Shown here: positions 1 to 43,601 of the stretch, in pieces
Position numbering within the stretch: position 1 is the first letter of the stretch
Layout of the letters: each line of letters opens with the position of its first letter
Source: Coriobacteriales bacterium
GTDB lineage: Bacteria > Actinomycetota > Coriobacteriia > Coriobacteriales > UMGS124
Assembly: GCA_017515595.1 (NCBI GenBank)
Contig: JAFWFL010000048.1
Span: 1 to 43,601, forward strand
Direction of reading: 5' to 3'
DNA: 43,601 bases
The notes under the pieces: generated by a model
Databases searched by the model: none
Seen by the model: the letters and a program-made list of their open reading frames with translations, nothing else
Told to the model about the DNA's origin: nothing
Program-made: the position numbers and the translations under genes

Positions 1-1686
1 CTTATCGTTAATGATGAGGCCGCCAATGGTACCAAGCTGGTTGTAACGAATCTTAACAAAGTAGAACGGCGGGGTCTTGATGGGGATAAGGTGGGTCGGA
101 TCCTTGCCAAAGAAGTCATCCTGACCGGCGTCGCAATAGGCGTTGTACTTCTCGACTGTCTCGATAAGAACAGCGGGATCCATGTTGGCAGCTTCTGCAA
201 GAGCCTCGAGGGAGTCACCGGTGTATGCCCAATCGTTTGCTACGCAGTCATCAAGAACCTGCTGGAAGCCTTCCCACGGAGTATCGATGCTGAACTGCGG
301 CTTGTACTCAGGAGGCATGCCGGGCGAAGACATAAAGCCAATGCCCTGGGTACCCTCGTTAATAAGGGCGTCAACCATATCCTGGTCAAGCATTGCATAG
401 GTGGTACCGCCGGCGAATGCACCGCTGCCTGCCGCCGCGGTTGCAACGTTGACCCAGTCCTCATTGCGGAAGCGTACGCCTGCCGGAGTAACGTCGAGAA
501 CTGAGGGGACATAGCCCAAAATCATGGGCATTTGCTGCTGGAAGTACTCATAACCGCGGAGCTTGGCGGCTGCGAGGGTCTGATGGAGCTGGAGTCCGCC
601 AAAGGTTGCGGGCTTTGCTGCACCAATACCCCAGGCAAGGTCAATGCCCTCGCCCATGCACTGGGTAAGGCATCCGCACTCTACGTCATAACCGGTAGCT
701 GCTTTAATGCGGGCGTTGTCTCCGCCAAAACCGCCGGTTGCGATAACAACGGCCTTCGCGTTTACGGTAAGTGTTGAGCCGTCGGGACGAACGGCAACAA
801 CGCCGGCCATAGAGCCGTCGGCATTGGTGAGAAGTTCAACAACCTTGTGGTTGGTATAAACGCCGCCACCGTTTGCCTCGACCGTATTGGCAAGGAGCTC
901 CTTGTAAACAACGGGACGATCCATATAACCGGTCAGCATGGTCTTAAAGAATGCCTTGGGATCGTTATAGGAGGGGAACATATTGGCTTCAGTGGTTGCG
1001 GATGCCAGATACTCGGCGGTAGGAACCGTGCCCTCAAGATATGCATGGATAACCGTGGGGTCTGCCAAATACATCTGGCCCTCAATCCAGGAAACCATCT
1101 TATCTTTGATGACCTCGGGTGCATAGGTTGCCATCATGAACGACATCAGCGAGCAGCCGCCAACCAGACGAACCTTCTCAAGCAAAGCTACCTTTGCGCC
1201 GGCCTCTGCCGCACGAGCTGCGGTCAGAATGCCCGAGCCGCCTGCGCCTACTACTGCGACGTCAACGTCAATAACCTCGTCCTCGCCGGGCTCATATGTT
1301 GTGGGAATATTAAAAGCTGCAGCGTCGCCGCCTGCCTCAATAACAGCCTGACGCACGGCGGTAAGAATTGCAGCGCTTGTCCAGGTTGCGCCAGAAATTC
1401 CGTCGATACCAAATGAATTTGCGGCAACAATGTTCTCGCAGAGCTGAGGAATGGCATCCTCGGTAAATACCTGGGTCTCCTGCTGAGAAACAACCTCAAC
1501 ATTGGTAATGACACCGTCAGCAAAAGTGGTCTCAACGGTTACAAGACCGTTGCGTCCCTCTGCACTGGTGGTGTAAGTTCCGTCTGCCGGTGCTGCAGCA
1601 TCAGCAAGTACGGTTCCGGCGAGTGCAGCCGTGGCGGCAATCCCTGCGGTTCCGGCAACAAATGTCCTGCGCGTAATGGTTTCCAT
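1..1686 (-). CDS. Tat-exported FMN/FAD fumarate-reductase-like flavoprotein (3' end outside window)
   Basis: The first 562 codons read openly to the left window edge, so the C-terminus is missing. ATG at 1686 follows AAGGAG with good spacing. The N-terminus ITRRTFV plus a hydrophobic Ala/Gly stretch (about residues 6-30) is a twin-arginine export signal. Residues about 35-120 are an FMN_bind domain with SGATWT at 98-103, where Thr normally carries covalently bound FMN. An FAD-binding Rossmann fold follows (VDVAVVGAGGSG, 141-152), and further on an IATGGFGG motif. This order (Tat, FMN_bind, FAD_binding_2) is that of extracytoplasmic fumarate, urocanate and related enoate reductases, which accept electrons at the outer face and act as terminal reductases in anaerobes; Coriobacteriia carry many paralogues. 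Substrate specificity cannot be read here because the end of the catalytic domain is cut off. It is a single gene, with no cytochrome or regulator gene visible beside it. Confidence 0.9.
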   Translation of the reverse strand, partial: METITRRTFVAGTAGIAATAALAGTVLADAAAPADGTYTTSAEGRNGLVTVETTFADGVITNVEVVSQQETQVFTEDAIPQLCENIVAANSFGIDGISGATWTSAAILTAVRQAVIEAGGDAAAFNIPTTYEPGEDEVIDVDVAVVGAGGSGILTAARAAEAGAKVALLEKVRLVGGCSLMSFMMATYAPEVIKDKMVSWIEGQMYLADPTVIHAYLEGTVPTAEYLASATTEANMFPSYNDPKAFFKTMLTGYMDRPVVYKELLANTVEANGGGVYTNHKVVELLTNADGSMAGVVAVRPDGSTLTVNAKAVVIATGGFGGDNARIKAATGYDVECGCLTQCMGEGIDLAWGIGAAKPATFGGLQLHQTLAAAKLRGYEYFQQQMPMILGYVPSVLDVTPAGVRFRNEDWVNVATAAAGSGAFAGGTTYAMLDQDMVDALINEGTQGIGFMSSPGMPPEYKPQFSIDTPWEGFQQVLDDCVANDWAYTGDSLEALAEAANMDPAVLIETVEKYNAYCDAGQDDFFGKDPTHLIPIKTPPFYFVKIRYNQLGTIGGLIINDK

Positions 1687-1887
1687 GTGAATACTCCTTC
1701 TGTAAAACCGCTATCGAACAAGTATCCGGCCTCATTCTTGTAAGCCGAATACGCAGACTATAAGTCCATTGCTCTATGAACCGCAATGAACCTTTAAGTC
1801 AAAATGCATGAACTTTTGGAACAGCAGGCTTATAGTACATAAATTTATACCTTAAAATACGAGACTTTGTAAAAGGCCCTTTTGCCG

Positions 1888-2868
1888 TTATATCTCAAAA
1901 AAGCTGTCCGGAACAGGTATACCCAGGTCAGCATGAGCACGTATGGTATCCCAAGAGAACCCTTCAAGCAGTTCCCGGGCACTTACGGGTTCCGGAGAGT
2001 CTTTGAGCCCGGTAAGATATGCGAGTCTGCCAAGCAGAATCTCGGGTTTGCCAAAAAGTGGGCGCATATAACCCAAATCTGCGCTGTGTTCCCGCTTGGA
2101 CAGCCGGTGCGAACCGTCGCTTGCAAGCAGCATGGGCACATGAGCATACCAGGGGGTTTTGAACTCCAGCAAGTGTTGTATATAGATTTGCCGCGCACAG
2201 GACGGCAAGAGGTCGCACCCTCGTACAACCTGATTAACACCCATGAGAGCATCGTCAACGGTCACTGCAAGCTGGTAAGCAAAAATGCCGTCGCTGCGCC
2301 TGATCAAAAAGTCGCCGCACTCTTTTGCAAGACATTCTTGCTTTGTGCCATAAACTGCATCGCTAAATTCAATGAGCCCGACGGGGTCAGAAACAACAGG
2401 CACCATAAGACGGGTACCGGGATTTCTCTCCAAAGCTTTTTTTGCTCTTTGTTCAGCCGTCAGATTGCGGCAAATTCCCGTATAAAGCGGAGTTCCGTCA
2501 CTTGCATGAGGAGCCTCGGAAACATGCAAATCTGCTCGTGAACAAAAACAGGGATACGTGAGGTCCATCTCAACAAGCCGGTCATAATATGCTTGATAAA
2601 TATCAAAACGTTCACTCTGAAACACCGGGCCCCTGTCCCAGTCAAACCCTAACCACGTGAGATCATCGAGCATGGCTTCTACCGACCCCGCAGGTGTCTT
2701 TTTGGTATCAAGATCCTCTATACGCAAAACCAGCTCTCCACCGCATGAACGCACAGCAAGCCAGGCAACCAATGCACACCAAACATTGCCCAAATGCATG
2801 CGTCCAGAAGGCGTTGGTGCAAAACGCCCGCAAACCGGAGTTTCATAACCCTGTGGCTCAGTGCTCAT
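1888..2868 (-). CDS. gluQ: Glutamyl-queuosine tRNA(Asp) synthetase
   Basis: This is a stand-alone class I glutamyl-tRNA-synthetase-like catalytic domain (326 aa) lacking the anticodon-binding half. It is the size and form of GluQRS, which attaches glutamate to queuosine at position 34 of tRNA-Asp. Visible motifs are the HIGH-type signature PTPSGRMHLGN near the N-terminus, ELVLRIEDLD, a zinc site made of CFCSRAD followed by YTGICRN, and the KMSKS-type RLSKRE. ATG 2868 is chosen because GGGAGG lies just upstream, although the spacing is short (2 nt). An in-frame TTG at 2889 lacks any ribosome site. The gene implies that this organism makes or salvages queuosine. It stands alone, pointing away from tRNA-Ser. 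Confidence 0.88.
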   Translation of the reverse strand: MSTEPQGYETPVCGRFAPTPSGRMHLGNVWCALVAWLAVRSCGGELVLRIEDLDTKKTPAGSVEAMLDDLTWLGFDWDRGPVFQSERFDIYQAYYDRLVEMDLTYPCFCSRADLHVSEAPHASDGTPLYTGICRNLTAEQRAKKALERNPGTRLMVPVVSDPVGLIEFSDAVYGTKQECLAKECGDFLIRRSDGIFAYQLAVTVDDALMGVNQVVRGCDLLPSCARQIYIQHLLEFKTPWYAHVPMLLASDGSHRLSKREHSADLGYMRPLFGKPEILLGRLAYLTGLKDSPEPVSARELLEGFSWDTIRAHADLGIPVPDSFFEI

Positions 2869-2997
2869 AGCCTCCCAACTTTCCAGCAATAATCAATCGT
2901 ATTTGAACACTTTTAATAATACTCTTTTTGCGCATTCTCATCTCTCAGTAAACAGAAAACCAGTTTTGTGCAGTCATCGTGTTTAAACAAATTCTTC

Positions 2998-3026
2998 TTG
3001 TATTACCTCTGAGCATACTTTAGTAT
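2998..3026 (+). promoter_or_regulatory. Probable sigma-70-type promoter of tRNA-Ser(GCU)
   Basis: TTGTAT (2998-3003) is followed after exactly 17 bp by TAGTAT (3021-3026), which would start transcription about 5 nt before the mature tRNA. An overlapping TATATA (3024) is an alternative -10. Position supports it; the hexamers are imperfect. Confidence 0.5.
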
Positions 3027-3038
3027 ATAACAATGCGC

Positions 3039-3131
3039 GGAGAGCTGACCGAGAGGCCGAAGGTGCTCGCCTGCTAAGCGAGTAAGGGGGCAAAACTCCC
3101 TTCTGGGGTTCGAATCCCCAGCTCTCCGCCA
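3039..3131 (+). tRNA. tRNA-Ser(GCU)
   Basis: The acceptor arms GGAGAGC and GCTCTCC pair perfectly over 7 bp, the anticodon loop CTGCTAA gives anticodon GCU (reads AGC/AGU), the long variable arm is of serine type, the T-loop is GGTTCGAATCC, and discriminator G is followed by an encoded CCA (3129-3131). Confidence 0.97.
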
Positions 3132-3143
3132 GGTTATGACATG

Positions 3144-3168
3144 AAAGCGTCCTTTGGGGCGCTTTTTT
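3144..3168 (+). terminator. Rho-independent terminator after tRNA-Ser(GCU)
   Basis: A 9-bp stem (AAAGCGTCC with GGGCGCTTT, one G-U) closes a 4-nt loop and runs directly into a T tract ending at 3168. Confidence 0.85.
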
Positions 3169-3202
3169 GGTTTCTGAGAGACACCACTCTGAAAGGTCAT
3201 CC

Positions 3203-4528
3203 ATGAAGCAGCTCCGTCCGTTCCCCCAAGCTACTATTACCAAAAAAGGCGCTCGTGCAATTGAGGCAGGACATCCCTGGGTATTTGATGCCGAGGTACT
3301 CTCGCTTACCCCGGCTCCGCTTGACGGCTGTGAAGCACAAAACGGCGATGTTGTAGATGTTCTTGATGAGAAAGGCGCCTATCTGGGGACCGGGCTTATA
3401 TCCTTTAACAGCAAAATTCGTGTGAGACTTATCACCCGTAACGCCAACGACAAGTTTGACGAGGCCTTTTGGGAGCGCAAAGTTCGCTGGGCTTGGGAAT
3501 ATCGTAAAGCCGTTATGGGCGGCAACGCAACTCTTCAGCAGCAGAACTCACCGTCATCCACCCAAGAGACGGGAAAGCATACGTGGCGTGATCTTGATTG
3601 CTGCCGTATTATCTTCTCGGAAGCTGATGCGTTTTGCGGACTCATTGTTGACCGCTATGGGGACATTTTGGTTGCTGAGTGCCTCACGGTGGGTATGGAT
3701 AAACTTGCCCCGGTTATCCTGCCGCTGCTTGTGAAAGTCATGCGCGAAGACGGCGAAAAAATCTGTGCAGTCTATTTGCGCAATGATGCCAAAATTCGTG
3801 AGAAAGAGGGGCTTGGACTTACCAAAGGCTGGCTTGGGCATCCCAGTCTCACGATACCGGAGTCAACCCGTATCCGAACAAGCGAAAACGGTATTCTCTA
3901 TGAAATTGACCTCGAGAATTCTCAAAAAACCGGGCTCTTCTTAGATCAAAAGTATAACCGCCAAGTAGTAAGCCGTCTCGCAGCCGGAAAACGCGTTTTG
4001 GATTGCTTTACCCATGTGGGAACATTCGCTTTAAACGCCGCGCGCGGAGGGGCTGCATACGTTCATGGTATTGATATTAGTCAGGCAGCAATAGACGCAG
4101 CACGCAACCATGCAACTCTCAACGGATTTGACAGATTTGTGGAGTTTACCTGTGCAAATGCTTTTGACTTTTTACAGGAACTCGACGAGGCAGGTGGCCG
4201 TTTTAACGGCAAACCTTTTGATTTCATTATTCTTGACCCGCCGGCGTTTACCAAGAATCGTAAAACCATTTATGAAGCGGTACGCGGCTACCGTCAAATC
4301 AACTACAGAGCAATGCACATGCTCCCCCGTGGCGGCTATCTTGCAACCTGCAGCTGTTCTCACTTTTTTGACGACAAACTCATGCGCGAAACGCTGGCTC
4401 AAGCCGCTCATGATGCAAATATCCAGCTCAAGCAAATAGAAGCTCGCCAACAAGCTCCTGACCACCCCATAGTTTGGGGTATCCCGGAAACCTCGTATCT
4501 CAAGTTTTTTGTATTCCAGATTATCTAA
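3203..4528 (+). CDS. Class I SAM-dependent 23S rRNA cytosine-C5 methyltransferase, RlmI/YccW family
   Basis: A 441-aa protein with the RlmI layout. An N-terminal PUA-type RNA-binding region (KKGARAIEAGHPWVFDAEV) and an EEHUD-like middle precede a C-terminal Rossmann methyltransferase. The SAM site is VLDCFTHVGTFALNAARGG, followed by an acidic strand end HGIDIS. The catalytic loop is FDFIILDPPAFTKNRK and a late motif is LATCSCSHFF. The family methylates C5 of a cytosine in 23S rRNA (m5C1962 in E. coli), a housekeeping modification made in the cytoplasm. ATG 3203 is chosen because GAAAGG precedes it by 6 nt; frames opening further upstream would start inside the tRNA terminator. Target position is inferred from the family, so the symbol is left empty. 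Confidence 0.88.
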   Translation: MKQLRPFPQATITKKGARAIEAGHPWVFDAEVLSLTPAPLDGCEAQNGDVVDVLDEKGAYLGTGLISFNSKIRVRLITRNANDKFDEAFWERKVRWAWEYRKAVMGGNATLQQQNSPSSTQETGKHTWRDLDCCRIIFSEADAFCGLIVDRYGDILVAECLTVGMDKLAPVILPLLVKVMREDGEKICAVYLRNDAKIREKEGLGLTKGWLGHPSLTIPESTRIRTSENGILYEIDLENSQKTGLFLDQKYNRQVVSRLAAGKRVLDCFTHVGTFALNAARGGAAYVHGIDISQAAIDAARNHATLNGFDRFVEFTCANAFDFLQELDEAGGRFNGKPFDFIILDPPAFTKNRKTIYEAVRGYRQINYRAMHMLPRGGYLATCSCSHFFDDKLMRETLAQAAHDANIQLKQIEARQQAPDHPIVWGIPETSYLKFFVFQII

Positions 4529-4577
4529 TGGGCGGGCTTTGAGTCCCAAAAACTAAAAGTTCAGGTTAACACAACCC

Positions 4578-4606
4578 TTGCCCTTAAGTCCCTCATCATC
4601 TATGAT
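4578..4606 (+). promoter_or_regulatory. Candidate promoter for the membrane protein / GT2 pair
   Basis: TTGCCC (4578-4583), a 17-bp spacer and TATGAT (4601-4606, five of six consensus bases) would start transcription near 4613, about 44 nt before the GTG start at 4657. Confidence 0.45.
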
Positions 4607-4656
4607 TTTCTGGCAGATAGTTTTATTTGATTGCAGTGGTTTGTCTTTGAAGGACG

Positions 4657-5841
4657 GTGATTTTTACGGAAATTAAAAAGAGAGACTACCTTCTCACCGT
4701 TCTTCTGAGCATGGCGCTTTTTGTCATTACTTTTGCCATTGTTTTTAAACAATCGCAAATGCCGGCTACAGACTATTATCTGCACATGGATAATGCTGCG
4801 CACTTTAAAGAGCTTGTCCCTTATCATATAACGTACCCGATGTGGCATTTTTTGGTGTATGCAGTTTACAAAGCGGGATGGTATTTACTGGGAAACATGC
4901 CGCTTGAATACGCATGCGCCATTGTAACGTCTCTCATAAATGTCAGTATCTTTCTTATTATTAAGAAAATCATTTCTTCCTACGAGTGCCTTTTACCTGC
5001 TTTAATAGCTTTTGCTCTGTGCCTGGTTACACCAATATACATACCTTGGTATAATGAGAGTCTCTACGTTGACCAATGGTCTCCTGTCACGTGGCATAAT
5101 CCAACCAATTTCATGGTAAAACCCTTTGCGCTCATCGCATTTTGCCTGGTTATACTGATTCTTGAAAAGATCAAAAAAAAAGAAAATATCGCACGTAAGG
5201 AATATGTCTTCCTTACGATCACTGTTTTATTGAGCGTGCTGGCTAAGCCGTCATTCTTCCAGGGATTTGTGCCGGCATTAGGAATATACATCTTGATTGT
5301 TCTCATCTATACCAGGTTCAGGGATTTTAAAAAATACGTATTGCTCTGCCTGTGCTTCTTACCGGGATTAATCATTGTCATCCTGCAGTTTTATTTTGCC
5401 TTCTATACCGGAAAAGGAGGAGGCGTTGGCATAGGATGGATGGAGGCTATGTCGCAGTCTCATAATCCATTGATTGCCGTACTTCTCGTTCTGCTCTTTC
5501 CTTTGACCTATATCATACTTAATATTAATAAATGCAAGATAAATACCCCAATTCAGGTATCAGGCCTTTTCACTATAGTTTCTTGGCTTGAATATGCGCT
5601 CCTTTTTGAAAACGGAGTAAGGAAATACCATTCTAATTTTAGCTGGGCGCTGCAGCTGTCATATACGGTGCTTTGGGTTGTAACAACCGCTCTCTTCTTC
5701 AAGGATTTGAAAGAAATGGATATGCATAATCAAAAGGCATTTGCCAAAAACACTGTCCTGCTTATCATTTGGCTGGCGCACCTTGCTTGCGGAATTTACT
5801 ATGCTTGGAGCCTTATAACGGTAGAGGGTATGTGGATGTAA
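4657..5841 (+). CDS. Polytopic membrane protein, putative GT-C-like glycosyltransferase or glycan-assembly protein
   Basis: 394 aa with about ten strongly hydrophobic segments spread over the whole length. The first membrane helix (about residues 11-29) is followed by an outside loop holding YYLHMDNAAHF. An acidic residue in the first loop is the usual catalytic signature of polyprenyl-phosphate-dependent GT-C enzymes, but no named family is recognised. Start GTG 4657 has AAGGA close by (2 nt spacing); an in-frame stop at 4648 excludes a longer protein, and ATG 4711 is the alternative. A GT2 enzyme follows after 50 bp on the same strand and probably supplies a lipid-linked sugar. Function is inferred mainly from this partnership. 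Confidence 0.7.
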   Translation: MIFTEIKKRDYLLTVLLSMALFVITFAIVFKQSQMPATDYYLHMDNAAHFKELVPYHITYPMWHFLVYAVYKAGWYLLGNMPLEYACAIVTSLINVSIFLIIKKIISSYECLLPALIAFALCLVTPIYIPWYNESLYVDQWSPVTWHNPTNFMVKPFALIAFCLVILILEKIKKKENIARKEYVFLTITVLLSVLAKPSFFQGFVPALGIYILIVLIYTRFRDFKKYVLLCLCFLPGLIIVILQFYFAFYTGKGGGVGIGWMEAMSQSHNPLIAVLLVLLFPLTYIILNINKCKINTPIQVSGLFTIVSWLEYALLFENGVRKYHSNFSWALQLSYTVLWVVTTALFFKDLKEMDMHNQKAFAKNTVLLIIWLAHLACGIYYAWSLITVEGMWM

Positions 5842-5891
5842 AACCCATATCATTCAAAATACTATGAGGCATAAGACGGGGCGGCGCTTGC

Positions 5892-6665
5892 ATGGAATAT
5901 GTTGAAGAAGCACAGAACAAAAAACAAATAACCAATTCAAAGCTGGTTTCCATAATCATACCCTGCTACTGCTCAGAAAAATATCTCGCATCTACCGTGA
6001 ACGAAATACTGAAGGCTTTTGCTCAAAATCCCGGTTATACCTACCGGATTATCTTGATTAATGACGGTTCTCAAGATAACACTTTTGATGTAATCAGAAA
6101 CCTGTGCAAAATTAATGAGCATATCATTGGAATCGACCTTAATCACAATTATGGGCAAAGCTACGCAAAAATGCTTGGTATCCCGTTTATCAGCGGAGAT
6201 TATGCGGTATTTATGGATGATGACGGACAGCACAACCCATGCGCGATCTTCTCGTTAATCAATGAAAATGACAAAGGATACTGCTTGGTTTATGCACAGT
6301 TCCCCCAAATAAAAGAACGAGGGTGGAGAAGGGCTGCAAGTAAAATCAATGATTGGATCCTTCGCTTTATAACCAAAAAACCGCCAGCTATCACTATAAC
6401 CAGTTTTTTCTCTCTTAACCGTGACGCAATTTATTATCTCAAAGAGCTTGATTGGTATGCCGGCTCTGTTGGATTGACGCTCTTTCCTTATACAAAAAAA
6501 GTAACTGGAATCCCGGTAGAACACCAGCAAAGAGCAGAAGGCGAATCCCGATACACGCTGCGCAAACTGTTTCTGGAATGGCACAGATTCTTAAAAGGCA
6601 GCAAAAAAACATTCCCAGCTCATACGCAAAGCATACGGGAAATTATTAACGGAGATCTCTCCTAG
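5892..6665 (+). CDS. GT2 glycosyltransferase, polyprenyl-phosphate-sugar synthase type
   Basis: 257 aa with a GT-A fold of the DPM1/ArnC kind. Features are SIIIPCYCSEKY near the N-terminus, ILINDGSQDNT, the metal-binding FMDDDGQHNP, and QQRAEGESRYTLRKL near the end, the segment that in this family contacts the lipid phosphate. Such enzymes move a sugar from a nucleotide donor to undecaprenyl phosphate on the inner membrane face. No C-terminal membrane helices are present, so the preceding polytopic protein may supply anchoring or the next step. Start ATG 5892 has only a weak ribosome site (GGGGCGG). The stop codon lies in CTAG (6662-6665), which also supplies the stop of the converging gene on the other strand. 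Confidence 0.85.
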   Translation: MEYVEEAQNKKQITNSKLVSIIIPCYCSEKYLASTVNEILKAFAQNPGYTYRIILINDGSQDNTFDVIRNLCKINEHIIGIDLNHNYGQSYAKMLGIPFISGDYAVFMDDDGQHNPCAIFSLINENDKGYCLVYAQFPQIKERGWRRAASKINDWILRFITKKPPAITITSFFSLNRDAIYYLKELDWYAGSVGLTLFPYTKKVTGIPVEHQQRAEGESRYTLRKLFLEWHRFLKGSKKTFPAHTQSIREIINGDLS

Positions 6666-7867
6666 AGAATATGGCATGCTTGGAATTTGTATATCTGGCT
6701 GCTCAGTATTGGTGCAATTTTGTGCGCATCGGTTTGATTGATTACCGGACAGGAAGACGTCCGGAACAAAGCAGTGCCAAAATACCGGTCATCTACACAT
6801 AAAATAGAGGGAGACAGATACTCTCTGAGTTCCTTTTCCTGCCAGTGAGCGCAAAAGACTTTTTGATGAATAAACGGTTGCAGAATCATGGAATATGCCT
6901 GCCCGGAAGCAAACAGCCTGGTCCACTCGTCATTACCGGTAAGACAGCCGGCATAAACCTGCTCGCTTTTTCCCAGGCTCGGATGCTTAATGATGTATTC
7001 ATCTTTATTGCGGGCAGCGTCTTCCCAAATAGCAGAGTCAGTTTCATATAAATATGTGGGAATCAGATGGTTGCGAAGAAAGAGCGTATCATTGTCCGGT
7101 AAAAACCTGGCCGTAAAGCTGTCTGTAAAAAACAAACTGAAGAGTCTTTTATCATGCACTAAGAAAACGGTCCTGAGATCATTGTGAATCTCTAAATCAA
7201 TAAGCGTTTTCAGAGTATTCCAAGAATACGAGAGGAGGTCTTTTTGGTTAAGAGCGCTGATAATCAGGGTATCTTCCAAAGAGGACAGTTCCTGCTCAAC
7301 CCGGTTGGCTTCGATTATCCGGACTTCCAAACCGAGCGCCCGGTAAAAGGGTACGTACAATTTGATAGAATCTGATTTGTCGGCGCTTTTTAGTACAACC
7401 ATCTTTTTATATCCATGCGCCAACCGAGCCATATACGCAAAGAAATCCTCAAAGTAAGATTTCCTGTCTGTCACATTGGCATAGTCAGCAAACTCTTTGC
7501 CGGCAGCTTCCATAAAATATGACATAAAATACCCGTTCCCAAAGAAACGGGATGTAATTTCGCACACCATAAGGGCGCCGTCATCGCGAACAACATAATC
7601 AGGCCTAAAGGTGCCGGCATAAAAAGGATATTTCTGCGCATACTCGAGAATTCTGAGTACCTTCTCATCATATGGTATGAGATCAAGATAGTCTTCAAAA
7701 TGCCTGGCATAAAAGACTATAGAACGGTAAAGAAGCTCTTGAAGCCTATGAAGTTCCTCGTCGCGCTGCGGCGTCACTATGATTGGGATATCATGACACC
7801 AAGAGCGGTAATACGGGATATACTCTGCGTGTATCGTTGCAAATAGCTCGGTATACGTATCATTCAT
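6662..7867 (-). CDS. ATP-grasp-like protein of unknown product, partner of the radical SAM gene
   Basis: About 401 aa with no signal peptide or membrane helix. The C-terminal part contains DEYIIKHPSLGKSEQVYAG followed by SMILQPFIHQKVF. That pattern of a lysine strand, Gly-rich loop and acidic or Gln-rich strand resembles the nucleotide-binding half of ATP-grasp ligases. The order, with a recognition-like N-terminal part (RPDYVVRDDGALMVCEITSRFF), recalls circularly permuted ATP-grasp or glutathionylspermidine-synthase-like proteins. This is a fold-level guess. The start at ATG 7867 is preferred because it overlaps the upstream stop by 8 bp (ATGAATGA), typical of translational coupling. ATG 7915 (16 residues longer) is possible; neither has a clear ribosome site. 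It is co-transcribed with the radical SAM gene. Confidence 0.6.
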   Translation of the reverse strand: MNDTYTELFATIHAEYIPYYRSWCHDIPIIVTPQRDEELHRLQELLYRSIVFYARHFEDYLDLIPYDEKVLRILEYAQKYPFYAGTFRPDYVVRDDGALMVCEITSRFFGNGYFMSYFMEAAGKEFADYANVTDRKSYFEDFFAYMARLAHGYKKMVVLKSADKSDSIKLYVPFYRALGLEVRIIEANRVEQELSSLEDTLIISALNQKDLLSYSWNTLKTLIDLEIHNDLRTVFLVHDKRLFSLFFTDSFTARFLPDNDTLFLRNHLIPTYLYETDSAIWEDAARNKDEYIIKHPSLGKSEQVYAGCLTGNDEWTRLFASGQAYSMILQPFIHQKVFCAHWQEKELREYLSPSILCVDDRYFGTALFRTSSCPVINQTDAHKIAPILSSQIYKFQACHIL

Positions 7868-9242
7868 GACTAAAAAGCCCGGATTGGTACCCAAGACATT
7901 GATACCCGTTTTCATTAATAACAGGAATTACTTCATTACCGATTTGTAATTGCTTACGTACCCAGTAGCATATACTCGTTGTCATACCAATAGAGTCAGT
8001 ATACTCTTTCATTTTCTCAATGTTCTCAAGAGAAAGCGCGCGGTCAGGCGCTGTCCTGCCACGTTGCTTTTTATGGTCAGCATTGGAAGGCATAATGTAG
8101 TCTTCGTATAATGCTTTCTCCATCTGTTTGTCAAAATAACCGAGCCACTGGCCAAGCATCGCCAAGTTCTCCATACAGGCCGTCAGAAATTCAGGCTTGT
8201 AATTAATGATTCCGTGAGCATGCAAATTATCAAAAAACTCTTTGATATGCTCCTGAGTCAGATACGGAGTAAAAATGGGCTGGACCAGGGCAGAATCAGA
8301 CAGTATGCCGTTTTCCCGGCAAGCGTCAACAGCTTTAAGCCTGTCTTCAATAGGCGCGGCATAAGGCTCCAAAATATTACGATACTCAGACGGCATAATA
8401 GAAACACTAACGTTGTACTGCATTTTGTCTTTGAGCTCTTTAAAGAGATCGAGCAAAGATTCGCCCTCATATTGAGCCATCAAGTGACGGATACCTGCTT
8501 TTGAGGCAATAAAGAGACGGGCGTTAGAATCAGGATACTCTTTAAAATGTTCAATGAATTCCCTGAGGATTCTGTGTGCCAGTCCTGTAACCAAAGTAGG
8601 CTCCTGTAATGCCTCCGTCTTTGGCGAGAAATAATAATAATGATTCCAGTTTTTACCTTTGCTTAATTCTGTGATTTTGCGTTCGATTTCCAGCTTTTTC
8701 TCCGGTGCAGATTCTATTGCACGGGCAAGCTCAGCTAAAAGACGATTCTTTTCTTGCAAATCCTCTTTTGTGACGTTGGCTGTGGGAGTACCGTTCATTT
8801 CTTTTAAGAGTTTACGCACATACAGGTGATAATTATCAAGTATCTTGATTTCCTGCTCATGTACGCCGTCAGTAACCAGGCAGTACTGGCAGCCAACATT
8901 ACAACCAACCACCGGGTTTATCTCAAATGTCAAGGTAGGACAGCGACCGGTATAATTATGTATGGTCGTGTCATATGTCTCATAATCAACTTCTGTAAGA
9001 ACTGCACGGGAGATGGGGATAACGGTCTTCTTTTGATACCTGTTTAAAAAAATGCGCGACCCCTCCGTAAGCTTTGACAATGTTTCAGGAGAAGGCAGAG
9101 TTTGTACACCGAGATTCGATAGATAAGCCTCGTCAATAATCTGCGGAGTAAAACCCGGCAAAGAATAAACGTCCTGTTCATGAGAATACAAATTTGAATA
9201 GGTAATCACTCTGTTCACTGCGTCTGTCCCTTCATTTGGCAT
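7860..9242 (-). CDS. Radical SAM protein, spore-photoproduct-lyase-like subgroup
   Basis: 460 aa. The [4Fe-4S] cluster motif is CNVGCQYC (Cys114, Cys118, Cys121; CX3CX2C), set in TFEINPVVGCNVGCQYCLV, the arrangement seen in SPL-related radical SAM proteins. A charged insert (about residues 130-205) separates the cluster strand from the rest of the barrel, which contains YYYFSPKTEAL, ARLFIASKAG and NVSVSIMPSEY. Radical SAM enzymes use reduced iron-sulfur and S-adenosylmethionine to make a 5'-deoxyadenosyl radical; the substrate here is unknown. Spore DNA repair is unlikely, since nothing else suggests a spore former. Start ATG 9242 has AGAGGTG about 11 nt upstream. The downstream ATP-grasp-like gene overlaps its end, suggesting a two-enzyme pathway. 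No precursor-peptide-like ORF was found upstream. Confidence 0.8.
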   Translation of the reverse strand: MPNEGTDAVNRVITYSNLYSHEQDVYSLPGFTPQIIDEAYLSNLGVQTLPSPETLSKLTEGSRIFLNRYQKKTVIPISRAVLTEVDYETYDTTIHNYTGRCPTLTFEINPVVGCNVGCQYCLVTDGVHEQEIKILDNYHLYVRKLLKEMNGTPTANVTKEDLQEKNRLLAELARAIESAPEKKLEIERKITELSKGKNWNHYYYFSPKTEALQEPTLVTGLAHRILREFIEHFKEYPDSNARLFIASKAGIRHLMAQYEGESLLDLFKELKDKMQYNVSVSIMPSEYRNILEPYAAPIEDRLKAVDACRENGILSDSALVQPIFTPYLTQEHIKEFFDNLHAHGIINYKPEFLTACMENLAMLGQWLGYFDKQMEKALYEDYIMPSNADHKKQRGRTAPDRALSLENIEKMKEYTDSIGMTTSICYWVRKQLQIGNEVIPVINENGYQCLGYQSGLFSHE

Positions 9243-9408
9243 CTATGAAACAGCACCTCTTTGTCACCGGTATCTGAGAATCTGACTGACACCGCGTCTT
9301 CTCAAATCAAAGACAACGCATATAGTTTATGTATCTTAAAAAAGGGTATCCGCCAAATTGTTTTCAAAAGCAGAAAAACAACAATACCATTTGAATTCTC
9401 AGGTATAT

Positions 9409-9449
9409 AAAAAACTAAAAAACCTCGCAAGCAAGGTGTTTGCGAGGTT
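9409..9449 (-). terminator. Rho-independent terminator after tRNA-Leu(CAG)
   Basis: A perfect 10-bp stem (AACCTCGCAA 9421-9430 with TTGCGAGGTT 9440-9449) is followed, on the minus strand, by a T-rich run covering 9420-9409. Confidence 0.88.
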
Positions 9450-9459
9450 ATTGTTCTTA

Positions 9460-9546
9460 TGGTGCGGGTGAAAGGACTTGAACCTTCACGAGATTGCTCC
9501 CACATGGACCTGAACCATGCGCGTCTGCCAATTCCGCCACGCCCGC
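9460..9546 (-). tRNA. tRNA-Leu(CAG)
   Basis: The gene reads GCGGGCGTGGCGGAATTGGC at its 5' end, has anticodon loop TTCAGGT (anticodon CAG), a class II variable arm, T-loop GGTTCAAGTCC and encoded CCA. The acceptor stem (GCGGGCG with CACCCGC) carries one apparent C6-A67 mismatch; the other six pairs are canonical. Confidence 0.93.
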
Positions 9547-9607
9547 GTAAGGTAAAATGATACTCTATTTCTTACCTGGGACTCATTTTTTATAGAACTA
9601 CACAAAA

Positions 9608-10426
9608 TTATCGCACGCCGAGGAGTTTCTCGGCAGTTTGCATGCATTGTTCTACGATTTGATCATTTTGCCATACACCGTTTGCGGCATTTGCGAGCTC
9701 TCCGTATGCCAAAATGCTGCCGGTCTTCATATTGCGAATACCGGTAACCAGGTCTTGAGCACGTGTGCAAAATTCCTGAGCGGCAGCGTTTGCCTGGGCA
9801 ATCTGTTTTTGGACATTGGCTGGTAAAACACTCGGTACATCAACAGTGGCAAGAGCTTTGCTGTAATTAAAGATGTTGGTACTTATAGCATCAAGAGTTT
9901 CATCATCGAGTGCAAGCAAAACGCCGTTTGCGTTATTGCTCCCTCCTGCAACGCCAATTATAACGTCAGAGGTAATGGGAGTTCCCGCAAGAACGCGGTC
10001 TACCGGGTTGCCCACGGCGTTTTTCCAGCCCAGATAAGCTTGTCCCTGAGCGGGATCAGAAAAATCTGCCACAACAACACCTGAACCTGAACCAGAGCTA
10101 ACCACCTGCCGGTATGTCTCTTCAAACGTCATGCCCTGGCCTGCGGCTCCGTTATTGGCCGATCCCTGGCCTATGCCCAAAAGCCCGTCAATAAAATCAC
10201 CGAATATTGATGTTCCGGTTTCTATAACACCTGTTGGATCAGGTATTCCATTCTCAGTAAGCGTAGCCGTTGCATCATTCACCAGACCGTCTACGGCCTT
10301 CCCAATGCTGTTAATGCTCTGTTGAACCACGGGGCTTGCAACGGTATAAACAATGCAGGCCGCAAAAATCATCACTGCAATCGATGTAAGGATGTGACAA
10401 ATTATTGAGCAAATTCTATAAAACAC
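9608..10426 (-). CDS. Hypothetical membrane-anchored or secreted protein
   Basis: 272 aa, not recognised. One hydrophobic segment at the N-terminus (about residues 5-30: CSIICHILTSIAVMIFAACI) is a signal anchor or uncleaved signal. The rest is soluble, rich in Ala, Asn, Gly and Val, with a flexible SGSGSG stretch near the middle and a helical C-terminus with two cysteines (EFC, EQC), so the exported part could form a disulfide. GTG 10426 is selected because AAAGGGGG lies 5 nt upstream. An in-frame GTG at 10456 would give 10 extra residues and has no spaced ribosome site. It is divergent from the kinase operon, so it could be co-regulated with it, but nothing in the protein shows its role. Confidence 0.7.
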   Translation of the reverse strand: MFYRICSIICHILTSIAVMIFAACIVYTVASPVVQQSINSIGKAVDGLVNDATATLTENGIPDPTGVIETGTSIFGDFIDGLLGIGQGSANNGAAGQGMTFEETYRQVVSSGSGSGVVVADFSDPAQGQAYLGWKNAVGNPVDRVLAGTPITSDVIIGVAGGSNNANGVLLALDDETLDAISTNIFNYSKALATVDVPSVLPANVQKQIAQANAAAQEFCTRAQDLVTGIRNMKTGSILAYGELANAANGVWQNDQIVEQCMQTAEKLLGVR

Positions 10427-10478
10427 AGGCGCCCCCTTTGAGAGACGATACCGCACCCTGAATCGTTACATTTGTGCA

Positions 10479-10492
10479 ATACACATTACCAC
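10479..10492 (-). promoter_or_regulatory. Shared motif GTGGTAATGTGTAT, candidate regulator site (copy 1)
   Basis: On the minus strand this reads GTGGTAATGTGTAT, 53 nt upstream of the start at 10426. The identical 14-mer occurs at 31464-31477 and its first 10 bases at 36766-36775, all between divergent genes. No protein partner can be named. Confidence 0.35.
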
Positions 10493-10510
10493 ATATCTCA
10501 GGCCCATAAA

Positions 10511-10540
10511 TTGAGGTACAATAATACCCATAAATATATA
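10511..10540 (+). promoter_or_regulatory. Weak candidate promoter for the kinase-FHA-PP2C-RodA/PbpA operon
   Basis: TTGAGG (10511-10516), an 18-bp spacer and TATATA (10535-10540) would start transcription near 10547. If right, a TTG start at 10550 would be nearly leaderless, favouring GTG 10595 for the kinase. Confidence 0.3.
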
Positions 10541-10594
10541 TGATCACTATTGGGTCTTAAAAAACACAGCTCAAACCTACGAAAGAGACCGGAC

Positions 10595-12463
10595 GTGCCT
10601 GTTAATGCCATTGACATACATGATGAACTCCTCCTGGGGCGTTATCGCGTTCTTGAAGAACGTGGTCACGGCGGGTTTGGCACGGTCTTTATCTGCTGGG
10701 ATCCAAGGCTTATGCGGCGTGTTGCCATCAAATCTATCAGACTTGATCAATCAGCAAATCAAGGCCCCAAAAAACGCGCCAATAAAGGACAACCCAACCC
10801 ATTGCAAAATGCAGACGAGGCTGAGCGTCGCGAGCGCCTGCTCCATGCCGCTCTTGCCGAGACGCGCACCGCAAGCATGCTCTCCCACCCAAATATTGTG
10901 CAGATGCTCGACTTTGAAAACGACGCCGAGTATGCCTATATCATCATGGAATATGTTGAGGGTACAAGTCTTGCCCACCTTCTCGAAGCAGATGAGAACG
11001 GCATGCTAAATGCTGATGAGGCTGCCGCTGTTGTTGAGGCAGTTTGCGATGCTCTCCAGTTTGCCCATGAAAACGGCGTACTCCACCTGGATATTAAGCC
11101 TGACAACATTCTCATCGAAGCCTCGGGCCGTGTAAAACTTGCAGACTTTGGCATGGCTGCTTTGAGTTCAGCCACAGGATACTCCGGAGCTCGCGGCGGT
11201 ACAGTTGGTTACATGCCCCCCGAGCAGATTGAAGGCGGAGACGTAGATGTACGCACCGACATCTTTGCGTTTGCCTGCGTCATGTACGAAGCGCTTACCG
11301 GCGTGCGTCCTTTTAACGCTCCTACCATACAGCAATCGCTGGAGCTCGTGAACGCAGGAGCCGCCGACCCATGCGCTTTGAATGACAGCATTCATGAGGT
11401 TACGGCAGACGCTCTGCTTGTTGCCCTTGACCCTGATCCTGACATGCGCCCGTCGAGCGCTCAGGGTTTGGGCGAAGAATTGTTACGCGGACTTGGTAAA
11501 CCAAAAGCAGGCAGACGTAGTCTTGCAAACTTTGTCAGCGAGATTCGCGATGATTCAGAGCCTGCACAAGAACCCAGTCAGGCTTATTCACAAAAACTTG
11601 AGCCCCAGCCCTGGAGCGAAACGGGGCCTTTGGGCCAGCTTTCTCCTCGCGGAATACTCTGTGTCTTGCGCATTATTGCGGGTATCAGCGCCGGCTGCCT
11701 TGCAGGGTTTTGCATGATGTGTATAGGCGGAGCTCAGATTGCCGCCGCTCTTGCCGCCGGCATTGTAGTAGGAGCACTCGGTATCGCAGCGCCTCATTTG
11801 GGCAGCGCATTAGCGCTCATTAGCCTCATAGCGGCATGTATAACAACTTTAGCCTGGCCTCTTGCTTTGGTTGTAACGCCGGTAAGTATCTTGTGGTGGA
11901 TTTTTATTGGACGATATTTCCCCATTTCGAGCGCTTTTACCTTAACTCCCATATGTATACCTCAGTTTGCGACCCCCTTCCCCGCTCTTGCAGGCGGGCT
12001 TTTACTGACACCGGCAAGGATTGCGGTAAGCTCAGCCTTGGGTTGTATAGTTTGCCTTACCCTTTGTGCACTTTCTGCTTCACCAACATATGGGGTTATA
12101 GCCCTTGAGCAGTTAGGAAATGTCTCGGCTCACGAAATTGGCGTTGCTACGCGCCTGCTCGTTAGCTCAGGTTCAACCTGGACTTCAATGCTTGGGTTTG
12201 TTGCAGCCGGAACTGTCTTGTCAGTTTTTGCCACCAACGGAGGATCGGTGAGATGCTACATTGGAGCACTGGCCGCGCTGATTGTTCTTCTGGTTGCACA
12301 CGTACTATGCACACTCATGGAAAATGACGGTACTTGGCCAATACTTTTTCCGGAATCCTTAGTACACGTGATTTTCTCGATTATACTAGTATGTCTTATG
12401 ATTTTCTTTATTGGTACCCCACGCGCACTGGCTATTGAGCGCGCGACAACCGAGTATGTTTAG
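10595..12463 (+). CDS. Ser/Thr protein kinase with polytopic C-terminal membrane domain
   Basis: 622 aa. An N-terminal Hanks-type kinase domain shows the Gly loop GHGGFGTV, the ATP lysine in VAIK, HLDIKPDN in the catalytic loop, LADFG and the PPE of the activation-segment end. The Arg of HRD is Leu (HLD), making it a non-RD kinase. A Lys/Asn/Gln-rich insert of about 30 residues sits between VAIK and helix C. From about residue 350 the protein has roughly eight to ten hydrophobic segments instead of PASTA domains. Start: GTG 10595 with a modest AAAGAG upstream, or TTG 10550 (15 residues more) without a ribosome site. It takes the place of a PknA-like second kinase at the head of the signalling/cell-wall operon. 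It probably phosphorylates Thr on proteins read by the FHA proteins downstream; the membrane domain may sense a lipid or be a transporter remnant. Confidence 0.85.
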   Translation: MPVNAIDIHDELLLGRYRVLEERGHGGFGTVFICWDPRLMRRVAIKSIRLDQSANQGPKKRANKGQPNPLQNADEAERRERLLHAALAETRTASMLSHPNIVQMLDFENDAEYAYIIMEYVEGTSLAHLLEADENGMLNADEAAAVVEAVCDALQFAHENGVLHLDIKPDNILIEASGRVKLADFGMAALSSATGYSGARGGTVGYMPPEQIEGGDVDVRTDIFAFACVMYEALTGVRPFNAPTIQQSLELVNAGAADPCALNDSIHEVTADALLVALDPDPDMRPSSAQGLGEELLRGLGKPKAGRRSLANFVSEIRDDSEPAQEPSQAYSQKLEPQPWSETGPLGQLSPRGILCVLRIIAGISAGCLAGFCMMCIGGAQIAAALAAGIVVGALGIAAPHLGSALALISLIAACITTLAWPLALVVTPVSILWWIFIGRYFPISSAFTLTPICIPQFATPFPALAGGLLLTPARIAVSSALGCIVCLTLCALSASPTYGVIALEQLGNVSAHEIGVATRLLVSSGSTWTSMLGFVAAGTVLSVFATNGGSVRCYIGALAALIVLLVAHVLCTLMENDGTWPILFPESLVHVIFSIILVCLMIFFIGTPRALAIERATTEYV

Positions 12464-12490
12464 GATCGCCACACGGCAGAGAGGTGAGTT

Positions 12491-13465
12491 ATGAACCTGG
12501 TCGATATACTTGAAAACCGTATGACCGAACTCTTTGAAGGCAAGCGCCTAAAAACGCCATTCCCTTTTAAGAAACTTGCAAAGCAGGCTACACGTGAAAT
12601 GAAGCGCAACGCCCAACAGACCGGTGACGCCGCAATCGCTCCTTCACTTTATACCATTCTCATCAACCCCACTGATGATGCGGTAATCGCCCCTATTTAC
12701 CAGCAAGTTACTGATGAACTTGTAGACTTTTTAACTCACGAAGCAAGAAACGCCGGCCTCACTGTTGCGGTTTCGCCCATGGTCCGCTTTATTGCCGACG
12801 GCAATGTGCGTCAGGGCAAGCTCGAGGTTATTGCCGAGGTAGTTGAATCCGAGATACTCGAAGAAGTACGTCTGGAAGAAGCTAAGTATACCGAGGCACA
12901 TATGCGTGCCGCCGGCTCAGCTCCGGTTCCTCGGCAACAAAAGAGCCAGGTTGCAATGCCTGACCAGCGTCAGAGCGCAAGACCCGCATCTCCGCAACCG
13001 TCTGCTCAGCAACAGGTTGTGCCCCAAGTTCCGCAACAAAACAAACCGTCCGTGCAACAAAACGCTCCGTCAGGTTTTACTGCGGGCGAGGCGCCGGTAC
13101 AGGTTCCTATCACTACGTCCGGTATGCCTGCTCAACCTCAAAAACCGGTTCAAACACCTGACCAACCAGAAAACTATGTTTGCGAATTTGTAGATACCAC
13201 AAATCCAAATCGTGTTCTGCGCATTACCAAAGACGTTGCAGTCATTGGTCGTGAGAGCACAATGGCAGATATTGTCTTGCAGGATACCAATGTAAGCCGC
13301 AGACATGCTGAAGTTACTCATGATCTAACCGGTTGGCATATCCGCGACCTGGGCAGCACTAACGGCACTCGTGTTAACGGCTCGCGTGTTCAGGGCATCT
13401 ATGACCTGAGAAGCGGCGATATTGTACAGTGTGGTCTCATTAAGCTTGCGTTTAGAGAGCTGTAA
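12491..13465 (+). CDS. fhaA: FhaA-type protein: DUF3662 domain plus FHA domain
   Basis: 324 aa. The N-terminal 120 residues (start MNLVDILENRMTELFEG, later FKKLAKQATREMKR) are the DUF3662 domain of actinobacterial FhaA. A Pro/Gln-rich linker covers about 145-230. The C-terminal FHA domain (about 240-324) has the phospho-Thr-binding set GRESTMADIVL, SRRHAEV and DLGSTNGTRVNG. In mycobacteria FhaA binds phosphorylated partners at sites of cell-wall synthesis, including the pseudokinase linked to MurJ. ATG 12491 has GAGGTG 4 nt upstream. It follows the polytopic kinase by 27 bp and precedes fhaB by 2 bp, so the three are clearly one transcript. Confidence 0.92.
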   Translation: MNLVDILENRMTELFEGKRLKTPFPFKKLAKQATREMKRNAQQTGDAAIAPSLYTILINPTDDAVIAPIYQQVTDELVDFLTHEARNAGLTVAVSPMVRFIADGNVRQGKLEVIAEVVESEILEEVRLEEAKYTEAHMRAAGSAPVPRQQKSQVAMPDQRQSARPASPQPSAQQQVVPQVPQQNKPSVQQNAPSGFTAGEAPVQVPITTSGMPAQPQKPVQTPDQPENYVCEFVDTTNPNRVLRITKDVAVIGRESTMADIVLQDTNVSRRHAEVTHDLTGWHIRDLGSTNGTRVNGSRVQGIYDLRSGDIVQCGLIKLAFREL

Positions 13466-13467
13466 TC

Positions 13468-13881
13468 ATGCCTGCTGTGGTATTGTTTATTGGACGCATT
13501 TTTTTAGTAGTGGCTTTGTTTGTTTTTTTGTTTGCCATTATGAAAACCGGCGTTGGCCTTGTAAAAGGTCAGCGCAGCGTTGCAGCCGTTTGGTGCATTG
13601 ACATTATTGATGGGTCTGACCAGGTAAAAGGCATACACGTTGATATAATGGGGCCGGTTGTCGTGGGCCGCTCTCCGGGAGCAGATATAATGCTGCCCGG
13701 TGTGTATGTAAGCGGCAAACACGCACGTTTTGCACCGCAGGGACCGGCGCTTGTGGTTGAAGATCTTAATTCACGCAACGGCACTATCGCAAACGGCCGC
13801 ACCATTTTGGGTCCCACCGTTCTCCATGACGGCGACCTTGTACAAGTAGGCGACACGGTAATGAGAGTGACCAGACAATGA
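13468..13881 (+). CDS. fhaB: FhaB-type membrane-anchored FHA protein
   Basis: 137 aa. One N-terminal membrane helix (about 4-26) and a short linker lead to a single FHA domain with VVGRSPGADIML (65-76), SGKHARF (82-88) and DLNSRNGT (99-106). The Ser, Arg and Asn that contact phospho-Thr are present. FhaB (FipA in mycobacteria) links kinase signalling to FtsZ/FtsQ and septal or apical growth. The stop overlaps the phosphatase start as ATGA (13878-13881), so the two are translationally coupled. Confidence 0.92.
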   Translation: MPAVVLFIGRIFLVVALFVFLFAIMKTGVGLVKGQRSVAAVWCIDIIDGSDQVKGIHVDIMGPVVVGRSPGADIMLPGVYVSGKHARFAPQGPALVVEDLNSRNGTIANGRTILGPTVLHDGDLVQVGDTVMRVTRQ

Positions 13882-15788
13882 GTGAATACGGGGTGTCCGA
13901 GAACACCGGTTCCGCACAACCCAATATCGACAACAGTACAGATACCTCATCTTCTGTCCTCAACACTCAGGCGTCTTCTGACGAGCTCGAAGCCCTTGCA
14001 GAGAGCTATATTGCCACAATTGACGCACAGGACACAATCCAACCCCCAATACAGGACCAGATGAGTGTTTCTCAGTCTGATGCAGCTGTTCTTCCCGCCA
14101 GCGAACAACCGTTATCTCCGGCATCGGAACAACTCGATGAAGATGCCCAAATGGCTGTTGCGGCACTCTCCAATGATGATTCAGCTCAAGAAGTGCGTGA
14201 TCCTGATCCTCAGACATTGACAGCCGGCGGCGAGCCCCTGTCAAACAACAGCCCTTCTCAAGAAATTCCGCTGTCCTCACAGCTCGAACCTCAGCCAGAA
14301 AATTTTGGCGGAGATCCGGCAGGAGAAGCGAATGTTTCTCAGCAGAGCAACAGTGTGCTTCCCAACGACATTACCGAAATTTTTACTGCAATCCCGGCAA
14401 ATGTTTTGCCTTCTGACGGATACCAGGGGACTGTCCTTTTAGATAGCACTGCTTCACAAGCAGGCCAGGTAACCTCTCTTGGTTCTTCTTATACAGATAC
14501 AACACAGCAAAGTGATGCCAAACAATCTGACGTTGACCAAATTGAGCAGGCCGCTCTCGAACACGAAAACCTCAATCCTGCAACTACTCTGCCGTTTTCT
14601 CCTGCAGAACTGTTAAAAGAAACACAGAGGGCTCCTGCCGAGCGTGTCAGCGGCGCTGCGAGAGGAACCGGCTCGCTCGCATGGGGTTCCCGAAGCGATA
14701 TTGGCTGTATACGTTCACACAATGAAGATTCGTTTTTAATCAGGTTTCCTCTGTTTGCCGTTGCCGACGGTATGGGCGGACACGAAGCCGGCGAGATAGC
14801 AAGTACCATTGCTGTTTCGACGCTTGCTACAACCGCTCCCGCATCTCCTGACCACGAATCATTGGGAAAAGCGCTTGAGAGTGCAAACGAAGCTATTATT
14901 CAGGCTGCCGGCTGTGGTCTTGGCAAACCGGGAATGGGAACCACCTGCACCGCTGCTGTTATTGACGGAGATCGCATGGCCATTGCCCATGTTGGAGACT
15001 CACGTTGTTATTTGCTCCACGCAGGCCAGCTTGTACGCATTACACATGACCACTCGTTTGTAGAAGAGCTTGTTGCCGCCGGCCAGATTACACCTGAAGA
15101 AGCCCGGGTACATCCTAATCGCTCAGTCATAACAAGAGCTTTGGGCAGTGATCCCGCAATGCGTGCAGACAGCTTTACTATTAACGTTGTACGCGGCGAC
15201 CGCATTCTCTTATGCACTGACGGACTCAATTCCATGGTTCCTGACGCTCTTATAGAAGAATCAATGGTTTCTACCCCCACGCCTCAGTCTTGCGCCGACA
15301 GCCTTGTAGAGCTTGCGCTTTCCCGCGGAGGTTATGATAATATCAGCTGTATTGTTATTGATATTAAAGATGACGGCACGCTCGCCCGTGCAATGCGTCT
15401 GCGCATACGCAATATTCTTCTTGGTCTCTGCGCCTTGGCCGGAGTCCTTCTCGCCATTCTTTTGGGTGTCTATGGTTATGCACAACACACCTGGTATTTA
15501 GCAGATTCCAACGGATATGTAACCCTTAACCGAGGCTTACCCGGCGATTGGGGTATTTTGCCGTTTAACGAGGTCATTGAAGTCACCGAAATCGAGAGTT
15601 CCAAGCTTTCCGGTGCGGTTGAGGCACGCCTTACTCAAGGTATCATGTTTGGTAGTGAAGAAGAAGCCCGGAAAGTTATTGGAAGCTACCGTAATCTTAT
15701 ATTGGCAGATGAGCAGGCAAAAGCTGCAGAATCAGAAAAGATTTCTTCTGCACGAGCTGCTGCCTCAGCCGGCGAAGCGGGTGCATAA
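13878..15788 (+). CDS. pstP: PP2C-family Ser/Thr phosphatase (PstP) with long N-terminal extension
   Basis: 636 aa against roughly 510 for mycobacterial PstP. Residues 1-265 are acidic, low-complexity and rich in Ser, Gln, Pro and Thr, with no fold recognisable. The PP2C domain (about 266-500) has RSHNEDSFL, VADGMGGHEAG (295-305), GTTCTAAV, HVGDSRCYLL, LLCTDGLNSM and GGYDNIS, supplying the metal-binding aspartates. A single membrane helix (about 514-536) is followed by an external tail of about 100 residues. It reverses kinase phosphorylation in the same operon. The start overlaps fhaB by 4 bp and the end is 2 bp before the RodA-PbpA gene. The cytoplasmic extension, absent from classic PstP, may be a kinase substrate or docking region. 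Confidence 0.92.
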   Translation: MSEYGVSENTGSAQPNIDNSTDTSSSVLNTQASSDELEALAESYIATIDAQDTIQPPIQDQMSVSQSDAAVLPASEQPLSPASEQLDEDAQMAVAALSNDDSAQEVRDPDPQTLTAGGEPLSNNSPSQEIPLSSQLEPQPENFGGDPAGEANVSQQSNSVLPNDITEIFTAIPANVLPSDGYQGTVLLDSTASQAGQVTSLGSSYTDTTQQSDAKQSDVDQIEQAALEHENLNPATTLPFSPAELLKETQRAPAERVSGAARGTGSLAWGSRSDIGCIRSHNEDSFLIRFPLFAVADGMGGHEAGEIASTIAVSTLATTAPASPDHESLGKALESANEAIIQAAGCGLGKPGMGTTCTAAVIDGDRMAIAHVGDSRCYLLHAGQLVRITHDHSFVEELVAAGQITPEEARVHPNRSVITRALGSDPAMRADSFTINVVRGDRILLCTDGLNSMVPDALIEESMVSTPTPQSCADSLVELALSRGGYDNISCIVIDIKDDGTLARAMRLRIRNILLGLCALAGVLLAILLGVYGYAQHTWYLADSNGYVTLNRGLPGDWGILPFNEVIEVTEIESSKLSGAVEARLTQGIMFGSEEEARKVIGSYRNLILADEQAKAAESEKISSARAAASAGEAGA

Positions 15789-15790
15789 GC

Positions 15791-18565
15791 ATGGGTACCC
15801 GTCGCAACACAGAATTCTTATTGCTGATAGTGGGCAGCATACCGGTATTCTTACTGTATGCCATGTATGTAATAAGCCAGGGTGCAGAACTTAATGCCAC
15901 TACGCTCATTGTCCCTATAGGACTTACCCTTGCGTTTGCATCTGCTCATATAGCAATTCGTATTCTTGCTCCAAAGGCTGATCCGGCAGTTTTGCCTATT
16001 GTATTTGTACTCTCGGGTATTGGCATTACTTTTGTGACACGCCTGGCACCTGAAGCAGCTACCAGGCAGGTTATATGGCTCTTTGTTTCGATTACAGCCA
16101 TGATAGTTACTCTTGCGCTCGTACGCAATGTTGATAAGCTTGCCCGTTATAAATATACCATTGGTTTAGTAGGCCTTATTCTTCTGCTCTTGCCAATATT
16201 CTTTGGTTTTGAACGCAACGGTTCAAAACTCTGGATAGGCGTCCCTGATGTTTTAAGCTTCCAGCCGGGAGAAATCTCCAAAGTCCTCATCACCATTTTC
16301 TTGGCAGCATTTCTCTCAGAAAACCGCGAGCTCATGAGTATCAGCAATCATAATATTGGGCCGTTGCGCATCCCCAGGCTTCGTATGCTTCTGCCCTTGT
16401 TTATGATGTGGCTTATTTCTCTCGTAATTGTTATATGGGAACGTGACCTTGGCAGCGCCGCTCTCTTCTTTGTTATCTTTGTCATCATGCTTTATGTAGC
16501 CACGGGACGATGGTTCTATACCATCATTGCCTGCTTGCTACTTATTGCCGGCACCATGCTTGCTTATAATGCCTTTGGCCATGTGCGCACCCGCATTGCG
16601 ATTTGGCTGGACCCCTTTGCCGATCCCTCTAACTCCGGCCTTCAGATTGTCCAATCCCTCTATTCTTTAGCCGACGGAGATTTGCTGGGCATGGGCATTG
16701 GTAAAGGTATGTGCGATTTTATTCCGTTAGTATCGAGCGACTTCATTTTTGCCGCAATTGCCGAGGAAACCGGCTTTTTGGGCGGAAGCGCCGTTATATT
16801 GCTGTTTATGCTCTTTGCTGTACGCGGATTCTTAACTGCAGCCCGTGCCAAGAGCGATATGGCCGGTTTTATGGCAGTAGGTCTCACCTCTTCTATAAGC
16901 TTCCAGGCATTCCTCATTATTGGCGGAGTTACCAGGCTGATTCCCCTTACGGGCGTTACGCTTCCCTTTATGAGTCAGGGCGGCAGCTCGCTTTTAGCAA
17001 GTTTTATCATTGTGGGTCTTATTTTGCGCTGCGGTGACGAAGCAACGGGCACTCAGGTAGAAATGCTTGGCAGCGGAGTTTCTGACCGTACAACGCTTGG
17101 GTATAAGCTCGAAACCCCTGAGAGCGGTGTTTTGGGCCGTCTTGCCTTCTCAAAGAGACTGACAGTGGTTACTGCGGGGTTTGCTCTGCTTTTTGCTGTG
17201 CTCATTGGAAACCTTGCCTGGTATCAAGTTGTTCAGGCAAACACTATCAGAAGTATGCCTTCAAACAGCCACACACTCACAAGACAAGCCATTGTAGAGC
17301 GCGGGAGCATTCTTACATCTGACGGCATTGTGCTGGCAGAAAGTCTGCAGCAAACCGATAATACATATACCCGCAGCTACCCGCAAGGCCAGCTGGCTTC
17401 TCATACGATAGGATATGTGGATACAAGATACGGAACCACCGGTATAGAAAAAACTTATGACAATGTTCTAAGCGGAGGCAATGACTATACCACCTGGACC
17501 GGGACCTTCAATGCACTCGTAGGCACAGTAACGCCCGGTAAGGATGTTGTGCTCACTATTGATTCGCGTATCCAGGCAGCCGCTGAAGCCGCCTTGGTTG
17601 GACAGGTTGGCGGTATTGTGGTTCTCAACCCATCTACCGGTGCAATTCTCGCAAAAGCTTCTTCGCCCAGCTATTCTTACAGTGAACTCGAAGAACTGCT
17701 GGCCAGCGATTCAACGCAGGGTGAGCTTTTTGACCGTACCACTCAGGCACTTTATGCTCCGGGTTCAACCTTTAAAACGGTAACATTGGCCGCGGCTTTA
17801 GATTCCGGCCTTGTGAATATTGACTCTGTGTATGCCGCGCCTGCGGTGCTTGAGATTGGCGGAGGAACAGTAAGCAACTACGACGCTACAGACTATGGCG
17901 AGCTTACTCTTCATGACGCTTTTGTCTACTCAAGCAACACGGTCTTTGCCCAGGTTGCAGTTGATCTTGGCGCTCAGGCACTTATAAGCGAAGCGGCCTC
18001 GTTTGGTTACGGCAGAGTACTTGGCATTGGAGTCCCCATAAAGGCTTCGCTTATGCCTGATCCTGCCGAGATGACCAACTGGGAAACCGCTTGGGCAGGT
18101 GCAGGGCAACCGGTTGGCTCTCATATAAGTCCTTCGGGACCGCAGACAACCGTTTTACAAAATGCCATGATTGCCGCTGCCATTGCGAACGACGGTATTC
18201 TCATGGAGCCTTACATAGTGAAGAGCATCACCACTTCGAACGGAACCGTTGTCTCCGAGACCACTCCCCACTCTCTTGGGAGCGCCTGTTCACGAGCTAC
18301 GGCAGCAATTATCGGCGAAGCCATGCTCGACACGGTAAACGAGGGCACCGGTACTGCCGCAAGTATTGTAGGCGTTAATGTTGCAGGTAAAACCGGCACA
18401 GCCGAAACCAGCAACGACAACCCCAATGCTTGGTTTATTGGATTCGCGCCTTACGAATCACCCGCGGTAGCCGTAGCAGTCGTGATAGAAAACGATGCGG
18501 AACATACCGCCACCGGCATTGCCGGGAACATAATGCAAACCGCGCTTGAAGTCTTGGGAAGGTGA
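15791..18565 (+). CDS. RodA/FtsW glycosyltransferase fused to PbpA-type transpeptidase
   Basis: 924 aa carrying two enzymes that are usually adjacent genes. The N-terminal part (about 1-420) is a SEDS polymerase with about ten to twelve membrane helices. It shows the signature stretches VIWERDLGSAALFF and FMSQGGSSLL and polymerises lipid II. After a short linker and one further hydrophobic segment (about 456-477), the C-terminal part is a class B penicillin-binding protein. Its catalytic S659-TFK662 lies in APGSTFKTV, S714-S-N716 in YSSNTVF, and K867-TG869 in AGKTGTAE, all intact. The frame is continuous with no stop or slippery site. It follows pstP by 2 bp. Fusion fixes the polymerase and cross-linking activities in 1:1 ratio. 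Confidence 0.93.
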   Translation: MGTRRNTEFLLLIVGSIPVFLLYAMYVISQGAELNATTLIVPIGLTLAFASAHIAIRILAPKADPAVLPIVFVLSGIGITFVTRLAPEAATRQVIWLFVSITAMIVTLALVRNVDKLARYKYTIGLVGLILLLLPIFFGFERNGSKLWIGVPDVLSFQPGEISKVLITIFLAAFLSENRELMSISNHNIGPLRIPRLRMLLPLFMMWLISLVIVIWERDLGSAALFFVIFVIMLYVATGRWFYTIIACLLLIAGTMLAYNAFGHVRTRIAIWLDPFADPSNSGLQIVQSLYSLADGDLLGMGIGKGMCDFIPLVSSDFIFAAIAEETGFLGGSAVILLFMLFAVRGFLTAARAKSDMAGFMAVGLTSSISFQAFLIIGGVTRLIPLTGVTLPFMSQGGSSLLASFIIVGLILRCGDEATGTQVEMLGSGVSDRTTLGYKLETPESGVLGRLAFSKRLTVVTAGFALLFAVLIGNLAWYQVVQANTIRSMPSNSHTLTRQAIVERGSILTSDGIVLAESLQQTDNTYTRSYPQGQLASHTIGYVDTRYGTTGIEKTYDNVLSGGNDYTTWTGTFNALVGTVTPGKDVVLTIDSRIQAAAEAALVGQVGGIVVLNPSTGAILAKASSPSYSYSELEELLASDSTQGELFDRTTQALYAPGSTFKTVTLAAALDSGLVNIDSVYAAPAVLEIGGGTVSNYDATDYGELTLHDAFVYSSNTVFAQVAVDLGAQALISEAASFGYGRVLGIGVPIKASLMPDPAEMTNWETAWAGAGQPVGSHISPSGPQTTVLQNAMIAAAIANDGILMEPYIVKSITTSNGTVVSETTPHSLGSACSRATAAIIGEAMLDTVNEGTGTAASIVGVNVAGKTGTAETSNDNPNAWFIGFAPYESPAVAVAVVIENDAEHTATGIAGNIMQTALEVLGR

Positions 18566-18659
18566 TGGATCCCTTGTATATCACACATCAACGCGCCACT
18601 CAGCACGTCAACCATATGTCTAACATACAAGCCGCTCATTCAGCAGATTGGAGAACATC

Positions 18660-21029
18660 ATGGCCACAGTAGATCAGGGAACGGTATTCGGAGGCCGTTA
18701 TGTTGTTCAGTCTCAGGTTGGCACCGGTGGCATGGCTACCGTTTACAGAGGTGTCGACTCGGTTTTGAACCGTACGGTCGCCATCAAGGTCATGCTGCCG
18801 CAATATGCAACCGATCCCGCCTTTGCAGCTCGATTTAAGCAGGAGGCTCAGGCTGCTGCCGCGTTGCAAAGTCCCTATATTGTAGCTGTTTACGACTGGG
18901 GCCGCGACGACGCTACCGGCACCTACTATATTGTTATGGAATACCTGCGCGGTACCGACCTCAAAACAGGTATTCGCAGCCATGGAGCTTTGCCACCGCG
19001 CAAAGTTGCCCAAATTGGAGCACAGGTTTGCTCGGCACTGGCAGTAGCGCATGCCCATGACATTATCCACCGTGATATCAAACCTCAAAACATTATGATC
19101 CAGCCAAACGGCAACGCAAAGGTCATGGACTTTGGCATTGCCCGTGCCGGCAATTCACATCTTACTCAAACAAATTCTGTACTCGGCACAGCGCATTATG
19201 TCTCGCCCGAGCAGGCTCAGGGCAAGGATTTAGGGCCCACTTCAGACCTGTACTCACTTGGTGTTGTTATGTATGAAGCCGCAACCGGACAGCTCCCCTT
19301 TGATGGCGAAGATGCGGTATCGGTTGCTCTCAAACAGGTAAGCGATGAGCCCGCTTTGCCAAGCAGTTTGAATCCAAACATCGACACGGTTTTGGAAAGC
19401 ATCATTTTGCGCCTCATGTCCAAAAATCCTGCCAACAGATTCCAAACCGCAGATGAGCTGCGTCGTGTTCTCAACGACTACATCATGGGCCGCCCTGTTA
19501 AGACTCCGGTAGTTACCAGCGTCTTAGGTGCCGGTACTACCATGAGGCAAACAGTCCGCACACAAGCTATGCCTAATTCTCAGGTAAACATTGGCGGCAC
19601 CATCACAAGCACCAGCGGCGAAATCAGCTCATCCGGTGCACGTATGATTCGCGAGCCGTTTAAAACAAGCCGTGCAAATCCCGGAACATCATCTAACAAC
19701 CGGGCCCAGCAACGCTCTCAAACTCAATCCGAGAAGCCCAACCACACCGCTTTGATTGTCACTGCTGTTACCGTTGGTGTTATCGCTCTTGTCGCCATGA
19801 TTATTATCTGGGTATCGAGCTGCAGCACTCCGTCAACCCCCGCCGGTAACAACGGGAACCAAAACAAACCGACACCAAGCCAAACCTCGGGCGAAGTCTC
19901 TATGCCCAACCTTATTAACCAGACACAAAGTGATGCCACGAGCATTCTCAACAGCAACGGTCTTAATATTGGGCATATTTCGACAGCACCAAGCGACATT
20001 ATTGCCGAGGGCAAAGTGGTTTCTCAAACCCCTGAAGCCAACCAGCAAATAGTTGCAGGATCATACGTTGACCTTGTTATCAGCAGCGGTACAGATAAAG
20101 TTGCTGTGCCTTCGCTTCTTGGTAAAACCGAGGCAGAGGCAGCAACGCTTGCAAACCAAGCCGGAATCAAAGTAACACGTGACTACGCTCTCGACGCTTA
20201 CAGCAGCGATTACCCAGAAAACACCATTGCTTACTATCAACCTGCAAATCAAACCGTAACTAAAGGTACAACCGTCCGTTACGGTCTCAGCAAAGGTGTA
20301 GATCCGGCAACGCTCAAGGTTGTGGTACCCGGTGTTGTAGGCTGGTATTACGGTGATGCTCAATACACAATTGAACTTCTTGAGCTCCAAACTTATATAG
20401 CATGGGAGCACAGCGAAACCATGCCTGACAATTGTGTCATACGTCTTGAGCCTGATGAAGGTACCGAGCTTTCAAAGCATGAGGTCGTGACTATTTATGT
20501 AAGTTCCGGTCCTGCTCCCTATACGCTTCCTGATTATGCTGCAGATAATTGGAGCTGGCAGGCAGCACAAAATGACTTGCTCTACAACCATCCGGGATTA
20601 CAGCTCAACGTCACCGTTGACACATCTCAAATTCCGCCTACTCCGGAACAAGCAGGCAAGGTTACCTCGGTTTACCCTGTTCCGGGAACAGAAATTTCGC
20701 GCGGAGCAACCGTAACCTTAACCGCATACGGCGATTATCCGCATAGCATAGTACCCAATGTCAACGGCAGGAGCTTAAACGAGGCATATTCAATTATGAC
20801 AAACGAGGGCTTCTCGGCAGTTGCGCTTGACACCGACGGCAATCCTATTGCGTCATATGACGGTTATACCGTAGCATACACAGACCCAAGCGGCGATTCT
20901 TCGCAACCCGTAGGCTCAACCATATACATTTATGCAACGCCCCCGGCTCCGGAACCTGAAAACAGCTCCGATTCTGAAGAATTACCTATTCAAAACACCG
21001 AGTCTGGTTCACAGGAACCTGAGACATAA
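18660..21029 (+). CDS. pknB: PASTA-domain Ser/Thr protein kinase, PknB type
   Basis: 789 aa. The kinase domain (about 13-275) has GTGGMATV, K43, HRDIKPQN (137-144), DFG (157-159) and an activation loop with T169 and T171 before GTAHYVSPE, matching the autophosphorylated pair of mycobacterial PknB. A Ser/Thr-rich juxtamembrane linker (276-360) and one membrane helix (about 364-387) come next. Five PASTA-like repeats (about 412-745), more diverged towards the end, give way to an acidic tail. PASTA domains bind muropeptides or lipid II outside the cell, so the protein reports cell-wall status to the cytoplasm. ATG 18660 is chosen over TTG 18648 because GGAG stands 6 nt before it. It is the last gene of the operon, after a 94-bp gap. 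Confidence 0.95.
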   Translation: MATVDQGTVFGGRYVVQSQVGTGGMATVYRGVDSVLNRTVAIKVMLPQYATDPAFAARFKQEAQAAAALQSPYIVAVYDWGRDDATGTYYIVMEYLRGTDLKTGIRSHGALPPRKVAQIGAQVCSALAVAHAHDIIHRDIKPQNIMIQPNGNAKVMDFGIARAGNSHLTQTNSVLGTAHYVSPEQAQGKDLGPTSDLYSLGVVMYEAATGQLPFDGEDAVSVALKQVSDEPALPSSLNPNIDTVLESIILRLMSKNPANRFQTADELRRVLNDYIMGRPVKTPVVTSVLGAGTTMRQTVRTQAMPNSQVNIGGTITSTSGEISSSGARMIREPFKTSRANPGTSSNNRAQQRSQTQSEKPNHTALIVTAVTVGVIALVAMIIIWVSSCSTPSTPAGNNGNQNKPTPSQTSGEVSMPNLINQTQSDATSILNSNGLNIGHISTAPSDIIAEGKVVSQTPEANQQIVAGSYVDLVISSGTDKVAVPSLLGKTEAEAATLANQAGIKVTRDYALDAYSSDYPENTIAYYQPANQTVTKGTTVRYGLSKGVDPATLKVVVPGVVGWYYGDAQYTIELLELQTYIAWEHSETMPDNCVIRLEPDEGTELSKHEVVTIYVSSGPAPYTLPDYAADNWSWQAAQNDLLYNHPGLQLNVTVDTSQIPPTPEQAGKVTSVYPVPGTEISRGATVTLTAYGDYPHSIVPNVNGRSLNEAYSIMTNEGFSAVALDTDGNPIASYDGYTVAYTDPSGDSSQPVGSTIYIYATPPAPEPENSSDSEELPIQNTESGSQEPET

Positions 21030-21057
21030 CATCAAAAGCTTTTCTACGCATCAATAC

Positions 21058-21099
21058 AAGGCGGGTCTGACCGGAAAACCTTTTGGTCAGACCCGCCTT
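21058..21099. terminator. Long hairpin between converging pknB and amidohydrolase genes
   Basis: A perfect 15-bp stem (21058-21072 with 21085-21099) closes a 12-nt loop. On the plus strand it is followed by a loosely T-rich CGTTCTTTTA, on the minus strand by no T run. Position and stability suggest termination of the pknB operon and perhaps of both genes. Confidence 0.65.
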
Positions 21100-21129
21100 A
21101 GTATGTCGTTCTTTTAGATAAATTATCAA

Positions 21130-22332
21130 TTACGCTGATTTGCAAAGACGCCTTAAAGCTTCAGTAAGAATAGCAGAAGTCAGCTTAGCAGTCTGCGGTA
21201 AAGACTCGGCATTAACGCGAAAACGCGGAGTATGTCCTCCGGCAGGAGATGCAACTCCCACCTTAAAGAAAGCAGTAGGACAAATCTTGGAGTATTCCGA
21301 GAAATCCTCGCCTCCCATAACCGCTTCACCATCAATTACTTTGAGATTCAGACCCTGGGCAACTTTGCGAATCATATCGATGAGTTCAGGATTGTTTATC
21401 ACAGCATCACAATCTGCCCGCCAGTAGAGATCCACGGTATAACCCTCTGCTTCTAATGCCTTGCACTTTTGAAGCATCTTTTCATATACCAGTGCCCGCA
21501 CTTCCTCGTTAAAAGTACGCACGGTACCTTCTAGCTCGGCAGTATCAGGAATAACGTTATGTGTAGTCCCCGCAGTAAACCTTCCTACCGTAACAACAAC
21601 AGGTTCAAACGGTTTCACGGCACGGCTCGCAATTTCCTGCAAAGAAATGACCATTCGTGCTGCCGCCGGAATAGGATCGAGCGTCCTATGAGGGTATGCA
21701 GCATGCCCGCCTCGGCCTCTAACTGTAATGGTAAAATAGTTCACGGCCGCCTGTAAAGGTCCCGGCTTGACAGCAACCAAACCGGAGTCAACAGAACCGT
21801 CTACATGCAAACCAAACATTTGCTGAACGCCAAGTTCCTGCAATTTACCGGTTGCTACTATTTTCCCTGCTCCGTTATTTATTTCTTCAGAGGGCTGGAA
21901 AACAAATACGACCGTTCCGGGAATACGGCTTGAAGCATCATTTTGTGATGCAATTTCGCCGAGTATACGGGCAGCTCCCAAAAGATTGGTAAGATGAAAG
22001 TCATGCCCGCATGCGTGCATACAGCCAGGATGCAGCGAAGTATATTCCACGCCCGAATCCTCGGTTATGGGTAGCGCATCAATATCAGATCTGAACGCAA
22101 CAACGGGGCCGCTCGGATCTCCCACAACGCGCGCTAAAGCACCGGTCTCAAGACCCAGGTCCAACATCTCTACACCGGGCATCAGGCTTAAAAGCTCCTT
22201 GATTTTGGCTGTTGTTTTAACCTCAGAAAACCCGACTTCAGGATGCATATGGAACCACTTGAATACCTCAATAAGATCCTGCTCGGGGTCAAGCGGAGTA
22301 TGTATCTTGAGCTCTTCTCCGTTAACAGACAT
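21130..22332 (-). CDS. M20 family amidohydrolase (hippurate/N-acyl-amino-acid hydrolase type)
   Basis: 400 aa. Motifs of the HipO/IAA-amino-acid hydrolase branch of peptidase family M20 are WFHMHPEVGFSE, the metal site CMHACGHDFH, QPSEEINNGAG with the catalytic glutamate pair, GRGGHAAYPH at the start of the lid domain, and GGEDFSEY near the end. These dinuclear-metal enzymes cleave an N-acyl or amide bond of an amino-acid conjugate in the cytoplasm. ATG 22332 is used, with GGGGG about 11 nt upstream; a TTG at 22356 would start inside the tRNA terminator. Monocistronic, converging on pknB. Its natural substrate is not evident. Confidence 0.88.
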   Translation of the reverse strand: MSVNGEELKIHTPLDPEQDLIEVFKWFHMHPEVGFSEVKTTAKIKELLSLMPGVEMLDLGLETGALARVVGDPSGPVVAFRSDIDALPITEDSGVEYTSLHPGCMHACGHDFHLTNLLGAARILGEIASQNDASSRIPGTVVFVFQPSEEINNGAGKIVATGKLQELGVQQMFGLHVDGSVDSGLVAVKPGPLQAAVNYFTITVRGRGGHAAYPHRTLDPIPAAARMVISLQEIASRAVKPFEPVVVTVGRFTAGTTHNVIPDTAELEGTVRTFNEEVRALVYEKMLQKCKALEAEGYTVDLYWRADCDAVINNPELIDMIRKVAQGLNLKVIDGEAVMGGEDFSEYSKICPTAFFKVGVASPAGGHTPRFRVNAESLPQTAKLTSAILTEALRRLCKSA

Positions 22333-22353
22333 TGTGAAATTCGCCCCCTTAAA

Positions 22354-22375
22354 CAAAAAAGCGCCTCGCGGCGCT
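22354..22375 (-). terminator. Rho-independent terminator after tRNA-Ser(UGA)
   Basis: On the minus strand, AGCGCC-GCGA-GGCGCT makes a 6-bp stem with a tetraloop and runs directly into TTTTTTG. It ends tRNA-Ser(UGA) before the amidohydrolase gene. Confidence 0.85.
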
Positions 22376-22387
22376 CATTTATCCTTC

Positions 22388-22478
22388 TGGCGGAAGGAGA
22401 GGGATTCGAACCCTCGGTACGGGGTCACCGCACGGCGGTTTTCAAGACCGCTGCATTCAACCACTCTGCCATCCTTCC
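22388..22478 (-). tRNA. tRNA-Ser(UGA)
   Basis: The acceptor stem GGAAGGA/TCCTTCC is perfect, anticodon loop CTTGAAA gives anticodon UGA, a long variable arm is present, the T-loop is GGTTCGAATCC, and discriminator G is followed by encoded CCA. Confidence 0.97.
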
Positions 22479-22641
22479 AAGCAGGAGATTATAAACCCTT
22501 ACTCACCATCTCGGCGAGAAAAAGCCAATCTTCACGCGAAACCCGCAACTGTTCTCCTTGTTCTCCATTGTGAACCCATGAAACAGCAGCCCGGAGTTTT
22601 ACCGGAAAAGAGCAAAAAGCATGACAGATCATTGCAATAAA

Positions 22642-23619
22642 CTAACTATACGAATTATTGTCAAAGTATTTTATTGCCTCAAGCTCCCATGCTCTACGGT
22701 TCCCTTTTACTACCGTATCAAGTATCAGACCGCAAACCAATAAAAGAGCAGCAAGTCCACAAAACGCTACTGCCACTAATGCAGATGGTAATCGTTCAAC
22801 CAATCCGGTATAACTAAACTCAATCACTATGGGAATGCCTATAGCAAGTCCTACCAACAAGAACAGCGCAGCCATAATAGAGAAAAACCCTAATGGCTTA
22901 TAATCCTTAAACAAGGAAAATATACACTTCAAAACTTTCATTCCGTCAGAAAATGTATTAAGCTTTGAAACAGAGCCTTTGGGCCTGTCTCTATACTCAA
23001 TAGGAATCTGACTAATACGCCAACGCCTGTCAACCGCAAAGATAGATAATTCTGTCTCTAACTCAAAACCAGGTGATAGAATAGGCAGTGTTTTTGCGAA
23101 TGTATGATTAAATGCTCTATACCCGGACATTACATCAGCATATTTAAAACCGTATAATAAATTTATCAACCAGCAGACAAGATCATTTCCTGCATTATGA
23201 AATGCACGTTTATTTTCTCGTACATATGTTCCGTTACTTAACCGGTCACCTACCACATGGTCAGCCAAACCCTGTTCAAGAGGTCTTAAAAGCTCATGTA
23301 CCTTTTCTGCGGGATATGTATCATCACCGTCAACCAATACATAATATTTTGCTTCAATATCTCTCAGCATTTGACGAACCACGTTACCCTTGCCTTGCCG
23401 TGGTTCGCGAATTACTACCGCACCTGCGTCTAAAGCCAATGCTGCGGTATCATCATTTGAATTATTATCATAAACATATATACGAGCTTGCGGAAGCTCA
23501 CGTTTAAAATCCCGGACAACTTTTGTTATGGTAGAAGCTTCATTATAGCACGGTATTAATACAGCGACATTACTTCCATCATTGAAAGTCGTGTCTTCTT
23601 CTGTAAACTGTGACCTCAT
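22642..23619 (-). CDS. GT2 glycosyltransferase with two C-terminal membrane helices (polyprenyl-phosphate sugar synthase type)
   Basis: 325 aa. The GT-A domain shows VAVLIPCYNEAST, YVYDNNSNDDT, IREPRQGKGNVVRQML, the metal motif VDGDDTYP, and DVMSGYRAFNHTF, the last typical of bacterial dolichyl-phosphate-mannose-synthase-like proteins. IEYRDRPKGSVSKL is the lipid-phosphate contact region. Two membrane helices (about 247-270 and 282-305) anchor it. The likely reaction is transfer of a hexose from a nucleotide sugar to undecaprenyl phosphate at the inner membrane face. ATG 23619 has AGG and a purine-rich GGAGAGAGATAGG upstream. It lies downstream of the large polytopic protein gene, which would use the product outside. 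Confidence 0.88.
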   Translation of the reverse strand: MRSQFTEEDTTFNDGSNVAVLIPCYNEASTITKVVRDFKRELPQARIYVYDNNSNDDTAALALDAGAVVIREPRQGKGNVVRQMLRDIEAKYYVLVDGDDTYPAEKVHELLRPLEQGLADHVVGDRLSNGTYVRENKRAFHNAGNDLVCWLINLLYGFKYADVMSGYRAFNHTFAKTLPILSPGFELETELSIFAVDRRWRISQIPIEYRDRPKGSVSKLNTFSDGMKVLKCIFSLFKDYKPLGFFSIMAALFLLVGLAIGIPIVIEFSYTGLVERLPSALVAVAFCGLAALLLVCGLILDTVVKGNRRAWELEAIKYFDNNSYS

Positions 23620-23696
23620 AACCTATCTCTCTCCCTTTATGCCAAGCCGTCATCATGAAACATAGGTTCAGCGTTCTTTAAATACCGGTAATTATA

Positions 23697-25727
23697 TTAA
23701 TCTGTTTCCATCGTCTCAATTAAATGAAGTTTTAACCCATTGTCAGTATAATCAACAGAATACAAAGAACATTCGGCAATATCGTTTGGATTATCAAAGT
23801 ACTGTCCAAATTGTTCTATGAAATACCCGTCAACCGATCCTAAATACAATTTATCAAATCCTTCAAGGTACAAAAGAAAATCTTCACTGGTAATAATAAA
23901 AGAAACAGGGTCGGCTTCAACACCAAATGAGCTCGCATACCACCCGTTTGATCTATGCGGCGTTAAATAATAGTTAACAAGCGTAGCCCTAAATGCATCT
24001 TGGTCTTGATAGATACAGTAAATAGAATCTTTTTCATACGACAAGCTATTTATAAATTCTGCCTCTTGTTCTTTAGGATATATCCATTGATAATCGGGTG
24101 TAACAAACAGTGTTTTCAAACCCGTACCGCCTTGACACAGAATTAATACTGCAATAATAACAACGAACATAAGATTTTGGGACAGAACATTTTTTGCAAC
24201 ATAATTACTGTTGTCTGACGCCGGATTCTCAATACCGTATTTTTGATAGCGAAACACATATACTATGAAGGCCACAAGAAATATGATTAATCCATATACA
24301 TATGAACCCATGTACCGTTCGAAAGATGCGAGCTTTTCTCCTTCATACCAGCCAAAGCAAAACAGGTATAAAGCCAGTAGAGAAAACAAATAACCAATAG
24401 TTCCGAGAATGAGAGCGACTATTGCAACAACAATTAACCTTTTAATGCTGTTGCTCTTACGATACATAACATATAATGCAACAAAGCATATACATATACA
24501 AATTATGATCTGGAAAAACGGTAAACTAATGGTTCCTTCAAAAATCGGTTGCATATAAAGCGCTTCAAAATAGGCAGACTTTACTCCTAACTGCCATGCT
24601 TCGCCCGCTGAACCCAGCAGTATTTCTGCAAAACCTTGAACGCTGATATCAGAAACACTAAACTGCCGGGTGGCATAACTCAGAACTGAATTGAAATAAT
24701 ACCTATCCGGCAGATAATTGTCAGTATAGAATTCCCAAGCCATCATATATGCCAAAGGCAGCAAGCACATCATTATTAAATACACTACATGACGTTTTTC
24801 TATAAACGGTTCATTGGATTTTGCTGCCTTTTTATGCTGCAGCCATTCTAAAACATATCTTAAAAATACCACACCAATACACAGCGCACTAAAGGCCAGC
24901 CCCATTTGTTTGGTTAATACCATTGACAGTTGAACTATGGTAAAAAAAATACTATTGTAGGGTTTCAATAAATCTGTGCACAAAGCACAATATAATCCCA
25001 AAGCCAATAAGCATGATAGCAGTACATCAGCATAAATAGTAAGAAAATACGTACTGGCGAAGGATTTTAGCATACATAGTATAAGTATAAGGCCAGTTGA
25101 TAATACCACTTCTAGGATTACGCCAAGTATTGAAGTACTATATTTATAGTTTATATGCGTAAACAGATAAACCATTATCGACATAATCGTTATATGTAAA
25201 GCAAAATAACAAATAGATTCACTAAACATGCTTCCATTAAATATGCAAATATAATACTCTATCAAAGAGGCAAAAGGTAAGTAATCTTTATGTATAAGCA
25301 ATACTGACTCGGGAACCGTATAAAAAGTATCGAGGCGCAGCATTTCCTGTACCATTATTCCCCAATGCGAGAATTCATCCCAGGAGGTAAACTGCCTATT
25401 GAAATCTATTACTGTTATTAATAAAAATAGGATTAAAAATAAAAAAAATGACGAGTCAAAGTATAATTGCAGAATTCTTTTGACATTTTTATTTGTAATA
25501 AGCGATTTAACACTTATGAAGATACTTGTTACACAGAGAAGAATTACAGCGATATTACCAATAATAAATGTGTTAAAAATAACGCCGCTGGTAAAAAGCA
25601 GCAACGGTGGCAGCAAAAAGACCAGAGGAAGGCATCTGCCAAAACTTCTGCCTGAGAAAACAACAATAGGAAAACTGGCAGACAATACATATATTAATAT
25701 ATATATAATAGAATGAATCGAAACCAT
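23697..25727 (-). CDS. Large polytopic membrane protein, putative GT-C-type glycosyltransferase
   Basis: 676 aa with about twelve to fourteen hydrophobic segments, then a soluble C-terminal domain of about 130 residues outside the membrane. The first large outside loop holds TSWDEFSHWG; an Asp/Glu pair at that place is the catalytic-site pattern of GT-C enzymes that use polyprenyl-phosphate sugars. No named family is recognised. The start is ATG 25727, because AAAGGA stands 5 nt before it; frames opening further up (TTG 25793 and two ATGs) lack a ribosome site. The gene is clearly richer in A+T than its surroundings, with many ATA and AAT codons, which suggests transfer. The GT2 gene 77 bp downstream probably supplies its donor. 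Confidence 0.78.
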   Translation of the reverse strand: MVSIHSIIYILIYVLSASFPIVVFSGRSFGRCLPLVFLLPPLLLFTSGVIFNTFIIGNIAVILLCVTSIFISVKSLITNKNVKRILQLYFDSSFFLFLILFLLITVIDFNRQFTSWDEFSHWGIMVQEMLRLDTFYTVPESVLLIHKDYLPFASLIEYYICIFNGSMFSESICYFALHITIMSIMVYLFTHINYKYSTSILGVILEVVLSTGLILILCMLKSFASTYFLTIYADVLLSCLLALGLYCALCTDLLKPYNSIFFTIVQLSMVLTKQMGLAFSALCIGVVFLRYVLEWLQHKKAAKSNEPFIEKRHVVYLIMMCLLPLAYMMAWEFYTDNYLPDRYYFNSVLSYATRQFSVSDISVQGFAEILLGSAGEAWQLGVKSAYFEALYMQPIFEGTISLPFFQIIICICICFVALYVMYRKSNSIKRLIVVAIVALILGTIGYLFSLLALYLFCFGWYEGEKLASFERYMGSYVYGLIIFLVAFIVYVFRYQKYGIENPASDNSNYVAKNVLSQNLMFVVIIAVLILCQGGTGLKTLFVTPDYQWIYPKEQEAEFINSLSYEKDSIYCIYQDQDAFRATLVNYYLTPHRSNGWYASSFGVEADPVSFIITSEDFLLYLEGFDKLYLGSVDGYFIEQFGQYFDNPNDIAECSLYSVDYTDNGLKLHLIETMETD

Positions 25728-25839
25728 CAGGTTCCTTTCTACATAAATCATATGATTCAAATTAAAAATATTGTAGAAAAGAGACATATGCAAAAGAGTA
25801 TAAACACGTAGATTCTCAGAATAATCAATACTGTATATG

Positions 25840-25872
25840 TTTTAATATTTTATGAGCAATATTTTAATATTT
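25840..25872. repeat. Paired direct repeat TTTTAATATTT, 22 bp apart
   Basis: TTTTAATATTT occurs at 25840-25850 and again at 25862-25872, each containing the palindrome AATATT. A 22-bp period is about two helical turns, as expected for a dimer-of-dimers operator, but AT-rich DNA gives such matches easily. Confidence 0.4.
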
Positions 25873-25917
25873 GAATTATTTCTTCAGTATTTTCATGAGG
25901 CTCTTTGCTGTGTATGT

Positions 25918-25962
25918 GAGTAGTATATGAGCGCCGGTATTACTGACGCTCATATACTACTC
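25918..25962. repeat. Perfect 16-bp inverted repeat with 13-nt loop
   Basis: Left arm GAGTAGTATATGAGCG (25918-25933) and right arm CGCTCATATACTACTC (25947-25962) pair without mismatch. No T run follows on either strand, and the site lies between divergent genes, so a simple terminator role does not fit. Confidence 0.75.
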
Positions 25963-26094
25963 TGAGAAACAGAACTACTATCAAACACCGTTGAAAACGC
26001 GGGGGGTGTAAAATCGTGAATTCTTTTACTGGTATACACAGGGACATTAATTGGTTGTAAAATGAGATTTGTCAGATTAGCAGAAGGAGTTACT

Positions 26095-27417
26095 TTGTTT
26101 TGCCCGAATTGCGGATCAAATATACTCGCGGGTATGTGGAGCTGCTCAGATTGTGGTGCGACACTGTTTATAGATGCCAACGGCAAAATAATCTATAAAC
26201 TCCCAAGCTCACAATCCGGAGCACATGCGCAACATAACATGGCATCACAACAGGGTGTGGACACTGTAGCCGCACAGCAAACGGGTGCGGTTCAAACACC
26301 GCATGCTCCTACGAAACAAGCCGCTCCTCAAACACAAACAGCCAATATAAACAATACACAGGTAGGCTCGGATTCATCGGGTAGCAATCTTACGCCTGAA
26401 CAAGGTCTTACTCTCGAAACGCCCATCCGCCCGGGTCTTGATAACCCTGCTCCTAAGCATGATAAAACCTGGATTGTTTTTGCTGTCATTGCTTTGATAG
26501 CAATCTCTGCCGTACTTTTTGGTTTCACATCAGGCATAATACCACAAGAATTCTTTGGTATTACAACTCCTACCCAACTCAATACCGATACCTCAGCCAC
26601 AAATCTGCAAGCCACTGATGTCCTCCAGCAAGAAAGCGATTCAAACAACACGGCTCAGCAGGAGCAAGAGCCTCGCATAAGTCTTCTATCAGCTACTCCC
26701 CCGTTACCGTCAAAAAATCCTGTTGACACAACGTGGTCTTTCACGACAAAGCTTGTAGACAAAGCCGGTAATTTTACCTATCCGGCCCTTTCTTCTACCG
26801 GCGATACGGCAATTATCGATTGGCTCAATGCCCGTAATGAAAAAGCAGCCAGTGACGCTTTTGAAACATCAAAAACAATATCTGAAGATGACGCTGAAGA
26901 ACAAGCGGATATTTATCAAAAACGTACGATTCTTGTTACCCGTCTTACACAAGGTTCCATAAGTTTTGTAGACACAGGTTCCAAATCAACAGGCGCTACC
27001 GGCAGCTATGCATTCTTAAGCGGTTCGAATTATAACCTTGTCAACGGTGATTCTTTATCGCCCGCACAGATGGTTTCGCTCGATGATGATGAACTTTCAT
27101 CACGTGCTATCAAAGCCATAACTACATACGTCAAAAAACACACCAAAGCAGGATGGTGGGGAGACGTTGATGCAGACCTTGTTTTGACAAGCATTCATTA
27201 CTTTGTGATAGATGACGGTGTTTGCGCAGCAGTTACCGAAGGCATGTTAGGTCCTCAAGAGCTTGGCATGCTCATGGTGTTTGTGACGCCTTTTGATGAG
27301 AAAACCTCAAATTTTAAACAGGGCGATGAGATCAAACTTGATAAAGTTGTCAAAGTATCCGGCACTGCATCGCTTTCTGCCTCTCAGATAGCGAGTATCT
27401 TGGGTATCGAATCTTAA
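26095..27417 (+). CDS. Zinc-ribbon protein with one membrane helix and exported domain
   Basis: 440 aa. The TTG at 26095 is taken as start because GAAGGAG precedes it by 5-6 nt, and it makes the protein open as MFCPNCGSN, the usual beginning of zinc-ribbon membrane proteins; ATG 26062 (11 residues more) lacks a ribosome site. Cys3, Cys6, Cys17 and Cys20 form the ribbon. A Gln/Ala/Thr-rich linker leads to one membrane helix (WIVFAVIALIAISAVLFGF). The exported remainder has a Gln/Ser/Asn-rich stalk and a C-terminal mixed alpha/beta domain (WSFTTKL to the end), of a DUF3298-like appearance by pattern only. Function unknown; a membrane sensor or surface protein is plausible. Monocistronic. Confidence 0.78.
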   Translation: MFCPNCGSNILAGMWSCSDCGATLFIDANGKIIYKLPSSQSGAHAQHNMASQQGVDTVAAQQTGAVQTPHAPTKQAAPQTQTANINNTQVGSDSSGSNLTPEQGLTLETPIRPGLDNPAPKHDKTWIVFAVIALIAISAVLFGFTSGIIPQEFFGITTPTQLNTDTSATNLQATDVLQQESDSNNTAQQEQEPRISLLSATPPLPSKNPVDTTWSFTTKLVDKAGNFTYPALSSTGDTAIIDWLNARNEKAASDAFETSKTISEDDAEEQADIYQKRTILVTRLTQGSISFVDTGSKSTGATGSYAFLSGSNYNLVNGDSLSPAQMVSLDDDELSSRAIKAITTYVKKHTKAGWWGDVDADLVLTSIHYFVIDDGVCAAVTEGMLGPQELGMLMVFVTPFDEKTSNFKQGDEIKLDKVVKVSGTASLSASQIASILGIES

Positions 27418-27441
27418 CCGTCCTTGCTTTGGCAAACAAAT

Positions 27442-27484
27442 TTCCCTGGTTAACGTCATACTTAGACAAACGATAACCAGGGAA
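27442..27484. terminator. Hairpin between converging zinc-ribbon and rubrerythrin genes
   Basis: TTCCCTGGTTA (27442-27452) and TAACCAGGGAA (27474-27484) form an 11-bp perfect stem around a 21-nt loop. Tracts that follow are only moderately T-rich. Position between two stop codons suggests a bidirectional terminator. Confidence 0.5.
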
Positions 27485-27522
27485 CTCTTAATTAATTATA
27501 GGATAAATACCCTTAACAAATC

Positions 27523-28062
27523 TTAGTAATTAATAGCTTGCTCAACAAAGTAAGCTTTTGGATGTGCACAAACGGGGCAAATCTCCGGAGCTTCTGCGCC
27601 AATATGGAGATGACCGCAATTCTGGCACTTCCAAACAATAACATCGTCACGCTTGAAGACCTCTCCATCCTCAAGACGCTTGAGCAACTTGAGATAACGC
27701 TCTTCATGAGCTTTCTCGATTGCGCCGACACCCTCAAATTTTGCGGCTATCTCGTCAAAACCTTCAGCGCGGGCGGTCTCGGCAAATTCCTTGTACATTT
27801 TGGTCCACTCTTCATTCTCACCAGCTGCTGCGGCTGCAAGATTCTCGGCTGTTGAGGGAACCTTTCCACCATGGAGATATTTGAACCAAAGCTTTGCATG
27901 TTCGCGCTCGTTACCCGAAGTCTCGGTGAAGATCTCGGAAATTCCTACATAGCCCTCTTTTTTGGCCTGTGATGCAAAATAAGCATATTTGTTGGTGGCC
28001 TGCGACTCACCTGCAAAAGCAAATTCGAGATTCTTTTTGGTCTGAGAATTTTCGAAATCCAT
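27523..28062 (-). CDS. rbr: Rubrerythrin
   Basis: 179 aa. The N-terminal ferritin-like four-helix domain has the diiron ligands in [24 protein letters not shown] and [14 protein letters not shown]. The C-terminal rubredoxin-like domain holds two CXXC knuckles, [12 protein letters not shown] and [11 protein letters not shown]. Rubrerythrin reduces hydrogen peroxide to water using NAD(P)H-derived electrons and protects anaerobes in the cytoplasm. ATG 28062 follows AAGGAG by 9-10 nt. Monocistronic. With the superoxide reductase at 36.3 kb it completes a superoxide-to-peroxide-to-water route. Confidence 0.96.
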
Positions 28063-28223
28063 AGTGCATCTTCTCCTTTATGACATTTGGCTCTTACAAA
28101 CAAGCACCTGATACCCACAAACCCTCAAAACATGCGGTTTCTTGAGGAGCGTATTAATTCTACGCTTTCCCCGTTAACTACCATAGATATCCACAGAGAA
28201 CCTATAAAGACATATCAAGGTTT

Positions 28224-29159
28224 CTATTGTACTTCTCGTCCTACAGCCCAGCCATATGGAGTTTGGGTGCAAAAACCTTCTTGTTCAAGTTCGCTGAGAA
28301 TATCTGCGGCTTCTTCACGGCTCGGGACAGGTCTTCCGTTTGTAATCTCCTCTTGTATTAAAAGATCTATGATCTTCTGAGTATCAAGCAAAGTGCCCAG
28401 TTTGCGGGCTGCGAGGAGAATGCGCACCGTCTCGGCTCGTTTTTGCCGGTGAGAACCCTCAAACGGGGTTTGCCGTACATAACCGGCAGAACGCTGAGAA
28501 GCATTGAGACCCTCGTGCTTTAACCAAGAACCGTAATCAAGCAGAGCATAATACCAGCTGCGTATATCTTCACCGGCACCGGGGCATGTTGCTCTTATAA
28601 GAGGAATAAGCGCTGAGTCTGACACTGCGGCTGCCTGAGGAAAAAGTTCATAAATAAAAACCGTACGCACATTTGTTTCTAAATAAATGTCAGGCTCATC
28701 AAAAGCAAATACTCTGATTCCGGCTGCTGTCGAAGGACCAATTCCCGGAAGCTTTAAAAGCTCATCATGATGATGCGGAAACGAGCCCCGGTATTGACGG
28801 ACAATGATTTGTGCTGTTTCGTGCAGGGCAAGCGCGCGGCGGTTATAGCCCATTCCCTGCCAGGCCTCGAGTACCTCAGCATCAGAAGCAGAAGCAAGCT
28901 CATAAATATGAGGAAAACGATCAAGCCAAAGCTGCCAACGAGCAAGCACTCTTGAAACCTGCGTTTGCTGAAGCATAACTTCGCTCAGCCAGACCCTGTA
29001 TGCATCATGAATGTTACGCCATGGTAGTTCACGCCAAAGCGGGCGCGCAAGATGACGAATCTTTGCCCTGAATTCTTGCGGTTCAAAAGAAATTGGTTCG
29101 GGATCAGGTAGTTTTATACGAACTTGCTTTTTCTTTGCCGATTGTTGACGCTTAGGCAT
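28224..29159 (-). CDS. MutY-like HhH-GPD adenine/base-excision DNA glycosylase lacking Fe-S cysteines
   Basis: 311 aa. LPWRNIHDAYRVWLSEVMLQQTQ is the MutY N-terminal signature, with the general-acid Glu in SEVMLQQ. The helix-hairpin-helix is LKLPGIGPSTAAGI. The expected catalytic DTNV or DGNV is ETNV, an Asp-to-Glu change. After the HhH domain the four cysteines of the [4Fe-4S] loop are absent (YALLDYGSWLKHEG continues without them). The C-terminus (about 250 onwards) is a short helical, winged-helix-looking tail rather than the MutT-like 8-oxoG-recognition domain. MutY removes A mispaired with 8-oxoG; this one may differ in specificity. ATG 29159 (or 29162) overlaps the HAD gene by 8-11 bp, so the two are coupled. 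Confidence 0.8.
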   Translation of the reverse strand: MPKRQQSAKKKQVRIKLPDPEPISFEPQEFRAKIRHLARPLWRELPWRNIHDAYRVWLSEVMLQQTQVSRVLARWQLWLDRFPHIYELASASDAEVLEAWQGMGYNRRALALHETAQIIVRQYRGSFPHHHDELLKLPGIGPSTAAGIRVFAFDEPDIYLETNVRTVFIYELFPQAAAVSDSALIPLIRATCPGAGEDIRSWYYALLDYGSWLKHEGLNASQRSAGYVRQTPFEGSHRQKRAETVRILLAARKLGTLLDTQKIIDLLIQEEITNGRPVPSREEAADILSELEQEGFCTQTPYGWAVGREVQ

Positions 29160-29832
29160 CATCGCGCCATTCAAGAACAGGCCAGTTACGCTGAGCTGCT
29201 TCATGCTTGAGCATAGTACCGGGATCAACTGCAAAAGCCTGTTTTGCAGACTCGAGCATGGGAATATCTGAATGATGATCGCCATATGCCCGTACCAAAC
29301 TCCAGGCGTTCTTTCCAAAACAGCTGTCAGCCCAAGCGTTAATACGCAGGACCTTCTCTCCGCCTTCGCAGGTTTCTCCTAATACACGTCCGGTAAACCT
29401 GCCATCAGGAGTCATCTCCATCCTCGTGGCAAGTGCGGCTTCGCAACCCAAGTATGCGCGTGCAATTTGTGCAAGTTCATCAAATGTGGCTGAAATAAGA
29501 ATTACATGCTCCCCTGCTTCTATACGAGACTTCAGCTCCTGAATACCACGTTTCTTATAACGGGGAGCAATAACTTCATTATGAAATGCTTCCATGATAT
29601 CGTGAACCTGCTCAGGTCCAAATCTTCCGAGATCTTTAAAAATATGTTCGCGAACTTCGTCCTGGCGCAATGGCAGGTGCAACTTGTAACGCACTCCCCA
29701 CCATGCACAAAGAGCCGTGGTCTTTTTTGATATATAGTCGTGCTTGGAGAGATATCTTACAATGAGCCAACCGCTCTGCCCGTCAAGAAGAGTACCATCG
29801 AGGTCAAACGCGGTAACCGCAGCCATTGTCAT
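29152..29832 (-). CDS. HAD-IB family phosphatase (SerB-like)
   Basis: 226 aa. Motif I is AFDLDGTLLD with the nucleophile Asp and second Asp. Motif II Ser is in VILISATFDE. The late motif AYGDHHSDIPML carries the Mg-binding aspartates. The helical cap between motifs I and II (GWLIVRYLSKHDYISKK onward) matches the TIGR01490-like IB branch, whose members hydrolyse phosphoserine, phospholipid or other small phosphomonoesters. The substrate is not set by the sequence. ATG 29832 is preceded by GAGGGAGGT at about 9 nt; a GTG at 29865 is further up. It is the first gene of a two-gene unit with the MutY-like enzyme. Confidence 0.88.
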   Translation of the reverse strand: MTMAAVTAFDLDGTLLDGQSGWLIVRYLSKHDYISKKTTALCAWWGVRYKLHLPLRQDEVREHIFKDLGRFGPEQVHDIMEAFHNEVIAPRYKKRGIQELKSRIEAGEHVILISATFDELAQIARAYLGCEAALATRMEMTPDGRFTGRVLGETCEGGEKVLRINAWADSCFGKNAWSLVRAYGDHHSDIPMLESAKQAFAVDPGTMLKHEAAQRNWPVLEWRDDA

Positions 29833-29991
29833 GTGCGTAAGACCTCCCTCGCCGTCATTAAACACTTAAAATAAACTCTTGACTAAACCCATCGATGTGT
29901 ATAATACCTGATTCTAAGAAACAATTGCGCAACAAAATGAAATTTATTCTACCTATTTTTGTCCTGCTGCACATTTGGCAGGCACTCTTGT

Positions 29992-31407
29992 TTACCCATT
30001 TTTTGTCATAAGCGTTTCTTGATCATTTTTAAATACACCTCTGGTAGGTGTCAGCAAAAGAATCTGGATATCGAGCAATATAGACCAGTTATTAATGTAG
30101 TAAAGGTCGTATTGCACACGTTCTTCTATAGAGGTATCTCCCCTGAGTCCGTTAATTTGCGCAAGACCGGTCATGCCGGGTCGCACTTGATGACGAACCA
30201 TATACAAAGGTACACTTGTCTTAAAACGTTCAACATACTCCGGGATTTCAGGTCGCGGTCCTACCAAACTCATATCTCCCCTAAGTACATTAAAGAGTTG
30301 TGGGAGCTCATCAATTGAGAATCTGCGCATAAAAGCGCCAAAGCGTGTGCGACGCGGGTCACCTGTGGTTGTCCAACCGGTACTCTCACCGGAGTCAACA
30401 CGCATCGATCTAAATTTGTACATTTTAAAGATTTCCCTGCCACGCCCTACACGAATCTGAGAAAAGATTACGGGTCCGGGCGAAGAGATCTTTGTTCCGA
30501 TCGCAGCAATCAGCATGATAGGCGATGTAAAAACAATAAGAAGAATTGAGCCCACAATATCAAATGTACGCTTCACAAAGCTGTAACCAAGATTATCAAT
30601 TACCACATGGTTCACATTAATAAGCGGAATTCCGCCTTCAATACCAATATGAGGCCTGTTCGAAAGATACTGGTAGTACAAGGGCAAAATTGATACTTTG
30701 CAACCACTTTTTTCGCATACAAAGAGAATGTCTTCGAGCAAAAGATGCTCACTCGACTCAAGCGCTACAATTACCTCATCAGGATTGAGTGTATCAAGCA
30801 CAACGTCAATATCAGCATAACTGCCCAAATATAAAAGATTGCCGCTAATGGCGCGAACTCCAATATTACCGAGAACCTTATATGGGCTTGCTTCTTCGCT
30901 CGTAACACCGGTATAATACGCGTAAGCCAAAGGGCCTGCACCAATAAGAACAACGCGCCTTTGTTCCAAGCCGTTTCTGTGCAAGCTCCTTAAATAATGA
31001 CTAAAAACAATAACCTTTAAACAACTCAATAAAGTAGCAGAAACCCAGAAGATAACAATAAGCCAACGGGACATTCGGTTAATATTAAAAACAAAAATAC
31101 AAACAATGAATAACGAAACAGAAAGTGTTGTTGCAGCAATAGAGCGTCCAAGCAAACGGTTAAGGTCAACGCTCGATGACTTAAAATCATTGGCTCCAAA
31201 TAATCCATACAAAAATATAAAAACGGGAGAAATTGCCAGCGCCCATAAAAGGTGATATGTTAAGTCACCAACCGGATCATCGCCTTCGAGCACCGTAAAG
31301 CGAATCCAGTATGCGATTGCCATCGATACAACAACAATGACTACATCAAGCAAGCTCGAGAAAGTATTAAATCTCCGGCGTTTTTGAGAAGCCATATGTG
31401 ATGCCAT
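29992..31407 (-). CDS. Polyprenyl-phosphate sugar-1-phosphate transferase (CpsE/WcaJ-like)
   Basis: 471 aa. Four or five N-terminal membrane helices are followed by a CoA-binding-like Rossmann region ([16 protein letters not shown]) and a further hydrophobic segment. The bacterial sugar-transferase domain lies in the last 200 residues: [49 protein letters not shown] and MSLVGPRPE, all standard for PglC/WbaP-like enzymes. It starts a repeat unit by moving sugar-1-phosphate from a nucleotide sugar to undecaprenyl phosphate. ATG 31407 has GAGGT upstream at 7 nt. It is divergent from the DUF4012 protein, and no full polysaccharide cluster is next to it. Confidence 0.93.
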
Positions 31408-31463
31408 ATACAGACCTCTAACGGGCAGACCAAGGCTTTTAGCCTGCAGATAATAATTGCGGC

Positions 31464-31477
31464 ATACACATTACCAC
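31464..31477 (-). promoter_or_regulatory. Shared motif GTGGTAATGTGTAT, candidate regulator site (copy 2)
   Basis: Identical 14 bases to the copy at 10479-10492, in the same orientation, 57 nt upstream of the sugar-transferase start and within its divergent promoter region. Confidence 0.35.
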
Positions 31478-31615
31478 TTTTGAGAACACATCATGTGGCT
31501 TTTTGTCGAACAGACATAAGAGATTTGCATATCTTCACTCTTAATACATGTTAAAAAAGTAGAATATCAAATTGTGTGTATGTATCTATGGTGACATCTA
31601 TGTGAAAGGCTCCTT

Positions 31616-34240
31616 ATGGTCCCGCGTTCTACTTTTGACCGGCTTCCTGATGACAAGCGTTTTACTAATAGTCAAGATAACGGAGAAAATATCTTTGTTT
31701 TTAATCTCTCAGAAGACAAAGCTGCCCCTAACGGCACCGGGACTTCAACGGATGCTTTTACAAGAGTCCTCAGTACTCAGGAAGAACAAGTCGCGCAACC
31801 TCAGCCTGTAACAGAAGGCAACCCATACATATTTTATGTGCCTGCTTATATGCCTGCACAATCCATGCCAAGCGCATCATATCCTCAAACGTCTTATCCT
31901 CAAGATTCTGCTCAAAGTACCGGATGGTATGCACAAAGCTCCATTCAGGACTCCGGGACTTTCATGCAAAACCCTGCTCAAGATACCGGGGCTTATATGC
32001 AAAATCCGGTTCAGGACACCGGCGCTTTTATGCAAAATCCCACTCAGGACACCGGAGCTTTCATGCAAAATCCCACTCAAGCAACTGGGACTTATATGCA
32101 AAATCCGGTTCAGGACACCGGGGCTTTTATGCAGAATGCTGCCCAGAATTCTGGGTGGAATTCACAAGATACTTCACAAAATACCGGATGGTATGGGCAG
32201 GGTCCGTCTTTGGATACCGGCTGGTATACACCAAATCCTCTTCAGGATACCGGTTCTTTTATGCAAAGTTCCGCTCAAAATACCGGCTGGCAACCCCAAA
32301 GTCCCAATCAGAATACCGGAGCCATTTTGAGTATTGCCGCACAAAATACCGGAGAGTATAGAGCAGCAACCGCTGGTCAAAAAACCGGAACATATACAAA
32401 AGCTTCTGAACAGAATACTGTGCAAAGTCCGCTTTCAAGCCCGGATGCTAATTCCTCAGATAAAACAGGTGTTACAGGAGAGTCCAAAAAGAAAAAGCGT
32501 CATATTGGTCTCATAGTTTTCCTGCTTCTTGTTGTGGTGTTTTTGGCACTTTGCGGAGGCATTGCTTTTGCCGGATACAATTTTTACCAATCAGTTGAGA
32601 GAATCCAAAATGAAGCCGCTCCTCTCTCAACTACCGCAAATGACTTTGTTGAAGCCGTCATTAGCGGAAACACCGAGAAAATGCAAACAACGTCAAACCA
32701 AATCATAAGTTCGCTTTCAAATATCAAATCAGAAGTTGATACCCCTCTATGGGAATTGGCGGAAAAACTCCCTGCATACGGCTCTGATGTAAAAGCAGCC
32801 CGTGAACTTGTTAACTTTGCAGATAATGTAGTCCAGGGAATTCTTGTTCCCACTCTCCCAACGCTCATTAATTATCCGCGTCAGAGTCTCTATGCAAACG
32901 GTAACATTAACGGACCTGCGCTGCAGTCATACTGTGACATCTTTGTCCAACTGGGACCGGCTGTTGCCCAAGCCGCACGTAAAGCCGGCAGTTTACCGCA
33001 TTCGGATCATTTTGACCAAATCAATACCATTGTTGACCAGATTCAAGAGCCGCTCAATATAGCGAGCAGTCTCCTTAATGACAACTCAGCGTTAGTTCGC
33101 GAACTACCTTATATCTTAGGTTGCTACGGCGAGCGGCATTATCTTGTTGTCGCAATGAATAACTGCGAAATCAAATCCTTGGGAGGTTTTGCCGGTGCAT
33201 TCATTCCCGTTACGGTTACAAACGGCCATGTATCAATAGGCAGCGTTATATCACGCGAGTCTTTTGATGAATATGGTATATACTATGATTTTAGCTATGC
33301 CAAAGAAGCTCTCTTTAACGACCGGTTAGGTAATGTCGCCGGGGATGTCACAATTATTCCTGATTTCCCACGTGCCTGTTATGTGTGGAACGAAATGTTC
33401 GCAGCTAATTTTGGCATTACCTACGACGGCATTATAGCGCTTGACCCGTTTGTACTCCAATACATTGTTGGCGTCTTTGGTGATACACAAATACCCGACG
33501 GAGACATACTGACAGGTGACAACGCCGCGCGCATCCTGCTTCATGACACATATTATTATTGGCCTAACAACAATAATCTCCAAGACGAATACTTTGCCCT
33601 TGCAGCAGGCGCCGTTGTAAACAAAATCGTCTCCACCGGCATTAACAACATTGACTTCTCGAACCTCTTTGAAGCGCTCATGCGCGCAATAAATGAGCAT
33701 CGTTTAATCGTGTGGTTTGCCGACCCGGGCGAGGAAGAAATCTGCAGAACTCTCGGATGCTCCGGCGAACTGTATAATGACGTAAAAACCCCTGTATTGG
33801 GTGTCTATTTCAATGATGATTCATGGAGCAAAATCGACTGGTGGATTCATGAAGAAACTTCTATTGGAGAACCATGGGTCAACGAAAACGGTACTGCCAC
33901 ATATCCGGTCACAACTATTCTTAGTAATGATATGACTTGGAATGATGTTTATACCGCTCCTGAATATATGCTTGCACACTACGGTTATGTAAACAGCAGA
34001 GGCGATATGTCAACCATAATGTACCTGTTTGCTCCTATGGGCGGATACTTTACTGATCTCATTACCAGCTCCGGCAGTATGAGCTTAGCATATTACGGTG
34101 ATCATGAGGTACTTTGGAGCCTCTTCCGTCTGGGTCCCGGCGAACAGGTAGTACTAACCTACAACGTCACCGTTCCTGCCGAAGCTGAGGTCCCCCTCAC
34201 TACGCACATCACACCAACAGCAGAAACCGCCCGCCATTAA
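31616..34240 (+). CDS. DUF4012-type membrane protein with N-terminal 11-residue repeats
   Basis: 874 aa. Residues 1-99 are polar. Residues 100-264 are fifteen exact-length 11-residue repeats (consensus QDTGxFMQNPx). KKKKR (291-295) then precedes a single membrane helix (297-321), so by the positive-inside rule the repeats are cytoplasmic. The extracytoplasmic part (about 322-874) has an alpha-helical stalk and a core with NCEIKSLGGFAGAF, DFPRACYVWNEMFA and the late all-beta segment, matching DUF4012 proteins of actinobacteria and Gram-positives. These sit near surface-polysaccharide genes and have no proven activity; similarity to LCP folds has been suggested. ATG 31616 follows GAAAGG at 6 nt. 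Divergent from the sugar-transferase gene, which supports a role in surface glycan handling. Confidence 0.85.
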   Translation: MVPRSTFDRLPDDKRFTNSQDNGENIFVFNLSEDKAAPNGTGTSTDAFTRVLSTQEEQVAQPQPVTEGNPYIFYVPAYMPAQSMPSASYPQTSYPQDSAQSTGWYAQSSIQDSGTFMQNPAQDTGAYMQNPVQDTGAFMQNPTQDTGAFMQNPTQATGTYMQNPVQDTGAFMQNAAQNSGWNSQDTSQNTGWYGQGPSLDTGWYTPNPLQDTGSFMQSSAQNTGWQPQSPNQNTGAILSIAAQNTGEYRAATAGQKTGTYTKASEQNTVQSPLSSPDANSSDKTGVTGESKKKKRHIGLIVFLLLVVVFLALCGGIAFAGYNFYQSVERIQNEAAPLSTTANDFVEAVISGNTEKMQTTSNQIISSLSNIKSEVDTPLWELAEKLPAYGSDVKAARELVNFADNVVQGILVPTLPTLINYPRQSLYANGNINGPALQSYCDIFVQLGPAVAQAARKAGSLPHSDHFDQINTIVDQIQEPLNIASSLLNDNSALVRELPYILGCYGERHYLVVAMNNCEIKSLGGFAGAFIPVTVTNGHVSIGSVISRESFDEYGIYYDFSYAKEALFNDRLGNVAGDVTIIPDFPRACYVWNEMFAANFGITYDGIIALDPFVLQYIVGVFGDTQIPDGDILTGDNAARILLHDTYYYWPNNNNLQDEYFALAAGAVVNKIVSTGINNIDFSNLFEALMRAINEHRLIVWFADPGEEEICRTLGCSGELYNDVKTPVLGVYFNDDSWSKIDWWIHEETSIGEPWVNENGTATYPVTTILSNDMTWNDVYTAPEYMLAHYGYVNSRGDMSTIMYLFAPMGGYFTDLITSSGSMSLAYYGDHEVLWSLFRLGPGEQVVLTYNVTVPAEAEVPLTTHITPTAETARH
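31913..32407 (+). repeat. Fifteen in-frame tandem 33-bp repeats
   Basis: Starting at codon 100 of the DUF4012 protein, every 11 codons the pattern Q-(D/N)-(T/S)-G recurs fifteen times without a length change. Units two to seven (QDSGTFMQNPA to QDTGAFMQNAA) are nearly identical; the outer ones are diverged. Confidence 0.92.
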
Positions 34241-34277
34241 TTGCCTGTTTTACAAGGTATTTTAGTAACAGATGTAT

Positions 34278-34310
34278 AACAGAGAGACGGTCTTTGCCCG
34301 TCTCTCTGTT
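34278..34310. terminator. Hairpin between converging DUF4012 and nadE genes
   Basis: AACAGAGAGACGG (34278-34290) pairs perfectly with CCGTCTCTCTGTT (34298-34310) around a 7-nt loop. No strong T tract on either side; position suggests a shared terminator. Confidence 0.6.
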
Positions 34311-34332
34311 ACTATGACAGGAAAATGATTCT

Positions 34333-36228
34333 TTAGTTCTTTGAGAAGATAGGGAAGCCCATATACCCGTCCATTTGAGGACCTTGGCCGGTCATTTGAG
34401 CCGAGAAACCCAGGTCGCTTAGCATGCCAATAATCTGGTCTTGACCGCTTGAACGAGCAATCATCGCATCAAGAACAACCGCAACGGGGCTTGCTTCAAA
34501 TTCTTCCAAAAAGTCTTCGTCAGCATCAAAGCCCAAAGATTCACTGAGCCATTCCGTGACCTTCTCGTCTGCAGGATCAGTTGGGTGTACGCGGTCTTTC
34601 CAACCCAAAACAACAGGCCAGCCACGCTCCACAAGCGGCATCTGCGACACGATGGGTCCCATAGGTTCCTGGCGGCGTTTGTATTCATTATTTTTGCAAG
34701 TATTAAGAATGTACTCGACTGCTTTGGGATCCATACCTTCTCGAGCAATTTCCTGAGCACTCATATTTTGCTCAATATGCATCTCTAAAACTTTATCAAT
34801 GAGATCGTATGGGTATCCAAGAGAAGCCTCGTCTGTTTGACCGCTCGAAAGCTCGGCAGAAGGTGGTTTTGTAAGCGTTGATTGCGGAATAGGAGCAACT
34901 CCTCCCCGGGTATTCCGCCATTGGGCAAGTTTATAAACATCATGTTTATAAATATCGCACATAGGGCTAAATGCTCCAACGGTATCACCGTACAAGGTCG
35001 AGTAACCCATGGCTGATTCGCTCTTGTTGCCGGTATTGAGTACCAAACAGTTATACATATTCGAAAGCGTCATGAGTATAGTACCACGCAACCTCGCCTG
35101 AAGATTCTCATTCGCAAGGCCCGCGACAGGCGTCTGGGCACAGTCAGCAATACCTTGCTTAACGGCGCTATGCATGTCCGTTATGGGGACTTTTATAGTC
35201 TTGATGCCAAGTGCGCGTGCAAGTTCACATGCATCAGTGACCGAGCCTTCACTCGAATACGGACCGGGCATAAGAACACCTGTTACGTGCTCAAAACCAA
35301 GCGCATCGGTTGCCATAGTTGCAACCACAGCAGAGTCGATACCGCCCGAAAGCCCCACCAGAACATCGTGAAAACCGCTCTTATGTACATAATCTCTTAT
35401 TGAGAGAACAAGCGCTTTATAAAGAAGCCCCGTAAGTTCGGAATCAGGAAGCTTTTGCACTTCATCTGCAGGATATCCAACATATGTGCCAGGTCTGGGC
35501 TCAATATGCGGAGGTTCCTCATCTTTTGGAACCACATCAAAAAATGCAAGATCTTCTTCAAACATTAAACAGGAGCATGCAATTATGCCCAGAGGATCTA
35601 CCGCAAAACTACCTCCCGGAATAATCATTTCATCATAAGCTCCAACACCTTGCATTATCGCAAACCAGCAGTCTGACTCAGCAATCATATCGGCAAAGGG
35701 GCTCTCGGCAAAACCTGCCACACCAAATGTAGCCGGATCATGTGCATTAAACGAAATCGGAGTTATGTAAATATCAACATCATGGTCTTCACGCTGCGGT
35801 AAAAACTGAGCATCACTCGTGACAAAACCAATGTCTAACCCATCAATTGTCCACACGGCATCTATGGCCACCGGAGGTGTATCTTCAAGACCGGGTCTGC
35901 GTGCATTGCGCGCACGAACGGGACAGCAAATACCTTTGGCGCACATAAATATCTCGGTATAACACATATAATCATCATTGATATATGCGGGTACCGCTGC
36001 TAAAAGAGGCGTATTCTCGGAGAAAGAGGCCAGTGCATCAAGCATATCAAGCATAAATGCGCTTGACTCGGCAAGACCCTGGGGATATGCCCCGCAAAAC
36101 ACCGTTGCAGGAAACACAATAAGGTCTGCTCCCCGGCGTTTTGCCTGGTAAGCCGTCTCAAGCATATGATCAACCGTTTGAGAAAAATCTCCGGGTATTG
36201 ACCCTATCTGAGCAAGTGCAATTTTCAC
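34333..36228 (-). CDS. nadE: NAD+ synthetase with degenerate glutamine-amidase domain
   Basis: 631 aa. The C-terminal synthetase domain (about 265-560) has the ATP-pyrophosphatase loop GLSGGIDSAVVA, NTGNKSE, STLYGDTVGAFSPM and YKLAQW, all as in NadE. The N-terminal nitrilase-like domain (1-245) aligns throughout with the glutaminase of two-domain NadE, but its catalytic triad appears lost: FPE is FPA (A41), the Lys of the RKR segment is Ala (RAR, A106), and the CED segment is TSD (137-139) with no Cys. The enzyme should still adenylate nicotinate adenine dinucleotide and amidate it with free ammonia. GTG 36228 follows AGAGGG by 6 nt. It is downstream of the desulfoferrodoxin gene, with a terminator between. 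Confidence 0.93.
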   Translation of the reverse strand: MKIALAQIGSIPGDFSQTVDHMLETAYQAKRRGADLIVFPATVFCGAYPQGLAESSAFMLDMLDALASFSENTPLLAAVPAYINDDYMCYTEIFMCAKGICCPVRARNARRPGLEDTPPVAIDAVWTIDGLDIGFVTSDAQFLPQREDHDVDIYITPISFNAHDPATFGVAGFAESPFADMIAESDCWFAIMQGVGAYDEMIIPGGSFAVDPLGIIACSCLMFEEDLAFFDVVPKDEEPPHIEPRPGTYVGYPADEVQKLPDSELTGLLYKALVLSIRDYVHKSGFHDVLVGLSGGIDSAVVATMATDALGFEHVTGVLMPGPYSSEGSVTDACELARALGIKTIKVPITDMHSAVKQGIADCAQTPVAGLANENLQARLRGTILMTLSNMYNCLVLNTGNKSESAMGYSTLYGDTVGAFSPMCDIYKHDVYKLAQWRNTRGGVAPIPQSTLTKPPSAELSSGQTDEASLGYPYDLIDKVLEMHIEQNMSAQEIAREGMDPKAVEYILNTCKNNEYKRRQEPMGPIVSQMPLVERGWPVVLGWKDRVHPTDPADEKVTEWLSESLGFDADEDFLEEFEASPVAVVLDAMIARSSGQDQIIGMLSDLGFSAQMTGQGPQMDGYMGFPIFSKN

Positions 36229-36242
36229 GGCAAACCCTCTCT

Positions 36243-36281
36243 AAGAAAAAGTGCCAAGGGTTTTGCTCACTTGGCACTTTT
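36243..36281 (-). terminator. Rho-independent terminator after desulfoferrodoxin gene
   Basis: On the minus strand AAAAGTGCCAAG pairs perfectly over 12 bp with CTTGGCACTTTT around an 11-nt loop, and the T tract continues with TCTTAG. It separates the desulfoferrodoxin gene from nadE. Confidence 0.85.
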
Positions 36282-36323
36282 AATACATCAATACAAGAAC
36301 TTACGTCTTACCGGAAAGCAAAC

Positions 36324-36701
36324 TTAAAATTCAGCTTTCCACAAGCCGTGCAAATTGCAGTAAGCATAAACGACACCGTGCTCGGCTGAACCAAAGAATG
36401 CCTGAGGTTCATCGCCCGGTTTGAGGAGGCGCATAAACCTGCTGTCCTCAGTTACCAGCATAATCCACTCAATATAATGCTCCTCGGCCATAGGATGTGC
36501 TACTGCGCCTACGGTCACCTTAAGATGGCCGTTGTCGAGTTTCTCAATAACGGGCACGTGCTTCTCAACCGACGCATCTACGGCGCCGGCGACAAGAAGC
36601 TGCATCTTTTCGCCGCAACAAACCGGGTTTACACCTTTGTCATCAACCATCATAACAATATTGCCGCAATGCTGGCACTTATAGAACTTGACCTCTGCCA
36701 T
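36324..36701 (-). CDS. dfx: Desulfoferrodoxin-type superoxide reductase
   Basis: 125 aa. The N-terminal desulforedoxin domain has CQHCGNI and NPVCCGEKM, supplying the four Cys of the Fe(SCys)4 centre. The C-terminal neelaredoxin domain carries the catalytic iron ligands: His in EKHVPVIE (with the Glu that gates the site), two His in HPMAEEHYIEWI, and Cys and His in AYCNLHGLW. It reduces superoxide to hydrogen peroxide without making oxygen, the strategy of strict anaerobes; rubrerythrin at 27.5 kb can remove the peroxide. ATG 36701 is chosen because GAGAGGAG stands 6 nt upstream; ATG 36722 lies before that ribosome site. Confidence 0.95.
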   Translation of the reverse strand: MAEVKFYKCQHCGNIVMMVDDKGVNPVCCGEKMQLLVAGAVDASVEKHVPVIEKLDNGHLKVTVGAVAHPMAEEHYIEWIMLVTEDSRFMRLLKPGDEPQAFFGSAEHGVVYAYCNLHGLWKAEF

Positions 36702-36765
36702 ACAAAACTCCTCTCCCGGCATTTGCCGTTACAACTCAAAGCCGCAATACGCGCTTTGACGTATA

Positions 36766-36775
36766 GTGGTAATGT
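36766..36775 (+). promoter_or_regulatory. Shared motif GTGGTAATGT, candidate regulator site (copy 3, shorter)
   Basis: Ten bases identical to the two longer copies, on the plus strand between the divergent desulfoferrodoxin and dtd genes, 65 nt upstream of the former start. Confidence 0.25.
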
Positions 36776-36913
36776 TGACGAATAACAGCTGCTTTTTCAA
36801 GTACATGCACCGATATTGCGTAATTGATAGGTTAAGCGCTTCTGATCATATTTACCGGTAAACTCTGTGATAAGCTTTTCCATTAAAATGGGTAAGTTAG
36901 CAAGGGAGCAAAC

Positions 36914-37390
36914 ATGCGAGCGCTCATACAGCGGGTACTGCAGGCGAAGGTTTTGGTAGAAAACCAAATAACAGGCCAAATAAAAAACGGCTATCTTATT
37001 TTGCTTGGTGTCGGGCAAAACGATACCGAGGCTCAGGCAGAGCGTCTTTGGAATAAAATATTAAAACTTCGCATTATGAGCGACTCTCAGGGCAAAACAA
37101 ATCTCTCGCTTGAGGACGTGCAGGGAGAAATCCTTGTGGTAAGCCAGTTTACGCTCTATGCAGACTGCCGCAAGGGAAACCGTCCCTCATTTAGCAATGC
37201 CGCAGATCCTGCTGAAGCAAAGCGCTTGTATGAATATTTTTGTTCCCTTGTTGAGCATGACATCGGCCACGTAGAAACCGGTATTTTTGCTGCCGAAATG
37301 CAGGTTGAGCTTACAAATGACGGACCGTTTTCGATTTGGATTGATACCAACGACTTGGATATGCCCAGACACCAAAAACCAAACCTCTAG
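36914..37390 (+). CDS. dtd: D-aminoacyl-tRNA deacylase
   Basis: 158 aa, the size of DTD. It begins MRALIQRVLQAKVLVENQ, holds the family motif SQFTLYADCRKGNRPSF with the active-site Ser-Gln region, and ends with NDGPFSIWIDT, the Gly-Pro motif that is normally NDGPVT and rejects L-amino acids. DTD hydrolyses D-aminoacyl-tRNA (and Gly-tRNA-Ala) in the cytoplasm. ATG 36914 has GGGAG 5 nt upstream. A GNAT gene follows after 40 bp on the same strand with its own strong ribosome site. Confidence 0.96.
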   Translation: MRALIQRVLQAKVLVENQITGQIKNGYLILLGVGQNDTEAQAERLWNKILKLRIMSDSQGKTNLSLEDVQGEILVVSQFTLYADCRKGNRPSFSNAADPAEAKRLYEYFCSLVEHDIGHVETGIFAAEMQVELTNDGPFSIWIDTNDLDMPRHQKPNL

Positions 37391-37430
37391 CTATTCGCCC
37401 ACATATCCGGTCTTTAAAGGAGAAATACAC

Positions 37431-37991
37431 ATGTCATATGCTGTTCGTCTGGCTTCGCCAAAAGATGCCCAAAAGCTTTTATCCATTTATCAATACTACG
37501 TGAATAATACCGCCATAACCTTCGAAACCGAGGTTCCCACCATAGAAGAGTTTGAACAGCGTATACGTACTATGCTTTTGACCCATCCTTATCTTGTGGT
37601 TTTTGATACAAACGAACCTGAAACTCTTTTAGGTTATGCATACGCCCATGCTTTCTATGGCCGGGCAGCATACAGCCACTCAGCGGAAGTCAGCATTTAC
37701 CTTGATTGGAAAACCCGGGGTAAGCATCTTGGGAGTCTTTTGTACATCCGTCTTGAAGAGCTTCTCGTCGCGCAACACGTCACAAATCTTATCGCGGTTA
37801 TTACCTCAGCAGATGAGGGCGGCTCGATTGGATTCCACGAGCATATGGGATACCGTACGGTTGGTACCCTCAATAATTGTGGTTATAAATTCAGCTCATG
37901 GTACAGCGTTACCTGGATGGAAAAAATCATTGCCCCTCATGAGCCAAATCCTCTGGTTTTTATTCCTTTTAGCCAAATGCAGCAATTATAA
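37431..37991 (+). CDS. GNAT-family N-acetyltransferase (phosphinothricin-acetyltransferase-like)
   Basis: 186 aa. The PAT/YwnH-type layout is visible: RLASPKDAQKLLSIYQYYV at the N-terminus, the conserved ITFETEVPT, the acetyl-CoA loop SIYLDWKTRGKHLGSLLY (the usual RGKGIG loop is RGKHLG), ITSADEGGSIGFHEHMGY and the closing WYSVTWMEK. These enzymes acetylate small amines such as methionine sulfone derivatives; the physiological substrate here is not known. ATG 37431 is preceded by AAAGGAG at 8 nt, ruling out longer frames that run back into dtd. It converges on rdgB with one base between the stop codons. Confidence 0.85.
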   Translation: MSYAVRLASPKDAQKLLSIYQYYVNNTAITFETEVPTIEEFEQRIRTMLLTHPYLVVFDTNEPETLLGYAYAHAFYGRAAYSHSAEVSIYLDWKTRGKHLGSLLYIRLEELLVAQHVTNLIAVITSADEGGSIGFHEHMGYRTVGTLNNCGYKFSSWYSVTWMEKIIAPHEPNPLVFIPFSQMQQL

Positions 37992-37992
37992 G

Positions 37993-38610
37993 TTACAGTA
38001 TTTCACGCAATTCATCTGCAAGTGCATCGAGCGCGTGACGGCGATGCGAAATAGCGTTTTTCTCCTGAGGAGTCAGCTCTGCCATGGTTTTGCCGGGAGT
38101 GTCATCGGGCAAAAAGAGCGGATCATATCCAAAACCATTGTTCCCCCGCTCTTCAAAGCCAATGCTCCCCTCGCAATAACCAATCCCGCAAAAACGTATT
38201 TCATCGCTTACAAACGCAACACAGCTCACAAACCTGGCGCTGCGATCATCTTCAGAAATATCTTCGAGTTTCTCAATAAGTTTGCGGTTGTTTGCAGCAT
38301 CATCCCCGTGTACTCCTGCCCATCTGGCCGAGAAAACCCCCGGTTCTCCGTTGAGCGCATCAACCACAAGACCTGAATCATCTGCAATAGCCGGCAAACC
38401 CGTAAAAGCATGAGCTGCTTCTGCCTTAATAAATGCATTTTCTTCAAAGGTCAGCCCGTTTTCCTCGGGCTCAATATAAGCGTCGCCAAGCTCTTTGATT
38501 GATCTGAACTCAGTGTTGGGCATAACATCAGACAATATTTCCCGAATCTCAACAATCTTGTGAGCATTACCCGTTGCCACCATAACTATCTGGGGTTCTT
38601 TATTCTCCAT
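37993..38610 (-). CDS. rdgB: dITP/XTP pyrophosphatase, RdgB/HAM1 family
   Basis: 205 aa. Family motifs are VMVATGNAHKIVEIREIL, TFEENAFIKAEAA, ADDSGLVVDALNGEPGVFSARWAG, and GFGYDPLFL with the closing SHRRHAL. It hydrolyses dITP, ITP and XTP to monophosphates and keeps deaminated purines out of DNA and RNA. ATG 38610 stands 2 nt after the rph stop, with GGAG upstream inside rph, so rph and rdgB are coupled, a common arrangement in Gram-positives. Confidence 0.96.
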   Translation of the reverse strand: MENKEPQIVMVATGNAHKIVEIREILSDVMPNTEFRSIKELGDAYIEPEENGLTFEENAFIKAEAAHAFTGLPAIADDSGLVVDALNGEPGVFSARWAGVHGDDAANNRKLIEKLEDISEDDRSARFVSCVAFVSDEIRFCGIGYCEGSIGFEERGNNGFGYDPLFLPDDTPGKTMAELTPQEKNAISHRRHALDALADELREIL

Positions 38611-38612
38611 GA

Positions 38613-39374
38613 TTACTCGCTCCATCCAACACACTGATCCTGCAGGGTAAGTATCCGGCCTAAAGCCTCTTCGCCGGCATCAAGCAGGCTGTTTAAACGC
38701 TTGCGATCAAACGGAGTCAGCTCGCCGGTACCCTGTACTTCCACAAACTCGTGCTTACCGGTATAAACCAGGTTCATGTCAACCTCAGCTCTTGAATCTT
38801 CAAAATAATCAAGATCGACCAATGTCCTGCCTGCCACTACACCTACAGATACAGCTGCTACCTGGTCAATGAGGGGCATCCGGGCAATCTTTTTGGCGTC
38901 AATCCATGCCATGAGTGCATCATGCAGCGCTACCCATGCTCCGGTAACCGAGGCAGTACGGGTTCCTCCGTCAGCATTAATCACATCGCAGTCTACGGTA
39001 ACGGTAAACTCTCCCAAAGCTTTGAGATCACAAACCGCTCGCAAAGACCTGCCAATAAGACGCTCGATCTCCATAGAACGTCCTTTGCGCGCAGCAATTT
39101 CTCTGCGTGAACGGGTTGATGTCGAACAGGGTAACATTGCATATTCTGCTGTAATCCAGCCGGCATGTGAACGCATACGCCAGCCGGGAAGACCTTCTTC
39201 TATTGATGCGGCGCAGAGTACGCGCGTCTCACCATACTCAGCCAAACAAGATCCCAATGCATGGGGCATAACAGCCCGTTTGAGACTGATAGGCCTCGTT
39301 TCTCCCTCGGCACGGTCATAGCTGCGCTTTGCGGCAAGGCTTTTTTCTGATGCGGAAAGCTGGTTTTGTGGCAT
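38613..39374 (-). CDS. rph: Ribonuclease PH
   Basis: 253 aa. Typical segments are SYDRAEGETRPISLKR, GETRVLCAASIEEGLPGWR, AEYAMLPCSTSTRSRRE, ARKGRSMEIERLIGRSLRA, DCDVINADGGTRTASVTGA, and VEVQGTGELTPFDR near the end. It trims the 3' end of tRNA precursors by phosphorolysis. ATG 39374 has GAAAGGA 6 nt upstream. The order on the minus strand is murI, rph, rdgB with gaps of 27 and 2 bp, consistent with one operon. Confidence 0.97.
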   Translation of the reverse strand: MPQNQLSASEKSLAAKRSYDRAEGETRPISLKRAVMPHALGSCLAEYGETRVLCAASIEEGLPGWRMRSHAGWITAEYAMLPCSTSTRSRREIAARKGRSMEIERLIGRSLRAVCDLKALGEFTVTVDCDVINADGGTRTASVTGAWVALHDALMAWIDAKKIARMPLIDQVAAVSVGVVAGRTLVDLDYFEDSRAEVDMNLVYTGKHEFVEVQGTGELTPFDRKRLNSLLDAGEEALGRILTLQDQCVGWSE

Positions 39375-39401
39375 GAGGATTCCTTTCGGGTCCGTAAGAC
39401 A

Positions 39402-40325
39402 TTATGCCTGGGATTCAACAAGACTTTCAAGCTCTGCAATATCTATGTGTTCAATACTTGCGAGCGGTCGTCCAAATATGAACTGGCCCGCAGCTGCGAA
39501 TGTCGTAATATCTTCTCCCGTAGTCGCAAACCTATGACGTACCGTGTTGGTATCGCCGGCAAGCTGGTTGCGCCGAGCCAAAGTCTCGGCAACCTCGCGG
39601 GTAGTTTCCTCGGCAGAACTTACAATGCACACACCGTCTCCCAACGCTTTGCGAATAGGCTGGGTCAGCAACGGAAAATGTGTACAACCCAAAACAAGCG
39701 TATCAATACCCGCCCTGGTTAGAGGAGCAAGTTCCCGAGAAACCTGCTCGCAAACCTGCGGAGTCATAAACACCTGGGTGTCTTTGCGCCAATCCTGATG
39801 AAGATGCAACCCTGACGCGAGCTCGTCCTCCACAAGGGTTACAAAACCGGGCGTCGCAACCGATACCACCTCAACGCCCGCATCAAGCGATTTTATTGCC
39901 CGGGCATATGCATCAGATGCAACAGTTAAGGGCGTTGCAATAACACCAACCCGGCGCGCTACGGTTGTCTGAACAGCCGCACGTGCACCCGGAGCCACAA
40001 CGCCAATAACGGGAACGCCAAAGGTGCGCTGCGCTAAAGGCAAAGCGGCAGCCGTTGCAGTATTGCATGCTATTACCACAAGCTTGATATTTCGATGCGC
40101 AAACCACGCACCAATTTGCCGTACATATAAACGGACTTCACCGGGAGTGCGCAAACCGTAAGGACAACGTTGTGTGTCGCCTACATAGTAAATTGATTCA
40201 TGCGGAAGAGCATCGCTTATGGCACGCGCTACGGTAAGCCCGCCCATACCTGAGTCGAATATTCCAATAGGAGAAGATGCGACACTATGGGCCCCAGCAA
40301 ACCATGCATCATTTGTACTTGCCAA
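39402..40325 (-). CDS. murI: Glutamate racemase
   Basis: 307 aa. Motifs are PIGIFDSGMGGLTVARAI, YYVGDTQRCPYG, VIACNTATAAAL with the first catalytic Cys, and LVLGCTHFPLL with the second. It makes D-glutamate for peptidoglycan. The start is TTG 40325, with GAGGAG 5-6 nt before it; no ATG alternative has a comparable site, and the catalytic domain begins only 18 residues later. First gene of the murI-rph-rdgB unit, divergent from the LCP gene. Confidence 0.95.
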   Translation of the reverse strand: MASTNDAWFAGAHSVASSPIGIFDSGMGGLTVARAISDALPHESIYYVGDTQRCPYGLRTPGEVRLYVRQIGAWFAHRNIKLVVIACNTATAAALPLAQRTFGVPVIGVVAPGARAAVQTTVARRVGVIATPLTVASDAYARAIKSLDAGVEVVSVATPGFVTLVEDELASGLHLHQDWRKDTQVFMTPQVCEQVSRELAPLTRAGIDTLVLGCTHFPLLTQPIRKALGDGVCIVSSAEETTREVAETLARRNQLAGDTNTVRHRFATTGEDITTFAAAGQFIFGRPLASIEHIDIAELESLVESQA

Positions 40326-40548
40326 AACTGCTCCTCACCACCACACAAAACTGTTAAAGCCGCATTGTAATAGATACCGGGGCAAAAATATCCTTCATGT
40401 AACGTATGCTTCAAAAACCACGATTGGTGCTCATGTTATCACCGGTTTTAGATTTGCAATCTCATTTTAAATTTCCTGTTAAATTTGGGGTGAACGCATA
40501 TGCCCATGAATGCCACATACATGAACGCTATGATAGATAGTTGTTCTT

Positions 40549-40577
40549 TTGACAGGATGTACTACATAATGCATAAT
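40549..40577 (+). promoter_or_regulatory. Strong sigma-70-type promoter of the LCP gene
   Basis: TTGACA (40549-40554), a 17-bp spacer and CATAAT (40572-40577, five of six consensus bases) would start transcription near 40584, upstream of the ribosome site GAGGAG and ATG 40626. The rest of the 300-bp murI-LCP intergenic region shows no other gene. Confidence 0.8.
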
Positions 40578-40625
40578 AATGCAGGCCAAATGCACCACAT
40601 CTGTGCTTATGTTGAGGAGACATAT

Positions 40626-42299
40626 ATGACGGAGAGATATAACCGCCAATCAAACAACCAAAACTCATACAGCCAGGATTCATACAGCCAGTATTCCTGG
40701 GATGATGAGTTTGATGACAGGCCCAGCGCACAACGCCAGCCGCGAACAAGCCGCACAAGCACGTCAGCACGTTCGAGCACAGCTTCGCGTACAACTACAT
40801 CTTCTCGCACAAGGCAGCAAGCCAACGACACATCACAAAATACAACGCGAGGCACCCGTTCACGCAGCTCGTCAGCATATGCCAATACCGGCAGCGCCCC
40901 AAGCAACAAAAAGCGTTTGATTATTATCATTGCTTCAGTTATTGGCGCTATTGTTTTGATTGCGGCAATTGTTGTCGCGAGCTTTATGGGGAGCATTGGG
41001 TGCAGACTTAACGAGCAATATCGTAATGACCAGGAACTTCAAAATGTTCTGAATGAAAACCAGCAACGCGCTCAGCAAAACTACCAAGCCTCAGTACAAG
41101 ACCAAAAGAGCACCGAGCTTCAGAGTAACTGGTCTGATATGACACCGTTTTATATGCTTCTTGTTGGCGTCGACTCAAGCGATGACCGTATGTACGGCGA
41201 TGAAGGCTCAGAGATGGGATACGGTTCAGATGAAGGCAGCTATAGGACTGATACCATCATACTCGCGCGTATAGACCCTGGTAACAAAAAAGTTGCTCTG
41301 GTATCAATCCATCGTGACACTCTTTATCCCATCAACGGCAGAGAACAGAAAATCAACAATGCATATTCAATAGGCGGTATGGCCAAAACCATAGAAGTAA
41401 TCAGCGAATTTGCCGGTGTCCCCATTACACACTTTGCCCAGGTCAATATGGACGGATTTGCGGCAATTATTGACGCGCTCGGAGGCTTGGAAATCAATGT
41501 TCCGTTCGAGATTTATGATGATTGGACAGATGCCTACTTCCCGGCAGGCCCACAGATTTTGAACGGTCATGATGCAACTTACTATGTACGTATCCGCCAT
41601 GCTTATGACCAGATGGGTGACGGCGACCGTTACCGTGCAGCAGCACAACGACAGGTCCTCGAAGTGCTTTTGCAGCGCATTATGAGCGCTTCACCTGTAG
41701 AAATGGTCAATATCATTAATACACTCGCAGGCTACGCAAGCACTGACTTTACACTTGACCAGATTGTAAACCTCGCTTTGGCGATGCGCGGCATTGATAT
41801 TAATTCTGACGTATATTCAACCATGAACCCAACAATTGCAACTTACACAAATGATACCTGGTATGAGATTAGCGATACTGAAGCATGGAATCATATGATG
41901 GCAATGGTTGACGCCGGTCAGCGCCCCTCATCCGATACTGCGATTCAGTCCGGACTTGGCAGTGTTACCACCGGTGCACCGGGAACAGTGGAACTTCCCA
42001 CTCCGACTCAAGCCAACACCGATATTTATGTCAAAGACGCCTATGCCGGAGGTTTGGGTTCTGCCGAAGCCACTCAAGCCCTTGTCGAGAATGGATGGCG
42101 TGCCACTGATGCCGGAGTTGCCAATATTTCCCTTGATTATACCGTAGTGGTCTACCAAAACGACACGTATCTTGAACTGGCTGCTCAAATTGCCGAGATT
42201 GTGGGCGGATATACCGAGCCAAGACTCGATACCTGGGGAATCCCCGATGGCTATGGTATCATGGTTGTTATGGGAACAGATATTCCTTACGGTTACTAA
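40626..42299 (+). CDS. LytR-CpsA-Psr (LCP) family glycopolymer ligase with LytR_C domain
   Basis: 557 aa. A disordered cytoplasmic N-terminus (1-95) is rich in Ser, Thr, Arg and Gln, with a YSQDSYSQYS stretch. One membrane helix (about 98-120) is followed by the LCP domain: TDTIILARIDP, VSIHRDTLYPI, KINNAYSIGG and YYVRIRHAYDQMGDGDRYRAAAQRQ, which supply the conserved Arg and Asp residues that bind the lipid pyrophosphate. The C-terminal domain (about 460-557) is LytR_C. LCP enzymes attach undecaprenyl-linked polymers to peptidoglycan outside the cell. ATG 40626 is preferred since GAGGAG precedes it by 6 nt and the promoter lies just upstream; an ATG at 40500 lies before the promoter. Confidence 0.93.
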   Translation: MTERYNRQSNNQNSYSQDSYSQYSWDDEFDDRPSAQRQPRTSRTSTSARSSTASRTTTSSRTRQQANDTSQNTTRGTRSRSSSAYANTGSAPSNKKRLIIIIASVIGAIVLIAAIVVASFMGSIGCRLNEQYRNDQELQNVLNENQQRAQQNYQASVQDQKSTELQSNWSDMTPFYMLLVGVDSSDDRMYGDEGSEMGYGSDEGSYRTDTIILARIDPGNKKVALVSIHRDTLYPINGREQKINNAYSIGGMAKTIEVISEFAGVPITHFAQVNMDGFAAIIDALGGLEINVPFEIYDDWTDAYFPAGPQILNGHDATYYVRIRHAYDQMGDGDRYRAAAQRQVLEVLLQRIMSASPVEMVNIINTLAGYASTDFTLDQIVNLALAMRGIDINSDVYSTMNPTIATYTNDTWYEISDTEAWNHMMAMVDAGQRPSSDTAIQSGLGSVTTGAPGTVELPTPTQANTDIYVKDAYAGGLGSAEATQALVENGWRATDAGVANISLDYTVVVYQNDTYLELAAQIAEIVGGYTEPRLDTWGIPDGYGIMVVMGTDIPYGY

Positions 42300-42325
42300 G
42301 GCCCTGGTTATTCTCTAAAAAGTCC

Positions 42326-42354
42326 TTGACACGTAACCGTTAAACAACTACTAT
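42326..42354 (+). promoter_or_regulatory. Strong sigma-70-type promoter of ssrA
   Basis: TTGACA (42326-42331), a 17-bp spacer and TACTAT (42349-42354) predict a start near 42361, giving a leader of about 107 nt that must be removed (by RNase P, as is usual) to make the mature tmRNA 5' end at 42468. Confidence 0.8.
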
Positions 42355-42428
42355 GCACTTTCGCTCACTTGCACCATTTGAGTGATGCAGGTACTTTGAC
42401 AGGGTGAAACTTCACCCGCTTCTTCTTG

Positions 42429-42455
42429 AGATGTCTCTCATGCGGAGAGACATCT
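42429..42455 (+). other. Hairpin in the ssrA leader
   Basis: AGATGTCTCT (42429-42438) and AGAGACATCT (42446-42455) pair perfectly with a 7-nt loop. Only TTT follows, and it stands between the ssrA promoter and the tmRNA, so it is more likely a leader structure than a terminator. A second small hairpin, GGGTGA/TCACCC, lies just before it. Confidence 0.6.
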
Positions 42456-42467
42456 TTGAGCAGATGT

Positions 42468-42819
42468 GGGGCCGACTGGTTTCGACATGGTTGTTCTGAG
42501 AGGTGAAGCAGGCCGTGGTCTCCTCGCCACGTTAATAAGGGGTACTTGTCAAAATAAATGACAACAAGCAATATGCTCTCGCTGCTTAATTAATAACAGC
42601 GACGTCGACCCGTGGTATGCCTTCGACCGCGGTGAGACGCCATTGAGAAGGCTGCTTTTGCAGATGTGGTCTGTATGCTGCAAACTAAGACCAAACAGAC
42701 TGGAACAGCAATCGCTTGGCTCCGTGTGGCTGCTGTTTAAGATCTAAACGGAACCTGTGCCTGGAGAAGCCCTCAGGGGATGATTATGGACCGGAGTTCA
42801 ATTCTCCGCGGCTCCACCA
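42468..42819 (+). ncRNA. ssrA: Transfer-messenger RNA (tmRNA)
   Basis: The 352-nt gene begins GGGGCCGACTGGTTTCGACA and ends CGGCTCC-A-CCA, so the alanine-tRNA-like acceptor ends pair (one G-U), and the T-arm GGAGTTCAATTCTCC is clear. The tag reading frame ends ...Asp-Asn-Lys-Gln-Tyr-Ala-Leu-Ala-Ala, stop TAA at 42587-42589, inside the expected tag position after GTC at 42548. If translation resumes directly after GTC the tag is KINDNKQYALAA; the first codon (AAA) is unusual, so resumption may lie a codon or two later. It frees stalled ribosomes with SmpB. Confidence 0.95.
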
Positions 42820-42842
42820 TTACTTGATTAATATATCTCTTT

Positions 42843-42892
42843 GAACAAAGTATCTCTGAGGATAGCTATATACCCTCAGAGATACTTTGTTC
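42843..42892. terminator. Very long hairpin between converging ssrA and lysA
   Basis: Arms 42843-42861 and 42874-42892 pair perfectly over 19 bp around a 12-nt loop. T tracts on both sides are poor. Its position between the 3' ends of ssrA and lysA suggests bidirectional termination. Confidence 0.65.
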
Positions 42893-42921
42893 ATAATGTT
42901 TGGTTATTCTGGATTTGGCTT

Positions 42922-43601
42922 CTAATTGCCGGGCTTCCAAGCAGCTGCTTTACTCGCGCTATAAGCTGATTGGGCCTGATTGTCTGCCTGGGTGAGCAGA
43001 TCAAGTACCATTGTGCTCTGATTCTTTAGAGTCACGGTATCAAACGTTGCAAAATAGTCTTCCGGGGTTTCTGCGCGGCGGATAAGCCTAAAACTACCGT
43101 CTTTTTGCAAGAGAACTTCTGCCGAGCGCAGCTTGCCGTTATAGTTGTATCCCATAGAATAGCCGTGGGCTCCGGTGTCATGAATGAATAGCAGGTCGCC
43201 CATATCTATCTTGGGCAGGAGCCTGTCTTTTGCAAATTTGTCGCAGTTCTCGCAGAGTCCTCCCACAACATCATAGGTGTTTGTAAGCGGGGCATTCTCT
43301 TTACCGAGAACAGTTACATGATGATAAGCACCATAAACCGCTGGACGCATAAGGTTTGCGGCACATGCATCGACGCCAATGTATTCTTTATAAATATGCT
43401 TCTCGTGGATAGCCGTTGTTACAAGCCCTCCAAAAGGTGCCAGCATAAATCTGCCAAGCTCGGTCAGTATGGCAATATCTCCCATTCCTGCTGGTACAAG
43501 AATGCGTTCATATGCCTTGCGCACACCTTCGCCTATGATTGCGATATCATTTGCAGACTGGTCTGGGCGGTAATCAATTCCTACACCGCCAGAAAGATTG
43601 A
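42922..43601 (-). CDS. lysA: Diaminopimelate decarboxylase, C-terminal part (5' end outside window)
   Basis: The last 226 codons are present; the frame reads openly past the right edge, so the N-terminal barrel half is missing. NLSGGVGIDYRPDQ at the window edge is the PLP-phosphate-binding Gly-rich turn. LCENCDKFAKDR carries the active-site Cys and Asp of the dimer interface. LFIHDTGAHGYSMGYNYNGKLRSAEVLL is the conserved C-terminal beta domain with the Tyr that contacts PLP. It makes lysine from meso-diaminopimelate. It converges on ssrA. Confidence 0.95.
   Translation of the reverse strand, partial: NLSGGVGIDYRPDQSANDIAIIGEGVRKAYERILVPAGMGDIAILTELGRFMLAPFGGLVTTAIHEKHIYKEYIGVDACAANLMRPAVYGAYHHVTVLGKENAPLTNTYDVVGGLCENCDKFAKDRLLPKIDMGDLLFIHDTGAHGYSMGYNYNGKLRSAEVLLQKDGSFRLIRRAETPEDYFATFDTVTLKNQSTMVLDLLTQADNQAQSAYSASKAAAWKPGN

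Follow-up and report, generated by a model that had tools for sequence, protein, structure and literature searches.

The N-terminal tail of a DUF4012 membrane protein encoded in the window, the 43,601-nucleotide stretch of DNA analysed here, carries an array of 11-residue tandem units (Table 1). Judged from its sequence, the array is genuine, constrained and uncommon in copy number. The array itself appears to be lineage-bound, but its core, a Thr with Phe or Tyr at +3, recurs in the tails of relatives, and by the counts given below the relatedness of the motif is statistically supported. We see an even chance that the array serves as an amplified, cytoplasmic, multivalent phospho-Thr acceptor, which would couple glycan attachment to a PknB/FHA circuit.

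Table 1 Features of the window discussed in the text, with strand and basis of assignment.
Feature	Position	Strand	Basis
Ser/Thr kinase with C-terminal hydrophobic region, candidate writer	10550..12463	+	PF00069
FhaA-type FHA protein, candidate reader	12491..13465	+	PF00498, PF12401; FHA structures of GarA, TB39.8
Second FHA protein, candidate reader	13468..13881	+	PF00498
PP2C phosphatase, candidate eraser	13878..15788	+	PF13672
PknB-type PASTA kinase, candidate writer	18648..21029	+	PF00069, PASTA; PknB 1mru E 8e-69
WcaJ-type undecaprenyl-phosphate glucose phosphotransferase, divergent neighbour	29992..31407	-	TIGR03023 above cut-off; PF02397
Membrane protein with DUF4012 (874 aa), running from N-terminal tail through TM helix to outer region	31616..34240	+	ORF, translation, Pfam
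Pre-repeat segment STDAFTRVLS, aa 44-53	31745..31774	+	By-eye resemblance to single T-x-x-F in family f10 tails
Array of 14 units x 11 residues in exact register, aa 100-253	31913..32374	+	Consensus Q-D/N-T-G-A/W-F/Y-M-Q-N-P-x
Degenerate units QKTGTY (aa 255) and QNTV (aa 266), beyond a 12-residue step	32378..32422	+	Sequence
KKKKR and TM helix, aa 291-319, end of inner tail	32486..32572	+	Hydropathy, charge
DUF4012 domain, within LCP-like predicted fold	33128..33553	+	Pfam; AF2 models, Foldseek

The DUF4012 domain (PF13196) occupies residues 505-646 of the protein (Pfam, E 1e-33, 117.3 bits against a gathering score of 28). The array units start at residues 100, 111 and so on up to 243, and the spacing is exactly 11 residues throughout (n = 14). 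At a lag of 11 the tail gives 87 identities, whereas 5000 shuffles average 20.9 and never exceed 39; further peaks at lags of 22 and 33 are harmonics of the 11-residue period. Position 3 of the unit is Thr or Ser (12 and 2 units, respectively) and position 4 is Gly in all 14 copies, and this T/S-G pair is the most constrained of the unit. Gln is found at position 1 in 13/14 units, Asp or Asn at position 2 in 12/14 (7 Asp, 5 Asn), and Phe or Tyr at position 6, which corresponds to T+3, in 11/14. The sequence-only reading had counted fifteen repeats without an indel and assigned Q-(D/N)-(T/S)-G to each. Fourteen stand in exact register and share the T/S-G pair, but the fifteenth starts only after a step of 12 residues, and neither the Gln nor the Asp/Asn is present in every unit. 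The core of the tail consists of 16% Gln, 9% Asn, 11% Gly and 12% Thr, with about 10% Phe, Tyr and Trp together, and is almost devoid of Lys, Arg and Glu.

Hydropathy and charge place a TM helix at residues 299-319, preceded by the KKKKR stretch at residues 291-295. Across 57 sequences, which include a few copies of the window protein itself and some near-identical entries, the mean net charge is +4.9 in the 15 residues before the TM helix and +0.4 after it, and it is higher before the helix in 53/57. Because this charge distribution follows the positive-inside rule, the tail is predicted to lie inside and the DUF4012 domain outside, a prediction that is well supported. The cytoplasmic location that had been proposed for the repeats from KKKKR is thus borne out at the level of prediction, as the basic stretch ahead of the helix supports a cytoplasmic tail.

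The RNase PH encoded in the window is 72% identical to that of an uncultured Coriobacteriales MAG and 61-71% identical to those of Enorma and Collinsella; the window therefore belongs to Coriobacteriales, and its source is a gut-type actinobacterium. Within the order, 49/150 genomes sampled encode a relative of the DUF4012 protein at E<=0.001, and 140/397 do so at the stricter 1e-30; all 34 aligned relatives match PF13196. Their tails are about 20 to 260 residues long and mostly unalignable. The window protein matches the family, but a comparable tandem array is absent from all 128 other DUF4012 tails, including those of the two other genomes of its taxonomic family. A strict Q[DN]TGx[FY] search elsewhere in its own genome returned two more matches, both in apparently spurious frames, a GTDB protein-pattern search for close relatives returned none, and the genus of the source consists of one genome. 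The array appears to be lineage-specific, seen in this genome only.

Many ortholog tails start with a short His-Phe segment (MASHFA, MGKHFS, AGNHFK, GRHFK) that is not present in the window protein. A separate 333-residue open frame (genome G000, contig C62:2179-2541) has a TM helix and following stretch as in the DUF4012 protein, without the DUF4012 domain. Its short tail contains KHTQEFDEP, another T-x-x-F.

Ortholog tails contain sites such as PGETAMF, ASETGTF, PDTTEAF, PQDTMEF and PDETAAY, in which a Thr, mostly preceded by an acidic residue, is followed by an aromatic residue at +3. The array unit QDTGAF has the same layout. There are 6 instances of [DE]-T-x-x-[FY] in 34 non-redundant tails, where 0.72 would be expected (p=0.0003); spacings other than +3 are near chance, and [DE]S with F/Y at +3 has 0 cases. 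As the pattern was picked from these discovery tails, 80 more tails were taken as a held-out set, in which 61 clusters dissimilar to the discovery set contain 6 occurrences against 1.39 expected (p=0.002). The +1 spacing is raised in the held-out tails too (5 vs 1.4), partly through the same DTF sites. Most motif-bearing tails belong to one family, f10, in which the Thr and Phe/Tyr are kept and the flanks differ, and the occurrences are not fully independent. Without the acidic -1, an aromatic residue at T+3 shows only weak enrichment in the tails of orthologs (p=0.03). Most ortholog tails do not contain the motif, which counts against a phospho-acceptor role. Within the window, [DENQ]Txx[FYW] is found at 8 sites in the tail of the DUF4012 protein, compared to 6 in the 11,907 residues of other window proteins. 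Ahead of the array, the STDAFTRVLS segment looks by eye like the single motifs of f10-type tails (STEEFTRAY, TTAEFARMY), which suggests that the array grew out of a single, older motif.

The N-terminal phosphoswitch of GarA and OdhI (ETTSVFR) likewise has a Thr followed by Phe at +3, within an N-terminal extension that is flexible. Its Thr residues are phosphorylated in M. tuberculosis GarA (PMC4322841, PMC5448819); C. glutamicum, like M. tuberculosis, phosphorylates the switch and reads it through an FHA domain (PMC5448819, PMC4322841, PMC2784874). Among 30 GarA-like FHA orthologs of the order, which include some near-identical pairs, 27 carry Txx[FYW] (TEIFRM, TRVFRM, TQAFNL) at the phosphoswitch position, where GarA has ETTSVFR. 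The genome's own GarA-like protein (contig C47:19774-20151; best NCBIfam model OdhI, below cut-off) has DKTQSF. In 11/14 array units the residue at T+3 is Phe or Tyr, in line with the GarA-type switch, whose Thr has a hydrophobic or aromatic +3 residue and lies in a flexible segment at the N-terminus. While GarA combines a single site with its own FHA domain, the window protein is a membrane protein with 14 sites in tandem, and Pfam detects no FHA domain in its 874 residues. Any FHA domain would therefore have to act in trans. In several families of GarA-like FHA proteins (L162-L166, L171, L174), a zinc-ribbon-like CPRCGF is located directly before T-Q-x-F and replaces the short free N-terminus.

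The unit also resembles mapped phospho-Thr sites more widely. We transcribed 66 M. tuberculosis Thr sites from PMC4322841 and assessed them against an assumed background composition. Gly is found at +1 in 17/66 (p=1.6e-4), compared to 0/22 unmarked Thr, an acidic residue at -1 in 18/65, and one of ILVMF at +3 in 23/61 (p=0.03); FYW alone is not enriched at +3 in this list (5/61), the significant group being ILVMF. DTGAF combines all three features. Sites lost on PknA depletion are reported in another study to have an acid at -1 and a hydrophobic residue at +3 (PMC7164672). Near copies of DTGAF are found among the mapped sites in FhaA (LHtGQFR), AnsP1 (GHtGPF) and Rv2536 (AADtDVFS), and MmpS3 (SDQtGETD) has Q-T-G in common with the unit. 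A mapped phospho-Thr is also present in the LCP protein Rv0822c (PMC7831098), which is phosphorylated at DDQQDtEAI. The phosphorylated tails of the mycobacterial envelope proteins MmpS3, Rv2536, Rv0822c and AnsP1 have single or few sites and, unlike the window protein, no tandem array. A matrix built from the mycobacterial sites gives 13 repeat Thr a median rank of 66 among 809 in the window; the five units with Trp at +2, a context missing from the mycobacterial list, rank low or in the middle. We found no phosphoproteome or phosphorylation data for Coriobacteriales or this organism.

As a phospho-Thr acceptor, the array would be phosphorylated at several repeat Thr by a PknB-type kinase, bound at these residues by FHA proteins and reset by the PP2C phosphatase. 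The many copies could provide avidity or a graded response, and the glycan-attaching protein would be clustered or gated at sites of wall building. Rv1747, an ABC transporter of M. tuberculosis, has phospho-Thr sites in a disordered linker on the cytoplasmic side of the membrane, and multivalent pThr-FHA contacts promote its condensates and membrane clusters (review PMC9312465). The window protein has several Thr sites that are predicted to lie inside, in a tail whose disorder is suggested by composition only. Rv1747, however, has its own FHA domains and a linker that is not a tandem repeat, while the window protein would depend on FHA in trans. For kinase control of surface-glycan steps of this kind, S. 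aureus PknB, which phosphorylates CapM and CapB1 (PMC6441080), and the phosphorylated LCP protein Rv0822c are published precedents.

The two kinases, the phosphatase and the two FHA proteins pointed out from the sequence are all present in the window, the phosphatase being of the PP2C type according to Pfam, and a third FHA protein is encoded on another contig of the genome. Their co-occurrence with the repeats, which had been used to argue for a phospho-switch, is a weak argument, as the linkage is not conserved: in relatives, about 33 kb to >300 kb separate PASTA-kinase candidates from the DUF4012 gene, or the two lie on separate contigs. We therefore do not use the proximity of the kinase genes as evidence. 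The phospho-switch, first offered as a guess, is nevertheless better supported than before, because the motif recurs and not because kinases adjoin; what favours it is a Thr context like that of actinobacterial phospho-Thr sites, the T-x-x-F/Y of ortholog tails and the GarA-like position. The kinase cluster also contains a 924-residue ORF (15791-18565, + strand) that appears by eye to join an FtsW/RodA-type membrane protein to a penicillin-binding transpeptidase.

A further proposal, which we make tentatively and at less than an even chance, is that of a bacterial tandem-repeat phosphodomain. Some relatives have one or two copies of a GarA-type phospho-Thr motif, and on the inner tail of an LCP-like, glycan-attaching protein this motif would have been amplified to 14 in-register units, a multivalent FHA platform through which the PknB circuit would be tied to the attachment of surface glycan. 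In eukaryotes, RNA polymerase II has a repeat tail of similar logic. If true, the PknB/FHA circuit would be linked to the poorly studied DUF4012 family, and roles would be suggested for both halves of the protein, the LCP-like outer domain and the phospho-read tail. The natural 14-copy array would allow a test of how the number of phospho-Thr motifs governs the way a bacterial membrane protein clusters or gains avidity, and the T-x-x-F/Y pattern could be used to predict from sequence which proteins are kinase targets in Coriobacteriales.

It is unlikely that the tail instead works independently of phosphorylation, as stickers and spacers in which the aromatic residues drive self-association and cluster the protein in the membrane. 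Such a tail would have no need for the invariant T/S-G, the pair under the tightest constraint, and would not predict the Thr at -3 of the aromatic residue in ortholog tails or the GarA-like switch, even though an aromatic residue recurs with regular spacing about every 11 residues in a chain rich in Gln, Asn, Gly, Ser and Thr and poor in Lys, Arg and Glu.

The DNA of the units bears on their age. The Gly codons at position 4 vary (GGA 5, GGG 5, GGC 3, GGT 1). Computed on 16 units as if in register, with the last two shifted, positions 1, 3 and 4 have a pN of 0.21-0.26, and values elsewhere in the unit rise to 0.63. The mean DNA identity is 0.77 for units 2-7, compared to 0.56 for the other eight; the central block contains a 99-bp higher-order repeat of three units, and silent sites are strongly diverged between units outside it. 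The repeats look to be under protein-level constraint and are more than fresh DNA copies. The recent expansion that had been read from the central units applies to this block, but does not extend to the remaining units. A neutral or length-tuning spacer, in which a short repeat happened to expand in a freely varying tail of this lineage, would account for the identity of the central units and for ortholog tails so variable in length and sequence, none of them with an array. We consider it quite improbable in view of the low pN at three positions, the diverged silent sites and 14 units in exact register.

The outer part of the protein was modelled with confidence by AF2 (outer region pLDDT 88, core pLDDT 89), and the best PDB matches of both models in Foldseek are LytR-CpsA-Psr (LCP) structures. 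The search with the core gave 20 matches at E<=0.001, all LCP structures, not all of them named so in their records; the best E is 2.9e-5, and TM values of 0.31-0.50 are borderline. A viral fold library gave no match at E<=0.001. The inner tail, single TM helix and outer domain are a layout common to the window protein and the LytR-CpsA-Psr transferases, which differ from it in sequence: hhalign against 25 LCP domains gave a probability of 0.3, Pfam reports DUF4012 only, with no PF03816 match, and a PDB sequence search with the whole protein returned no match. Sequence-level homology to LCP was rejected on the negative hhalign result. Because sequence profiles give no support, we describe the outer domain as a predicted LCP-like fold and do not claim membership in LCP.

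A DUF4012 gene is located within 10.5 kb of a PF02397 (polyprenyl glycosylphosphotransferase) gene in 6/28 genomes, that of the window included, where about 0.4 are expected. The membrane protein probably attaches surface sugars. The part in surface-glycan assembly first suggested for it gains from the predicted fold and this recurrent proximity. That the array docks a partner reading the unphosphorylated peptide, such as a component of the glycan-assembly machinery, is hardly probable, since the context matches mapped phospho-Thr sites and Ser never replaces Thr in the ortholog motif, although any peptide-binding partner would fit a conserved short motif and the nearby glycosylphosphotransferase genes would suit one of this kind.

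In LCP proteins of the order (L177-L200, L281-L340), 28/67 clusters of cytoplasmic tails contain a conserved juxtamembrane [FY]SR-x(4-7)-Y motif, with about 1 expected; it is also present in 4/95 DUF4012 tails, with 0.6 expected. To our knowledge, this motif has not been described. As it confounds the +3 test, LCP tails are not counted as support for the Thr motif, and DTGx[FY], with 3 cases in 24 first-set tails but 0 in 45 held-out clusters, was rejected as a motif of LCP tails in general. On the - strand of the window (6662-9242), a radical-SAM-like ORF (NCBIfam below cut-off) overlaps one of 417 residues that matches no NCBIfam model. The window's own LCP protein has a small tandem repeat in its tail (40665-40696), with a 15 bp unit of the S-Y-S-Q-D type.
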